Below, in pieces: positions 1 through 64,000 of a DNA stretch of 64,000 nt (position 1 is its first letter; each line of letters opens with the position of its first letter). The stretch comes from Aeromicrobium sp. (lineage in GTDB: Bacteria > Actinomycetota > Actinomycetes > Propionibacteriales > Nocardioidaceae), in contig JACMOZ010000374.1 in NCBI GenBank assembly GCA_014377785.1, positions 1 to 64,000 on the forward strand, read 5' to 3'. The notes under the pieces are model-generated. The model was given only the letters and a program-made list of their open reading frames with translations, ran no database searches and was not told where the DNA came from. Position numbers and translations under genes: made by a program.

Positions 1-263
1 GCACATGGGCCACTGCCTGGTCGACCCCGCTCGTGGGGGCGGGCACGAGGCCGAGATCAAGCTCAAGGAAGCCTCAGAAGCGATCGCCCGCCTCGTCCGC
101 TCCTGACCCACCACAACCAGCCACACCCGGATCACCGCCCACTCCCTGCGGGACAGCCAGGCCGCCGGCCGCAGCATTGGCAGGCGTGCCCCTTTGATCG
201 GATCGTGGCCCAGACCCGTCACAAGGACCTGACGTTCAAAATCGGCCAAATCTTGGGGATGGG

Positions 264-1553
264 TCAACGGGCCCTGGCGACCCTGGCCCGATCGAGTTGG
301 GCGAACGCTTCGCGGCGCGCGTCACCTTGATCGAGGTGACGCCCCTCGGCATTGACCGGCCCCTTCGGGCTGTGGACCTGAACGGTCGCCACCTGACGCC
401 AGCGCTGGAGCGGACCTTGGCGCAAGACCACCGATTGTGTCTTGTGATGAGGCACGATGCTCGTCCTGCGTTCGAGCCAACCCGTCGTGGACACGAAGAC
501 GCGTTCGTCAGCGCCCGCCGCCCGGAACTTCCAGCCGATCGGCGCGAAGATCCACGACCGTTTTGGAGCGTGGGTGAGCGGTATGCGGTGAGGATCGACG
601 CCCGGCATGAGTTGGGCGATGACATGGGATGCCAACGGCGGGTCGGCGATGGGCAAGAGCGTCGAACTCGCGTTGACACCGTTGTTCTCGTCGTGGTTGG
701 CATAACCGGCGACGTCGACTTCGAGTCGTTGCCAACCAAGGCGCTGCCAGACGAATGGTTCCTCGATCGCGATTCCCTGGACCCGATCGACCGGAATGGT
801 CTGTGAGGTCCTCGACAACAAACCGCGTTCGATGCGCAGTCCGCGGTTGTCCCGGGTCAGTGAGAAGCCCCATTGGGCGAAGATGCGGAACGCGACGATC
901 TGCAGTAGCCAGGTGCCGAGCGGGATGATGCCGCCGAGGGCCGCGATGATCTGGCCGAAATACAGCCCGGCGACGACCAGCGCGACGGCTCCGATCGCCG
1001 AGAACATGAAGTCCAGTGACAGGAATGTGCCGATCATTATGCGTTCGGGCGGAACCTTGGCGATAACTTCGCGCTGTTCGTCGAGAGGTTGCGCGTCCGC
1101 TTCCGCACCGTGGGCGCGGTTGAGGAGCAGTGTTCGCAAATTGCGTGCAACGCCGAGTTTGAGGAAGCGCAACGTGGTGCGGGAATCCTTGCCGCCGGCC
1201 ATTTCGATCCGCAATTCGGCCAGACCGAACACCCGGGCGATCAGCGGTTCGGCGATGTCGACCGATTGGAGCCGCTCATAGGGGATACGACGCGACTTCT
1301 TGGTCAGGACGCCGGAGTTGATCCGCAATTCGGTGCCGTCGATGACATAAAAAGTGAACCGCCAACTGAGAACTCCGAACCCCATGCCAAGGATGAGACC
1401 TGCGGCAATTCCGATCAGGATTCCGCGTACGCCCTCGCCCGAAGCGAGCGAACCTACCAGGCCCGCCGAGGCCGCGACGGCCCACAGCGCTCCCTGGACA
1501 ATCCCGGTCAGCGGATGAGTCCGAAGACCGCCAGGTTCAGAGACCGGCGCCAT
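264..1553 (-). CDS. PH domain (bPH2/YdbT-type) membrane protein
   Basis: 429 aa ORF with hydrophobic segments and repeated PH-like motifs (VIDGTELRINSGVLTKKSRRIPYERLQSVDI; LRIERGLLSRTSQTIPVDRVQGI); overlaps the next minus-strand PH gene. Confidence 0.8.
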   Translation of the reverse strand: MAPVSEPGGLRTHPLTGIVQGALWAVAASAGLVGSLASGEGVRGILIGIAAGLILGMGFGVLSWRFTFYVIDGTELRINSGVLTKKSRRIPYERLQSVDIAEPLIARVFGLAELRIEMAGGKDSRTTLRFLKLGVARNLRTLLLNRAHGAEADAQPLDEQREVIAKVPPERIMIGTFLSLDFMFSAIGAVALVVAGLYFGQIIAALGGIIPLGTWLLQIVAFRIFAQWGFSLTRDNRGLRIERGLLSRTSQTIPVDRVQGIAIEEPFVWQRLGWQRLEVDVAGYANHDENNGVNASSTLLPIADPPLASHVIAQLMPGVDPHRIPLTHAPKRSWIFAPIGWKFRAAGADERVFVSTTGWLERRTSIVPHHKTQSVVLRQGPLQRWRQVATVQVHSPKGPVNAEGRHLDQGDARREAFAQLDRARVARAR

Positions 1554-2028
1554 GGGATTCGCCGAGTTCGGTCAAACGGTTGCGGAGGCGGGTGGCTTCG
1601 GCGGCGGGAAGACCGGGGATGTCGGCCGCAGTCTCGGTGCTCGCCGTATGCAGGCTCACGGTCGCAATACCGAAGGCGCGATGAACCGGTCCGGCATTGA
1701 CATCGACGAACTGCATCCGGCCATACGGGACGGCGACGAGTCTTTTGAACATGACGCCGCCGGTGACAAGGAGATCATCGTCGTTTTCGGCATAGCCCCA
1801 ACTGCGCTGATTGCGTGCCGCCCAAATCCATCCCCACACGGCGAAGGCGACCGCGAAGACGGCGATGAGGGCAATCAACCACCACAAATCGGTGGCCAAG
1901 GCGAGCGGAACGATCGCGACGATTGCGATAATGCCGATCGGCACCAGAATCAGGATTCTTCGGGCCGCTCTGAGTTTCGGCGAAACGCGTTGCCATTCGC
2001 CGACCGGAGGCGCAAAGAGATCATCCAC
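1537..2028 (-). CDS. PH domain (bPH2/YdbS-type) membrane protein
   Basis: 163 aa; two TM segments followed by LVTGGVMFKRLVAVPYGRMQFVDVNAGPVHRAFGIATVSLHTAS. Confidence 0.8.
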   Translation of the reverse strand: MDDLFAPPVGEWQRVSPKLRAARRILILVPIGIIAIVAIVPLALATDLWWLIALIAVFAVAFAVWGWIWAARNQRSWGYAENDDDLLVTGGVMFKRLVAVPYGRMQFVDVNAGPVHRAFGIATVSLHTASTETAADIPGLPAAEATRLRNRLTELGESHGAGL

Positions 2029-2182
2029 GACTCCACCCTATGACGGATTGACCGTCGGCCCGCGATGCCGCCGGTCTGCTCATCCGCTCGGTTGACCTCA
2101 GGGTGCCTGCGGTGGGATATTGAGAGACGCAGGAACTTTGATCTGCCAATCTCCCCTTTCTTTCCTTCTCCGGAGGCATGTC

Positions 2183-2383
2183 ATGGCAAAAGCCCTCATT
2201 GGTTTTATGGGTGGCCCAACGAACGACCAATTGCGCCAATCGGCCAGGCTGCGACGCAGGATCGGCGAACTCGAAACCGAGGTCTTGCGGCTGAAAAATG
2301 AAAACGACGGCCTGAACAAGGCACTTGGTGAGCGAGTCGAACTACTTACGCCCGCCGACTTGCTTGAGCCTCTCTCACATTGA
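2183..2383 (+). CDS. Small hypothetical protein with leucine-rich coiled coil
   Basis: ATG at 2183 after a GGAGG-like RBS; MAKALIGFMGGPTNDQLRQSARLRRRIGELETEVLRLKNENDGLNKAL. Confidence 0.6.
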   Translation: MAKALIGFMGGPTNDQLRQSARLRRRIGELETEVLRLKNENDGLNKALGERVELLTPADLLEPLSH

Positions 2384-2446
2384 GAGTTCGACCTAATAGG
2401 GTTGCTCCAGCGTTAGCGCGCCATTCACACCTATCAGGAGACGACC

Positions 2447-5400
2447 TTGTACCTCAAGAGCCTTACGCTCCGTGGGTTCAAGTCCTTTGCTTCGTCGACG
2501 ACGCTGCAACTGGAGCCGGGCATCACCTGTGTCGTCGGTCCCAATGGTTCGGGCAAGTCCAACGTCGTTGACGCCCTCGCCTGGGTTATGGGCGAACAAG
2601 GCGCGAAGACCCTTCGCGGCGGCAAGATGGAGGACGTCATCTTCGCCGGCACTTCCAAGCGACCGCCTCTTGGCCGGGCCGAAGTTGTCCTCACCATCGA
2701 CAACTCCGACGGCGCGTTGCCGATCGAATATTCCGAAGTCACGATCTCCCGCACGATGTTCCGTAACGGCGGCTCTGAGTATGCGATCAACGGCAATTCC
2801 TGCCGACTCCTCGATGTCCAGGAACTCCTGAGCGATTCCGGTATCGGCCGTGAAATGCATGTCATCGTCGGGCAGGGTCAACTCGACAATGTGCTGCGGG
2901 CGACACCCGAAGAACGCCGCGGGTTCATCGAAGAGGCTGCCGGTGTGCTCAAGCACCGCAAGCGCAAGGAAAAGGCACTCCGCAAGCTCGATGCCACTCA
3001 AGGCAATCTGACCCGCCTCAATGACCTGCTCACCGAACTGCGGCGTCAACTCAAGCCGCTTGGGCGCCAAGCTGAAGTCGCCCGTCGTGCCGCAGCAATC
3101 CAGGCCGACGTCCGTGATTCGCGTGCCCGACTGTTGGCCGACGACGTGTCAACCGCGAGCCAGGCCCTCGCCGGGGAACTGGCAGATGAGTCCGCGTTGA
3201 AAGCCCGCCGCGCTGCCGTCGAAACGGCGATCGCCGATGCCCGTACGCGCGAGGCGGCGGTCGAAGACGAATTGCGTGCCGACTCGCCGCGGCTCTCGGC
3301 TGCTCAGGAGACCTGGTACGACCTCTCCGGTTTGCGTGAACGACTCCGGGGCACGGCCGGGCTCGCCAATGAGCGCGTGCGCGTGGCCGCCGTCGAAGCC
3401 GATGATGGCCAGCACGGTCGCGATCCCGAAGAACTTGAGGCCGACGCCCGCCGGGTCCAGGGGCAGCACCGCGAGATGACTGCCTCCGTTGGCCACGCGG
3501 CAAGCGGACTCAACGCTGTCATTGCCTCGCGTGGCGAGGCCGAAACGGCCTACGCCGTCGAAGAACGGCGTGTCGCGGGCCTGCTGCGGGCGGCCGCCGA
3601 TCGTCGGGAGGGCCTGGCCCGTTTGCACGGCCAGGTCAATACGCTCAGGAGTCGCGCCACCGCCTCCGACGAAGAGATCGGTCGTCTCGCCTCGGCTCGC
3701 GCAGAAGCCGAGGGTCGTGCGTCGACGGCCCGGCGCGAGTTCACCGCCCTCGAAAACCAGATCGCCGGCCTCGACGCCGGTGAAAGCGGGCTGGACGAGG
3801 AGCATGAGGTCGCCGAAGCGACATTGGCTGACCTGACCGCGCAACTCGCCGCGATCAGCCTGCATGGACAGGAAGCCGAGCGTTCCCATGCCGGCCTGGT
3901 GGCGCGCAAAGATGCCCTCGAACTCGGTATGGCCCGCAAGGATGGCGCCGGCGCACTCCTCGCCGCAACCGGCAAGGTCAGCGGACTCCTCGGTTCGGTG
4001 GCCGCCCTTTTGACAGTGCGTCAAGGCTACGAAGCCGCCGTGGCATCGGCATTGGGTTCGGCTGCCGACGCCGTCGCCGTCGACCACCTCGATTCGGCTG
4101 TGACGGCCATGCAGAAACTCAAGTCCGAAGACCTCGGCCGGGCCGGATTGCTTTTGGGCGGCGGGGAGATTGACGACTCCGAGTGGCCGGGACTGCCTGA
4201 CTACGCGACGTATGCGATCGACGTCGTCGACGGACCCGCATCGCTGCAGGGGGCCTTGCGGCGTTTGCTGTTCAAGGTTGCACTCGTCGAAGACCTTGGC
4301 GAGGCCAAAGCGCTGCTCAGGCTCGCCCCCGATGTCGTCGCTGTGACCCGTGACGGCGATCTGCTGGGCGCATATTTCGCGTCAGGTGGTTCGAGTTCGG
4401 GGCAAAGCCTCATCGAGGTCCAGGCTGCCATCGAGCAAGCCGGCATCGACCTCGCCAAGGCGACGGCCACTCTGGAGCGATTGCGCTTCGAACGCTCGGG
4501 TCTCGAGGAGACGCAACGAGACGCCGGGAGCCGTGTCGATGCCGCCCTTGCCAAACTGCACGAATCCGATGCGACCATGGCCGCTGTCGCCGAAAACCTC
4601 GGCAACCTGCATTCCATCTCGCGCTCCGCGGCGGCCGAGGCCGAGCGCCTCGCCAAGGCCATCGCCTCGGCCGAGGAGGCGCGCGACCGCGACGATTCCG
4701 GTCTTGCCGAACTCGAGGACCGGCTGCAGCAGGCCGAGTCCGGCCCCGACGAAGAGCCCGACACCACTGATCTTGAGGAACTCGCCGAGAAGGCGGCAAT
4801 CCATCGCCGCGCCGAAACCGATGCCCGGCTTTCGCTTCGTACCAACGAGGAACGTGCGAAGGCATTTGCCGGTCAGGCCGACGCCTTGTTCAATGCGGCC
4901 GAAGCCGAGCGGGAAGCCCGCATCCGAGCCAGGGAGCGGCGCGAACGCCAGGTGCGCGAAGCCAACACTGCGCGTGCCGTCATCGTGGCCAGTGAGATCG
5001 TCCTGGCCAAACTCGAATCGTCCATCGCCACGGCTGCAGAGCTGCGTTTCGAAATCGAAGCAGGCAGGACCGGTCGCGAAGAGCAACTGCGCGCCGTGCG
5101 CCAACAACTCCGCGAGTTCAGCGTGGATCTGGACAAACTCACCGATTCGGTCCATAAGGACGAACTTGCTCGTGCCGAACAGCGCATGCGCATCGAATCC
5201 CTCGAGCAGCGTGCGCTCGATGAACTCGGTCTCGAAACCGAAGCCCTGATCAGCGAATACGGTCCCGCCGTGCCGGTGCCCGATTCCGCACCAGAAGAGG
5301 GCGAGGAGCCAGCGGAGCCACGGCCCTATGTGCGTGAAGAACAACTCAAGCGGCTCAAGGCCGCCGAGCGATCGATGGCGATGCTCGGCAAGGTCAACCC

Positions 5401-5992
5401 GCTCGCCCTCGAGGAATTTTCTGCTCTTGAGGAGCGCCACAAATTCCTCGCCGAACAACTCGAAGACCTCCGCAAGACCCGTCAGGACCTGCTGGAGATC
5501 GTCGAGGAGGTCGACGCCAAGGTCGAACAAGTCTTCACCGAGGCCTGGTACGACGTCGAGCGCGAGTTCGAGGACGTGTTTACCCGACTCTTCCCCGGTG
5601 GCGACGGCCGGCTCATCCTCACCGATCCGCAGAACATGCTCACGACGGGTATCGACGTCGAGGCACGCCCGCCGGGCAAGAAGGTCAAACGGTTGTCGTT
5701 GCTCTCCGGCGGCGAACGCTCGTTGGTTGCGGTGGCTTTCCTGGTCGCCCTGTTCAAAGCGCGCCCGAGCCCGTTCTACATCCTCGACGAGGTCGAGGCC
5801 GCGCTCGACGACACCAACCTCGGCCGACTTCTCGAACTCTACGAAGAGCTTCGCGCCAATTCTCAACTCGTGGTCATCACGCACCAGAAGCGCACGATGG
5901 AAGTCGCAGACGCGCTTTATGGCGTCTCGATGCGCGGCGACGGCGTCTCAGCAGTGATCAGCCAGCGCCTGCGCGAAGCGGACTCCGCCTAG
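2447..5992 (+). CDS. smc: Chromosome segregation protein SMC
   Basis: 1181 aa; Walker A GPNGSGKSNVVDALAWVMGEQ, long coiled coils, C-terminal LSGGERSLVAVAFLVALFKARPSPFYILDEVEAALDD; TTG start. Confidence 0.97.
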   Translation: MYLKSLTLRGFKSFASSTTLQLEPGITCVVGPNGSGKSNVVDALAWVMGEQGAKTLRGGKMEDVIFAGTSKRPPLGRAEVVLTIDNSDGALPIEYSEVTISRTMFRNGGSEYAINGNSCRLLDVQELLSDSGIGREMHVIVGQGQLDNVLRATPEERRGFIEEAAGVLKHRKRKEKALRKLDATQGNLTRLNDLLTELRRQLKPLGRQAEVARRAAAIQADVRDSRARLLADDVSTASQALAGELADESALKARRAAVETAIADARTREAAVEDELRADSPRLSAAQETWYDLSGLRERLRGTAGLANERVRVAAVEADDGQHGRDPEELEADARRVQGQHREMTASVGHAASGLNAVIASRGEAETAYAVEERRVAGLLRAAADRREGLARLHGQVNTLRSRATASDEEIGRLASARAEAEGRASTARREFTALENQIAGLDAGESGLDEEHEVAEATLADLTAQLAAISLHGQEAERSHAGLVARKDALELGMARKDGAGALLAATGKVSGLLGSVAALLTVRQGYEAAVASALGSAADAVAVDHLDSAVTAMQKLKSEDLGRAGLLLGGGEIDDSEWPGLPDYATYAIDVVDGPASLQGALRRLLFKVALVEDLGEAKALLRLAPDVVAVTRDGDLLGAYFASGGSSSGQSLIEVQAAIEQAGIDLAKATATLERLRFERSGLEETQRDAGSRVDAALAKLHESDATMAAVAENLGNLHSISRSAAAEAERLAKAIASAEEARDRDDSGLAELEDRLQQAESGPDEEPDTTDLEELAEKAAIHRRAETDARLSLRTNEERAKAFAGQADALFNAAEAEREARIRARERRERQVREANTARAVIVASEIVLAKLESSIATAAELRFEIEAGRTGREEQLRAVRQQLREFSVDLDKLTDSVHKDELARAEQRMRIESLEQRALDELGLETEALISEYGPAVPVPDSAPEEGEEPAEPRPYVREEQLKRLKAAERSMAMLGKVNPLALEEFSALEERHKFLAEQLEDLRKTRQDLLEIVEEVDAKVEQVFTEAWYDVEREFEDVFTRLFPGGDGRLILTDPQNMLTTGIDVEARPPGKKVKRLSLLSGGERSLVAVAFLVALFKARPSPFYILDEVEAALDDTNLGRLLELYEELRANSQLVVITHQKRTMEVADALYGVSMRGDGVSAVISQRLREADSA

Positions 5993-6438
5993 TGGAGCCA
6001 CGGTTGCGAGGGGAGTTCCCGGTCCTTCGCGTCATTTCCACCCGTTGGGAAGACGAAGACATTTACGGCCACGTCAACAACGTCGTCTATTACTCCTTTT
6101 TCGACACCGCGGTCAACGGCTTTTTGATTGAGGCGAGCCGCGTCGACATCCGCGGACTCCCGGCCATCGGTCTCGTCGCCGAATCCCGGTGTGAGTTCCT
6201 CGCCGGTCTGCGGTTCCCCGGCGACGTTCAGGCCGGCGTCGCGGTCGAACGGCTCGGCACGTCGAGCATCATCTATCGCATTGGCCTGTTCCAGGGCGCC
6301 AGCGACGAGCCGGCCGCGATCGGCCGACTCGTCCATGTCTATGTCGACAACGTCCATGACTATGGCGACAACGAGACCCGCAAGGTGGCGCCAATCCCCG
6401 AAATCATAGTGAATGCCGTCCGCCCGCTCGTGTTTTGA
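5992..6438 (+). CDS. Acyl-CoA thioesterase (4HBT/hotdog family)
   Basis: RWEDEDIYGHVNNVVYYSFFDTAVNGFLI hotdog signature; GTG start overlapping the smc stop. Confidence 0.85.
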   Translation: MEPRLRGEFPVLRVISTRWEDEDIYGHVNNVVYYSFFDTAVNGFLIEASRVDIRGLPAIGLVAESRCEFLAGLRFPGDVQAGVAVERLGTSSIIYRIGLFQGASDEPAAIGRLVHVYVDNVHDYGDNETRKVAPIPEIIVNAVRPLVF

Positions 6439-6546
6439 CCGATCTTGAGGGATTTGGGCTGTCAGGACGACCCCAAACACTTCCCCCAAGCACTTCGTGC
6501 AGGGAGGTACCCCCAACTCAGTCGGACCTCGCCCTAGGATCGAGGT

Positions 6547-7677
6547 GTGTCCACTTCTCTTATCCTGTTCATTGCCATTGCTGTCGCCGTTGTTGTCATC
6601 GGCATCGGCCTTGGCCTCGTCATTTCGCGCAACAAGGCCGACTCGCCGCCGCCCGATGTTCTCGAACAAATTACCGAAGAGACGATTCGCCATCCCGAAC
6701 ATGCCGAGCCTCATCTCGAAGGCGACACGGCCGCGCTCGACACGATCGAGCGTCCCGAGACTCCGCAAGGCAGGCTCGTACGGCTGCGCGCCCGCCTCGC
6801 ACGCTCTCAAGGGTCACTGGGACGGGGGCTTCTCTCCGTCCTCGGCCGCGACAAACTCGATGACGCGGCCTGGGAAGAAATCGAAGACACGCTGCTGGGC
6901 GCCGACGTCGGTGTCGCCCCCACCCAGGAACTGGTTGGGAACCTCCGCACCCGCCTCCGGGTCGAGGGCGTCGATGACTCTGAGCGCGCAAAAGCCGTCC
7001 TCCGCGAAGAACTGATTTCCCTCGTCGGCGCCAATCTCGACCGCACTCTCAAAAGCACCGGCGATGACGGCAAACCCGGCGTGATCCTCGTCGTCGGCGT
7101 CAACGGCACCGGCAAAACGACAACGGTTGGGCGGATCGCGCGCGTACTGGTTGCCGAAGACAAAACTGTGTTGCTCGGTGCCGCTGACACGTTCCGCGCG
7201 GCCGCCGCCGAGCAATTGCAGACGTGGGGCGAACGCGTTGGCGTCCAGACGGTCCGCGGCCCCGAGGGCGGTGATCCGGCAAGTGTGGGCTTTGAAACTG
7301 TTGAGCGCGGGATCGCCGAAGGGGTGGACACCGTCCTCGTCGACACCGCGGGAAGGCTTCATACGAAGTCGGGACTCATGGACGAACTCGGCAAGGTCAA
7401 AAGAGTCATCGAAAAACAAGCCCCCGTCACCGAGGTGCTGCTGGTGATCGATGCGACGACCGGCCAGAACGGTCTCACGCAGGCCCGCGTTTTCAGCGAA
7501 GTCGTCGATGTCACGGGCATTGTGCTGACCAAACTCGATGGCACCGCCAAGGGCGGAATCGTCATCGCGGTGCAGCGCGAACTCGGTGTTCCGGTCAAGT
7601 TCGTCGGCCTCGGCGAGGGGGCCGATGACCTTGCGCCCTTCGACCCGGCCGAGTTCGTGGATGCCCTCCTGGACTAG
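6547..7677 (+). CDS. ftsY: Signal recognition particle receptor FtsY
   Basis: GVNGTGKTTTVGRIA, DTFRAAAAEQLQTWGERVG, DTAGRLHTKSGLMDELGK; N-terminal TM anchor. Confidence 0.97.
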   Translation: MSTSLILFIAIAVAVVVIGIGLGLVISRNKADSPPPDVLEQITEETIRHPEHAEPHLEGDTAALDTIERPETPQGRLVRLRARLARSQGSLGRGLLSVLGRDKLDDAAWEEIEDTLLGADVGVAPTQELVGNLRTRLRVEGVDDSERAKAVLREELISLVGANLDRTLKSTGDDGKPGVILVVGVNGTGKTTTVGRIARVLVAEDKTVLLGAADTFRAAAAEQLQTWGERVGVQTVRGPEGGDPASVGFETVERGIAEGVDTVLVDTAGRLHTKSGLMDELGKVKRVIEKQAPVTEVLLVIDATTGQNGLTQARVFSEVVDVTGIVLTKLDGTAKGGIVIAVQRELGVPVKFVGLGEGADDLAPFDPAEFVDALLD

Positions 7678-7823
7678 AAAGCCTCGTAACACGTTGTTTA
7701 CAAAGCGGGGAAACTTGTGACTTCAGCGCAACGTTGAGGGACTTGACCCGAAATCGGCAACCTCCAGAGTATTCATCAATGGCGCGCACAAAGCCGCCGA
7801 AACTACTCGTACCCGGAGGTTCC

Positions 7824-9427
<1,604 letters not shown>

Positions 9428-9446
9428 AAACCATAGAAGTCAAAGG

Positions 9447-9479
9447 GCTGGCGCCCCTTCCTTGGGGGAGGGTGCCAGC
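9447..9479. terminator. Possible terminator hairpin after glnK copy 1
   Basis: gctggcgccccttccttgggggagggtgccagc: self-complementary arms (GCTGGC/GCCAGC plus inner CCCC/GGGG), followed by acttctttg. Confidence 0.5.
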
Positions 9480-9558
9480 ACTTCTTTGAATGAGCACCGT
9501 GCGATAGTCTCCGCCACCAGTAGGTAGTCAGTCGCCCACGGCGGCCAGTGGAGGATGG

Positions 9559-10045
<487 letters not shown>

Positions 10046-10050
10046 ATGCA

Positions 10051-12366
10051 ATGAACGCAGAAGAGCTGGCGCAACGGCGCGGCGAACGTGCCCTTGAGGC
10101 TGACCGGCTGTTGCGAAGTCTTTTTGCGGCGGCGCTGGGGCCATTTCCCGAGCATGTCGCGGGCTCGGATCCTCGCTCGGGAAACGGGATGGCACTTGTT
10201 GCAGTCGGGGGCTACGGCCGTTCGGAATTGTCGCCGCACAGCGATCTCGACGTCGTGCTCCTCCATGACCCGTCGATCGGCGACGATCTCGTCAACGAAG
10301 TCGCCAACAGTATTTGGTACCCGCTGTGGGATCGAGGCGTCGCCCTGGACCATTCGGTCCGCGACACCAAGCAGATGCGCGAGGCGGCAGTGCAGGATTA
10401 TCGGGCCGCGACCGGGATGCTCGATGCCAGACCAGTTGCGGGCGACTCGGGACTCGTGCTGACTTTGCGCTCTCAGGTGCTCGCCGATTGGCGCCGTGAC
10501 GCTCGCAACCGTCTCGGGGAGGTCCGCGAGGCCCGCATCAGCCGGATTGAGCGTGCCGGCTGGATCGCCCACTCGGCGATACCCGATCTCAAGGAGTCCG
10601 GCGGGGGACTGCGTGACGGCGCCCTTTTGCGTGCACTCGTCGCTACCTGGCTCGTCGACGTCCCGCATGTCGAGGCCGAAGTCCTGCGCCACCAGCTCCT
10701 CGACGTCCGCGACCGGCTGCACGAGGTCACCGGTAAACGCGGCGACAAAATGACTCCCGAAGTCCTTCCCGATGTTGCTGCTTTGATGGGGATGGGCGCC
10801 GAAGAACTCGATTTCTACGTACGCAATCTGGGTCGCCGGACTTCGCACCTGTGCTCCCTCGTCTGGAGGCGGATCGACGACGTCATGGCGCCGACAACGG
10901 TGCAGTCCAGACTCAAGCGCCGCGCCGGAGGCGGCCCGCAACTCGACTCCATAGCCCCCGGTGTCGCCCTCCTCGACCGCGAAGTCGTCCTGACCATTGC
11001 GGCCGATCCTTCCAAAGACGCCGAGCTGAGTCTGCGCGTCGCCTACGAGGCCGCCAATCGCAAACTCGCCGTGTCCGAAGCCTCGGCCGGACGTATGGCC
11101 ACCGAAATGGTGGCGCCCACGGAGCCTTGGCCTCGCAGCGCGAACCGGCTCATGGTCAACCTGCTGGCCTCAGGGCAGGGACTGGTTTCGGTCTGGGACG
11201 AACTCGACTATGACGGCGTCATCGACACCTGGCTGCCTGAGTGGTCGGCGATTCGCTTGCGCGGTTCGTCGTCACCGGTTCACCGGTTCACCGTCGACCG
11301 TCACAGCATTGAGACCTGTGTGCAGGTCAAGAGCCATTTGCGGGTCGTGTCCCGTCCGGACTTGCTCGTCGTCGCGGCCTTGCTTCACGACATCGGCAAA
11401 GGGGCCGAGGGCGATCACAGCGATGTGGGCGCGCCGATGGCCGAAGCCATCGCTCTGAGGTGGGGCTTTTCGGCCAACGACGCCGCACGTATCGGTCACT
11501 TGGTGCGGTGGCATCTGCTTCTTCCGACCGTTGCCACCAGACGTGACATTGAGGATCCGTCGACGGCGGCGAACGTTGCCGAGATCGTCGGCGACGCCGA
11601 CAGTCTCGAACTCCTTGCTGCCCTGACCGAGTCCGATGCCCGTTCCACCAGCAACACTGCGTGGTCTCCCTGGCGGGCCGGGCTCATCAAAGGCCTTGTC
11701 GAGAAGACCAGGGCTGTGTTGCAGGAGGGCGTCAAGACTCCCGATCCGGAGAATTACGAAGGCTGGCCCGAGGACTTCGACCCGCCCTCGGCCCTGAACG
11801 AAAACGATTCCTTGCGTGGCAGGGAGTTCAGTCTCGAAGTGCGGAACCACCACACCGGATCGCGCATCATAATTTCCACGCCGGACCGTTCGGGCAGTAT
11901 GGCCGACATGGCCGCCGGCATCGCCCTTGCCGGTCTGGAAGTCCTGTCGGCGCGTGCCGTCACGACCGACATGACGGCAACCACCTTGTGGGAAGTCACT
12001 CGCGACGACGTGGACGCCAAAAAGCTCACCGAACGAATCAAGTCGGTCGTCGACGGCACCCTTGACCTCGACGCACGCCTCAAACTCACCCCGACCGAGG
12101 ATGCGGTCGACACCACGGTGCGCGTCCTCGAAGGCCTTTCCGAGACGGCCACCCTGATCGAGGTGCGGGCACAGGACCGACGCGGACTGGTGTGGGCCGT
12201 GAGCCGGGCGATCGCCACTGAAGGCGTCAGCATCCGGTCGGCGCACTTGTCGACCTACGGGCCCGAAGCGCGTGACGTGTTTTATGTTGTCGATGCCGGC
12301 GGCCAATCGCTGTCACCCGAATCCGCGAAGAGGCTTACCGAACGGGTTGCCGCTGCACTCAGTTAG
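10051..12366 (+). CDS. glnD: [Protein-PII] uridylyltransferase/adenylyltransferase GlnD
   Basis: VGGYGRSELSPHSDLDVVLLHD nucleotidyltransferase motif; HD motif LLHDIGKGAEGDHS; two C-terminal ACT-like regions. Confidence 0.95.
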   Translation: MNAEELAQRRGERALEADRLLRSLFAAALGPFPEHVAGSDPRSGNGMALVAVGGYGRSELSPHSDLDVVLLHDPSIGDDLVNEVANSIWYPLWDRGVALDHSVRDTKQMREAAVQDYRAATGMLDARPVAGDSGLVLTLRSQVLADWRRDARNRLGEVREARISRIERAGWIAHSAIPDLKESGGGLRDGALLRALVATWLVDVPHVEAEVLRHQLLDVRDRLHEVTGKRGDKMTPEVLPDVAALMGMGAEELDFYVRNLGRRTSHLCSLVWRRIDDVMAPTTVQSRLKRRAGGGPQLDSIAPGVALLDREVVLTIAADPSKDAELSLRVAYEAANRKLAVSEASAGRMATEMVAPTEPWPRSANRLMVNLLASGQGLVSVWDELDYDGVIDTWLPEWSAIRLRGSSSPVHRFTVDRHSIETCVQVKSHLRVVSRPDLLVVAALLHDIGKGAEGDHSDVGAPMAEAIALRWGFSANDAARIGHLVRWHLLLPTVATRRDIEDPSTAANVAEIVGDADSLELLAALTESDARSTSNTAWSPWRAGLIKGLVEKTRAVLQEGVKTPDPENYEGWPEDFDPPSALNENDSLRGREFSLEVRNHHTGSRIIISTPDRSGSMADMAAGIALAGLEVLSARAVTTDMTATTLWEVTRDDVDAKKLTERIKSVVDGTLDLDARLKLTPTEDAVDTTVRVLEGLSETATLIEVRAQDRRGLVWAVSRAIATEGVSIRSAHLSTYGPEARDVFYVVDAGGQSLSPESAKRLTERVAAALS

Positions 12367-12380
12367 GCGCATCCTGCCGG

Positions 12381-13631
12381 TCAGGTTGTGCGGCCGTGCC
12401 ACTGCAGCAGCAACAATGATGCATCGTCGACAAGAGGCCCTTGCTGATGTGCGAACAGTTCTCGCACGACACGCCGCATGGTCTCGGGCGCGGCCAGACC
12501 ACCGGCAAGGTGGCGAATGACGAGTTCGGCGAGCCGGTCGATGCCGAAGGACTCCCCATTGGGTGAACGTGCATCGACCACTCCATCGGTGTAGAGCAGG
12601 ATCTGGTCACCCGGTTCAAGTTGTTCGTTGCCGACTGGCACCGGCTGGGAGTCCCGCAAATAGCCCAAACCCAAGGGCGGCCTTGGATCGAGGTGAAGGG
12701 TCTTGACGAATTTGCCGTCGCGCAACAACAGCGGTTCGTGATGACCGCCGTTCACCCATCGCAGCAGTCCGGAGTCGGTGTCAAGCTGGGCCAGCACCGC
12801 GGTGCTGAACACCTCGTCCCCCAGCCCCGTGAGCAGCGCCTCGTCGATGCCGTGCATGGTTTCAACCAATGAGAGCCCTGCGCGGCGAGAGTTGCGGTAG
12901 GAAGCGACCGCCAGCACGGCGCATTGCGCACTCTGTAGTCCGTGGCCCATACCGTCGAAGACCGCGACGTGAGTGATCCCGGCATCGACGGCGTAGTCGA
13001 TCGTGTCACCGGCCACTTGATAGGCGGGTTCGAGAACAGCGGCGACAGCGACGGCGCTGGTGGCGACGGTCAGCGGCGGCAGCAGCGACCACTGGATCTC
13101 CGCGGCCAGACTCATCTCCCGGCGCCTGCGCAGCCGAACCAAAGTATCGCCATACAAGGTCTTGGCCGACAGCAGTTCGGCCGTCAGCGAGGCCAACCGT
13201 GCGAGCAGTGCCGACAGCAGTCCATCCTCCAGCGCGGCGCTGTCAATGATTGTTACGCCCAGCACGCCGAAGCGCTCGGTGCCAACCAGCAGCGGCAACC
13301 ATACGCAGGTGCCGTCAATGTCGGCCTCCTGGATGTGCGTTTCGAACGTCTGGAACGCCCGCCCGGCCAGAGTCGACTCAACGTCGAGGGAAGCAGGCTT
13401 CGCGCCGTCGCCGAGCTCACTTGGCCCGACAAACGGCACCAGAACCTGTTGGCGCAGGTCGGCGAGGTAGGCGATCGCGCCCCGCGCCCCCATGGTCCGC
13501 GCGCAGCGATCGATCAGTCCGGCCAACTCGTATGGGGCGGCCAGGCGCGCGTCCGCATGGAGCGCCTCCAGCGCCTGAGCGGGGGCGACGTCAAGGTTGC
13601 CAAGTGCGGTTTCCCCTCGCGGTTCGCTCAT
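12381..13631 (-). CDS. SpoIIE/PP2C-type serine phosphatase with N-terminal GAF-like domain
   Basis: EIQWSLLPP, VAGDTIDYAVDAGITHVAVFDGMGHGLQSA, WVNGGHHEPLLLR, LLYTDGVVDARSPNGESFG. Confidence 0.88.
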   Translation of the reverse strand: MSEPRGETALGNLDVAPAQALEALHADARLAAPYELAGLIDRCARTMGARGAIAYLADLRQQVLVPFVGPSELGDGAKPASLDVESTLAGRAFQTFETHIQEADIDGTCVWLPLLVGTERFGVLGVTIIDSAALEDGLLSALLARLASLTAELLSAKTLYGDTLVRLRRRREMSLAAEIQWSLLPPLTVATSAVAVAAVLEPAYQVAGDTIDYAVDAGITHVAVFDGMGHGLQSAQCAVLAVASYRNSRRAGLSLVETMHGIDEALLTGLGDEVFSTAVLAQLDTDSGLLRWVNGGHHEPLLLRDGKFVKTLHLDPRPPLGLGYLRDSQPVPVGNEQLEPGDQILLYTDGVVDARSPNGESFGIDRLAELVIRHLAGGLAAPETMRRVVRELFAHQQGPLVDDASLLLLQWHGRTT

Positions 13632-13676
13632 GTTTGTACACTACGCGGACTGGATATTTCTACGGACGGATCAACA

Positions 13677-14111
13677 ATGGCAAAGACTCTTTACACGGCG
13701 CAGGCTCATGTCGACGGTGGCCGAGCCGATGGGCATGGACGGACTTCCGATGGCAGCGTCGAGGTTGACTTTCGCTCGCCTACGGAAATGGGAGGAGATG
13801 GTGGTGGGACAAACCCCGAACAGCTCTTTGCCCTTGGCTACGCCGGTTGCTTCTCCAGCTCCCTCGCCCGGGCGGCTCAGCGAAAAAAGGTGGATCCCGG
13901 GTCGATTTCGATCGATTCCAAGGTCATGTTGATGCCGGCCGAGGGGGGCGGTTTTAAGCTTGGGGTGACTCTCGATGTCACCCTGACCGGGGTGGCGGAC
14001 GCGGACGCCGCAGTCGAGTTTGTCCGAGCCGCACACCAAGTGTGCCCATACTCCAACGCTACCAGGGGCAATATCGATGTCGCCCTGACCGCGAATGGGC
14101 AGGCCGTGTAG
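13677..14111 (+). CDS. OsmC/Ohr-family organic hydroperoxide resistance protein
   Basis: GTNPEQLFALGYAGCFSSSL and HQVCPYSNATRGNIDV: the two conserved Cys motifs of Ohr. Confidence 0.9.
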   Translation: MAKTLYTAQAHVDGGRADGHGRTSDGSVEVDFRSPTEMGGDGGGTNPEQLFALGYAGCFSSSLARAAQRKKVDPGSISIDSKVMLMPAEGGGFKLGVTLDVTLTGVADADAAVEFVRAAHQVCPYSNATRGNIDVALTANGQAV

Positions 14112-14175
14112 CGGGGGCACCCAGCCGTTATTCTGACAAGACCACGTTCCACAGATCAAGGACCCCGAAAACCTC

Positions 14176-15726
14176 ATGTTCGACAACTTGCAAGACCGCC
14201 TGCAATCCGCGTTCAAGAACCTGCGTGGCAAGGGCAGGCTCTCCGAAGCCGACATTGATGCGACGGCGGCTGAAATCCGCGTGGCCTTGCTCGAGGCGGA
14301 CGTCGCGTTGCCCGTCGTCAAAGAATTTGTCGCCAACGTCAAGGAACGTGCGCGCGGCGCCGAGGTCAGCAGCGCGCTCAACCCTGCCCAACAAGTTATC
14401 AAGATCGTCAACGATGAACTCGTGTCGATCCTCGGTGGTGAGACACGTCGGCTGAACTATTCCAAAAACCCGCCGACCGTCATCATGCTCGCCGGCCTCC
14501 AGGGCGCGGGCAAGACAACTCTCGCCGGCAAGCTCGGATTGTGGCTCAAGAGCCAGAACAAATCGCCGATGCTGGTGGCAGCGGACCTTCAGCGGCCCAA
14601 TGCCGTCCAGCAACTCCAGGTCGTCGGCAAGCAGGCCGGCGTCACGGTGTTCGCCCCCGAACCCGGCAACGGTGTCGGCAACCCGGTTGAGGTCGCCCGG
14701 GCTGCGATCAAGGAAGCCAACCGCACACTCCACGACGTGGTCATCGTCGACACCGCCGGACGCCTCGGCATTGACGAAGAACTCATGAAGCAGGCTTCCG
14801 ACATCCGTGACGCGGTCGATCCCGATGAGGTGCTCTACGTCGTCGACGCGATGATCGGCCAGGACGCCGTCCAGACGGCGATGGCTTTCCTCGAAGGTGT
14901 CAACTTCACCGGCGTCGTGTTGTCCAAGCTCGACGGGGATGCCCGTGGCGGTGCGGCTCTGTCGGTGTCCTCGGTCACCGGTCGCCAGATCATGTTCGCC
15001 TCCAACGGCGAAAAGCTTACCGATTTCGACGTCTTCCATCCCGACCGTATGGCCGGGCGAATCCTCGACATGGGCGACATGATGACGCTCATCGAACAGG
15101 CCGAGAAGGTCTTGGATGCCGAGGAAGCGCAAAAGGCCGCCGACAAGCTGACGGGGGGGTCGTTCACACTTCAGGACTTCCTCAAGCAAATGGAAGCCAT
15201 GGCCAAAATGGGCTCGATGACCAAAATCATGGGCATGATCCCGGGCATGGGCCAGTTCAAGGAACAGCTTGAGAACTTCGATGACCGTGAGGTCGACCGG
15301 ATCAAAGCGATCATCTTGTCCATGACGCCGGCCGAGCGCGACAACCCCAAGATGATCGACGGCTCACGTCGTACCCGCATCTCCAACGGCTCGGGGACCC
15401 AGGTCAAGGACGTCAACCAACTCGTCGACCGTTTCTTCGACGCCCGCAAAATGATGCAGCAGATGGCCAAAGGCGGCGGTGTGCCCGGTATGCCGGGGAT
15501 GCCTGGCCTTCCCGGTGCCGGCCGCCGCCCCGTTGCCAAGCAGCAGCCCAAGAACAAGAAGGGCAAACGCGTCTCGGGCAACCCGGCCAAGCGTGCGCTC
15601 GAAGCCAAGGGCGAAACCGGCAAGACTCCCACTGGGGGAGCGGGGGCTTTTGGTTTCCCTGGCTCTGGGCAAGGGGGAGGCGCCGGCGATTTCGAACTCC
15701 CCAAGGAACTCAGAGACCTGATGTAA
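14176..15726 (+). CDS. ffh: Signal recognition particle protein Ffh
   Basis: GLQGAGKTTLAGKL, DTAGRLGIDEELM, Met-rich M domain (MGMIPGMGQFKEQL). Confidence 0.97.
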   Translation: MFDNLQDRLQSAFKNLRGKGRLSEADIDATAAEIRVALLEADVALPVVKEFVANVKERARGAEVSSALNPAQQVIKIVNDELVSILGGETRRLNYSKNPPTVIMLAGLQGAGKTTLAGKLGLWLKSQNKSPMLVAADLQRPNAVQQLQVVGKQAGVTVFAPEPGNGVGNPVEVARAAIKEANRTLHDVVIVDTAGRLGIDEELMKQASDIRDAVDPDEVLYVVDAMIGQDAVQTAMAFLEGVNFTGVVLSKLDGDARGGAALSVSSVTGRQIMFASNGEKLTDFDVFHPDRMAGRILDMGDMMTLIEQAEKVLDAEEAQKAADKLTGGSFTLQDFLKQMEAMAKMGSMTKIMGMIPGMGQFKEQLENFDDREVDRIKAIILSMTPAERDNPKMIDGSRRTRISNGSGTQVKDVNQLVDRFFDARKMMQQMAKGGGVPGMPGMPGLPGAGRRPVAKQQPKNKKGKRVSGNPAKRALEAKGETGKTPTGGAGAFGFPGSGQGGGAGDFELPKELRDLM

Positions 15727-15802
15727 CTCGGTCGCCTCATGCGTCACATCCGTAACGCGTGTCGTGACGGCCGAAAAGGTTTTTGCAAATTACTCTTGAC
15801 AC

Positions 15803-16408
15803 ATGGCCAATCGTTCACCTTCCCGCCGCCGTCAACGCCACGTACGAGTGACTGTGGCGGTGGGCATCCTTGTCGTGGCCACAGTTGTCGCCGTTTCCGC
15901 GCTCCTCGTTCAGTCGGTCATCTGGCTGAGCGTCGCAGTTGTAGTCACGCTCGTTGGCGGTATTTCCGCGACGCGGATCGTCTACACCGAAATGCTGCAG
16001 GACCGTCGTGAAAGTGCGGCGCAACGAGCCCGCCTCGCCGATGGCAACCGAACGTCGTCGGTTGCGCTGTCCCGCGAAAACATCGCCTTTGCCGAAGCCA
16101 TGAGCCGCAAGGTCAAGGGTCGCGATAAGTCGATCAACGAACTCGAAGGCACCATTCGCCTTGCTGAGAAGCGCGCTTCCATCGCTGAGCACCGCGCTCG
16201 CCATGAAGCAGCCGGCGCCAAGGAAGCCAACTTTGCGCTCGCCGAACTCCAGCAGCGGGTCCAGGACGCCAAGGCCGAACTGGTCGACGAACTCGCCGTC
16301 TGGGAAGGCGCCGAATTCGACACCGTCATAGACCTGATGACTTGGGAAGAGCGGGTCATGACCAAGGGCGAGCTTGCCACTTTGAGAGAAGAGAAGAAGC
16401 GCGCCTGA
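15803..16408 (+). CDS. Hypothetical membrane-anchored coiled-coil protein
   Basis: 201 aa; two hydrophobic segments then a long charged helical region. Confidence 0.6.
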   Translation: MANRSPSRRRQRHVRVTVAVGILVVATVVAVSALLVQSVIWLSVAVVVTLVGGISATRIVYTEMLQDRRESAAQRARLADGNRTSSVALSRENIAFAEAMSRKVKGRDKSINELEGTIRLAEKRASIAEHRARHEAAGAKEANFALAELQQRVQDAKAELVDELAVWEGAEFDTVIDLMTWEERVMTKGELATLREEKKRA

Positions 16409-16420
16409 CCCCTCCCGCTT

Positions 16421-16492
16421 CGCTGGTCGCTGGTTGGTGAGGCCGCCGCTTTCGCTGGTTGAGGAGCCGAGGTACGAGGCGTCTCAACCAAG
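16421..16492. repeat. REP-like palindromic element
   Basis: cgctggtcgctggttggtgagg...cgctggttgaggagccgaggtacgaggcgtctcaacca; inverted arms TGGTTGAG (16456-16463) / CTCAACCA (16483-16490). Confidence 0.6.
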
Positions 16493-16622
16493 AATATTTC
16501 CTGAATTTCCGGTGATTCTTGCGGACAGCGGTCTTGCCCTGGGCCATTTTTAGGCGTAGACCCGAACATGTGTTCGAGGATGTTGGTGGGTTGAGGTTGA
16601 CGGCATCGCCGAGTGCGATCGC

Positions 16623-17865
16623 GTGATTCGTGTCGCTCAGGCTCGTCAGGCTCGTCAGGCTCGTCAGGCTCAATTGACTTCTCATCTGTATGACAAGCGC
16701 CTCGAGTTGGGTCGCACGAGGCCGGCGTTTCGGATTGAGGCCGGCAGGGTCGCCCAATCGGTCATTGGCGAAGTAGCGATGGCCCGCCAAATTTCTGCTT
16801 CGGCGGCGGCCAACCAGTTCGGTTTCGCTCTGGGGCTTCGTGCAATGCCCGAAACCACCAAAGCATTCGCGACGGGATCTATTTCCGATCGTGTTGCCAA
16901 AGCTGTTGTCGATGAGGTCGGCGGACTCTCACCCGATGATGCCAATTCAGTTGATTTCGACCTTGCGCCCAACCTGCCGATGATGAGTGCGAAGCGTGCC
17001 GGTGCCGCTGCCCGCAAACTGGTCCTTCAGGTCGATCCTCACGCTTCCCGGCATGCCGCCAACACAGCTCGCCGTGACCGGCACATCTCGATCCATGTGC
17101 TGCCCCATTCGATGGCCTCAATCTCCATGCGGATCCCCGCCGCCCAAGCCGTCGCGGTCTACACGGCGCTCGACTTACAGGGCGGTCGACACCATTGCCC
17201 AGGGACTCAAATATGAGGGCGACTCCCGCACGGCCTCTCAGATTATGTGTGACACCGCCGTTGAGAGGATCACAGGCCAGAAGTATGCCGACGACATCGC
17301 AGTCGAGATCGGCATCCTCATGACGCCGAAGTCTTTGCTCGGGGACGAAGATGTTCCTGCGATGCTTACCGGTTATGGCCCTGTCCCGGCAGCTATCGCG
17401 CGCCAGTTGGCCACCGGCTCGAAGGCGTGGCTACGCCGACTCTTCACCGACCCGATGACCGGCAACCTCGTTGATCGTGACAAAACCCGGCGTCGTTTCG
17501 ATGGACCGTTGGCAGGGTTTGTCCGTGACCGCGACCAACAATGCAGCCGGCCCTACTGTGATTGCCGGATCCGTGACATCGACCACCAACAGGCTTTCAA
17601 CGGTTCCAATACGACCGCCGACAACGCCCAAGGTTTGTGCAAGCGTTCTCACACCACGAAACATTTACCTGGTTGGCGAGTCGACAACAGCATGCATGGC
17701 ACCGTCTGGACTACCCCGACCGGCCACACCTACACCTCCACACGTCCCGACCTCAACGGTTACGGCCCCAAACGGCACGTCCCCAACATCCTGGACACCG
17801 AATCCGCCCTCGGACACCGCCTCAGCAAACTCCTCGCCAAACCCAGCCTCCGCCGCCGCCAATAA
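16623..17865 (+). pseudogene. DUF222-HNH endonuclease gene, frameshifted
   Basis: DUF222-like N-terminal part in frame of ORF 16623-17216; HNH part (QCSRPYCDCRIRDIDHQQAFNGSNTTADNAQGLCKRSHTTKHLPGW) in frame of ORF 16987-17865; switch near 17165-17190. Confidence 0.75.
16635..16672 (+). repeat. 9-bp tandem repeat (GCTCGTCAG)
   Basis: gctcag-gctcgtcag-gctcgtcag-gctcgtcag-gctcaa; encodes ARQ repeats. Confidence 0.9.
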
Positions 17866-18049
17866 GCGGTCGTGTCGTGCCGATCGACGCGGACCTTTCG
17901 CTATGTCCGTGCCCTGTGTGGAGAAGGAAACGCGCCTGTCGGGCCGCCACGGACTTACCCGGGCCACTATATCGGCGCAGTGGTCGAAGTGGGCGCATTG
18001 CACCGTTCGGCGATTGACGCGCGGGACCCTCCGCATAGAGAGTGGCTTT

Positions 18050-18583
18050 ATGGGGTCTCAACTACTTGTCGTCGTGATGGGAATTACCGGAGTCGGCAAG
18101 TCGGCTGTCGGCCACGAACTGGCAGACCGTTTTGGCCTGGACTATGCAGACGGCGACGACTTCCACTCCGAAGCCAACATCCACAAAATGGCGGCGGGCC
18201 ATCCGTTGACCGACGAGGACCGCTGGCCTTGGCTTCACACCATCGGCGGCTGGCTCGCCGAGCACGATCAGTCGGGCGGCGTGATGAGCTGTTCGGCCCT
18301 CAAGCGGGTCTACCGGGACATACTCGTCGAAGCCGCACCGCGTACGGCGTTTCTGCACCTGTACGGCGACCACGACCTGATTCGATCGCGCATCGAAAAC
18401 CGCAAGGACCACTTCATGCCGGCCTCCCTCCTGGCTTCGCAAGAAGAAATTCTCGAAGGACTCGCAATCGACGAAAATGGTTTCGCCATAGACATCACGC
18501 CATCGGTGGCCGAAATAGTCGACGCCTTCCTGATGAAGGCCGGCATCGACAAGACTGGCCTCGCCGGTAAGGACGAATCATGA
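18050..18583 (+). CDS. gntK: Gluconokinase
   Basis: VVMGITGVGKSAVGHELADRFGLDYADGDDFHSEANIHKMAAGHPLTDEDRWPWL. Confidence 0.92.
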   Translation: MGSQLLVVVMGITGVGKSAVGHELADRFGLDYADGDDFHSEANIHKMAAGHPLTDEDRWPWLHTIGGWLAEHDQSGGVMSCSALKRVYRDILVEAAPRTAFLHLYGDHDLIRSRIENRKDHFMPASLLASQEEILEGLAIDENGFAIDITPSVAEIVDAFLMKAGIDKTGLAGKDES

Positions 18584-19962
18584 TCGCCACCTCAATCATG
18601 TTCGCCGACCCGCCCGTTGTGCAGCCCACGGCTGGAACAGGCCAACTCGTCACCGCTGCCCTTGTCGGCATTGCCGTCATCATCGCGCTCATCACCTTCG
18701 TCAAGTTGCATCCGTTCCTGAGCCTCAGCATCGGTTCCCTTGTCGTCGGCGCGATTGCCAACAGGCAACTCGCTGACGTTGTCCTGAGCTTCAGCAATGG
18801 AGTGGGCGCGACCGTCGCGAGCGTCGGTACCCTGATCGCCCTTGGCGCGATGTTCGGCAAACTGCTCGCCGACTCCGGGGGCGCCGACGAAATCGTCGAC
18901 ACCATCGTTGGCAAGTCCAGCGAACGAGCGCTGCCCTGGGCCATGGCCGGCATCGGCGCCCTCATAGGCCTGCCGATGTTCTTCGAGATCGGTGTCGTCT
19001 TGTTGATGCCGGTGATTTTCCTGGTTGCCAAGCGTTCGGGACTTTCGCTGATCAGCATTGGTATCCCCGCACTGGCGGGACTGTCGGCGATGCACGGCTT
19101 CGTCCCTCCGCACCCCGGCCCCCTTGTCGCGGTCGACGCGTTGAATGCCGATCTCGGTCTCACTCTCGGTATGGGCATCCTCGTGGCAATCCCGACGATC
19201 ATCGTCTCCGGTCCGCTGTTCGCCCGTGTTGCCAGCCGCTGGGTCGACGTGACAACACCGGGCCTGTTTGACACTGTCGAAAAGCGTGAGCAACGCCCAA
19301 CCTTCGGCATCACCGTTGCGACGGTGCTGCTCCCCGTGGTGCTGATGATGGCCAAAGCCCTTGCGGATGTAGTCATCGACGACGACGGCAGCACCATTCA
19401 ACAAGTGCTCGACTTCATCGGCACACCGTTCATCGCACTATTGCTCGCGGTGTTGGTGGCGATGTTCACGCTCGGACGCGGAGCCGGCATGACACGAGCC
19501 GAGATCACCACAACAGTTGAAAAGTCCTTGCCGCCCATCGCTGGCATCCTGCTCATCGTGGCCGCCGGCGGCGGTTTCAAGCAGACCCTTGTCGACACCG
19601 GCATCGCTCAGGTCATCACCGACTTCGTCCAGAACAGCGGAGTGTCCGTACTCCTGCTGGCCTGGGTGGTGGCGGTACTTATTCGCCTCGCGACAGGTTC
19701 GGCGACGGTCGCGACAATCACTGCGGCGGGAATCATGGCCCCCGTGGCCGGCAATCTCGCGACCGGCGAGGTTTCACTGCTGGTGCTCGCGATCGGAGCC
19801 GGCTCGCTGTTCTTCTCCCATGTCAACGATGCCGGCTTCTGGCTGGTCAAGGAATATTTCGGCCTCAGCGTCGGCCAAACGCTCAAGTCGTGGTCGTTGA
19901 TGGAGACGGTTCTGTCAATCAGCGGACTGCTGATGGTGTTGCTGCTCAACCTGGCGATTTAG
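18580..19962 (+). CDS. gntP: Gluconate:H+ symporter (GntP family)
   Basis: 460 aa polytopic; HGFVPPHPGPLVAVDAL, ALRLATGSATVATITAAG-like motif; 4-nt overlap with gntK. Confidence 0.92.
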   Translation: MIATSIMFADPPVVQPTAGTGQLVTAALVGIAVIIALITFVKLHPFLSLSIGSLVVGAIANRQLADVVLSFSNGVGATVASVGTLIALGAMFGKLLADSGGADEIVDTIVGKSSERALPWAMAGIGALIGLPMFFEIGVVLLMPVIFLVAKRSGLSLISIGIPALAGLSAMHGFVPPHPGPLVAVDALNADLGLTLGMGILVAIPTIIVSGPLFARVASRWVDVTTPGLFDTVEKREQRPTFGITVATVLLPVVLMMAKALADVVIDDDGSTIQQVLDFIGTPFIALLLAVLVAMFTLGRGAGMTRAEITTTVEKSLPPIAGILLIVAAGGGFKQTLVDTGIAQVITDFVQNSGVSVLLLAWVVAVLIRLATGSATVATITAAGIMAPVAGNLATGEVSLLVLAIGAGSLFFSHVNDAGFWLVKEYFGLSVGQTLKSWSLMETVLSISGLLMVLLLNLAI

Positions 19963-20086
19963 ACATACGACGGAGTCAATATCGAGGGCACCCACGACAG
20001 TGTTCTGGCCGCGGGGGAGCCTACGAACGCCTCTACGCCTCGCAGTTTTCCGGTTCCATCGCCTGACGTCATACAGAATGGGGTCC

Positions 20087-20857
20087 ATGGACCACGTTCT
20101 TTATGACCTCGCAGACAGCGTCTGCACGATCACGCTCAACAAGCCCGCGAGTCGCAATGCCGTGGACGGGCCGATGGCAGCCGAATTGAAAGCGGCCTTC
20201 GAGCGTTTCGAAGCCGATGACGATCTTGAAGTCGCCGTGTTGACCGGTGCGGGCGGCAATTTTTGCTCGGGGGCCGATCTCACCGCGGTCAACGACCCGT
20301 CCCGGCGCCACATACTCGATCCTCAAGGCGGCGGGAGCGGACCGATGGGCCCAAGCCGGATGGCGTTGTCGAAGCCGCTCATAGCCGCGGTCCCGGGTTA
20401 TGCGGTTGCCGGTGGCCTCGAACTTGCACTCCTCGCGGACCTGCGGATTGTCGAGGAAGACGCCGCCCTCGGCGTGTCCTGCCGCCGATGGGGAGTGCCG
20501 CTTATCGACGGTGGGACCGTTCGCCTGCCTCGCATCGTCGGGATGGGCCGTGCGCTCGACCTCATACTCACCGGGCGACCTGTCGGCGCACACGAAGCGT
20601 TGCAAATGGGGCTGGCCAACCGGGTGGTGCCGATCGGTGAGTCCCTCTCCGCGGCACAAAAGCTCGCCGCATCCATCGCCGCATTCCCGCAAGGCTGCAT
20701 GCTGGCTGACAGGGCGTCGGCTTATGGCCAATGGGATCTGCCTCTCGACGAGGCGTTGCGCGCCGAAGGGGCCGCTGGGGTGCCGATCGTCTTTGCCGAA
20801 GGCGCCCGTGGAGCTGGGCAATTTGCAGACGGAGCGGGACGCCACGGTACGTTTTGA
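20087..20857 (+). CDS. Enoyl-CoA hydratase/isomerase family protein
   Basis: LTGAGGNFCSGADLTAV, KPLIAAVPGYAVAGGLELALLADLRI, FADGAGRHGTF. Confidence 0.9.
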   Translation: MDHVLYDLADSVCTITLNKPASRNAVDGPMAAELKAAFERFEADDDLEVAVLTGAGGNFCSGADLTAVNDPSRRHILDPQGGGSGPMGPSRMALSKPLIAAVPGYAVAGGLELALLADLRIVEEDAALGVSCRRWGVPLIDGGTVRLPRIVGMGRALDLILTGRPVGAHEALQMGLANRVVPIGESLSAAQKLAASIAAFPQGCMLADRASAYGQWDLPLDEALRAEGAAGVPIVFAEGARGAGQFADGAGRHGTF

Positions 20858-21030
20858 TCCGGCCCGATTGGAGCCTGCGGCTGCATTCTGGCAGAATGAC
20901 CCATTGCGTCTGAATCATCATCGGCCCTCTCATCCGGAGGTGTGTCAGATCCATCGATTTCGCCGCGTCCGCGTCCCCACACGGGCAGGCAAATCACCAA
21001 CCACAAGTTCTTAAGGGAGACACCACACAA

Positions 21031-21624
21031 GTGGCAGTCAAAATTCGTTTGAAGCGTATGGGCAAGATCCGTACGCCGTTCTACCGCATCGTTGTCGCCG
21101 ACTCGCGCACCAAGCGCGACGGCCGTGTCATCGAAGAGATCGGCACCTACAACCCCAAGGCTGATCCGTCGGTCATCACCGTTGTGTCCGATCGGGCGCA
21201 GTACTGGCTCGGCGTCGGCGCACAGCCGACCGAAGCCGTCACTGCTCTGCTCAAGCTCACCGGCGACTGGGAAACCTTCTCCGGCGAAAAGCAGACACGC
21301 ACCCTCGAGGTTGCCGCTCCCAAGCGCGACAAGGCCGAAATCTTCGACGAAGCGCTGAAGGCACTCCACGCCGGAGAGTCCAGCAAGTCGGACGCGACGA
21401 CCAAGAAGGCCGCCGCCAAGAAGACCGCCAAGAAGGCCGAAGAGCCCAACGCCGAAGACAAGCCAGCGGTAACCCCGAAGGCTGAAAAGAAGGTCGAAGA
21501 GCCCAAGGTCGAAGACAAGCCAGCGGTAACCCCGAAGGCTGAAAAGAAGGTCGAAGAGCCCAAGGTCGAAGAAGCCAAGGCCGAAGAGGCTGCTGCTGAC
21601 GCTTCCACAGATGCAAAGGCCTGA
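21031..21624 (+). CDS. rpsP: 30S ribosomal protein S16 with Lys/Glu/Ala-rich C-terminal extension
   Basis: [47 protein letters not shown]; long repetitive tail. Confidence 0.96.
21439..21567 (+). repeat. 57-bp tandem repeat inside the rpsP extension
   Basis: gaagagcccaacgccgaagacaagccagcggtaaccccgaaggctgaaaagaaggtc, repeated at 21496-21552, partial third copy. Confidence 0.93.
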
Positions 21625-21626
21625 TC

Positions 21627-21878
21627 TTGGCAACGCACATTGACGACGTCATCGAACATCTCGTTGCCGGCATCGTGGAGCATCCCGAGGATGTGGATGT
21701 ATCGGCCAAGCAAGGACGTCATGGCGAACTCTTCGAAGTGCGTGTGCACCCCGAAGACCTCGGCAAGGTCATCGGCCGTCAGGGCCGCACAGCGACGGCG
21801 ATCCGTAAGGTCGTCAACGCGGTTGCCGGCCAAGGCGGGGCACGCATCGACTTTGTCGATGTGGACCGCCGCTCTTAA
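21627..21878 (+). CDS. khpA: KH-domain RNA-binding protein (YlqC/KhpA-like)
   Basis: VRVHPEDLGKVIGRQGRTATAIRKVVNAVAG; TTG start; between rpsP and rimM. Confidence 0.9.
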   Translation: MATHIDDVIEHLVAGIVEHPEDVDVSAKQGRHGELFEVRVHPEDLGKVIGRQGRTATAIRKVVNAVAGQGGARIDFVDVDRRS

Positions 21879-21884
21879 GAAATC

Positions 21885-22445
21885 ATGAAGGTCGTCATCG
21901 GCCGCATCGGCCGTGCCCATGGCATCCGAGGCGAACTGAACGTCGACATACGCACAGACGAGCCCGAGCGCAGATTCGCTCCGGGCTCGTCTGTCGTTTA
22001 TGACGGTGGCCGGCTGATCATCACGACCGCTCGTCATCACAGTGGGCGACTGGTCGTTCGCTTCAAGGGCTTCGATGACCGCAACGCGGCAGAAACCCTC
22101 CACGGCAAGGTGCTCGAACTCGAGGTTGACGCCGACGAGCTGCCCGAAGACCCCGAGGAGTTCTACGACCACCAGTTGGTCGGACTCGAAGTGCGGGCCG
22201 GCGACCGGGTTATCGGCAAGGTCGCAGAGTTGATCCACATGCCCGCGCAAGACACCCTCGCCATCGAGACGGAGTCGGGCGAAATCCTCGTGCCGTTCGT
22301 CCTCGACCTCGTGCCGGAAGTCGATTTGCGCGCGGGATTCCTGCGGATCGCCGACGTGCCCGGTCTCATCAACCCCGACGACGCCGAGAACACCGCGTCC
22401 GACATTGCCGCGTCCGACATTGCTGGGCTGGACGAGCAGAGCTGA
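21885..22445 (+). CDS. rimM: Ribosome maturation factor RimM
   Basis: [30 protein letters not shown]-barrel [13 protein letters not shown]. Confidence 0.95.
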
Positions 22446-22447
22446 CC

Positions 22448-23131
22448 GTGCGCATCGACGTCATCACCATTTTCCCCGACTATCTGGCGCCGCTGGAACT
22501 TTCGCTCGCCGGCAAGGCCCAAGCAGCCGGTTTGCTCGACGTCAGGGCCCACGACCTGCGCGAATACACCCGCGACAAGCACCGCAGCGTCGACGACACA
22601 CCGTATGGCGGTGGCGCCGGCATGGTGATGAAGCCCGAACCCTGGGGAGAGGCGCTTGACGCCCTGGCCTCCCCGGGAGCCGTCATCGTCGTGCCAACCC
22701 CCGCGGGCAAACCGTTCGTTCAGGCCGATGCCGCTCGCCTGGCGCAGGCCTCCCACCTCGTGTTCGCCTGCGGTCGCTATGAGGGCATCGATCAGCGTGT
22801 CATCGACCACGCTGGGGCGACGCACACTGTCGAGGAGATCTCGCTCGGCGACTTCGTTCTCAACGGGGGAGAGGTGGCGGCCTTGGCCATCATCGAGGCC
22901 GTCGTTCGCCTCATCCCCGGTTTTATGGGCAATCCCGCCTCGCTCGTCGAAGAATCACACGGAGATGAGGGGCTGCTCGAATACCCGGTCTACACCAAGC
23001 CCTCCAGTTGGCGCGGTCGCGATGTCCCCGAAGTCCTGCTGTCGGGCAACCACGCTCTCATCGAGAAATGGCGCCGTGACCAGTCCCTCGAACGCACTCG
23101 CCGACGCCGCCCCGACCTCCTCGACGACTGA
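22448..23131 (+). CDS. trmD: tRNA (guanine37-N1)-methyltransferase TrmD
   Basis: [66 protein letters not shown]. Confidence 0.97.
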
Positions 23132-23154
23132 CAAGCAAATCGCAATTGTGTTGG

Positions 23155-24069
23155 TTATACGCCGATAACTTCGATTCTCTTCGAGGGGTTCCAGCCCCGC
23201 GACCGGAGCATTCGTATGACTTGATCGCCCACACGCTCTTGTCGGTGACGGATCGTGTAGGAGCTGAAGATCAGCAGACGCTTGTCGAGAATCGTGATCT
23301 CATTGCCGCGCTCCAGATCGCCATCCCAGTCGCGGATTCGTAAGTGCGGAATGCCGTGGATCTCGACGGCGATGGCGTATTCCTTCCACTCCACGTCGAG
23401 GTAGTAGCGGCCGTCACGGCCTTTGCATGGAACCTGCCGCGAAGGTTTGGGTAATCGGAGTCGCCGGCAAATCTCATTGAAATCCCGCTCAGGGAGTGAT
23501 TGGATTCCGCCATGCGCATCGAGGATCGATTGGACGATGATCGCCCTGTGGCGACAGGCTCCTCGCCTTACAAGAGATTCGCGAAGCATCTTGGTCGTAA
23601 CGATCCCCTGTTGGACACCGGCGATGATGATGACTCGTGCATAGCGATCAGAAGTCGCCCAACTCGCTGCATCAACAAGGCTTCGTTGGGGACGCGTCCG
23701 GCGGGGTTCCCGGTCGGGATGGACGTCTCGGTCGTCGAGCCAGATCGACCAATGGGGGTCGACGTCTTCGTATGGGGGAGCAGACGACCCGGCCGGTTGG
23801 ACAACAGTCGGCACGGCAGCGTCGAAGCCCTTGAAACCGTCATGCTTGAGGGCAGAGAGTCCGGCAAGGGCGGCGCCGCGGCCGCAGACCTTGAGGGCGA
23901 TCAAGTCGCGTTCGTCGGGGGTGATCACACCGTTGTGAGTGACATAGATGCCGCGACACGGTTGCTGCCAGCGGCCCGACCGGATCATGGTCTGAACTTT
24001 GTTGCGGCCGATCAGTTCGACGGCTTCCCGGAATGTCATCACAGTCCGAAGTTTCTCGTTGACGTTCAT
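23155..24069 (-). CDS. AbiEi-like N-terminal domain plus DUF559/endonuclease-like C-terminal domain
   Basis: N-term RNKVQTMIRSGRWQQPCRGIYVTHNG (winged-helix AbiEi-like); C-term YYLDVEWKEYAIAVEIHGIPHLR...RGNEITILDKRLLIFSSYTIRHRQERVGDQVIRML. Confidence 0.7.
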   Translation of the reverse strand: MNVNEKLRTVMTFREAVELIGRNKVQTMIRSGRWQQPCRGIYVTHNGVITPDERDLIALKVCGRGAALAGLSALKHDGFKGFDAAVPTVVQPAGSSAPPYEDVDPHWSIWLDDRDVHPDREPRRTRPQRSLVDAASWATSDRYARVIIIAGVQQGIVTTKMLRESLVRRGACRHRAIIVQSILDAHGGIQSLPERDFNEICRRLRLPKPSRQVPCKGRDGRYYLDVEWKEYAIAVEIHGIPHLRIRDWDGDLERGNEITILDKRLLIFSSYTIRHRQERVGDQVIRMLRSRGWNPSKRIEVIGV

Positions 24070-24361
24070 ACGTCATCGATAGGACAGTCTCGGGATCGTG
24101 GAAAGACCCGAATCTGCCGGCTGTGGACAGCGAGCTCCTGTGGACGACGGAAGAATCGAAGTTATCGGCACCCGCCCAACACCATTGCGATTGTCTCGTC
24201 GGGCGTGGCCGATTTCACTGCCGGCAGACTCCTGTGGCAAGATTGACTGTCGGCGTCGACCAACTGCCTCAGGGGTTCAGGTCACGAAAACGCCGCTTTA
24301 TCAACTCGAAACAACGACATCACCGTGGGTGACCTGTGGCACTGGCGAGGAAGAGATCATC

Positions 24362-24712
24362 ATGGCCAATATCATCGACGACATCGCAAGTGCATCACTT
24401 CGCGACGACATCCCCGCGTTCCGCGCTGGAGACACGCTCAAAGTTCACGTCAAGGTCGTCGAAGGCAGCCGCTCGCGTGTCCAGTTGTTCCAGGGCATCT
24501 GCATCAAGGTGCAGGGCTCGGGCATCGGCCGCACGTTCACCGTACGCAAGGTGAGCTTCGGCGTCGGCGTTGAGCGCACATTCCCCTTGCACACACCGAT
24601 CATCGAGAAGATCGAGGTTGCTACCCGTGGTGATGTTCGTCGCGCCAAGCTCTACTACCTCCGCAATCTGCGTGGCAAGGCTGCAAAAATCAAGGAAAAG
24701 CGCGACGTCTGA
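24362..24712 (+). CDS. rplS: 50S ribosomal protein L19
   Basis: [63 protein letters not shown]. Confidence 0.97.
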
Positions 24713-24748
24713 CCGGGGTTCTTGCCCGGCTCAGGCTAGGCTCTCTGC

Positions 24749-25414
24749 GTGAGTGACAAGCGGCAACTTCCCTTGTGGCAGGAGTCGATTCTGCTGGTTG
24801 CCACCGCCATGGTGTTGGCGATCATCGTCAAGGCTTTTCTGGTCCAGGCGTTTTACATTCCCTCGGGATCCATGGAACCTACGATGCTGGTCAATGACCG
24901 GATTTTGGTCCAGAAAGTCTCCTATTGGGGTGGCAATGACATCTCCCGTGGAGACATCGTCGTCTTCGACGATCCGGGCAATTGGCTCACAGCCGATGAA
25001 TCCCGCCATCCCACCAACTTCGTCCAGCGCACCCTTGAGGTTTTCGGTCTTTTCCCGACCGGCGGTCATCTCATCAAACGTGTCATCGGCGTGGGCGGCG
25101 ACGAGATCAAATGCTGTGACACGACCGGTCATCTGACGGTCAACGGAGTTTCGCTGCAGGAGCCCTATGTCCTCGACGAGTCGCTGACCAAAGACAAGAC
25201 CTTCGACGTCAAAGTCCCCACGAACCACTTGTGGGTGATGGGTGACAACCGTGGAAACTCCGCGGATTCGAGGGCCCACATCGGTGATCCCGGCGGCGGC
25301 TTTGTGCCGACCGACAACGTCGTGGGCAAGGCCTGGCTGCGTGTATGGCCCTGGAACCGCGCCGGATTCATCCAGTACCCCGACACTTTCAATGAGCTCA
25401 ACAGCAAGAAATGA
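24749..25414 (+). CDS. lepB: Signal peptidase I
   Basis: FYIPSGSMEPTMLVNDRILVQKV; HLIKRVIGVGGDEI; WVMGDNRGNSADSR. Confidence 0.96.
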   Translation: MSDKRQLPLWQESILLVATAMVLAIIVKAFLVQAFYIPSGSMEPTMLVNDRILVQKVSYWGGNDISRGDIVVFDDPGNWLTADESRHPTNFVQRTLEVFGLFPTGGHLIKRVIGVGGDEIKCCDTTGHLTVNGVSLQEPYVLDESLTKDKTFDVKVPTNHLWVMGDNRGNSADSRAHIGDPGGGFVPTDNVVGKAWLRVWPWNRAGFIQYPDTFNELNSKK

Positions 25415-26055
25415 CTGAACTGGCCAAGGGTCCGACGATCCGCCGCGATGCCGGTCTCTATGGCTATGAGCGTGCGCTGATCCGACGTGGACTCACCCCG
25501 ATCGCCGGTGTCGATGAAGCCGGTCGGGGCGCGTGCGCCGGGCCTCTCGTCGCTGCGGCGGTCATCCTGGACCGACCCATTCCCGGCCTCGCCGACTCGA
25601 AACTCCTTAGCGAAAAACGCCGCGAAGCCTGCTTCGACCTCATCATGGCCAACGCCGTCGACGTGTCAGTCGTCTCCATCCCACCGGGCGAATGTGATCG
25701 CTGGGGCATTCAACGCGCCAACATCGAAGCCCTGCGCCGTGCCCTCGCACGATTGGCGGTGCGACCCGCATACGCCCTGACCGACGGTTTCCCCGTCGAC
25801 GGCCTAGGCATTCCCGGTCTTGCGATGTGGAAAGGCGACCGCGTCTCGGGATCGATCGCCGCGGCATCGGTCATCGCCAAGGTGACACGCGATCGCGCCA
25901 TGGTGCAGTTGCACGAGGAGTTTCCGGCGTACGATTTCGCCACGCACAAGGGTTATGTCACGGCCGTCCACGAAGCGGCGATCAGAAAACATGGGCCCTG
26001 TGCTGAGCACCGCCTCACTTACGCCAACGTCCGAGCAGCCCAGGAGAAACTATGA
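25411..26055 (+). CDS. rnhB: Ribonuclease HII
   Basis: IAGVDEAGRGACAGPLVAAAVIL, LADSKLLSEKRRE, KVTRDRAM. Confidence 0.96.
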   Translation: MTELAKGPTIRRDAGLYGYERALIRRGLTPIAGVDEAGRGACAGPLVAAAVILDRPIPGLADSKLLSEKRREACFDLIMANAVDVSVVSIPPGECDRWGIQRANIEALRRALARLAVRPAYALTDGFPVDGLGIPGLAMWKGDRVSGSIAAASVIAKVTRDRAMVQLHEEFPAYDFATHKGYVTAVHEAAIRKHGPCAEHRLTYANVRAAQEKL

Positions 26056-26366
26056 GTTCAGAAGACCTCGAACGCTACGAATCCGAGATGGAACTCTCGC
26101 TCTACCGCGAATATCGCGACGTCGTCGAAATCTTCAAATACGTCGTCGAGACTGATCGGCGGTTTTACCTGTGCAACGCCGTTGACGTGAAAGTCCGCTC
26201 CGAAACCGGCGACGCCTACTTCGAGGTCTCGATGACCGACGCGTGGGTATGGGACATCTACCGCCCGGCCCGGTTCGCCAAAAACGTCAAGGTGTTGACA
26301 TTCAAGGACGTCAACGTCGAGGAACTCTCCAAGTCGGACCTGAAAATGCCGACGATGGAGAAATAG
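26052..26366 (+). CDS. DUF2469 family protein
   Basis: MSSEDLERYESEMELSLYREYRDVVEIFKYVVETDRRFYLCNAVDV; 4-nt overlap with rnhB. Confidence 0.9.
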   Translation: MSSEDLERYESEMELSLYREYRDVVEIFKYVVETDRRFYLCNAVDVKVRSETGDAYFEVSMTDAWVWDIYRPARFAKNVKVLTFKDVNVEELSKSDLKMPTMEK

Positions 26367-27563
26367 TCAGACCTCGCGTGAAATCTGCAAGGGCAGCGTG
26401 GAAAACCCGCTGGCGGGATAAGCGGCCATGACGGCATCTTTTCCCGGTACCAACTCGATGCGGTCGGTGCGATTCAGGAGTTCTTCCATCACCGCGAGGA
26501 GTTCGAGCCGCGCAAGGGGTGCGCCCGGGCAGTCGTGGATGCCGGCGCCATAAAGCAGATTGTCCGATGGTTCGCGATCCAGCCGGAACTCATCGGGGTC
26601 ATTGAACACAAGTTCGTCACGGTTCGCCGAGGCCCAGATGAGGCTGATTCGTTCGCCCGCTGGCAAAGAACGGCCGCCGATCTCGACCGCCTTGGTGGTG
26701 ATCCGCCGACTCGCGATCAGCGGTCCGTGAATGCGCAAGATCTCTTCGATGGCGATCGGCAGCGACGACGGTTGTTCGCGTAATCGCCCTTGGACGTCGG
26801 GGTGTGCGGCCAGGTAGTGGGCAAGGATTCCAACGCTCGCGGCGATGGTGCTCAGCTCGCCGACCGTCCAGTTGCGGAGAATGCTGACGATTTCGTCGTC
26901 ATCGAGGGTGCGGGCGTCGAGCGTGCGGTCGCCGATCTGGTCCCGGAGAAGACTGGTGGTGATGTCATCGGGGGCCGCCGTCCCCGCTTCACGGCGGACA
27001 ACCAGCAACTCCTTGATGAAGTGATCGAATTCGAGGGCGACAGCGGCCATTGCAACGGTGTCTCTGGCCAGTGTTGCCCGATGATTTTTGTCGACCCACC
27101 GGCGCAGCGGCTCATGCATGTCCTCCGGCCAACCCAGGAACGCGCTTTGCATCCGGAGCGAGAAGACCCGGGCGAAACTCTCCATCAGTTCGACCTCGCC
27201 ACTTGCCGGCAGTTGCTCCACCAGTTCGGCGGCGATCTGACGACATACGGGCTCGAAGGTGGTCATCCGCGCAGGGTTGAAGTAACGATCGATGATTTGT
27301 CTGTATGCGGTGTGCTCAGGTGGGTCCAGCCCGTTCGGTATGGCGAGGTGTGCCGAAACGGCGTTGCCGAAAGTCTCGTGGTCGTCGAGGGCACGCCTCA
27401 CATCTGCATGGCTGAAAAGCGACCAGCTCAGGTAGTCGCTGTGCGCCACCGGACAGCGTTTTCGCATGTCGTCGTAGGCGGCAATCTGATTGTCGAGCAC
27501 TGGCTGGGAGGTGGGATCCCAATCGGATTGAGTGTTTTTATTCACTATAATTTCCACATCCAC
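26367..27563 (-). CDS. Cytochrome P450
   Basis: Heme ligand motif LLYGAGIHDCPGAPLARLELLAVMEELL; EEILRIHGPL ExxR region. Confidence 0.93.
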   Translation of the reverse strand: MDVEIIVNKNTQSDWDPTSQPVLDNQIAAYDDMRKRCPVAHSDYLSWSLFSHADVRRALDDHETFGNAVSAHLAIPNGLDPPEHTAYRQIIDRYFNPARMTTFEPVCRQIAAELVEQLPASGEVELMESFARVFSLRMQSAFLGWPEDMHEPLRRWVDKNHRATLARDTVAMAAVALEFDHFIKELLVVRREAGTAAPDDITTSLLRDQIGDRTLDARTLDDDEIVSILRNWTVGELSTIAASVGILAHYLAAHPDVQGRLREQPSSLPIAIEEILRIHGPLIASRRITTKAVEIGGRSLPAGERISLIWASANRDELVFNDPDEFRLDREPSDNLLYGAGIHDCPGAPLARLELLAVMEELLNRTDRIELVPGKDAVMAAYPASGFSTLPLQISREV

Positions 27564-27605
27564 ACGTCGTCACCTGATCCATTCGATATCAACGATAGGT
27601 TGCCG

Positions 27606-28439
27606 ATGACGGCCGTGAATAATCGACCTCAGGTACGACCGGAATCCACCAGTTGGGAGACGTTCTTGAGCGCATACCTTCCACCTCAACACGGCGCCTG
27701 GGCGTTCCTGGGTCTGCCGCTTGCCCTCGGTGCTGTCGTCACGCCATGGACACCTTTTCTCCTCGTGTTGGCGCTCGCGTGGGTGGCCGCCTACCCCTGG
27801 TCCTACGCCGCGTTGGGGTTGATCCGAGCCAAACGTCCACAGCGGTTCCGCCGTCCGTTCCTGGTATGGCTGGTGATCGTAGTTCCGGCCGTCGTCGTGC
27901 TCGTCTTAGCGCGACCCTGGTTGGTGTGGGTCGGCCTCGCGTACATGGCCCTGTTCGCGATCAACCTTCGCTACGCCAAGCGCAACGACGAGCGCGCCAT
28001 GGTCAACGAACTCGTGTTTGCCGCCGAGTGTTCGGCCATGGTCGTTGTCACCTGGTCGGTCGGCGCGGGAGGTCGGTCCTTGACCCCGCCGCAGTTCAGC
28101 ACCGTGCCGGACCAGGCATGGGTGCTGATGATCGTCTGCTTCCTGGTACTGGTCGGTTCGACTTTGCACGTGAAGTCTCTGGTCAGGGAGCGCCGGGACG
28201 CCCGATTCGCGCGGGCCTCCCGTGTGGCCGCTGTCGCTTCGATTGCCGTCGCGGTCGCGTTGGCCGCCTGGTGGGGATGGCCGGGCGGGGCTTGGCTCGT
28301 TGTTCCCTTCGTCGCCGCAGCGGTGCGGGCGTTCATTGTCAGGCGCCGGCCGTTGCGACCGGGATCGATTGGCTTGCTCGAGTTGGCTGGCTTCATATTG
28401 GTCGCTTTGGCTTCTGTGCTCGCCGCAGCATCGGCCTGA
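27606..28439 (+). CDS. YwiC-like family membrane protein
   Basis: LPPQHGAWAFLGLPLALGAV...YPWSYAALGLIRAKRPQRFRRPFLVW, polytopic; next to the NO reductase. Confidence 0.8.
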   Translation: MTAVNNRPQVRPESTSWETFLSAYLPPQHGAWAFLGLPLALGAVVTPWTPFLLVLALAWVAAYPWSYAALGLIRAKRPQRFRRPFLVWLVIVVPAVVVLVLARPWLVWVGLAYMALFAINLRYAKRNDERAMVNELVFAAECSAMVVVTWSVGAGGRSLTPPQFSTVPDQAWVLMIVCFLVLVGSTLHVKSLVRERRDARFARASRVAAVASIAVAVALAAWWGWPGGAWLVVPFVAAAVRAFIVRRRPLRPGSIGLLELAGFILVALASVLAAASA

Positions 28440-28467
28440 TGGGGCAGATGTCGGCGTCCAAAAACTA

Positions 28468-28481
28468 GGGACCTTTGGCCC
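28468..28481 (+). promoter_or_regulatory. DosR/DevR-box-like element upstream of the NO reductase
   Basis: GGGACCTTTGGCCC; the same 14-mer occurs on the minus strand at 35918-35931. Confidence 0.5.
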
Positions 28482-28645
28482 CTGCGCCAATCCTGGCGAC
28501 GGCCCATACTTGGCGACGTTGCCTTCACCGCCGAAGCCGTGGGGGAGAATCCCGGACGATTAATTGTCACGGTTTTTGCCTTACTTAATTCGCGATAGCC
28601 TGCGAAGGCACATGGCTCGCAGCCCTTACCCGGAAGAGGATTACC

Positions 28646-31054
28646 GTGGAACAGATCGCATCCAAGAATGGGCGCCAACGTTCAGAGTTGGAGGTCTCCA
28701 AGTTCTGGATCCAAGGCGCGGCCCTTGTGATGGCCATTGGCTTTGCCATCATGGGATTTCTGGCCTTGCGCACGTATACCGATGCGATGCCACAGCCTGA
28801 AAAGGTCGAGAATTCCCAGGGCGAGGTCGTCTTCACCAGCGCGGACATCACCTCGGGCCAGCAGATTTTCCTGCGCCGGGGCCTACAGCAGTACGGGTCC
28901 ATCATGGGGCACGGCGGATATCTCGGCCCGGACTTCACTGCCGACTACTTGCGTCGCTCCTCCGACTTCGTACTTGACGACCTGAAGAAGTCGGGCATCC
29001 AGGATCCGCAGGGTGCACTTGTCGACATGATGCGGACGAACCGCTATGACAAATCAACCGGCGTGCTGGAGTTCACACCCCAACAAACTGAAGCCTTCGG
29101 CTCCCTCGAAGGGCACTATGCGGCCTACTTCGGTGCACCGACCACAAAATATGGCCTGATCCCGAATGCAATTACCGACTCTGCCGATATTCACGATTTG
29201 ACCTCGTTCTTCGCGTGGACCGCCTGGGCGGCCTCGGCCGAGAGGCCGGGACACGACTACTCCTACACGAACAACTGGCCGGCCGAACCATTGGTGGACA
29301 ACGTCCCCACGGCGGACATCATCGTATGGAGTGCCCTCTCGCTAGTCATGCTGCTGGCCGCTACCGGCGTGCTGTTCGGACTTTATGGGCGTTGGAGCCA
29401 GAAAATGGGCTGGCAACACAGCGAGGAGGCGCCGGCACTGTCTTTCCGCCAGCCGGGAGAAGTCGAGGTGACACCCGCTCAAAGCGCCACCGCCTGGTTC
29501 TTCTTTGTCGTGGCAATCCTGTTCTTGGGTCAGGCCGTCCTGGGGGCGGCGATCGAGCACTATCGCGCCGAACTGTCGAGCTTCTTCGGCTTGGACCTTG
29601 CGCGGATACTGCCCTTCAACCTTGCCCGGACTTGGCACGTCCAACTGTCCTTGTTGTGGACGGCAGCCTCATTCCTGGCCGCCGGCATCTTCTTGGCCCC
29701 TTACATCTCCGGGCGTGAACCCAAACGGCAACACTGGCTCGCCTACGGGCTGCTCGGTGCCCTCGCCATTGTCATCGCCGGCTCCATGGTCGGTGAGGCA
29801 TTGAGCATCTTCGGTGTTGAAGCCGCCGAGGGATCGCCGTTTTGGGATCAGCAATGGGAGTATCTCGACTTGCCCAGGGTCTGGCAGACCCTTCTCGTCA
29901 TCGGCCTATTCTTGTGGATCACCATCATTTACCGCGGTATCCATGCTCGTCTGAAGACCGAGCACCGCTTCAACCTTCCGTGGCTTTTCTTTTACGCGGG
30001 TCTGGCAATCCCCGCGTTTTATGCCGTCGGCGAGCTCGCAGGCACTCAAACGCATCTAACTGTCGCCGAGTTCTGGCGATTCTGGGTAGTACACCTGTGG
30101 GTTGAGGACTTCCTCGAGCTGTTCACCACGGTGATGGTGGCCTACATCTTCGTCATGCTCGGTGTTGTTCACCGAAAGATCGCGATGCAGATCATCCTCC
30201 TGGATGTCATCTTGTACTCCCTTGGCGGCGTGGTCGGGACCATGCACCACCTGTACTTCTCCGGTACCCCGGTCGAGCACATGGCGCTGGGTGCGTTCTT
30301 CTCCGTACTGGAGGTCATCCCGCTGACATTCCTGACCATCGAGGCGTGGAGTTTCCTCCAGCTCGGTTCACGGCAGGAGTCACGCAGTTCCGCCCCCTTC
30401 CCGCACCGTTGGGCGGTGATGTTCTTAGTGGCAGTGGGATTCTGGAACTTCCTGGGCGCCGGCGTCTTCGGCTTCCTTATCAACTTGCCGATCATCTCCT
30501 ATTACGAGATCGGCACAGCCTTAACGGCCAACCACGCCCACGCGGCCATGATGGGCGTATACGGGATGTTGGGCGTGGGACTTGCGCTGTTCGCTTTGCG
30601 CTATCTCATCCCTGCCGAACGCTGGCCAGACAAGCTCGCCAAGTTGTCTTTCTGGTCGCTCAACATCGGCCTCGCCTGGATGACATTCGCCACACTTCTT
30701 CCGCTGGGAGTCATTCAGTTGTGGCACTCCATCAACGACAGTTACTACGAAGCCCGCACACTGGCGTTCATCACCCAGCCTGGCAACGCCATCCTGGAGT
30801 GGCTGCGGATGCCGGGGGACATTATCTTCATCGGCGGCGGCGTGCTTCCATTCCTATGGATCACCTGGCTCGGGGTGCGTTATCGCATCAAGGGAACCAC
30901 GTATGAGGTTCCGATCGAGTCGCTGTTCGTCGAGGTGCAGCCCGTGGCCACAGCCGGCGGGGACGCAGCGAAGCCGGCCGCCACTTACGGCTCTGACGAC
31001 CGCCGCGGCGACGAGCCTGAGGACGACGAAGGTCGCCCGAACGGGGGCACATGA
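28646..31054 (+). CDS. norZ: Quinol-dependent nitric oxide reductase large subunit (qNOR)
   Basis: 802 aa; N-terminal TSADITSGQQIFLRRGLQQYGSIMGHGGYLGPDFTADYL, heme-copper oxidase-type core with HLWVEDFLELFTTVMVAYIF and NHAHAAMMGVYGMLG; GTG start. Confidence 0.92.
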   Translation: MEQIASKNGRQRSELEVSKFWIQGAALVMAIGFAIMGFLALRTYTDAMPQPEKVENSQGEVVFTSADITSGQQIFLRRGLQQYGSIMGHGGYLGPDFTADYLRRSSDFVLDDLKKSGIQDPQGALVDMMRTNRYDKSTGVLEFTPQQTEAFGSLEGHYAAYFGAPTTKYGLIPNAITDSADIHDLTSFFAWTAWAASAERPGHDYSYTNNWPAEPLVDNVPTADIIVWSALSLVMLLAATGVLFGLYGRWSQKMGWQHSEEAPALSFRQPGEVEVTPAQSATAWFFFVVAILFLGQAVLGAAIEHYRAELSSFFGLDLARILPFNLARTWHVQLSLLWTAASFLAAGIFLAPYISGREPKRQHWLAYGLLGALAIVIAGSMVGEALSIFGVEAAEGSPFWDQQWEYLDLPRVWQTLLVIGLFLWITIIYRGIHARLKTEHRFNLPWLFFYAGLAIPAFYAVGELAGTQTHLTVAEFWRFWVVHLWVEDFLELFTTVMVAYIFVMLGVVHRKIAMQIILLDVILYSLGGVVGTMHHLYFSGTPVEHMALGAFFSVLEVIPLTFLTIEAWSFLQLGSRQESRSSAPFPHRWAVMFLVAVGFWNFLGAGVFGFLINLPIISYYEIGTALTANHAHAAMMGVYGMLGVGLALFALRYLIPAERWPDKLAKLSFWSLNIGLAWMTFATLLPLGVIQLWHSINDSYYEARTLAFITQPGNAILEWLRMPGDIIFIGGGVLPFLWITWLGVRYRIKGTTYEVPIESLFVEVQPVATAGGDAAKPAATYGSDDRRGDEPEDDEGRPNGGT

Positions 31055-31743
31055 TGGCTCAGATCGACCCGTCGGTCTGGTTCGCTGTTGGCTACGGGGT
31101 CTTCCTTCTGTGTGTCGCGCACGTGCTGGACCTCTTGGCTCGCAGAACCGCAACGCACACGAACGACTGGCGCTCGGGCGGCTTCGTCTACCACGAAAAT
31201 CACGACGCATGGGTGTGTCCGGAAGATCAGTGGTTGTGGCCGATTTCCTTCGATCCGGACAACCGGGTGATGCGTTACCGCGCCAAACCCACGGTGTGCA
31301 ATGCCTGCCCGGTCAAGGAAACCTGCACCACTTCCGATAACGGTCGCCAAGTCGGTCGCAACATCGACCCCTGGCCTAACTCGGAGGCCGAGCGGTTCCA
31401 TCGAGGTATCGCTTGTGCTGTGGTGATCCTCGGGCTCATCTGGCCCCTTGCCGCGATGCTCCAAGGCCGCACGCCGCTCGAACTGGCGGTGTTGGGTATG
31501 GGTGCCGCTCTCGTTGCCTTCGGCAGTTGGCCATTGTGGTCCCATTTACGACGCACCCCGGCCAGGTTCCCCGACCATGTCAAGATCGAGGGGCTCGATG
31601 AGACTGTCGAGGCACAGTTGGTCGCGACGGCGAGTGCGGCGGAGCGTCAGACAATTTACGGCAGCGCCCGGCGTGCCGACTTCGGACAAGACTTTACGAA
31701 TGGACAGCCGGTGCCCGACACGAGCAGGAGGAAGAAGAGATGA
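31051..31743 (+). CDS. Hypothetical membrane protein with Cys cluster
   Basis: YRAKPTVCNACPVKETCTTSDNGRQVGRNIDPW plus N-terminal TM and two internal TMs; overlaps norZ stop. Confidence 0.7.
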   Translation: MMAQIDPSVWFAVGYGVFLLCVAHVLDLLARRTATHTNDWRSGGFVYHENHDAWVCPEDQWLWPISFDPDNRVMRYRAKPTVCNACPVKETCTTSDNGRQVGRNIDPWPNSEAERFHRGIACAVVILGLIWPLAAMLQGRTPLELAVLGMGAALVAFGSWPLWSHLRRTPARFPDHVKIEGLDETVEAQLVATASAAERQTIYGSARRADFGQDFTNGQPVPDTSRRKKR

Positions 31744-32501
31744 CAGCGTGGCAAGTCGTGGTCCTCATTATTGTGGTCATAGCCCTCGTAGAGTTGGCAG
31801 CATCAGGAAAGGTCCTCAGGGAGTACGAACGGGGCGTGGCTTTTCGGCTCGGCCATTTGCGCCCCGTCCTCCAACCCGGTGTCCACATGATCTTTCCCGG
31901 CCTGGACAAGATGGTGCGGGTGGACCTGCGAATCGTGACGCTGACGATCCCGCCGCAGGATGTCATCACCAAGGACAACGTCCCCGCCCGAGTCAACGCC
32001 GTCGTCCTTTTCCAGGTCACTGACCCTATTCACTCCGTCATGGCGGTCGAGAACCATGCCGTCGCCACTTCCCAGATGGCTCAAACCACCCTGCGCTCAG
32101 TCGTAGGCCGCGCCGATCTGGACACACTGCTGGCGCATCGGGCCGACCTCAACGAGGATCTCGCCCAGAGCATCAACGCACAGACCGAGCCATGGGGCGT
32201 ACAAGTAAAAGTGGTGGAGATCAAAGACGTCGAGATTCCCCAGGCGATGCAGCGGGCCATGGCACGCGAGGCCGAAGCCGAACGGGACAGGCGGGCCAAG
32301 ATCATCAACGCCCACGGCGAACTGCAGGCTTCAGAGGAGCTCGGCCAGGCAGCCGAAATCCTCAGCCGTAATCCGGCTTCGCTCCAGTTGCGCTATTTGC
32401 AAACCCTGCTCGAGCTGGGTGCGGACCAGAACTCCACTGTCGTCTTCCCGCTGCCGATGGACATCATCGGCCCGTTCCTCAAAAAGGTTGCTAATGACTG
32501 A
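31740..32501 (+). CDS. SPFH/stomatin-like protein (slipin)
   Basis: VLREYERGVAFRLGHLRPVLQPGVHMIFPGLDKMVRVDLRIVTLTIPPQDVITKDNVPARVNAVVLFQV. Confidence 0.92.
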   Translation: MTAWQVVVLIIVVIALVELAASGKVLREYERGVAFRLGHLRPVLQPGVHMIFPGLDKMVRVDLRIVTLTIPPQDVITKDNVPARVNAVVLFQVTDPIHSVMAVENHAVATSQMAQTTLRSVVGRADLDTLLAHRADLNEDLAQSINAQTEPWGVQVKVVEIKDVEIPQAMQRAMAREAEAERDRRAKIINAHGELQASEELGQAAEILSRNPASLQLRYLQTLLELGADQNSTVVFPLPMDIIGPFLKKVAND

Positions 32502-32733
32502 CACTTCACTGCCCCCAGGAGCTGCCGCGATAATCTTCGGCGGCGCTGTAGCCCTTTTCGCCCCCCTCACCGGTTTCCTCGGCGGCACCATCGTGGGATC
32601 CACCGATCGCGCCGGTGAACTTGACCCGTTGTTCCTGTGGCTCTTCGTCGGCATGATCGTCGGCGGTATCGGCGGGGTCATAGCCATCTTGGGTGCGCTG
32701 CGCTGGAACCGTGCGAACCACGACTCTCACTGA
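32494..32733 (+). CDS. Small two-TM membrane protein
   Basis: MTDTSLPPGAAAIIFGGAVALFAPLTGFLGG...FLWLFVGMIVGGIGGVIAILGALRW; overlaps slipin 3' end. Confidence 0.65.
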   Translation: MTDTSLPPGAAAIIFGGAVALFAPLTGFLGGTIVGSTDRAGELDPLFLWLFVGMIVGGIGGVIAILGALRWNRANHDSH

Positions 32734-32746
32734 AAATAGGTATGCC

Positions 32747-33907
32747 ATGACAGTTGTCCATGCGCCCCCCGTACGTCTCATGCACCACGACGCAGCCGAG
32801 CGGCCCTTTATAGTCATCTGGGAAGTCACGCGCGCCTGCCAGCTCGTATGCACGCATTGTCGAGCCGACGCCATCCGTAGCCGTAACCCATTCGAGCTCA
32901 CCACGGACGAGGGCCGGCGGCTCCTGGACGACCTCGCGTCATTCGGTGCTCCACGCCCGTTGGTAGTACTTACCGGCGGCGACCCGTTCGAGCGACCTGA
33001 CCTGCCCGAGCTGGTCGCGCACGGCACCAAACTTGGCTTGAGCATGGCCCTTTCGCCCTCCGTGACCGATCGCCTCACACGCGAGGTCCTGGTCGAGTTG
33101 CACGACGCCGGGGCCAAGGCAATCTCGCTGTCCCTGGACGGGGCCTCTGCGCAAACCCACGACTCCTTCCGCGGCGTCGACGGAGTCTTTGATGCCACGA
33201 TGGAGGCCGCACGCATGGTTCGCGAGGTGGGTTACCGCCTCCAGATCAACACCACAGTCACCAGAAACACCGTGCACGAGCTCCCCGAGATCCTGAAGAC
33301 CGTGCTCGAGCTCGGCACCACGCTGTGGAGCGTGTTTTTCCTTGTCCCGACTGGTCGGGGCAAACTTCTGGAGCCTCTTACAGCTGCCGAGGAAGAGGAA
33401 GTTCTGCACTGGCTGCATGACGTCTCGGCGCTCGTCGCGATCAAGGCGACCGAGGCGCCCCACTATCGGCGAATCGCCATCCAGCGTGCTGGCGTGGATG
33501 AGGATTCACTCGACGACGTGTTTCCTGTCGGGCCGCTCCGCGCGGAGTTGCGACACAACACCGAGGAACTGCTCAGCGGTCACGAGCCGAGGCGGCGTCA
33601 CCCGCGGGCACCGATCGACGTCAACTCAGGTCGCGGCTTTGCCTTCGTCGACCACGTGGGGATGGTCTATCCCAGCGGATTCCTGCCCGTATCTGTGGGC
33701 CCGGTGCGCGATCAGTCGTTCCCTGAGATCTACCGTGATTCCCTGTTATTGCAGGAACTGCGTGACCCGGACGCCTTTGGCGGCAGGTGCGGACAATGTG
33801 AGTTCAGAACCGTTTGTGGAGGCTCGCGCTCGCATGCCTATGCCACCAGCGGCGACCCTCTGGCCGAGGACCCAAGCTGCCTTTACCAACCCGTCGTTTC
33901 GGCCTGA
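32747..33907 (+). CDS. Radical SAM/SPASM domain protein
   Basis: WEVTRACQLVCTHCRADA (CxxxCxxC) and C-terminal CGQCEFRTVCGGSRSHAYATSGDPLAEDPSC; resembles the TIGR04053 / heme-modifying radical SAM group. Confidence 0.88.
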   Translation: MTVVHAPPVRLMHHDAAERPFIVIWEVTRACQLVCTHCRADAIRSRNPFELTTDEGRRLLDDLASFGAPRPLVVLTGGDPFERPDLPELVAHGTKLGLSMALSPSVTDRLTREVLVELHDAGAKAISLSLDGASAQTHDSFRGVDGVFDATMEAARMVREVGYRLQINTTVTRNTVHELPEILKTVLELGTTLWSVFFLVPTGRGKLLEPLTAAEEEEVLHWLHDVSALVAIKATEAPHYRRIAIQRAGVDEDSLDDVFPVGPLRAELRHNTEELLSGHEPRRRHPRAPIDVNSGRGFAFVDHVGMVYPSGFLPVSVGPVRDQSFPEIYRDSLLLQELRDPDAFGGRCGQCEFRTVCGGSRSHAYATSGDPLAEDPSCLYQPVVSA

Positions 33908-33913
33908 TACTTA

Positions 33914-34300
33914 GATCTTCGCGTTGATGGACTGCAAGCCTGAGTCCTCGCGGGTGCCGCCGATGTCGCCGCCCGATAGTCCGCGATCCACTCGCGGACG
34001 ATGGGGTGTCCGTTGACGCCAGCTTTGCTGGTGTTTCCGCGACGGTCGAGATCGCGCGTCTGCGCGGCGGCGTAGAGCATCGCGACCTTCTTACTCACAG
34101 CCGCGACCTCACCTGGAACACGGGGACCGCAGAGCGGGCAAGAAGGCCGTAGGTACAGGACAGGTCGGCGATCGCCGACTGAGCCTTGGGTGCCGATCAT
34201 GGCGGTGCGCCAAGTGCCGGTGGCGAGCTCGACTGTAGTGCTCGGCGTCACCCGCGTGCACCGACCGACGATCGACGTCGACTCGGGCCGCGGGTTCGCC
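33914..34300. pseudogene. Duplication scar with fragments of the molybdoenzyme 3' end and the radical SAM gene
   Basis: 33914-33994 resembles 34311-34398; 34243-34300 resembles 33594-33643. Confidence 0.75.
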
Positions 34301-34307
34301 GTGATGC

Positions 34308-35843
34308 TCAGATCTTCGCGTTGATGGATTGCAGGCCCGAGTCCTCGCGGGTGCCGCCCATGCCGTCACCCTCGGTCCGATAGTCCTCGATCCACTCGAT
34401 CTTGTGCAGGTACTTGACCATTTTGTAGCCGTGGATGGATTCGACCCGGAGGCGCAACGGCGCACCAAAGGTCAGTGGCAACGGCTTGTCGTTCATGTCG
34501 AACGCGAGGATCGTCTCGTCCTCGTACACCAACTCTTTGGGCAGGCAGGTGTAGTACGGCTCGAGCGGGCGACCGTCATACATGTGCTGTGCCGTGCCGT
34601 AGGAGGTCAGCATCAGAAAGTTGGCGTTTTCGTTGGGTTTAACCAAGGCCAGCACGTCGGAGAGCCGGACGCCGCCCCACTTGGCGATGCCGGTGAAGCC
34701 CTGCATACAGGTGTGCATCGTGATCTGTTCTTGGCGTTGCATGTCGCGCAGGTCGTCCAGCGTCAGTTTGATGGTCTTATTCGTCAGTCCGCCAACCTCG
34801 AGCTCATAACCCTGCCAGTCGTTCTCCCGCAGCGCCTCCCATTCGGGGGATTCCTCAGGGGTCGGATGCCTGCCGTTGGACCAGTGGTAGGGGGAAATGT
34901 CCTCCTCCTTGTAGAAGCCCCGCTGCTTCGACTTCAAACGGTTCACGAACAGTGCACGGATCGGCTCTTCGAGCGTGTTCAGCACGATCTGCGTGCGACG
35001 CAGATCCTTGTGACTCCAGTAGGACTGCCAGAGCCAGAAGGCGATGACCGCGGCGATCATTGTCAGCATGATCACCAGGCCCGCGGCGAACCTCTCCGGC
35101 AGGTATTCACCGAACACCATGTTGGTGACGTTGTGCTGCGGGTAGGCGATGAAAACCAGCGACACATGGAAGACCACGAAGACCAGGTAGATTGCCATTC
35201 CGAGGAAGTGCAGGCTTCGCGCCGATTGGCGGTTTCCGAAGAGCTTGGCGTACCAAGGGAATCGACCGACGACAGCCGGCGACATCGCGATCCCGGTAAG
35301 GATCATCATCGGTGCCACGACGAAGACGATGAATGCGTACATCAGCTGCTGCAGTGCGTCGTACGGCTGGAAGCTCTCCACCGGCGGCAGGTTGGACGAC
35401 AGGTAGGTGGGCATCGACTCCAAAGCCTGGGGAAAGACGTCCCAACTGGTCGGCACGAGACGGCGCCACTGGCCGGTCCCGAAGAGCAGAACGACGTAGA
35501 TCAGACCATTGACCATCCACAGGAAGTTGGTTACGCCGTGCCAGCGACGCCCTAGGCCGATCTTCTTGCCGCCGGGCAGCGAGAACCATTTGGGGAGCAC
35601 GAGCTCGTCGTCGCGCGCCATGTACTCCCCCTCCTTTGTGGGGACGACGCTCTTGGTGAAGTGGATCCACTCGGTCCCGGGGCCGCAGTTGTTGTTCCAA
35701 TACAGCCGCGGGTGTGACGACAGAATCTCGATCCCGCTGCGAATGAGGACTCCGATGAACACGAAGTTGATGAAATGGGTTATCCGCAACCAGGCCGGGA
35801 AGCCGAGATCACCGGATGCGGTAGCAGTTATGAACGTGTTCAT
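34308..35843 (-). CDS. Cytochrome b561-like membrane domain fused to sulfite-oxidase-fold molybdopterin oxidoreductase domain
   Basis: N-term polytopic with His residues (RITHFINFVF, GRRWHGVTNFLWMV, RSLHFLGMAIYLVFVVFHV); C-term MHTCMQGFTGIAKWGGVRLSDVLALV...LPLTFGAPLRLRVESIHGYKMVKYLHKIEWIEDY. Start uncertain (35843, 35882, or TTG at 35924). Confidence 0.85.
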   Translation of the reverse strand: MNTFITATASGDLGFPAWLRITHFINFVFIGVLIRSGIEILSSHPRLYWNNNCGPGTEWIHFTKSVVPTKEGEYMARDDELVLPKWFSLPGGKKIGLGRRWHGVTNFLWMVNGLIYVVLLFGTGQWRRLVPTSWDVFPQALESMPTYLSSNLPPVESFQPYDALQQLMYAFIVFVVAPMMILTGIAMSPAVVGRFPWYAKLFGNRQSARSLHFLGMAIYLVFVVFHVSLVFIAYPQHNVTNMVFGEYLPERFAAGLVIMLTMIAAVIAFWLWQSYWSHKDLRRTQIVLNTLEEPIRALFVNRLKSKQRGFYKEEDISPYHWSNGRHPTPEESPEWEALRENDWQGYELEVGGLTNKTIKLTLDDLRDMQRQEQITMHTCMQGFTGIAKWGGVRLSDVLALVKPNENANFLMLTSYGTAQHMYDGRPLEPYYTCLPKELVYEDETILAFDMNDKPLPLTFGAPLRLRVESIHGYKMVKYLHKIEWIEDYRTEGDGMGGTREDSGLQSINAKI

Positions 35844-35917
35844 GTCTCGTTTGTTGCCTCTCCGCTGACGTTCTGGGAACATCCACCACGCTATGAAGCG
35901 GAGCCCTTCCCGGGTCA

Positions 35918-35931
35918 GGGCCAAAGGTCCC
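35918..35931 (-). promoter_or_regulatory. DosR/DevR-box-like element upstream of the molybdoenzyme
   Basis: Minus strand TTCGGGACCTTTGGCCCTGA; 14-mer core identical to 28468-28481. Confidence 0.5.
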
Positions 35932-36011
35932 GAAGGCCTGAGGGGTATATCACATAGAACTGCCTCATGGCGTCGACGTCCAGCTCGTCCGGAACTGCAA
36001 AAGGGCGATGA

Positions 36012-36527
36012 CTAGATGAAGAGCATCTGAGCGCCGTCCGTCATCTCGATGAAGTCGCTGGCGCTGATGATGTCCTCGACCTCGTCGTAAAGGTCATCCT
36101 TGGTGAGGCGATTCATGTCGGCCGACATCCGGCACGCCCAAAGGTGTCCGCCTGAAGCGACAATCTGCTCGAGGAACTCTGGGACTTCCGGGACGTCGAG
36201 GGCGGCAATGGACTTTTTCAGCTTTGCCGTGGCCATTGCCGTCATACCGGGAAGCCCACCCAGGCCCTGTGGCATGTGGGTCGCGGGGTTGCCGAGCATG
36301 GTGAACTTCATGTCTCCCATGGTTTTTTTGTTGATCATGTCGAAACCCCAGAAGGTGAAGAACAGGTGGGTCTCGATGCCCTCGCCGAGGGCGGCGTTGG
36401 CCATGATCAATCCGGGGTAGGCCATGTCCAAACTGCCCTTTGAGCAAATGATGGCCAGTTTGCGCCCGTCGGGAGTTTCGCTGTCGAATTTAGGGACGAT
36501 GGCTGGGGTGGTGTCTGTAGCGTTCAT
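36012..36527 (-). CDS. DsrE-family protein
   Basis: KLAIICSKGSLDMAYPGLIMANAALGEGIETHLFFTFWGFDMINK...GGHLWACRMSADM. Confidence 0.88.
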   Translation of the reverse strand: MNATDTTPAIVPKFDSETPDGRKLAIICSKGSLDMAYPGLIMANAALGEGIETHLFFTFWGFDMINKKTMGDMKFTMLGNPATHMPQGLGGLPGMTAMATAKLKKSIAALDVPEVPEFLEQIVASGGHLWACRMSADMNRLTKDDLYDEVEDIISASDFIEMTDGAQMLFI

Positions 36528-36555
36528 GTCGATTTCTCCATTCGTGATTGGTGGG

Positions 36556-36870
36556 TCAGACGCAGCCTTGCGGTTTGGGAAGGCCGGCGATGTAGGCCAT
36601 CTTCTTGGCAGGCTTCTGCGGGAACAAGGCGAACAGTTGTTTGACCCCGATGCCGCCGACGTTGGAAATACGGCGAAGGGTCGCAGTTTCGCCCTTCTCC
36701 TCGAAGTCCTTGCGCAGGAACCGGATCGCGTTCCAGTGCTCTTCGGTGAGGGTGATGCCGATCTGGGTCGCTAGGACCGTCGCGAGGGCGTCGTCCCATT
36801 CGGTGGGGTCGGTCAGGAAGCCTTCATCGTTGACGTGGATCTCGTGGCCGCCAAGCGTGGTTACGGGCAT
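36556..36870 (-). CDS. DsrC/TusE-family sulfur relay protein
   Basis: EGFLTDPTEWDDALATVLATQIGITLTEEHWNAIRFLRKDFEEKGETATLRRISNVGGIGVKQLFALFPQKPAKKMAYIAGLPKPQGCV. Confidence 0.92.
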   Translation of the reverse strand: MPVTTLGGHEIHVNDEGFLTDPTEWDDALATVLATQIGITLTEEHWNAIRFLRKDFEEKGETATLRRISNVGGIGVKQLFALFPQKPAKKMAYIAGLPKPQGCV

Positions 36871-36883
36871 GGCATTGTCTCCT

Positions 36884-38131
36884 TCACTTAGTAGAGGTCG
36901 GTTCGGTGGTCTTGCCCACCATGGACATGTGGGTCGTCACCGGCATTGGGCGGCCGGGAAGCATGATGTTCCAGTAGATCCAGCGGAACGCGAGCTTGCC
37001 GAGGTGGTTGGCCCGGGTCTCCTTCAGCAGGTCCATCGGTCCGAGCAACGGAAGCGGGTATTTACCCGTCAGCGGTTCGGTGTCGTAGTTGAAGTCGATG
37101 AGCAAGCCCTTGCCGTTGCCGGACTCGATGAAGCAGTTGGTGTGGCCGTCGAAGGAGCCGGTCATCGGCTTGCCAGCGATGAGCTGGCAGAAGTTGTCGA
37201 CGAAGATTTCTACCGAGAAGTGCGCGACCGAACCGGCCTTGGATGCCGGGATGTTGGAGGCGTCTCCTACCGCGAAGATATTCGGGTAGGCGTGGGACTG
37301 AAGAGTGTGCTTGTCGACGGCGACATAGTTGAGTTCGTCGCCCAGCCCGGAGCGGGCCACGAAGTCGGCGCCCATGTTCAGCGGAACGGTGACCAAGAGG
37401 TCGAACGGCACCTCGCGCTCGTCGTAGGAAACCAGCAACTTGTTGTCGACGTCTATCCGCTCGACCATGAAGTCTGACTCCACGGCGATCTTGCGTTCGT
37501 CGAGCATGGACCCCAGGTGCGCCGAGGCGATCGGCTTGGTGAAAGCACCGGGCAACGGCGTCACGTAGACCATTTCCACGCGTTCGCGCAGGCCCCGCTC
37601 GCGCAACCAGGCGTCGACCAAGAAGGTGAACTCCAGTGGCGCAACCGGGCATTTGATCGGCATATCGGTGATGTGCACGACCAAACGGCCGTGATCGAAG
37701 TCCTGCAGTGCCGTGGCCAGCGCCTTGGCTCCTTCGAAGGTGTAGAAGTCGAAGATGCTGCGGCGCCACTCCGTCTCGAGCATGCCCGGGGTCTGGTCCG
37801 GCCGGGGTGTGGTGCCGGAGGCGATGACCAGGTAGTCATAGTCCAGGCTTTGGCCATCGATCAGGGCCACCGTATTCGTGTTGGCATCGATGCGATCGAC
37901 CTCGCCGATCACGAAGTGAACTCCGTCGGGGAGGGAGGCGTCGCGCGGCCGGGTGATCTGGTCCGGTGAGTAGACGCCGAACGGTATGAACAAGTAACCG
38001 GGCTGATAGGGGTGCACATTGTCACGGTCCACGATGGTGATGTCCCACTCACCGTCGTCGAGGCGGCGCCGCAGTTTGTTGACTATCATTGTGCCGGCTG
38101 TCCCTGCACCCAACACCAGTAACTTCTTCAC
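36884..38131 (-). CDS. sqr: Sulfide:quinone oxidoreductase-like FAD-dependent oxidoreductase
   Basis: LVLGAGTAGTMIVNKL, NVHPYQPGYLFIPFG, DYLVIASGTTPRPDQTPGM, KCPVAPLEFTFLVD, NIFAVGDASNIPASKAGSVAHF. Confidence 0.88.
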   Translation of the reverse strand: MKKLLVLGAGTAGTMIVNKLRRRLDDGEWDITIVDRDNVHPYQPGYLFIPFGVYSPDQITRPRDASLPDGVHFVIGEVDRIDANTNTVALIDGQSLDYDYLVIASGTTPRPDQTPGMLETEWRRSIFDFYTFEGAKALATALQDFDHGRLVVHITDMPIKCPVAPLEFTFLVDAWLRERGLRERVEMVYVTPLPGAFTKPIASAHLGSMLDERKIAVESDFMVERIDVDNKLLVSYDEREVPFDLLVTVPLNMGADFVARSGLGDELNYVAVDKHTLQSHAYPNIFAVGDASNIPASKAGSVAHFSVEIFVDNFCQLIAGKPMTGSFDGHTNCFIESGNGKGLLIDFNYDTEPLTGKYPLPLLGPMDLLKETRANHLGKLAFRWIYWNIMLPGRPMPVTTHMSMVGKTTEPTSTK

Positions 38132-38207
38132 GGCTGACTCCTCGCCTCGTGTGCTGGCATTCCTTGCTTACTCATCACGTTACGAGCGAGTCGTATGTCG
38201 GCACAGT

Positions 38208-38220
38208 GCCGAAAGTCCCC
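38208..38220 (-). promoter_or_regulatory. Candidate DosR-like box upstream of sqr
   Basis: Minus strand GGGGACTTTCGGC, about 77-89 nt upstream of the sqr ATG. Confidence 0.4.
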
Positions 38221-38237
38221 ATGCAGGGGGCGTTATG

Positions 38238-39953
38238 TCACCTTTCGCCGTCGGCCAGACAGGCAGGGGGCAGGTCGAACCAGCGCAAGTGTTCGAAGTC
38301 CGCCGACACTAAGTCGATGAAGGACTCACCGGACGCAGGGGTGGCCGCCGCGAACACGGTCTTGGCCTCCTCGAGGTAGTGCTGGAGATCGGACTCCGGC
38401 GCGCGGTCATGGTCGCTCGGGTGCCGCATGCGCCCCTGCTCGTCATACGTCACCTGTTTCAGGCGCAGCGAAGGTTCCACGGGCCCATGACGGTGTCGCC
38501 ACAGGCCCGTAGCCGGGTCGAATCGGTAGTCGCCGAGCAGGCGCCACCCGTCCCTCGCCACGAGCTGTACGGCCTCGAGGATGTAGGAGAAGACCGTCTC
38601 GGAGATGAAGTAGTTGAAATTCACCCGGACCCAGCCCGGCTTGATGCCCTCGCAACCGTGGGCAATCTCGCGATCGAATTCGTGGGACCGGTCCGGATTG
38701 ATACCCAGCAGCCGGTGCCCGTAAGGACCCGCGCACGAGCAGCCACCGCGGGACTGGATCCCGAACAAGTCATTGAGCAGGGAGACGACGAAGTTGTGGT
38801 GCAGATAGCGCCCGCTGGGCGCGCGCACGACGAACGAGACGATCGACAGCCGCTCCGCCTCGAGGTTGCCAAGGATCTCGATGGATGGCTCCTGCAACCA
38901 GGCGCTGACGGCGCGCCGTAGGTAGTCCTCCTCGTGGGAGCGGATCACGTCGACCCCCACGGCCTGCTTGAGCTGGAACACAAGCCCGGCGCGGATCGCC
39001 TCGACGATGGCCGGAGTGCCGCCCTCCTCGCGCTGGGCCGGGTCGTCGAGATAGCGATGCTCGGTCGGGTTGACGTAGGCAACGGTGCCACCGCCCGGGA
39101 TGTCGGGCACGCGGTTGCGCAGCAACTCGCGTCGGACGACCAGGACCCCTGGGGTACTGGGGCCGCCGATCAGCTTGTGGGGGCTGAGGAACAAAGCGTC
39201 CTTGTAGGACAACGGGTCGCGTTCCGGTCCGCCGTACATCTCGATGTCGACATAAGGGGCGGCCGCAGCGAAGTCCCAGAAGGACAACGCGCCATGACGA
39301 TGCAGGAGGGCTGATATCTCGTGAGTGCTGCTGACGATTCCCGTGACATTGCTGGCGGCTGAGAACGAGCCGATGCGCAGCGGTCGGGCTGCGTACCGCA
39401 ACAGTTCTCTCTCGAGCTGCGCGGCGTCGATGTGACCGTCGGTGTCTTGGGGGATCACCACGACGTCGGCGACCGACTCGCGCCACGGCAGCTCGTTCGA
39501 ATGGTGCTCGAAAGGCCCGATGAACACCACGGGTCGCTCTTCGGAGGCTATGTGGTCGCTGAGGTGGTAGGTGTCGTCCAGGATCGAGGGGATGCGCAGA
39601 CCAAGGACGCCGACCAGCTTGTCTATTGCACCGGTGCATCCCGACCCGGCGAAGATGACCACGGTGTCGTCGTCTCCACCGACCGCATCGCGGATGATCC
39701 GGCGCGCGTCCTCACGTAGCCGGGTGGTCTGCAAGCCGGTGCCACTGGACTCGGTGTGGGTGTTGGCATAGCGGGGCAGCACCTCATCCCGGATGAAGTC
39801 CTCGATGAAGGTCAGTGCCCGTCCCGATGCGGTGTAGTCGGCGTAGGTCACGCGCCGTGGTCCATAGGGTCCGGGCATCACCTGGTCGTCGCCGATGACG
39901 GACTGGCGGACCCTGGCCAGCAGTGGGCTCTGGATCGGTTCAATGACGTCCAT
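38238..39953 (-). CDS. PLP-dependent class V aminotransferase / cysteine-desulfurase-like protein
   Basis: 571 aa; PLP-Lys motif LSPHKLIGGPSTPGVLV, Cys motif IQSRGGCSCAGPYGHRLLGI. Confidence 0.87.
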   Translation of the reverse strand: MDVIEPIQSPLLARVRQSVIGDDQVMPGPYGPRRVTYADYTASGRALTFIEDFIRDEVLPRYANTHTESSGTGLQTTRLREDARRIIRDAVGGDDDTVVIFAGSGCTGAIDKLVGVLGLRIPSILDDTYHLSDHIASEERPVVFIGPFEHHSNELPWRESVADVVVIPQDTDGHIDAAQLERELLRYAARPLRIGSFSAASNVTGIVSSTHEISALLHRHGALSFWDFAAAAPYVDIEMYGGPERDPLSYKDALFLSPHKLIGGPSTPGVLVVRRELLRNRVPDIPGGGTVAYVNPTEHRYLDDPAQREEGGTPAIVEAIRAGLVFQLKQAVGVDVIRSHEEDYLRRAVSAWLQEPSIEILGNLEAERLSIVSFVVRAPSGRYLHHNFVVSLLNDLFGIQSRGGCSCAGPYGHRLLGINPDRSHEFDREIAHGCEGIKPGWVRVNFNYFISETVFSYILEAVQLVARDGWRLLGDYRFDPATGLWRHRHGPVEPSLRLKQVTYDEQGRMRHPSDHDRAPESDLQHYLEEAKTVFAAATPASGESFIDLVSADFEHLRWFDLPPACLADGER

Positions 39954-40014
39954 TGATCGAGCCTATAAGCGGGGGGTCACCAACAGAAGGGGACAAAGGC
40001 CCGCAACTGACAAA

Positions 40015-40030
40015 ATACCCCCTAGGGTAT
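40015..40030. promoter_or_regulatory. CsoR/CstR-type operator-like palindrome
   Basis: ATACCC-CCTA-GGGTAT inverted repeat upstream of the SufS-like gene and of plus-strand ORFs. Confidence 0.5.
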
Positions 40031-40279
40031 GCTGGTTGCATCTATCAGAGCGCGGACGGTCGTGGGTGCCCGGTACCTCGGCGAGGCCGGGCGTCGCCCG
40101 ATCGAGGAGCCAATCATGAGCAGCAGAGTCACTACTGGGACGAGCCGGAGCGCCGCCCGAGCGTCGCGATGCGCTGCTGGCCATCGCCTTCCACGGCACA
40201 GCGCACAACACGCTGACGACGACACCCGAGCTCTCGATCACCTTGGCGGACGCTGCGAGCCAGAAACCCCAGAGGACGC

Positions 40280-40693
40280 GTGAGCGCGATGCTTCGATCG
40301 ACCTTGGCGAACTGGCCACACCGACGCCGAGTAGCGGTACTCATGTTGACGCCGGTGATGGCCGCGATCTTCGTAGCCGTCTCCGGGACGCCCGTCGATC
40401 ACGTCTCCGCTGTGTGGCTCCTGTTCGTCGCCGTCGCCGCGACGGTGGCAGCGGCCGTGCTGGGAAGCTACGTTCCGCGCAATGGCCTTCGCCCGGACGT
40501 GGGTTGTACACCGTGCGCCGCGATGTCTGCCATGACTGTGGTCGGAGCGATGATGGCATTGAACAACTTCGGCTCCATGCTCATCGGGCCTGCCCTCGCG
40601 ATCGCCGTCACCCTGTTCGGCTTCGCCCAAAGGCTTGACCAGACCGAGACCTGCAGCGTGCCCGCGCGCCCGAATTTGCCTGATGGGGACTGA
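40280..40693 (+). CDS. Hypothetical membrane protein with GCTPCAAM motif
   Basis: 137 aa, about 4 hydrophobic segments: VAVLMLTPVMAAIFVAV, VWLLFVAVAATVAAAVLG, MTVVGAMMALNNFGSMLIGPALAIAVTLFGFA. Confidence 0.6.
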   Translation: MSAMLRSTLANWPHRRRVAVLMLTPVMAAIFVAVSGTPVDHVSAVWLLFVAVAATVAAAVLGSYVPRNGLRPDVGCTPCAAMSAMTVVGAMMALNNFGSMLIGPALAIAVTLFGFAQRLDQTETCSVPARPNLPDGD

Positions 40694-40761
40694 CTGCCAC
40701 AACATCCACCACACTGAGGCTGGCATGACGACTACCTTGTCGTACCGGAAGTAGACCGACC

Positions 40762-40950
40762 TCAGCAGCAGCGGGACTGCGGGTTGTTCTCCTTGTGCTC
40801 GGCCCGGTGCCATTCGAAGTCCCGGCGTGACACCGGCTCGACTTTCTTGCTTCGGCAGTGGTCGAGGTACTCATCCCATTTGGCCTCGCCACTCGCCTGC
40901 TTGAGGTACCAGAAGATTCCGCGCCCGGCCCTGACAATGGCGGTCCTCAT
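40762..40950 (-). CDS. YbdD/YjiX (DUF466) family small protein
   Basis: FWYLKQASGEAKWDEYLDHCRSKKVEPVSRRDFEWHRAEHKENNPQSRCC; 4-nt overlap with cstA. Confidence 0.88.
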   Translation of the reverse strand: MRTAIVRAGRGIFWYLKQASGEAKWDEYLDHCRSKKVEPVSRRDFEWHRAEHKENNPQSRCC

Positions 40951-43133
40951 CGCCGTCGACTCGAACCGGCCGACTCGCGCTGGCGGGCTTCGTACTCGCG
41001 CACCGCCACCTTCTCGTCGGCGGTAGCGAAGAAGTCCGACGGAGCGACGATGTCTGAGGTCACATGCGGGACCTCGGTGGTCGGGAGCCCGCCGGCCTTC
41101 GCGGCCTTGATCCAGACAGGGATGGCGCTGATGACAACGATGATGGTGAGCGATGCGAAAATGAGTTGCAGGCTACCGTTGACCGTCGAGTTTGTGATGA
41201 TCTGCTGCATCTGGTCCGAATTCGTCGCGGGCGCCAGCAGGTCGCCCTGGTCGAGCGCTGACTGGTAGTTCGACCGCTGCTCGAAGTAGCCGATCTTCGG
41301 ATTGGCGGAGAACACCTTTTGCCAGCTCGCCGTCATCGTGGCGATCAGGTCCCAGGCCAGAGCGATGCCAGGCACCCAGGCCCACTTGGCCTTGCCGTGC
41401 TTGAACATCAGGGTTACGCACAACGTCAAGGCGATTGCCGCGAGTAACTGGTTGGAAATTCCGAAAAGCGGGAACAACTGGTTGATACCGCCGAGTGGGT
41501 CGGTCACGCCTACATACAGCATGTAACCCCACAGCCCGACAACCACGGCGCTGGCAGACCAAGAGGCCGGCTTCCAGGAAATGTCGCCGTACTTGGGCCA
41601 GAAGTTGCCGATCGTGTCCTGCAACATGAAGCGGCCGACTCGGGTTCCGGCATCAACTGCGGTGAGGATGAACAGCGCCTCGAACATGATGGTGAAGTGG
41701 TACCAGAAGGCGGCGAGGCCTCCGCCGAACGCCTCGGTAAAGATCATCGACATGCCGAAGGCGAGGGTGGGCGCGCCGCCGGTGCGCGAGATCAGGGTTT
41801 CTTCCTGGACGGACCGCGCCGCTGCGGCGAGGTCGCCCGGGCTGATCGAGAAGCCGAGCGTTCGGATGAACTCCGCGGCGGCACCAGGCTCCCCACCCGT
41901 GGCGCCGCCGGGGCTGTTGATCGCGAAGTAGAGCCCCTGGTCGATGACGGAGGCGGCGATCAGGGCGCTGATGGCCACGAAGGACTCCATCAACATGCCC
42001 CCGTAGCCGATCATCCGGACCTGACTTTCCTTGGCGATCATCTTGGGGGTGGTGCCTGAGGCGATAAGCGCGTGGAACCCCGACAGGGCACCGCAGGCGA
42101 TCGTGATGAACACGAAGGGGAACAGCTTTCCGGCGAACACGGGTCCGTTGCCCTCGATCGCGAAGTCCGTGATTGCCTCGTTCTGGAGTACCGGAGCGGC
42201 GATGATCAGGCCGATCGCGAGGAGCGCGATGACGCCGATCTTCATGAATGTGGACAGGTAGTCACGCGGGGTCAGCAGCATCCATACCGGAAGGATCGAG
42301 GCGACGAACCCGTAGACGATGAGACTGATGACCAGCTTCTCCGGGGACAGCGTCAGCGTGTCGGCCAGACCCATTTGTTCGACATAGCCGCCGCCGATGA
42401 TCGCAAACAGCAGCAGAGTGACACCAATCGCGGTGACCTCCATGACGCGACCCGGCCGCAAATAGCGCAGATAGAAACCCATGAACAGCGCAATCGGGAT
42501 AGTCAGTCCGATCGAGAAGACGCCCCAGGGTGACGCGGCGAGCGCGTTGACCACGACGAGGGCCAACACCGCCAAGATGATGATCATGATGGCGAAGACC
42601 GCGATCAGCGCGGCAATGCCGCCGACAGTGCCGATCTCCTCGCGCACCACTTGGCCGAGGCTCTTGCCGCCGCGACGCATGGAGAAGAACAACACCACCA
42701 GGTCCTGGACCGCGCCGGCGAAAATGACGCCGACAATGATCCAGATCGTGCCCGGCAGGTAACCCATCTGCGCGGCCAAGACCGGACCGACGAGTGGACC
42801 GGCGCCGGCGATAGCGGCGAAGTGGTGCCCGAACAGCACGCGCCGGTCGGTGACATCGAAATCGGTGCCGTTCTCAAGGCGTTCGGCGGGCGTGGCACGG
42901 GTGTCGTCGACACCTAATACCCGGTAGGCGATGAACCTGGAGTAGAACCGATACGCGATGGCGTAGGACGAGAGTGCGGCGAACAGGATCCACAGTGCGG
43001 AAACATCTTCGCCCCGGGACAGGGCCAGCACCGCCCAACAGACCGCGCCGACAACGGCGACGGCCCCCCAGACAAGCATGGATCTGGGCGTCATTTTTGG
43101 CGCGGATTGGTTTGTGGACGTGACTGTAGCCAT
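40947..43133 (-). CDS. cstA: Carbon starvation protein A family transporter
   Basis: RVLFGHHFAAIAGAGPLVGPVLAAQMGYLPGTIWIIVGVIFAGAVQDLVVLFFSMRRGGKSLGQ; ATG at 43133 preferred over 43277. Confidence 0.95.
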   Translation of the reverse strand: MATVTSTNQSAPKMTPRSMLVWGAVAVVGAVCWAVLALSRGEDVSALWILFAALSSYAIAYRFYSRFIAYRVLGVDDTRATPAERLENGTDFDVTDRRVLFGHHFAAIAGAGPLVGPVLAAQMGYLPGTIWIIVGVIFAGAVQDLVVLFFSMRRGGKSLGQVVREEIGTVGGIAALIAVFAIMIIILAVLALVVVNALAASPWGVFSIGLTIPIALFMGFYLRYLRPGRVMEVTAIGVTLLLFAIIGGGYVEQMGLADTLTLSPEKLVISLIVYGFVASILPVWMLLTPRDYLSTFMKIGVIALLAIGLIIAAPVLQNEAITDFAIEGNGPVFAGKLFPFVFITIACGALSGFHALIASGTTPKMIAKESQVRMIGYGGMLMESFVAISALIAASVIDQGLYFAINSPGGATGGEPGAAAEFIRTLGFSISPGDLAAAARSVQEETLISRTGGAPTLAFGMSMIFTEAFGGGLAAFWYHFTIMFEALFILTAVDAGTRVGRFMLQDTIGNFWPKYGDISWKPASWSASAVVVGLWGYMLYVGVTDPLGGINQLFPLFGISNQLLAAIALTLCVTLMFKHGKAKWAWVPGIALAWDLIATMTASWQKVFSANPKIGYFEQRSNYQSALDQGDLLAPATNSDQMQQIITNSTVNGSLQLIFASLTIIVVISAIPVWIKAAKAGGLPTTEVPHVTSDIVAPSDFFATADEKVAVREYEARQRESAGSSRRR

Positions 43134-43289
43134 GAAACTTCCCCGGAGTCTTGTTGTGAACGTGAACGTGATCGGGATCATACGCCTGGCTGTCCACAGG
43201 CCGGCTTCCTGTTCAGGTTCTCCACAGCGCAGGAATGAGGACTCGACGGAAAACCCGTGCCGCGCCACCGTGGTCATGGAGGTGCTCGT

Positions 43290-43652
43290 ATGACGTACGC
43301 GCGCAACAAGGCACTAGGACAATATGGCGAAAACCTCGCCGTAACTCATCTGGAGTCCCTCGGCATGGTGGTGTTGCAGCGCAATTATCGGTGCCGCTTT
43401 GGCGAGATCGACATCGTGGCGCGCGACGGTTCGACGCTGGTGATCTGCGAGGTCAAAACCCGCACCAGCATCACCCACGGCACGCCGTTCGAGGCCATCA
43501 CCGGCCAGAAGGCCGCGCGGTTGCGACGACTCGCCTCTCATTGGCTCAGCGACCATGACGTCACCCCGCCAAGTGTGCGCATCGATGTGGTGTCGGTGTT
43601 GGTGCCAGGCAAAGGCGCACCGTGCGTCGAACGGGTTTCGGGTGTCGCCTGA
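43290..43652 (+). CDS. yraN: YraN family (UPF0102) endonuclease-like protein
   Basis: LGQYGENLAVTHLESLGMVVLQRNYRCRFGEIDIVARDGSTLVICEVKTRT. Confidence 0.93.
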   Translation: MTYARNKALGQYGENLAVTHLESLGMVVLQRNYRCRFGEIDIVARDGSTLVICEVKTRTSITHGTPFEAITGQKAARLRRLASHWLSDHDVTPPSVRIDVVSVLVPGKGAPCVERVSGVA

Positions 43653-45232
43653 TGGCGGCCTACACACGCTCGGTGACTCTGGACGGCTTGAGCGGTCGAC
43701 CGATCGAGATCGAGGTCGACATCTCTAATGGCCTGCCCAAGACGGTCGTCGTCGGTTTGCCGGACACCACCGTCAACGAGGCCCGTGACCGTTGCAGGTC
43801 GGCCGTCGTCAATTCGGGCACGACCTGGCCCGACCAGCGGGTTACCATCAACCTTGCGCCGTCATCATTGCCCAAATCGGGTTCCCATTACGACCTGGCG
43901 ATCGCGCTGGCTGTCTTCGCCGCCAAGCACCTCATCCCGATTGCGCCTCTTCACGAAGCGGTCTTCCTCGGCGAATTGGCACTCGACGGACGCCTTCGCG
44001 CCATTCGGGGCGTCCTGCCGGCAACCCTCGCCGCCGTCGAAGCCGGTTACCACCGGATCTTCGTGCCCGAAGTCAATGTCCCCGAGGCCGAACTCGTCGA
44101 AGGTGTGACGGTGATCGGACTGCGGTCCTTGCGTCAGGCTGTCGCACTGCTGTTGGGCGAGGAGGAACCGATCGACCCGCCGGTGCCGCCTCTGGACCAG
44201 CCGCAGACCATGACCTGGACCGGCAGCGAAAGGCTCGCCAATCTTGACCTTTCCGACATCGCCGGCCAGGACGAAGCTCGCCTTTCGATAGTGATCGCGG
44301 CCGCCGGCGGACACCACCTCGCCATGACCGGGCCGCCCGGTATCGGCAAGACAATGCTCGCTCAAAGACTTCCCGGACTCTTGCCAGACCTCGGCTACAC
44401 GCAGTCGATCGCCACGAGCGCCGTGCATTCGGTGGCCGGTGTGCTGAGTTCGGACTCGCCACTGTTGACGAGGCCGCCGTTCCTCGATCCGCATCACACC
44501 GCCAGCCCGGCCTCGATCGTCGGTGGCGGAAGCCGCGCCATCAGGCCTGGCGCGATGTCCCTTGCCCACAACGGAGTGCTTTTTCTCGACGAGGCGCCGG
44601 AGTTCGCCTCCAACGTTCTCAATGCCTTGCGGCAACCGCTTGAGAGTGGGCATGTGGTGGTTTCGCGGGCCGCCCAGACCGTCGCGTATCCCGCGCAGTT
44701 CCAGCTGATTCTGGCTTCCAATCCATGCCCGTGCGGCCTCAGCAGCGCCGTGTCCAATCAATGCGAATGCACCCCGCTCATGCGCCGCCGCTACAAAGAT
44801 CGGATCTCGGGGCCGATTCGTGACCGCATCGACATCCACCGCAATCTCACAACGCTGTCGAGACCCGAACTGGCCAATGCGTTGTCGACGGCCAGGCCGA
44901 CGGCTGAAATAGCTCCGGTCGTGGCAGCGGCCCGTAAGCGGCAGACCGAGCGTTTTCGCGAAACTCCCTGGACGCTCAACTGCCAGGTTCCAGGCGTGGA
45001 GCTGCGCAAACACTGGCCACTTGACCAACACGCACGGTCACTCATCGACCAGCAGTTACGGGCACAAAAGCTCAGCGCCCGCTCCGCCGACCGTATTTTG
45101 CGCCTTTCCTGGACTGTTGCCGACGTGCTCGGTCACGACCTTCCGGATGCCGATGATGTCGACTCGGCGCTCGCATTGCGCGGTTCGATGCCGCTGCGCG
45201 GGCAATTGCGCGAATTGGTTCAAGGCTCATGA
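43652..45232 (+). CDS. comM: Mg chelatase-like / ComM-family ATPase
   Basis: GLPDTTVNEARDRCRSAVVNSG, MTGPPGIGKTMLAQRLPGLLP, HNGVLFLDEAPEF, CPCGL. Confidence 0.95.
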   Translation: MAAYTRSVTLDGLSGRPIEIEVDISNGLPKTVVVGLPDTTVNEARDRCRSAVVNSGTTWPDQRVTINLAPSSLPKSGSHYDLAIALAVFAAKHLIPIAPLHEAVFLGELALDGRLRAIRGVLPATLAAVEAGYHRIFVPEVNVPEAELVEGVTVIGLRSLRQAVALLLGEEEPIDPPVPPLDQPQTMTWTGSERLANLDLSDIAGQDEARLSIVIAAAGGHHLAMTGPPGIGKTMLAQRLPGLLPDLGYTQSIATSAVHSVAGVLSSDSPLLTRPPFLDPHHTASPASIVGGGSRAIRPGAMSLAHNGVLFLDEAPEFASNVLNALRQPLESGHVVVSRAAQTVAYPAQFQLILASNPCPCGLSSAVSNQCECTPLMRRRYKDRISGPIRDRIDIHRNLTTLSRPELANALSTARPTAEIAPVVAAARKRQTERFRETPWTLNCQVPGVELRKHWPLDQHARSLIDQQLRAQKLSARSADRILRLSWTVADVLGHDLPDADDVDSALALRGSMPLRGQLRELVQGS

Positions 45233-46374
45233 CGACGCCGCGGCAGTCATACCTGGCGTTGAGCTTGCTGGCCGAACCCGGTGATCCGCGGATGGTCGGC
45301 TTCCTGGAGAACGCCGAACCTGGCGAGATCATCGCCGCCGTGTTCAAGGGCCGATCGATCGGAGGAGTTGCACCACCGCGTTCATGGCTCGAACGGGCCG
45401 AGCGGCTCGATGCGCTCGTCGCCTCGACGCTGGTCAAAGCGAAAGCAATGGGTTTGCGATGGCTTTGCCGGACGGACGGTGATTGGCCTACTCAGCTCAA
45501 CGATTTGGACCATCTCGAACCGCTCAACGGCGCGACGGGGGCGCCGTTGGGACTGTGGTTGCGCGGCAAAGGCAACCTCGCTCAACTCGCCGCGGCATCG
45601 GTGGCCATCGTGGGCGCTCGTGATGCCACGACTTTTGGCGCCGAGGTGGGCGCCGAGGTGGGTGCCGACGTGTCCGATGCCGGTATGACGGTGGTGAGCG
45701 GTGCCGCCTACGGAATCGACGCCTGCGCACACCGGGGGGCTTTGTCGATGGGTAAACCCACTATCGCTGTTCTCGCCGGCGGCGCCGATGTGGACTATCC
45801 CCGCGCGCATACGGCCCTTCTCGCCCGCATCGCCGAAGAAGGACTGATCGTCAGCGAACAGTCGCCGGGCCAAATCCCGTTGAAGGCGCGATTCCTTTCG
45901 CGCAACCGTCTCATCGCAGGACTCACTCAGGGCACCGTCGTCGTCGAAGCAGCGCGTCGCAGCGGTTCGCTCAACACTCTCAACTGGGCCGATCAGCTCG
46001 GCCGGGTCACGATGGGCATACCCGGCCCGGTGACCTCGCGGGCCTCAGTCGGCGTCCATGAAGCGATGCGGACCGGCAAGGCAATGTTGGTGACCTGTGG
46101 CGCCGATATCGCCGAAGCTCTTGGCGGCCTCGGCACCGTGGACTCCACACCGGCGCGCGCACCCGAAACCGACTATGACGGAATAACAGTGTCCGAACGC
46201 CGCACTCTTGACGCAGTTCCGTGGGGTGTCCCTCTCGCCACCGCCGACATCGCCGATGAGCTCCGCGTCTCGAAAGAGCAAGCGCGAAAACAGCTCGTCC
46301 TACTTGAAACCGGTGGATTCGTTGCGCGTTTGCCCACCGGATGGACCCTCGTGCGGCGCGCCGATTTGGCCTGA
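45229..46374 (+). CDS. dprA: DNA-processing protein DprA
   Basis: VAIVGARDATTFGAEVG, VSGAAYGIDACAHRGAL, AVLAGGADVDYPRAH, SRNRLIAGLTQGTVVVEA. Confidence 0.95.
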   Translation: MTTPRQSYLALSLLAEPGDPRMVGFLENAEPGEIIAAVFKGRSIGGVAPPRSWLERAERLDALVASTLVKAKAMGLRWLCRTDGDWPTQLNDLDHLEPLNGATGAPLGLWLRGKGNLAQLAAASVAIVGARDATTFGAEVGAEVGADVSDAGMTVVSGAAYGIDACAHRGALSMGKPTIAVLAGGADVDYPRAHTALLARIAEEGLIVSEQSPGQIPLKARFLSRNRLIAGLTQGTVVVEAARRSGSLNTLNWADQLGRVTMGIPGPVTSRASVGVHEAMRTGKAMLVTCGADIAEALGGLGTVDSTPARAPETDYDGITVSERRTLDAVPWGVPLATADIADELRVSKEQARKQLVLLETGGFVARLPTGWTLVRRADLA

Positions 46375-46401
46375 ACAGTCGGACAGCGGAAAGTAGACAA
46401 C

Positions 46402-47322
46402 GTGAGCGACCTCAGCGAGTCGTGGGCCAAGGCGCTGGCCGACTACGAGCACCATTTGCGCGCCGAGCGGGATTTGTCGGTCCACTCCGTCCGGGCTTAT
46501 CTGACCGATCTCCGGGGTTTGGCCGAGCATGCGTCAAAGCTTGGCGTGGACGATCCATCCCAACTCACGCTTCGGACGTTGCGCAGTTATCTGGCCACCA
46601 TGCAGACACTCGGCAAAGCGCGAACGACTATGGCCCGTCGGGCGGCGTCGGCGCGGGTGTTCACCGCCTGGCAGACCCGAACCGGTCGCGCCCCAACCGA
46701 CGCCGGCGCGCTGTTGGCGAGTCCCAAGCCGCACCGGGAACTCCCCGTGGCGCTCAAGCAGAGCGAAGCTCGCGAACTCCTCGACCTCACGATCGCCAGT
46801 CTCGCCGATGAACGTCCCAACGGCCTGCGCGACCTGGCGATCCTCGAACTGCTTTACGCCACCGGCATCCGGGTCGGCGAACTCGTCGGCATCGACGTCG
46901 ATGACATCGACGGGCGGCGCAATGTCGTCCGGGTGTTCGGCAAGGGCCGCAAAGAAAGGTCCGTGCCGTTCGGTGCCCCTGCCGCCGATGCGCTCGGACT
47001 CTGGATGACCAGGGGGCGTCAAGACTTGCAAACCGCCGAGAGCGGTGCCGCTTTGTTCCTTGGGACCCGCGGTGGGCGCATTGATCCTCGCGCAGTGCGG
47101 CGAATCGTGCACGAACGCATCGCGGGAGTCGAAGGCGCGCCTGACCTGGGTCCGCACGGTCTGCGACATACGGCCGCTACTCATCTGCTCGAGGGCGGTG
47201 CCGATCTGCGGAGCGTGCAGGAAATTCTGGGTCATGCCTCGCTGGCGACGACGCAGATCTATACCCACGTCAGCAGCGAGCATCTCCGCAACGCCTTCAA
47301 ACTCGCTCATCCGAGGGCATAG
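46402..47322 (+). CDS. xerC: Tyrosine recombinase XerC
   Basis: LLYATGIRVGELVGIDVDDID, GPHGLRHTAATHLLEGGADLRSVQEILGHASLATTQIYTHVS. Confidence 0.95.
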   Translation: MSDLSESWAKALADYEHHLRAERDLSVHSVRAYLTDLRGLAEHASKLGVDDPSQLTLRTLRSYLATMQTLGKARTTMARRAASARVFTAWQTRTGRAPTDAGALLASPKPHRELPVALKQSEARELLDLTIASLADERPNGLRDLAILELLYATGIRVGELVGIDVDDIDGRRNVVRVFGKGRKERSVPFGAPAADALGLWMTRGRQDLQTAESGAALFLGTRGGRIDPRAVRRIVHERIAGVEGAPDLGPHGLRHTAATHLLEGGADLRSVQEILGHASLATTQIYTHVSSEHLRNAFKLAHPRA

Positions 47323-47326
47323 TCCC

Positions 47327-47578
47327 TCACGGAATGTCGGTAAGCGTCTTTTCGATCGCTGATAGCCGGTTTTCCAGTTCGCTCATTCCCTCCAGAAGTT
47401 GCCGGTTCACCTCAGTATTCGACCTGAGCGCATCGGCGAGTTCGGGGTTGTTCGCCGTCTCGGCGAGTTTCAGTTTCGTGGTGTTGCGGTTTTCGATCAC
47501 CGAGATGACTGCCCAGCCGATGATGGCAGCGAGCGGGATCCATGCAAACCAGGGAATGTATTCCATGTCAGTTTTCAC
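47327..47578 (-). CDS. Small membrane-anchored coiled-coil protein
   Basis: MEYIPWFAWIPLAAIIGWAVISVIENRNTTKLKLAETANNPELADALRSNTEVNRQLLEGMSELENRLSAIEKTL. Confidence 0.65.
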   Translation of the reverse strand: MKTDMEYIPWFAWIPLAAIIGWAVISVIENRNTTKLKLAETANNPELADALRSNTEVNRQLLEGMSELENRLSAIEKTLTDIP

Positions 47579-47873
47579 TTTCCTGTGATCGTTTTACCGC
47601 GGCGACGATCGTCGACACGTCCAGATTGAGTTCGAATGGCACGACGTCGAAATACTTGAAGGCTTTGCCGTCGTCGGTGAGCTCCAGGCGACCGGTGATG
47701 AAGCCTTCCGCCTCAAGCCTCTGCAGGTGCATGTAGAGGAGGGCGCGAGACATCTTCAGTCGTCGGGCCAGTTCACTTACATGAAGTGGTTCGGCCGCGA
47801 GAATCGAGATAATGCGAAACCGATGACCGTTCGCCAGAGCGAGCATTCTCTCGATGAGTTGCTGCGCTTCCAC
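47568..47873 (-). CDS. ArsR-like winged-helix transcriptional regulator
   Basis: RFRIISILAAEPLHVSELARRLKMSRALLYMHLQRLEAEGFITGRLELTDDGKAFKYFDV. Confidence 0.85.
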   Translation of the reverse strand: MEAQQLIERMLALANGHRFRIISILAAEPLHVSELARRLKMSRALLYMHLQRLEAEGFITGRLELTDDGKAFKYFDVVPFELNLDVSTIVAAVKRSQESEN

Positions 47874-47953
47874 TTAAACTCGCTTCCCTTACACCTGTCA
47901 AATTAATCTAACATGCTTCAGGGGCAGGCCCAGTTCAGGCGGGCCCAGTTCAG

Positions 47954-48937
47954 TTAGAGCCAGTTCATCGGGTTCACTGGCTTGTCTTCCTTTTCGACCA
48001 TGAAATGCAGATGGCAACCCGTCGAGAGTCCCGAAGTTCCTGAATTGCCCACAATGTCGCCAACCTGGACGCGGTCGCCGACGCGGGCCGACTCGACGCT
48101 CAGATGGTTGTAAGACGAGGTCAGCCCGCCCTCATGTTGGAGGATCACCCGATTGCCGTATGCCGCGGCGAATTCGCTGGTGATGACGATGCCCGAAGCT
48201 GCGGCATGGACCGGTGTGCCGCAGGGAACGCCGAAATCGGTGCCGTCGTGCAACTTGCGCACCCCCGTGATCGGATGCACCCGCATGCCGAAGGGGGATG
48301 TGATGGGACCGCCGACCGGTCGCCTGAATGAACCGCCTTCGGCGATTGGCGGTGGCGGGGGAGGGCCGTCGGGATTGATGAGCTGAAACCGGCGGGTTCT
48401 CGCCATCAGGGCCAACGGGTCGAGATATCGGTCGCCGGCTTTGCGACCCAGGTGGAGACAAGGACTGTCGACACAATGACTGCCGGTACCCAGGAGCGAG
48501 CCGATTTGCTGACCGGCCGTCACGGCGTCGCCGACCTGGACGGTCGCTGCGACGGGCTGGTAGGTCGAGCGTTCACGACCGTGATTGACGACCACGATCC
48601 TGACGTGTGCGATGGTGCCCACGAAGGAGACTTCGCCGGCGGCAACGGACCGGACCGGGTCGCCGACCTGTCCACGCAGGTCGACGCCGCGGTTTCCGGC
48701 ACCGTAGGGGTCGTCGGGCAGGTCGAATTCGCGGCCGACCTCATGACCGTCGAGCGGCCATTCCCACTGCTCACCGGCAACGGCGCTCGCGGGTGCAAAA
48801 AAGGTCAGGAATATGAGGGTTGCAGCCACAAAGCTTCGCGTCATGTAACCAGCAAAATCTTTCTGGGACACATTCGCGAGGGACTTCCCCGTCACTGGGG
48901 AAAACACCCCGGCCGGCGTGGCATGTGGACGGTTCAC
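47954..48937 (-). CDS. M23-family peptidase / LysM-free murein hydrolase-like exported protein
   Basis: Two M23-like regions: NRGVDLRGQVGDPVRSVAAGEVSFVG and ITGVRKLHDGTDFGVPCGTPVHAAASGIVI...GLSTGCHLHFMVEKEDKPVNPMNWL; start may be 48847 (MTRSFVAATLIFLTFFAPASA signal peptide). Confidence 0.88.
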   Translation of the reverse strand: MNRPHATPAGVFSPVTGKSLANVSQKDFAGYMTRSFVAATLIFLTFFAPASAVAGEQWEWPLDGHEVGREFDLPDDPYGAGNRGVDLRGQVGDPVRSVAAGEVSFVGTIAHVRIVVVNHGRERSTYQPVAATVQVGDAVTAGQQIGSLLGTGSHCVDSPCLHLGRKAGDRYLDPLALMARTRRFQLINPDGPPPPPPIAEGGSFRRPVGGPITSPFGMRVHPITGVRKLHDGTDFGVPCGTPVHAAASGIVITSEFAAAYGNRVILQHEGGLTSSYNHLSVESARVGDRVQVGDIVGNSGTSGLSTGCHLHFMVEKEDKPVNPMNWL

Positions 48938-49176
48938 TCAATTGGCTCTCGATGCCCCCGGTGTCGTAGACTGAACAGGCACTCCTTATGGAGTGACTTC
49001 GCGCGCTTGTAGCCGTGTGACACGAAAGTCGAACACGGGCGTGGTTCTGGTCCCTTCGGGGTAGACCACGCATGCTTGATCATTTTCACCACGTGGTCAA
49101 TACGAGTGCCAGGACACCGGCAACCGTCGGTGTGACAACCAGAACAGGCACCCCGGTGCCTCAAGGAGGAACGGCT

Positions 49177-50232
<1,056 letters not shown>

Positions 50233-50327
50233 CATTGAAGGGGTGGGATGCCGAAGGCACTCCACCCCTCAAGCCCAAAATGCTCCACCCCTGAAACGCT
50301 CTACACCCTGCAACGAGAGGGAAACCC

Positions 50328-51143
50328 ATGGCAATTGCTGCCGCAGATGTGAAGAAGCTCCGCGACGCCACTGGCGCCGGAATGATGGACGCCAAAAGGG
50401 CGCTCACCGAAGCCGACGGTGACTTCGAAAAGGCCGGCGAAATCCTGCGCATCACCGGTGCCGCCAAGGCCGCCAAGCGTGGCGCCGAACGCGAGGCCTC
50501 CGCCGGACTCGTCGCGAACGTTGGCGGCGCGATCGTCGAACTCAACTCAGAGACTGACTTCGTCGCCAAAAACGACCAATTCGTAGCTCTCGCCGAGGAA
50601 CTCGCGGCCGCTGCCGATGTTTCCAAGCCTGCCAACGCCGAAGAATTCGCCGCCAGCATCTTGACGAGTGGAAAGACTGTCACCCAGACGATCGGCGATC
50701 TCGCTGTCGTCATCGGTGAAAAGATCGAGCTCGGGCGGGTGGCCAGTTTTGACGGCCAAGTCGCGACCTACATGCATCGTCGTGCCAGTGACTTGCCGCC
50801 GGCTGTCGGTGTCATTGTCGAATACGTTGGCGACAACCTCGATGCTGCCCGCGGCGCCGCGATGCAGATCGCCGCGATGCGCCCGCGTTATCTGACGCGC
50901 GAAGAGGTCCCCGCTGATATCGTCGCCAAAGAGCGCGAGATCGCCGAAGCCATTGCGCGCGAAGAAGGCAAGCCCGAACAGGCATTGCCGCGAATCATCG
51001 AAGGCCGCGTCAATGGTTTCTTCAAGGAAGTCGTCTTGCTGGAGCAGTCCTCCGTCCAGGACAATAAGAAGACCGTGAAGGCCTTCCTCGATGAAGCGGG
51101 CGTGACGCTCAAGCGTTTCGCACACATCGAGATCGGCGCTTAA
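50328..51143 (+). CDS. tsf: Elongation factor Ts
   Basis: [45 protein letters not shown]. Confidence 0.97.
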
Positions 51144-51180
51144 CTTAAAAGCACCACCAAACAGACGGAGGCCGGAGCCA

Positions 51181-51942
51181 GTGGACACAGCAACAGAAGT
51201 CGACGGCCCGGCCTCCGATCGCTCTGCAGCTGATCTTTCGGGGCGACGGGTGTTGCTGAAACTTTCCGGCGAGGTGTTCGGCGGCGGCAAGATTGGCATC
51301 GATCCCGAAGTGGTCAACAGCATTGCCCGCCAGATCGTTGAAGCTACCGCCGAAGGTGTGCAGGTCGCCATCGTGGTCGGTGGAGGCAACTTCTTCCGTG
51401 GCGCCGAACTCGCCCAACACGGTATGGATCGCGCTCGTGCCGACTACATCGGAATGCTCGGTACTGTGATGAATTGCCTCGCGCTGCAGGACTTCTGCGA
51501 AAAACGGGGAGTCGAGACCCGCGTGCAGTCGGCCATTACGATGGGTCAGGTCGCTGAGCCCTACATACCGCGTCGCGCCATCCGCCACCTCGAAAAGGGC
51601 CGGGTCGTCATTTTCGGCGCCGGCGCCGGTATGCCGTACTTCTCGACCGACACCGTGTCGGCGCAGCGCGCGCTGGAGATCAACGCCGAGGTGGTTCTGA
51701 TGTCCAAGAGCGGAGTCGACGGTGTCTACTCGGCCGACCCCCGCACCCATCCCGATGCGAAGAAATTTGAAGAAATCTCCTTCGAAGACGCCCTGCGTCT
51801 CGGCCTCAAAGTGGTCGACGCCGCCGCTTTCGCGTTGTGCATGGAAAACAAACTGCCCATGATCGTCTTCGGTATGGAGGGCGAGGGCAATATTGCCCGC
51901 GTCCTTCGTGGTGAGAAAATCGGAACGCTGGTTCACTCGTGA
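51181..51942 (+). CDS. pyrH: UMP kinase
   Basis: [55 protein letters not shown]. Confidence 0.97.
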
Positions 51943-51966
51943 GAGTGGGCGCCAAAAGGAGTAATT

Positions 51967-52524
51967 GTGATTGACGAAACGTTGCGCGAAGCCGACAGCA
52001 AGATGGCCAAGGCCGTCGAGCATTCCCGTGAGGAATTCGCCGCGATCCGGACCGGTCGTGCACATCCGGCGATGTTCGCCCAGATCACCGCCGAATACTA
52101 CGGTCAGCAGACGCCGATCCAGCAGCTCGCCGGTTTTACTGTGCCTGAGCCCCGCACCGTCGTGATCAATCCCTACGACATTGGGGCGAAGGCGGCCATC
52201 GAAAGGGCGATCCGCGACTCCGATCTCGGTGTGAACCCGACCGACGACGGCAAAGTTCTGCGCGTTTCGCTGCCTGAACTGACCGAAGATCGTCGCAAGG
52301 AATACGTCAAGCTTGCCCGCACGAAGGCCGAAGACGGCCGTATTGCCGTTCGCAACCTCCGGCGCAACGCCAAGCAGGCGCTGGACAAGGCGGAGAAGGA
52401 TTCGTCGATCAGCAAGGACGACAACACCGGTGCCGAAAAGCGCCTTGACGGCCTCACCAAGAAGTATGTCGACTCGATCGATGAACTTCTGAAACACAAA
52501 GAGGCTGAACTTCTTGAGGTCTGA
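51967..52524 (+). CDS. frr: Ribosome recycling factor
   Basis: IDETLREADSKMAKAVEHSREEFAAIRTGRAHPAMF...LPELTEDRRKEYVKLARTKAED. Confidence 0.97.
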   Translation: MIDETLREADSKMAKAVEHSREEFAAIRTGRAHPAMFAQITAEYYGQQTPIQQLAGFTVPEPRTVVINPYDIGAKAAIERAIRDSDLGVNPTDDGKVLRVSLPELTEDRRKEYVKLARTKAEDGRIAVRNLRRNAKQALDKAEKDSSISKDDNTGAEKRLDGLTKKYVDSIDELLKHKEAELLEV

Positions 52525-53353
52525 GACCACCCACGTGCAAAGACCCAGCCGAGCCGGTCGTAACCTGCCCGCGGCAATCGTTGTGGGCGTCAGTCTCGGC
52601 GCCGTCGTCATCGCGTCACTGTTCTTCGTCAAGGACTTCTTCGTCGCGGTTGTCGTGGTCGCTCTCGGCGTCGGCATGATCGAGATCACCCGCGCCTTCA
52701 AGACCCCCGGCATCCAGGTTCCGTTGCTCCCGGTGATCACCGGCGGCAGCGTCATGCTGATCGGTGCGTTCTACGGTGGCGCCGAAACCGCAGCGGTTGC
52801 CATGGCTCTCACCGTGATCGGCACTCTCATTTGGCGACTCGCCGATGGCGCCGACGGCTTCGTGCAGGACAGCAGTGCCGGCATCTTCGTCTTGTCCTAC
52901 CTTCCGCTCATGGGCGTTTTTGTCATGCTCATGCTCGGCGAGGTGGATGGCCACTGGCGCATCGTGGCGTTTATCGTTGCCACTGTCGCTTCCGACATCG
53001 GCGGCTACATCGCCGGCGTGTTGTTCGGCAAACACCCGATGGCGCCGACCATCAGTCCCAAGAAGTCGTGGGAGGGTCTCGTCGGTTCGATGGTCTTCGG
53101 CATGATCGCCGGCTTGCTGACCGTGACGTATGGTCTGGACGGCCGCTGGTGGGTCGGGCTGATCCTCGGCGCAGTCGCTGTCATCATGGCCACCCTCGGT
53201 GACCTCAGCGAATCCCTCATCAAGCGTGATATCGGCATCAAAGACATGGGCGATCTGTTGCCCGGTCACGGAGGACTTATGGACCGGCTCGACTCCCTTA
53301 TCGCCGTCGCGCCCTTCGCGTGGCTCGTTCTCCATTATCTGGTGCCGGCATGA
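52514..53353 (+). CDS. cdsA: Phosphatidate cytidylyltransferase
   Basis: [33 protein letters not shown]...[34 protein letters not shown]. Confidence 0.95.
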
Positions 53354-54480
53354 CCGACAAAGAAATCAAGACGTTGCCCCTTGTCTTCGAACAACGCAAG
53401 GGCCTCAAGAAGCCGCCCCGACACCTTGCCGACCTCTCCGCCGATGAGCGCGTTGTCGCCGCCGAGGCCCTCGGTGAACCCGCCTACCGGGTCAAGCAAG
53501 TCGCGACACACTACTTCGGCCGCCTGGTCAACGACCCGGCTGAGATGACCGATCTTCCGGCGGCGAGCCGCGATCGTATCGTTGGCGAACTCTTGCCGAC
53601 CTTGCTCAACCCGATCCGCACCCTCGAGGCCGACAAGGGGACGACCCGCAAAACATTATGGCGTCTCTTTGACGGTGCGCTGGTCGAGTCCGTGCTTATG
53701 CGTTATCCCGAACGTGCCACGATTTGTGTCTCCAGCCAGGCCGGTTGCGGTATGGCGTGCCCGTTTTGTGCCACCGGTCAGGGCGGCCTGCAACGCAATA
53801 TGTCGACCGCCGAGATCATCGATCAGGTGGTCGATGGCGCCCGTGCGATGGCCCGCGGCGAGATCCCGGGAGGCCCGGGACGACTGTCCAACGTTGTTTT
53901 CATGGGCATGGGCGAACCGATGGCCAACTACAAGGCCGTCATCGGCGCCATCCGTCGCATGGTTGACCCCAGTCCTGACGGACTGGGCATGTCCGCCCGC
54001 AACATCACCCTGAGCACCGTGGGCCTCGTGCCGCGGATCAGGCAGCTGACCGAAGAGGGCATACCGGTGACTCTCGCACTGTCGCTGCACGCCCCGGACG
54101 ACGAATTGCGCAACGAACTTGTCCCGATCAACACCCGTTGGTCTGTTCACGAAGCGGTTGAAGCGGCCTGGGATTATGCCCGCAAGACCAAGCGGCGCGT
54201 CTCGATCGAATACGCCATGATCAAGGACATCAACGATCAGGCCTGGCGCGCCGATCTGCTCGGAGACGTGTTGCAGTCCTATGGCGATTGGGGTTGGGTG
54301 CACGTCAACCTCATCCCGCTCAATCCGACGCCCGGTTCCAAATGGACCGCCTCGCGGCCCGAAGACGAAGACGAATTCGTGCGCCGGCTCATCGCCAAGG
54401 GCATCCCGACGACAGTTCGCGACACGCGGGGCAGCGACATCGACGGTGCCTGCGGCCAACTTGCCGCAGTTGATTCCTGA
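53350..54480 (+). CDS. rlmN: 23S rRNA/tRNA adenine-C2 methyltransferase RlmN
   Basis: [45 protein letters not shown]. Confidence 0.96.
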
Positions 54481-54826
54481 CTCAGCCCAACGGGTTCGAG
54501 ACGAGCAACTCGACGTTGCGGTCGGCTTTCACACCTTCCTGAGCGCTGGTCCGCTGCTGGGGATCGTTACGTCGCCGCGAGCGTCGTGTGCTGTGGGGCG
54601 ATCGGACTACCCGTCACCCAAACGGCGGGCGATGATGCGAGATCGGTGAGTGTGGCGGCACCGCCGATGATGATGCTGGACGCGTTGAGGTCGCGACGGG
54701 ACAGTTCCATGTGTGAGCCAACGACGAATCGACCCAAAAATCACACTGAGGCCGCCGGAGGGGCTCGGTGCGTGACCGGCGAAGATGGGAGCAAACGAAT
54801 GTCCGCTTGAATCGCGAAGGAGAACG

Positions 54827-55648
54827 ATGACTGACCTTTCGACGTTCGTTCCGCCGCGGGTGATCGCCACTGATCTTGACGGCACGTTGTTGCACAGCGA
54901 CGGTTCGCTGTCCGATCGCACCCGAGCAGCGATCCTCAGGGCCGAAGCCGCCGGCATCACCACCGTATTCGTCACCGCCCGGCCGCCGCGTTGGCTGGAC
55001 TCCCTTGCCTATGCGGTCGGACCGCACGGCACCGTGCTCTGTGGCAACGGGGCTTTCGTCTATGACGTGCCGACAAAAACCGTCACCGAGCAATACCCTC
55101 TAGCCGACCTTTTGCTACGCGAACTCCTTGCCGATTTGCGCCATGCCGTCCCCGACATCACGTTCGCCGTCGAGGGCGCCGATGGACTGGGCCGCGAGGA
55201 GGCCTTTGTCTATCGCAGTGAACAGCCCGGGACGCATACTGTTGGCACGCTGGCCGAACTCACGTCCGCGCCGGTGGGCAAGCTGCTCGGTCGGTGCGAG
55301 TCACTCGATTCGGCCAAGTTTCTGGAGCTTGTGATGACGGCTCTGGGCGGTCGCGCCGAACTCGGATATTCGGGTGCCTCCGGCCTTGCCGAGATCACCG
55401 CGCCCGGTGTCACCAAGGCCGCCGGACTTCAGCGCTGGTGCGATGCACGCGGTGTCGGCGCCCACGAGGTATGGGCCTTCGGCGACATGCCCAACGACCT
55501 ACCCATGCTGCACTGGGCCGGCACGAGTTTTGCCGTCGGCAACGCGCATGCCGACGTCCTGGCGATCGCGCAGCACGTCTGCCCATCCAACAATGATGAC
55601 GGCGTCGCCCATACCCTCGAAATTCTCTTGCAAGGAGTATCCGAATGA
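54827..55648 (+). CDS. HAD superfamily (Cof-type) hydrolase
   Basis: VIATDLDGTLLHSDGSLSDRTRAAI; WAFGDMPNDLPMLHWAGTSFAVGNAH. Confidence 0.92.
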   Translation: MTDLSTFVPPRVIATDLDGTLLHSDGSLSDRTRAAILRAEAAGITTVFVTARPPRWLDSLAYAVGPHGTVLCGNGAFVYDVPTKTVTEQYPLADLLLRELLADLRHAVPDITFAVEGADGLGREEAFVYRSEQPGTHTVGTLAELTSAPVGKLLGRCESLDSAKFLELVMTALGGRAELGYSGASGLAEITAPGVTKAAGLQRWCDARGVGAHEVWAFGDMPNDLPMLHWAGTSFAVGNAHADVLAIAQHVCPSNNDDGVAHTLEILLQGVSE

Positions 55649-56358
55649 TCGAAACGACACGACACGATGCCGTCTGGGTTATCGAACTGCAGCGCGAAGA
55701 CCGCCGCAATGCGTTGAACCTCGAACAGTGCAAGGCGATCCACCGTGCCGCCGACGAAGCCGTCGACGGGGGAGCGCGTGTCATTGTCATCACCGGCAAG
55801 GGTTCGGCCTTCTGCTCGGGGGCGGACCTCGGCGGTGTCTATGGCGACGAATTCCTCAACGCCCTCTACGGCATGCTCCATCACCTCACCGAGCTCCCGG
55901 TGCCTCTCATTGCGGCCGTCAACGGTCCGGCTATCGGCGCCGGAACCCAATTGGCACTGGCTTGCGACTTGCGGGTCGCCGATGCCACTGCCGCATTCGC
56001 CGTACCGACCGCCAAAAATGGTATGGCCGTCGACGCGTGGACCATTCGCACCCTTGCCGAGGTCGCCGGTCACGGTTCAGCGCGCCGGCTCATGCTCGCG
56101 GCCGAAACCTTCGAGCGTGATCAGGCGCTGGCGGTTGGCCTCGCTGACAGAGCCGGCACACTCGATGACGCCCTCGCCTGGGCTGCTGAAATTGCGAAGC
56201 TTGCCCCGCTGTCGTTGGCGCACAATAAACTCGTTCTCAACGGCGGGGACGACGCGTCCGTCGCCGAGAGTTTTGCTGACTGCTGGGCCAGCGAAGATGT
56301 CCGCGAAGCAGCCCTCGCGCGCAGCGAAAAGCGCACTCCTCTTTTCGCGGGGCGCTGA
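55645..56358 (+). CDS. Enoyl-CoA hydratase/isomerase family protein
   Basis: ITGKGSAFCSGADLGGVYGDEF, VPLIAAVNGPAIGAGTQLALACDLRVAD. Confidence 0.9.
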   Translation: MIETTRHDAVWVIELQREDRRNALNLEQCKAIHRAADEAVDGGARVIVITGKGSAFCSGADLGGVYGDEFLNALYGMLHHLTELPVPLIAAVNGPAIGAGTQLALACDLRVADATAAFAVPTAKNGMAVDAWTIRTLAEVAGHGSARRLMLAAETFERDQALAVGLADRAGTLDDALAWAAEIAKLAPLSLAHNKLVLNGGDDASVAESFADCWASEDVREAALARSEKRTPLFAGR

Positions 56359-56819
56359 TGACCAGCCTGATCTTCCTCACTCTCGACCAGCACATCATCG
56401 ACGGTCGCGCCGACCATGTGGCGATTGACGACGGCACCGTGAAGCTGACGTATGCCGAACTCCTTGCCCTTACGGCCGCCCTTGCCGGCGGGCTGGCCCA
56501 TGTTGGTGTCAGGGAGGGTTCGACGGTGCTTCTCGATGTCCGGGGCGCGGCTCTCGTGGCGGCGGTCCTTGCTCTTGCCCGGCTCGGCGCCATTCCAACC
56601 ACTGCGCTGCCAGACCTTGGGACCCGGTTCCGCATCGCCGGCGATCCGCCGGTCGTCCATACCGCCGAGCACGACTACCCGTGGGCGACCATCCTCAGCG
56701 CCGGAAAGACCGACCCTTTGCCGGCGCCGGACCGCGACGAGCCAGGCTACGAACAACTGATGCTGGAAAAATACCAAGGAATCTTCGCGACCCTCACCGC
56801 CGGCAAAACGATTACCTGA
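56358..56819 (+). CDS. Short protein resembling the N-terminus of AMP-binding acyl-CoA synthetases (possibly TIGR03089-like)
   Basis: ADHVAIDDGTVKLTYAELLALTAALAGGLAHVGVREGSTVLLDVRGAALVAAVLALARLGAIP; no ATP-binding core or C-terminal domain. Confidence 0.6.
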   Translation: MTSLIFLTLDQHIIDGRADHVAIDDGTVKLTYAELLALTAALAGGLAHVGVREGSTVLLDVRGAALVAAVLALARLGAIPTTALPDLGTRFRIAGDPPVVHTAEHDYPWATILSAGKTDPLPAPDRDEPGYEQLMLEKYQGIFATLTAGKTIT

Positions 56820-57022
56820 CAACTCCGTGGGCCTGACGTTGTCCATGCCTTCGACTGTCGCCGCTTCGGACGAATGTGAGGGGCCGCCCGGAATGATCTG
56901 TGGACGAATCCTCAATTCCCTCGCCTGTGGACACGGATCTTGAGAGAAATGGGTCGCCCCAGCTGCCCAAAACCCGCAAGATCCGTCCCCGACGGGGATG
57001 TCCCGCGCGACAGCGATCAGCT

Positions 57023-57685
57023 TTAGATCAACCCGGCGTCGTGCACGCAGATGGCGACCTGGACGCGGTTGGTGGCACTGAGTTTCGTGAAGATGTGTGA
57101 AATATGTGCCTTCACGGTGGCGACGCTCATATGCAGGTCGGTGGCGACTTCGGCATTGGAGGCGCCGCGCCCGACCGCGATGGCGACTTCCCGTTCGCGT
57201 TCGGTCAGTTGCTCGATATTGCGGCGAGCTGTCTCGACACGATCGTTCGGCGCTCCGTCGGTGACCTGGCGGATGAGTTGTTCGGTGACAGTCGGCGACA
57301 GCATCGGTTCGCCCTCGTGGACCTTGATGACAGCGGCCACGATGTCGGCCGGAGGCGTGTCCTTCAACAGAAATCCGCTCGCGCCATTGGCCAGCGCCCT
57401 CACCACGAAGTCATCGGCATCAAAAGTCGTCAGCACTATGACCTTGGGCGGATCGGCCATGCCGGCAATGGCCAAGGTCGCGGCAATGCCATCCATGACC
57501 GGCATCCGGATGTCCATGAGCACGACGTCGACCTGCTCAGATGCGACCCGGTCAACAGCCTCGCGACCGTTCGCCGCTTCGCCGATCACCTCGATGCCAT
57601 CCGAACCGCCGAGGATCAGCGCGAGACCGGCACGGACCAGGGGATCGTCGTCGGTGATCAGCAGGTGAATCGTCATGCCAGCCAC
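57023..57685 (-). CDS. NarL/FixJ-type response regulator
   Basis: LLITDDDPLVRAGLALIL...DVVLMDIRMPVMDG; C-term LTEREREVAIAVGRGASNAEVATDLHMSVATVKAHISHIFTKL. Confidence 0.95.
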   Translation of the reverse strand: MAGMTIHLLITDDDPLVRAGLALILGGSDGIEVIGEAANGREAVDRVASEQVDVVLMDIRMPVMDGIAATLAIAGMADPPKVIVLTTFDADDFVVRALANGASGFLLKDTPPADIVAAVIKVHEGEPMLSPTVTEQLIRQVTDGAPNDRVETARRNIEQLTEREREVAIAVGRGASNAEVATDLHMSVATVKAHISHIFTKLSATNRVQVAICVHDAGLI

Positions 57686-58830
57686 GGCAGCCAGGCATAC
57701 AGGACGAACATACGATCAGAAGTGATGTGATGACTGAGCCGACCGCCGGATAAGTTCGATCTCTCGGCGAGCCCGATGAGACCAAGGCCTGATTCGGGGG
57801 TTTTGAGCCGCAAGTCTCCGATTCGCAGCGGATTTTTCATCTCGACGACCACCCCATCGCCGGGGCTGCCCCCCACGGTCAGGCAGAGGAGAGTGTCGGG
57901 CGCATGTTTGCGGGCATTGGTGAGGCCCTCCTGCGCGATCCGGTAAAGCGTCCGCCCGATGTTGTCCGGGAGCAGGCCCAGACCGACAATCCCGTCGAAA
58001 GTGATTTTCATTCCGGCGAGACGCGACTCCGCCACGAGAGCAGGTATGTCGTGAACGCCCGGCTGGGGGAGTTCGGGCACGGCGTCTAAGGGCCCTTCGC
58101 GCAAGATGCCGAGCACTTCGCGCAGTTCGGTGAGAGCCAGGTGTGAATTTTCCTGAATGATGTCCGCGGTACTGCGGATTTCCTCCGGCGTCAGGTCTTT
58201 GCGATAACTCAATGCGCCGGCATGCATCGAGACCATGGAAATGCGGTGGGCCAGGACGTCGTGCATTTCCCGGGCGATCCGCGCCCTTTCGGCCGTACGC
58301 GATTGTTCGGCCCGTCGGAACTGGTCGGATTCGGCCCGGTCGGCTCGGTCGCGCAGAGTCGTGAGCAATTCGCGTCGCGCGCCGATGTAAAGGCCCCAAC
58401 CGACAGTCACGCCGATGATCGACGCGATCGCGGTGGAGGCGATGAACCAGACATCTGGGTTCGTCTTATTCAGATGATTGAGCCACAAACTCGCCGATAG
58501 AGACAGTAGGGCCACTGGCACGATTTCACGCCACCGTCGCCGAGTCGCCAACGAGACGAGGGCGAGCGTCGCCGGCCCGCCCGAAAGAGTGGAAATGCTG
58601 CTCGCAAGAGCCGTGATGAGTGCAATCCGGACTGGGTACCGCCGCCGAAAAAACATGAGCCCGAAACAGATGAGACCCAGCCCGATATCGGCGAAGAACC
58701 AGAGACGGTTGCGGTCCCACTGCCAACTGGCGAATTGAGACCAGGCCAGTCCGCTGAGGCCGACCACAATGATCGCGCGCCACGTGTGGCTCCACCGTGT
58801 AAGCGGAATTTGGTAATCGACAGGTTGCAC
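57673..58830 (-). CDS. Sensor histidine kinase (HisKA_3/NarX type)
   Basis: ERARIAREMHDVLAHRISMVSMHAGAL...YRIAQEGLTNARKHAP...GLGLIGLAERSNLSGG. Confidence 0.93.
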   Translation of the reverse strand: MQPVDYQIPLTRWSHTWRAIIVVGLSGLAWSQFASWQWDRNRLWFFADIGLGLICFGLMFFRRRYPVRIALITALASSISTLSGGPATLALVSLATRRRWREIVPVALLSLSASLWLNHLNKTNPDVWFIASTAIASIIGVTVGWGLYIGARRELLTTLRDRADRAESDQFRRAEQSRTAERARIAREMHDVLAHRISMVSMHAGALSYRKDLTPEEIRSTADIIQENSHLALTELREVLGILREGPLDAVPELPQPGVHDIPALVAESRLAGMKITFDGIVGLGLLPDNIGRTLYRIAQEGLTNARKHAPDTLLCLTVGGSPGDGVVVEMKNPLRIGDLRLKTPESGLGLIGLAERSNLSGGRLSHHITSDRMFVLYAWLPWLA

Positions 58831-58960
58831 CTTGCAAGGCTATAAGGGAACGGCCGTCGGGCGCGACGGCCGATGGTCGCAACGTGTCTCATACTTTCGG
58901 CCAGCGAGGTCTAGTCCACGGGCGGATGTGACGGCCTCGGGATTCTGCAAGGCTGGAGCC

Positions 58961-59875
58961 ATGATCAAAGTTGAAGGCCTATCCAAGACATACGGCGGCT
59001 TCAAAGCCGTCGATAACGTCACATTCGACTGCAGGCCGGGGGCGGTCACTGGATTTTTGGGCCCCAACGGTGCCGGCAAGTCCACGACCATGCGCATCAT
59101 CGCTGGCCTGACCCCTGCGACAAGTGGCAGCGCCACGGTCGCCGGAGTCCACTACCACGACATCCCCAACCCAGGCACACAAGTGGGTGTGCTGCTTGAT
59201 GCCTCGGCACAACATGCCGGCCGCACCGGCCGCGAAGTTTTGACGATGGGTGCCATCGTCATGGGGTTGCCCATGTCGCGCGTCGAAGAGATGCTTGCCC
59301 TGGTGAGCCTGTCGCCCGCGGAGTCCAAACGCCGCATCCGCGACTACTCGCTCGGCATGCGTCAGCGCCTCGGCATTGCTCACGCATTGTTGGGTGATCC
59401 CAAGATCCTCATCCTCGATGAGCCGGCCAACGGTCTCGATCCGGCCGGTATCCATTGGATGCGCGGATTGTTGCGTGAATACGCCAACAGGGGCGGCACA
59501 GTGCTCTTGTCTTCCCACCTCCTGCACGAGATCGAGGTCATCGCCGATGAACTGATCCTGATCGGTAACGGCCGGATCGTGGCGAGCGGCACCAAGGCCG
59601 AATTGCTCCACACGGCCGGCACGTTCGTCAAGGCCAGCGACGCCGGCGCCATTGCCCAGGCGCTGACTGCAGCCGGCATGTCCAGCACTCCGTCCGGCGA
59701 TGGCGGACTGCGTACCGAGTCGACGCCCGAAGAGGTTGGACGGGTTGCCGCTGCTGCGGGCGTTGCCCTCATCGAACTGAGGCCGGCCGAAGGCGCAGGC
59801 CTCGAGGAAATGTTCCTGGAACTGACCGGGGACACCCAACGCGAAAAGTCCACACCCGAAGGAGCCCTGGCATGA
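58961..59875 (+). CDS. ABC transporter ATP-binding protein
   Basis: GFLGPNGAGKSTTMRIIAGL, YSLGMRQRLGIAHALLGDPKILILDEPANGLDPAG. Confidence 0.95.
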   Translation: MIKVEGLSKTYGGFKAVDNVTFDCRPGAVTGFLGPNGAGKSTTMRIIAGLTPATSGSATVAGVHYHDIPNPGTQVGVLLDASAQHAGRTGREVLTMGAIVMGLPMSRVEEMLALVSLSPAESKRRIRDYSLGMRQRLGIAHALLGDPKILILDEPANGLDPAGIHWMRGLLREYANRGGTVLLSSHLLHEIEVIADELILIGNGRIVASGTKAELLHTAGTFVKASDAGAIAQALTAAGMSSTPSGDGGLRTESTPEEVGRVAAAAGVALIELRPAEGAGLEEMFLELTGDTQREKSTPEGALA

Positions 59876-60660
59876 GTACCGCAACGCACGTCGAAACGAT
59901 CGACATGAATCGGCCTGACATTCCGATGTCGCGCCTGGTGAAGGTCGAATTGCGCAAACTCGTCAATACACGGGCAGGATTTTGGCTTGTCGTCTCGATG
60001 GCGATCATTGCCGCCCTCATCACGACAGGCCTTCTGATCTTCGCTGAAGACTCGACTCTGACCTTCGGCCAGATGTCCGGTCTCATGAACATCCCGACAG
60101 GTTTCCTGTTGCCGGTCCTTGCGATTCTTCTCGTCACCAGTGAATGGACTCAGCGGACAGGACTTGTGACATTTACTTTGGAACCCCGCCGCTCGCGTAT
60201 CATCGTGGCGAAGTTCATCACCGCGATCATCGCCGCCGTGGGCGCCGTGATTCTCTCTTTTGTCTTCGGGGCCATCGGCAATGTCCTTGCCGGCGTCTTT
60301 CACGGTGGGCAAGCAGGCTCGTGGGACATGACGACTGCTGGAGTAGTCAACGCGATCATCCTCCAGCTGTCCGGGCTCTTCATGGGCTTCGCCTTCGCGA
60401 TGCTGATCATGAACTCGGCCGCAGCCATCGTGCTCTACTTCGTTCTCCCGTCAATCTGGTCGCTTGTGGGTTCGGTCGTGCCGTGGCTCAGGGACCACAT
60501 TCAGCCGTGGGCCGACTTCAGCTTCACCCAGACACCGCTTCAGTCGGGCGAGTGGGCAACAGGCAACGAATGGGCCCACTTCGCGGTGGCTGGGACAATC
60601 TGGTTGATCATCCCGCTGTGTCTCGGTGTGATGCGTCTTCTCCGCTCAGAGGTCAAGTAG
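59872..60660 (+). CDS. ABC transporter permease (ABC-2 type)
   Basis: 262 aa polytopic; 4-nt overlap with the ATPase gene. Confidence 0.85.
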   Translation: MSTATHVETIDMNRPDIPMSRLVKVELRKLVNTRAGFWLVVSMAIIAALITTGLLIFAEDSTLTFGQMSGLMNIPTGFLLPVLAILLVTSEWTQRTGLVTFTLEPRRSRIIVAKFITAIIAAVGAVILSFVFGAIGNVLAGVFHGGQAGSWDMTTAGVVNAIILQLSGLFMGFAFAMLIMNSAAAIVLYFVLPSIWSLVGSVVPWLRDHIQPWADFSFTQTPLQSGEWATGNEWAHFAVAGTIWLIIPLCLGVMRLLRSEVK

Positions 60661-60761
60661 CGACGAACGAGACTTGAGGGTTTTGCGCAGTGACAGCTAC
60701 CCAAAGCCCTCATACTCCGTCCCGTTGGGATACGGGACGGCAGGTAAGCGAGAATGGCGGC

Positions 60762-61976
60762 ATGCTCAGGCATGTCGCCATTCTTGGCTCCACCGGTTCC
60801 ATCGGCACCCAGGCCCTCGAGGTCATTGCCGCCCATCGCGATCGTTTCGCGGTAGCCACACTTGCCGCGGGCGGCAACCATCCCGAACTGCTGGCGCGTC
60901 AGGCCATCGACTTCGAGGTTCCGCTGATAGCCGTCGCCAAGGCCAGCGCCGTGCAGGACGTCCAATTGGCGTTGTATGCGGAGGCACAGCGCCGGGGTTA
61001 TGCCGAGGGCGGCTTCCGGATGCCGAAGATCATCGCGGGCCCCGATGCCGCAACCGAGGCAGCGCGTACCCGATGCGATGTCGTCCTCAACGGTATGACC
61101 GGCGCGGTCGGATTGTTGCCGACCCTCGCCGCTCTCGAGGAGGGCACCACTCTTGCCCTCGCCAACAAGGAATCGCTCATCATCGGCGGCGAGCTCGTGA
61201 TGAATGCCGCGAAACCGGGCCAACTCGTGCCTGTCGACTCCGAGCACTCGGCTCTTGCCCAGGCGATGCGCGGTGAACGCGTCGGAGACGTCCACAAACT
61301 CATAGTCACGGCCAGCGGCGGACCGTTTCGAGGCAAAACCCGCGCCGAACTCAGCAACGTCACCCCCCAACAGGCGATGGCCCACCCGACCTGGGACATG
61401 GGGCCGGTCATCACTATCAACTCGGCCACCCTCGTCAACAAAGGTCTCGAAGTCATCGAAGCCCATTTGTTGTTCGGGATCGGCTTCGATCGGATCGAGG
61501 TCGCCGTACATCCTTCGTCGATCGTGCATTCCATGGTCGAATTCGTCGACGGTTCGACGATGCTCCAGGCCTCACCCCCGGACATGAAACTGCCCATCGC
61601 GCTCGGACTGGCCTGGCCCGATCGTCTTCCCGGCGCGGTCAAGGCCTGCGACTGGACAGATCCGGCCGTCTGGGAATTCTTCCCGCTCGACAACGAAGCC
61701 TTTCCTGCTGTGATGCTTGCCCGCAAGGCCGGGGAGTTCGCCAAGACGGCGCCGGCCGTTTTCAATGCGGCGAACGAAGTCTGTGTCGACGCCTTCATCG
61801 CCGGTGATTTGGACTTCCTTGGCATTGTTGACACTGTCAATACCGTCGTTAACGAGCATATGCTCGACGCCGACGTAAAATCGACACAGATGGATCTCTC
61901 AACTGTCCTCGCGGCAGACACCTGGGCCCGGGCCCGCGCCCGGGAACTCACTGCCCGAAAACCCAATGGAGACTGA
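60762..61976 (+). CDS. dxr: 1-deoxy-D-xylulose 5-phosphate reductoisomerase
   Basis: [71 protein letters not shown]. Confidence 0.96.
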
Positions 61977-63275
61977 ATGAATGCCCTGATCTACACCGCC
62001 GGTGTGATCATTTTCGTGCTTGGCGTGGTCATCTCGATTGCGCTGCACGAAGTCGGCCATATGTATCCAGCCAAGAAGTTCGGCGTCAAAGTCACGCAAT
62101 ACTTCGTCGGCTTCGGCAAAACCGTTTGGTCGGTCAAGCGTGGCGAGACCGAATACGGCATCAAGGCGATCCCGCTCGGCGGCTACATCAAGATGGTGGG
62201 CATGTTGCCGCCCGCGAAGGGCCAGGATCCGCACGAGGTCCGCGGCACCAACACCGGACTTTTCACTCAACTGATTTCCGACGCGCGTGAAGCCGAATAC
62301 GAACACGTGGGTCCTGAGGACGAAGAACGCCTCTTTTATCGCAAGCCGTGGTGGCAAAAACTTATAGTGATGTCCGGCGGACCGATGGTCAACGTTGTCC
62401 TGGCGATAGCCTTGTTTGCCATAGTGTTCATGGGTTTTGGTGCACTCAAACCGACAACGACGATTCAGGCTGTGTCCGACTGCGCCATCGCCGATGCCGA
62501 AGCCGGCCGCACCTGCACCGACGAGGACCCGATCACTCCGGCCAAACAAGCAGGGCTCGCCGCCGGCGACACCATCGTGTCGTTCGACGGCACCGAAGTC
62601 ACCGGTTGGGACAACCTCAGCGCGCTGATCCGCGCCAACGGCGACAAGATGACCAGCATCGGCTTCACCCGTGACGGGGTCATGCAGACCAAAGACATCA
62701 AAACCTCGGTGCTTGCCCGTGCCTCGCTGAATAATCCGGACAAACTCGTCAACGTCGGCTTCCTCGGCGTCTCGCCGACCACCGAGATGCAGAGACAGGG
62801 CCCCGGCTTCGTCGCCGCCCAAATGTGGGACTACACGAAGGGCACCGCGGACGTCATCGTTCATTTGCCTCAACGTATGGTCGCGGTGACCCAGGCAGCT
62901 TTCGGAGGCGAACGCGAGGCCGACGGCCCGATCAGCGTCGTCGGTGCAAGCCGGGTCGCGGGTGAAATGGTCACCATCGACAATCCGACTTGGGCCGAGC
63001 GCGCCATCCGGCTCATGGGTCTGCTCGCCGCCGTCAACCTGTTCGTCGCCCTTTTCAACTTCATTCCCTTACTTCCCCTCGACGGCGGCCATATCGCTGG
63101 CGCGTTGTGGGAAGCCATCCGCCGCGGTTGGGCGAAACTTCGCGGCAAGCCAGATCCGGGCTACGTCGACGTGGCCAAGATGTTGCCCGTCGCCTACGCC
63201 GTTGGCGCCGTCCTTATGATTATGAGTGTGATTCTGATTTATGCCGACATTGTCAATCCGGTGAGGTTGACATGA
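61977..63275 (+). CDS. rseP: RIP metalloprotease RseP (site-2 protease)
   Basis: [23 protein letters not shown] HExxH; PDZ region; [26 protein letters not shown]. Confidence 0.95.
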
Positions 63276-64000
63276 GTGAAGTTGACATGAAAGTCGATCT
63301 CGGGATGCCCGAAGCTCCGCCGCCTGTCCTCATGCCGCGGCGCAAGACGCGCAAGATCAAGGTCGGCACGGTCGACGTTGGCGGCGATGCCCCTGTGTCG
63401 GTCCAGTCGATGACGACGACGCTCACCAGTGACGTCAATGCGACCCTCCAACAGATCGCCGAACTCACCGCGACCGGTTGCGACATCGTCCGGGTGGCGT
63501 GCCCGAGTCAGGACGACGCCGACGCGTTGGCCGAAATTGCCCGGCATTCGCAGATTCCGGTGATCGCCGACATCCATTTCCAGCCCAAATACGTCTTCGC
63601 CGCGATCGATGCGGGTTGCGCGGCGGTCAGGGTCAACCCTGGCAATATCCGCAAATTCGACAACCAGGTCAAGGCCATTGCCATGGCGGCCAAGGACGCC
63701 GGCACGTCGATTCGGATCGGCGTCAACGCCGGTTCGCTCGACAAACGCATCTTCGAAAAGTACGGCAAGGCGACTCCCGAAGCTCTCGTTGAGTCCGCCG
63801 TCTGGGAAGCCTCGCTCTTCGAAGAGCACGACTTCCACGACTTCAAGATCTCGGTCAAACACAATGACCCCGTCGTCATGGTGCAGGCCTACGAAATGTT
63901 GTCCGAACGCGGTGACTGGCCGCTTCACCTCGGTGTGACCGAAGCCGGTCCAGCCTTCCAGGGCACTATCAAAAGTTCGGTCGCTTTCGGCGCGTTGCTG
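63272..64000 (+). CDS. ispG: 4-hydroxy-3-methylbut-2-enyl diphosphate synthase (truncated by window end)
   Basis: [45 protein letters not shown]...[32 protein letters not shown]; no stop before 64000, so absent from the ORF track. Confidence 0.95.

Follow-up and report, generated by a model that had tools for sequence, protein, structure and literature searches.

Gene content of the island and its candidate regulatory boxes

The window, the entire 64-kb stretch of Aeromicrobium sp. DNA analyzed here, carries a gene island predicted to act in the joint removal of nitric oxide and hydrogen sulfide. A forward-strand norZ operon is followed by reverse-strand genes for a cytochrome b/sulfite-oxidase-fold molybdoenzyme, a sulfide:quinone reductase (SQR) operon, and a SufS-like enzyme. 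The first-pass annotation had described the norZ operon and the molybdoenzyme gene as divergent, when in fact they are convergent. The features are as follows, where each -10 element is a prediction and each score refers to the matrix described below.

28468..28481, + strand: DosR-type box 1, GGGACCTTTGGCCC, norZ promoter (score 16.3)
28505..28510, + strand: predicted -10 CATACT, 23 nt past box 1
28646..31054, + strand: norZ-like quinol-type nitric oxide reductase, 802 aa (PF22085, E=2e-53; PF00115, E=1.3e-51)
31051..31743, + strand: 230-aa norZ-operon protein with a Cys-rich segment like part of IS1182 transposases
31740..32501, + strand: norZ-operon SPFH/Band 7 protein (PF01145, E=1.1e-39)
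32494..32733, + strand: norZ-operon small predicted membrane protein, read from sequence
32747..33907, + strand: TIGR04053 radical SAM/SPASM protein (520.5 bits, cut-off 395)
34308..35843, - strand: fusion of cytochrome b561 and sulfite-oxidase-fold molybdoenzyme domains, 511 aa (PF01292, PF00174)
35888..35893, - strand: predicted -10 TAGCGT, 24 nt past box 2
35918..35931, - strand: DosR-type box 2, GGGACCTTTGGCCC, promoter of the cytochrome b/sulfite-oxidase-fold gene (score 18.2)
36012..36527, - strand: DsrE2-like sulfur-carrier protein (PF13686, E=1.3e-28)
36556..36870, - strand: DsrC/TusE-like sulfur-relay protein (PF04358, E=1.6e-31)
36884..38131, - strand: type III SQR (NF049943, 635 bits, cut-off 525)
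38177..38182, - strand: predicted -10 TAACGT, 23 nt past box 3
38206..38219, - strand: DosR-type box 3, GGGACTTTCGGCAC, SQR-operon promoter (score 16.8; footprinted in other genomes)
38238..39953, - strand: SufS-like class V aminotransferase, a cysteine desulfurase relative, 571 aa (PF00266, E=7.5e-36)
39960..39965, - strand: predicted -10 TAGGCT, 24 nt past box 4
39990..40003, - strand: weaker DosR-type box 4, CGGGCCTTTGTCCC, upstream of the SufS-like gene (positional match in L074)

The TIGR04053 protein is a relative of haem b/d1 maturases. In the norZ relative L187, a protein similar in length to the 230-aa norZ-operon protein comes after norZ.

Occurrence of the repeated 14-mer

The two exact copies of GGGACCTTTGGCCC reported in the first-pass annotation were confirmed in both position and strand, and no other exact copy was found in the 5,016,813-base assembly. 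Three copies with a single mismatch were found in the genome, all outside predicted genes and shortly 5' of a start codon. The exact repeat had been taken as a pointer to one regulator. With 248 repeated 14-mers in the window, repetition by itself is weak evidence for this, yet the element proved real. Besides a 15-bp tandem repeat at 22393, it is the only repeated 14-mer of the window with both copies intergenic. The 20-mer TTCGGGACCTTTGGCCCTGA at 35915-35934 (- strand), which had been quoted as close to the DosR box, matches TTSGGGACTWWAGTCCCSAA at 15 of 20 positions, and the norZ site does so at 13 of 20. Both sites stand, while their number was underestimated, as at least four boxes are present, with further ones before the SQR and SufS-like genes. 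Matches to TTSGGGACTWWAGTCCCSAA ranged from 13 to 15 of 20 overall; within the core, boxes 1-3 agree at 11 of 14 positions and box 4 at 10 of 14, and the right half-site of the island boxes is relaxed relative to a palindromic GGGAC..GTCCC-type core.

Box scoring and promoter geometry

A scoring matrix was trained solely on SQR promoters from 19 other genomes, with 438 kb of control sequence from the Aeromicrobium genome and pattern searches across that whole genome as background. Within the 64-kb window, boxes 2, 3, and 1 ranked first, second, and third, respectively, all of them intergenic, and box 4 scored poorly. The control DNA contained no match at or above 16 and just two intergenic matches at or above 12; the equal frequency in coding or control DNA that had been named as evidence against the element was thus not observed. 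A loose palindrome, GGGNCYWWNGNCCC, was dropped in favor of the matrix, as it showed no genome-wide enrichment (21 vs 26 control matches). At the cut-off applied, the literal M. tuberculosis consensus did not recover the norZ site.

A -10-like hexamer was predicted 23-24 nt downstream of all four island boxes and of most SQR boxes in relatives. Among 31 promoters, [TC]ANNNT occurred 17 times at offset 23 and six times at offset 24, and at most twice at any other offset. Judged from sequence, this distance is the one expected for an activator site adjoining the -35 region, and the boxes are predicted to lie beside or overlapping the -35, upstream of the predicted -10, as is characteristic of DosR boxes. 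The possibility that the 14-mer lies 3' of its promoters, raised in the first-pass annotation, is at odds with the predicted -10 elements, each of which follows its box in the direction of transcription. The combination of box and -10 geometry gave eight matches in 5 Mb, which included norZ, the sulfite-oxidase-fold gene, and SQR. Additionally, the predicted -10 of box 2 shares a TAGCGTGGTGGAT string with the SQR promoters of relatives L073 and L074.

A DosR orthologue and a DosS/DosT-type kinase

The first-pass annotation, in which DosR was an inference, had suggested looking for a DosR/DevR homologue and for sites at universal stress protein (usp) genes, and both were found. The orthologue is encoded outside the window on contig C152 and shares 59% identity with M. 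tuberculosis DosR over 209 aa, compared with 38% for the closest paralogue in the genome. It has receiver and LuxR domains, its best PDB match is DevR 3c3w (E=2.8e-73), and its recognition helix KTVKN conserves the equivalents of the DNA-contact residues K179, K182, and N183. Close to dosR lies a gene for a DosS/DosT-type kinase with tandem GAF, HisKA_3, and HATPase domains, whose best PDB matches are the GAF-A (E=7.7e-43) and ATPase domains of DosT/DevS. The alignment indicated that GAF-A keeps the HPPM motif, the histidine of which serves as haem ligand; the kinase is a putative haem b-binding gas sensor. Further boxes were found before dosR, dosS/usp, cydA, a second usp, and a Zn-ADH gene.

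The assembly has a contamination of 7.25%; the tetranucleotide usage of the dosRS contig agrees with that of the window (r=0.93), and the nirK contig C37 is a borderline case for native DNA (r=0.64). Contigs C202 and C396 also contain box-like sites, and were excluded for their foreign tetranucleotide usage (r of about 0.4).

Conservation in other genomes

The SQR box was footprinted, being conserved before SQR, in other actinobacteria. DosR was present in all 21 genomes with an SQR box and in six of the 14 without one (Fisher p=1.3e-4), and many distant DosR-positive actinobacteria had no SQR box. The norZ box was not footprinted in the same way, because three norZ relatives of the same class were compared and two of them (L187 and L188) showed no box; in the third, L189, box-like elements lie between usp and norZ. 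Homologues of the cytochrome b/sulfite-oxidase-fold family (39-61% identity) occurred in other gene contexts where the box was absent.

Comparison with known systems

The island boxes share the imperfect palindrome GGGAC-N4-GNCCC with the M. tuberculosis DosR/DevR box, while their right half-site is relaxed to GNCNCT. Also shared with the M. tuberculosis DosRST system are a DosR with conserved DNA-contact residues, a DosS/DosT-type kinase, and boxes before dosR, dosS/usp, and further usp genes. In contrast, the predicted regulon here extends to SQR-DsrC-DsrE2, norZ, the Moco enzyme, and cydA. No report of SQR in the M. tuberculosis DosR regulon was found in the open-access literature searched, where one H2S paper mentions both DosR and SQR, and none was found there linking DosR to DsrE or denitrification. 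SQR-DsrC-DsrE2 and NO reduction appear, from their promoters, to be new members of a DosR regulon.

Outside mycobacteria, two reports describe OsdKR (DevSR) of S. coelicolor as including a functional DevR orthologue (PMC5069765, PMC4766573). In the former, OsdR bound in vitro (EMSA) the SCO5978/SCO5979 region, which holds CGGGACCTTCGGCCCT, a site one central base apart from the window 14-mer (PMC5069765). The Streptomyces consensus, given as AGGGCCGATCGGCCCT, differs from the window box. OsdKR is linked to NO, and its targets in the passages considered comprise usp, Zn-alcohol dehydrogenase, osdR, and nitrate reductase genes, with no sulfide oxidation, norZ, or nirK genes (PMC5069765, PMC4766573). 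In Bacillus licheniformis, the two-component system NreBC, with a regulator of LuxR/NarL type, activates SQR genes (sqr-pdo) upon exposure to sulfide, while it differs in its PAS-type kinase, its occurrence in Firmicutes, and its DNA site, and is not DosR (PMC9918477).

Alternative explanations

A coincidental repeat, or a shared mobile-element end, could in principle explain why the 14-mer has two exact copies in the window, as might be expected from the number of repeated 14-mers in the window and from a 3-mismatch count near expectation (12 vs 8.2). It was rejected as a very improbable explanation, since a matrix built from other genomes singled out the same sites, which also carry the -10 geometry and phylogenetic conservation, and since no other non-tandem repeated 14-mer had both copies intergenic. 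The rigid spacing to a -10-like hexamer would also suit a promoter signature read by an alternative (ECF) sigma factor; GGGAC would then be the -35 element and the 14-mer would not be an activator site. However, the hexamer lies 23-24 nt from the 14-mer and 32-33 nt from GGGAC, which exceeds the usual -35/-10 spacing of 16-19 nt, and both halves of the imperfect palindrome are conserved, making this origin only slightly less remote than chance.

Operators that are real and serve another NarL/LuxR-family response regulator represent a somewhat stronger, though still unlikely, alternative. The genome encodes about ten DosR-related response regulators, the window itself contains a response regulator/kinase pair (57023-58830), and sqr is under a NarL-family regulator in B. 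licheniformis (PMC9918477). Nevertheless, the window regulator is VraR/NarL-like, with VraR as its best PDB match and 28% identity to DosR, and all other response regulators are at or below 38%. Moreover, the same box precedes dosR and other classical DosR targets, and its presence across genomes tracks that of DosR.

The 14-mer is best read as an operator core recognized by DosR (DevR/OsdR), of which the island has at least four copies, with a DosS/DosT to DosR~P pathway jointly inducing NO and sulfide genes (probability of roughly 0.87). This assignment is supported because a DosR orthologue and a DosS/DosT-type kinase are present, boxes lie at dosR, usp, and cydA, the footprinted SQR box co-occurs with DosR, and OsdR binds a region with a near-identical site.

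Proposed mechanism and implications

Under the DosR reading, low oxygen, NO, and possibly H2S would be sensed by a haem-GAF kinase of DosS/DosT type, which would then phosphorylate DosR. DosR~P would bind the imperfect palindrome, placed roughly between -49 and -36 and beside the -35 region, and bring RNA polymerase to a TANNNT-like -10 that follows after 23-24 nt. The norZ operon (NO reduction), the cytochrome b-coupled molybdoenzyme, SQR-DsrC-DsrE2 (sulfide oxidation and sulfur relay), and the SufS-like enzyme would be induced together, along with dosR, dosS, usp, and cydA. DosR itself is inferred here as the protein bound at these sites, activating rather than repressing, and homology of the kinase to DosS suggests NO or hypoxia as the inducing signal.

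Most studies of DosR concern its role as a dormancy switch in the tuberculosis bacillus. It is conceivable, albeit less probable than the operator assignment and tentative, that in many environmental actinobacteria its regulon is, beyond a program for dormancy or hypoxia, also a gas-detoxification circuit, where DosS senses NO and H2S and DosR induces the enzymes that handle both. NorZ, with NirK, might then act on NO and nitrite, and SQR-DsrC-DsrE2, sulfur-relay, and Moco enzymes on sulfide. M. tuberculosis DosS is reported to sense H2S (PMC9062744). If such a circuit exists, it would place the sensor DosS under negative feedback, and sulfide oxidation and NO reduction in a non-pathogenic DosR regulon would give the reported H2S and NO sensing by DosS a physiological purpose. 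The promoter class, defined by the core and a -10 at 23-24 nt and readily testable, would in that case be useful for annotating such regulons across Actinomycetota.

Predicted DosR-type boxes in the island

The first-pass annotation was right about the element itself and its assignment to DosR; the count of sites, the regulator, the promoter geometry and the connection to sulfide oxidation are added here. The claimed exact 14-mer, GGGACCTTTGGCCC, was confirmed in the window at both 28468-28481(+) and 35918-35931(-), and the 5.02-Mb assembly contained no other exact copy. Three further genomic copies carried one mismatch, all intergenic and 16-92 bp 5' of a predicted start codon. Since 248 distinct 14-mers are repeated in the window, bare repetition of GGGACCTTTGGCCC is weak evidence; a 15-bp tandem repeat excepted, it was the sole repeated 14-mer with both copies intergenic. 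The two units, described earlier as divergent, are actually convergent, being transcribed toward each other. Two additional promoter-positioned box-like matches were found (boxes 3 and 4).

27606-28439, plus strand: YwiC-like gene, leftmost of the island
28468-28481, plus strand: box 1, 5' of norZ
Plus strand, in order after the YwiC-like gene: norZ-type NO reductase, 230-aa protein, SPFH protein, small membrane protein, TIGR04053 radical SAM
Minus strand, left to right: cytochrome b561/sulfite-oxidase-fold gene (SO), sulfide:quinone reductase (SQR)-DsrC-DsrE2 group, SufS-like gene
35918-35931, minus strand: box 2, 5' of SO
38206-38219, minus strand: box 3, 5' of SQR
39990-40003, minus strand: box 4, 5' of the SufS-like gene

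Footprinting included SQR relatives from named genomes (36 actinobacterial and 42 non-actinobacterial loci), where a box was called if the best-matching site no more than 250 bp 5' of SQR agreed with GGGACYWWNGNCCC at 12 or more of its 14 positions. Such a match was present in 21 of the 36 actinobacterial loci (13/14 in 11 of those 21), mostly 63-132 bp 5' of the start, and in four of the 42 non-actinobacterial loci at 12/14 and none at 13/14.

A 22-bp matrix was derived from 19 relatives' SQR promoters, with the Aeromicrobium genome's own sequence excluded. Its best three positions in the window were all intergenic: 35914(-), 38202(-) and 28464(+), scoring 18.2, 16.8 and 16.3, respectively. 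In first-order Markov copies of the window (n=30), the best score had a mean of 13.9 and a maximum of 19.2. The 438 kb of other DNA covered from the same genome contained no site of at least 16, and just two intergenic sites of at least 12. Box 4 scored below 6, and is accepted as a probable DosR-type site because the SufS relative in Phycicoccus sp. KJC.3 (locus L074) has GGGTCCTTGGTCCC 32 bp 5' of the gene, followed by alignable downstream sequence.

Among 31 box-aligned promoters (window, dosRS contig, nirK, alcohol dehydrogenase, and relatives), [TC]ANNNT occurred at offset 23 in 17 and at offset 24 in six, with at most two per offset elsewhere. The chance value for these offsets, 1e-29, assumes prechosen offsets and independent promoters and is thus indicative only. 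From this spacing, the 14-mer is predicted to lie at about -49 to -36. A whole-genome search for the box with the predicted -10 spacing returned eight matches versus five in the control; three of the eight were norZ, SO and SQR, all inside 10 kb.

Several side observations concern the island. In the 230-aa norZ-operon protein (31051-31743), a Cys-rich segment resembles a portion of IS1182 transposases, with a sub-threshold match to NF033551 (E=4e-11); a protein of similar length also follows norZ in a relative (L187). The 3' ends of the radical SAM and SO genes recur as degenerate direct repeats of 83-93% identity (33593-33643 and 33891-33974 versus 34243-34300 and 34288-34371), which are partial-duplication remnants between these convergent genes. 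Third-position GC of the minus-strand genes (34308-43277) was 0.80-0.85 versus about 0.70-0.79 in most of the window, consistent with acquisition.

The probable regulator and its association with the box

The DosR homologue called for earlier was identified by a genome search with M. tuberculosis DosR at C152:43583-44212(-), on a separate contig of the assembly, with 59% identity; the second-best LuxR-type regulator had 38%. The dosRS locus (L030) encodes:

L030:11584-12225, minus strand: DosR orthologue, 209 residues aligned to M. tuberculosis DosR
L030:9374-11134, plus strand: GAF-GAF-HisKA_3-HATPase kinase, GAF-A nearest DosT/DevS

The orthologue keeps the K179, K182 and N183 equivalents and the RRTQAAVFAT helix, and its top PDB match was DevR (3c3w). 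Matrix scores on C152 were 13.7 at dosR, 12.6 between dosS and usp, 12.0 at cydA and 20.0 at a second usp; in the 38 kb adjoining the locus, matches were coding only and at most 11.7. The assembly has 7.25% contamination, which is unlikely to account for the link between the window and dosRS, as tetranucleotide usage of the window and C152 correlated at r=0.93 (shorter loci from other genera gave 0.59-0.65).

Arginine-deiminase-like pathway genes, with enzyme names from sequence reading, and an amino-acid permease (L030:3071-7723) adjoin the dosRS/usp/cyd locus. Within the window, 57023-58830 encodes a response regulator and a HisKA_3 kinase; the regulator was rejected as DosR, being of NarL/VraR type. 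Tandem near-identical P-II (GlnB/GlnK-like) genes occur at 9083-9427 and 9707-10045.

A DosR orthologue was present in all 21 box-positive genomes and absent in eight of the 14 box-negative actinobacterial genomes searched (Fisher p=1.3e-4, with kinship ignored and box status partly set after inspection, as in L087, whose box is at a greater upstream distance). Phycicoccus offers an instructive contrast: both box and DosR occurred in L074, L080 and L101, neither in P. sonneratiae (L097) and P. endophyticus (L098), and DosR without the SQR box in L100. In a second, phylum-wide set, clear forward-strand boxes in G312, G503, G338 and G434, and a weaker one in G212, were all accompanied by DosR; G336, G325, G444, G369 and G244 had neither. 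Many DosR-positive genomes of this set had no SQR box, so the association is common in nearer relatives and not universal.

Reach of the candidate regulon

In PMC5069765, S. coelicolor OsdR is described as a functional DevR orthologue, with a predicted site at SCO5979 (CGGGACCTTCGGCCCT) and in vitro binding of the SCO5978/5979 fragment; PMC4766573 connects NO and nitrate reductase with S. coelicolor DevS/DevR. H2S is bound by M. tuberculosis DosS, which induces the regulon (PMC9062744). Bacillus licheniformis sqr is activated by NreBC (PMC9918477). No report of DosR control of SQR-DsrC-DsrE2 or norZ was found in open-access literature. Activation by DosR at the island boxes, and which gas induces, are what we infer.

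Boxes also occurred beyond the island. A copper nitrite reductase gene on contig C37 (TIGR02376, 316.8 bits versus a cut-off of 296.3) has AGGACCTTTGGCCC 92 bp upstream, then CATGAT at offset 24. In G481, of another family, an exact GGGACCTTTGGCCC and a second box precede a nirK relative (L213 579-622), and the DosR of that genome has 57% identity. A box-bearing Zn-alcohol dehydrogenase gene of the Aeromicrobium genome, with similar box-bearing genes in L089 and L091, echoes S. coelicolor SCO0199. The SQR operons of L094 and L091 are surrounded by usp, GAPDH-like and DosS-like genes that themselves have boxes, and Phycicoccus sp. KJC.3 has a TusA-FlpD-DsrE2 group (L074:2098-3547) with the near-perfect box AATAGGGACCTTTGGCCCTAGA.

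Among the SQR relatives, genes of family f25 in L070, L071 and L072 contain a single in-frame TGA in open frames, which fits the selenoprotein form of type III SQR.
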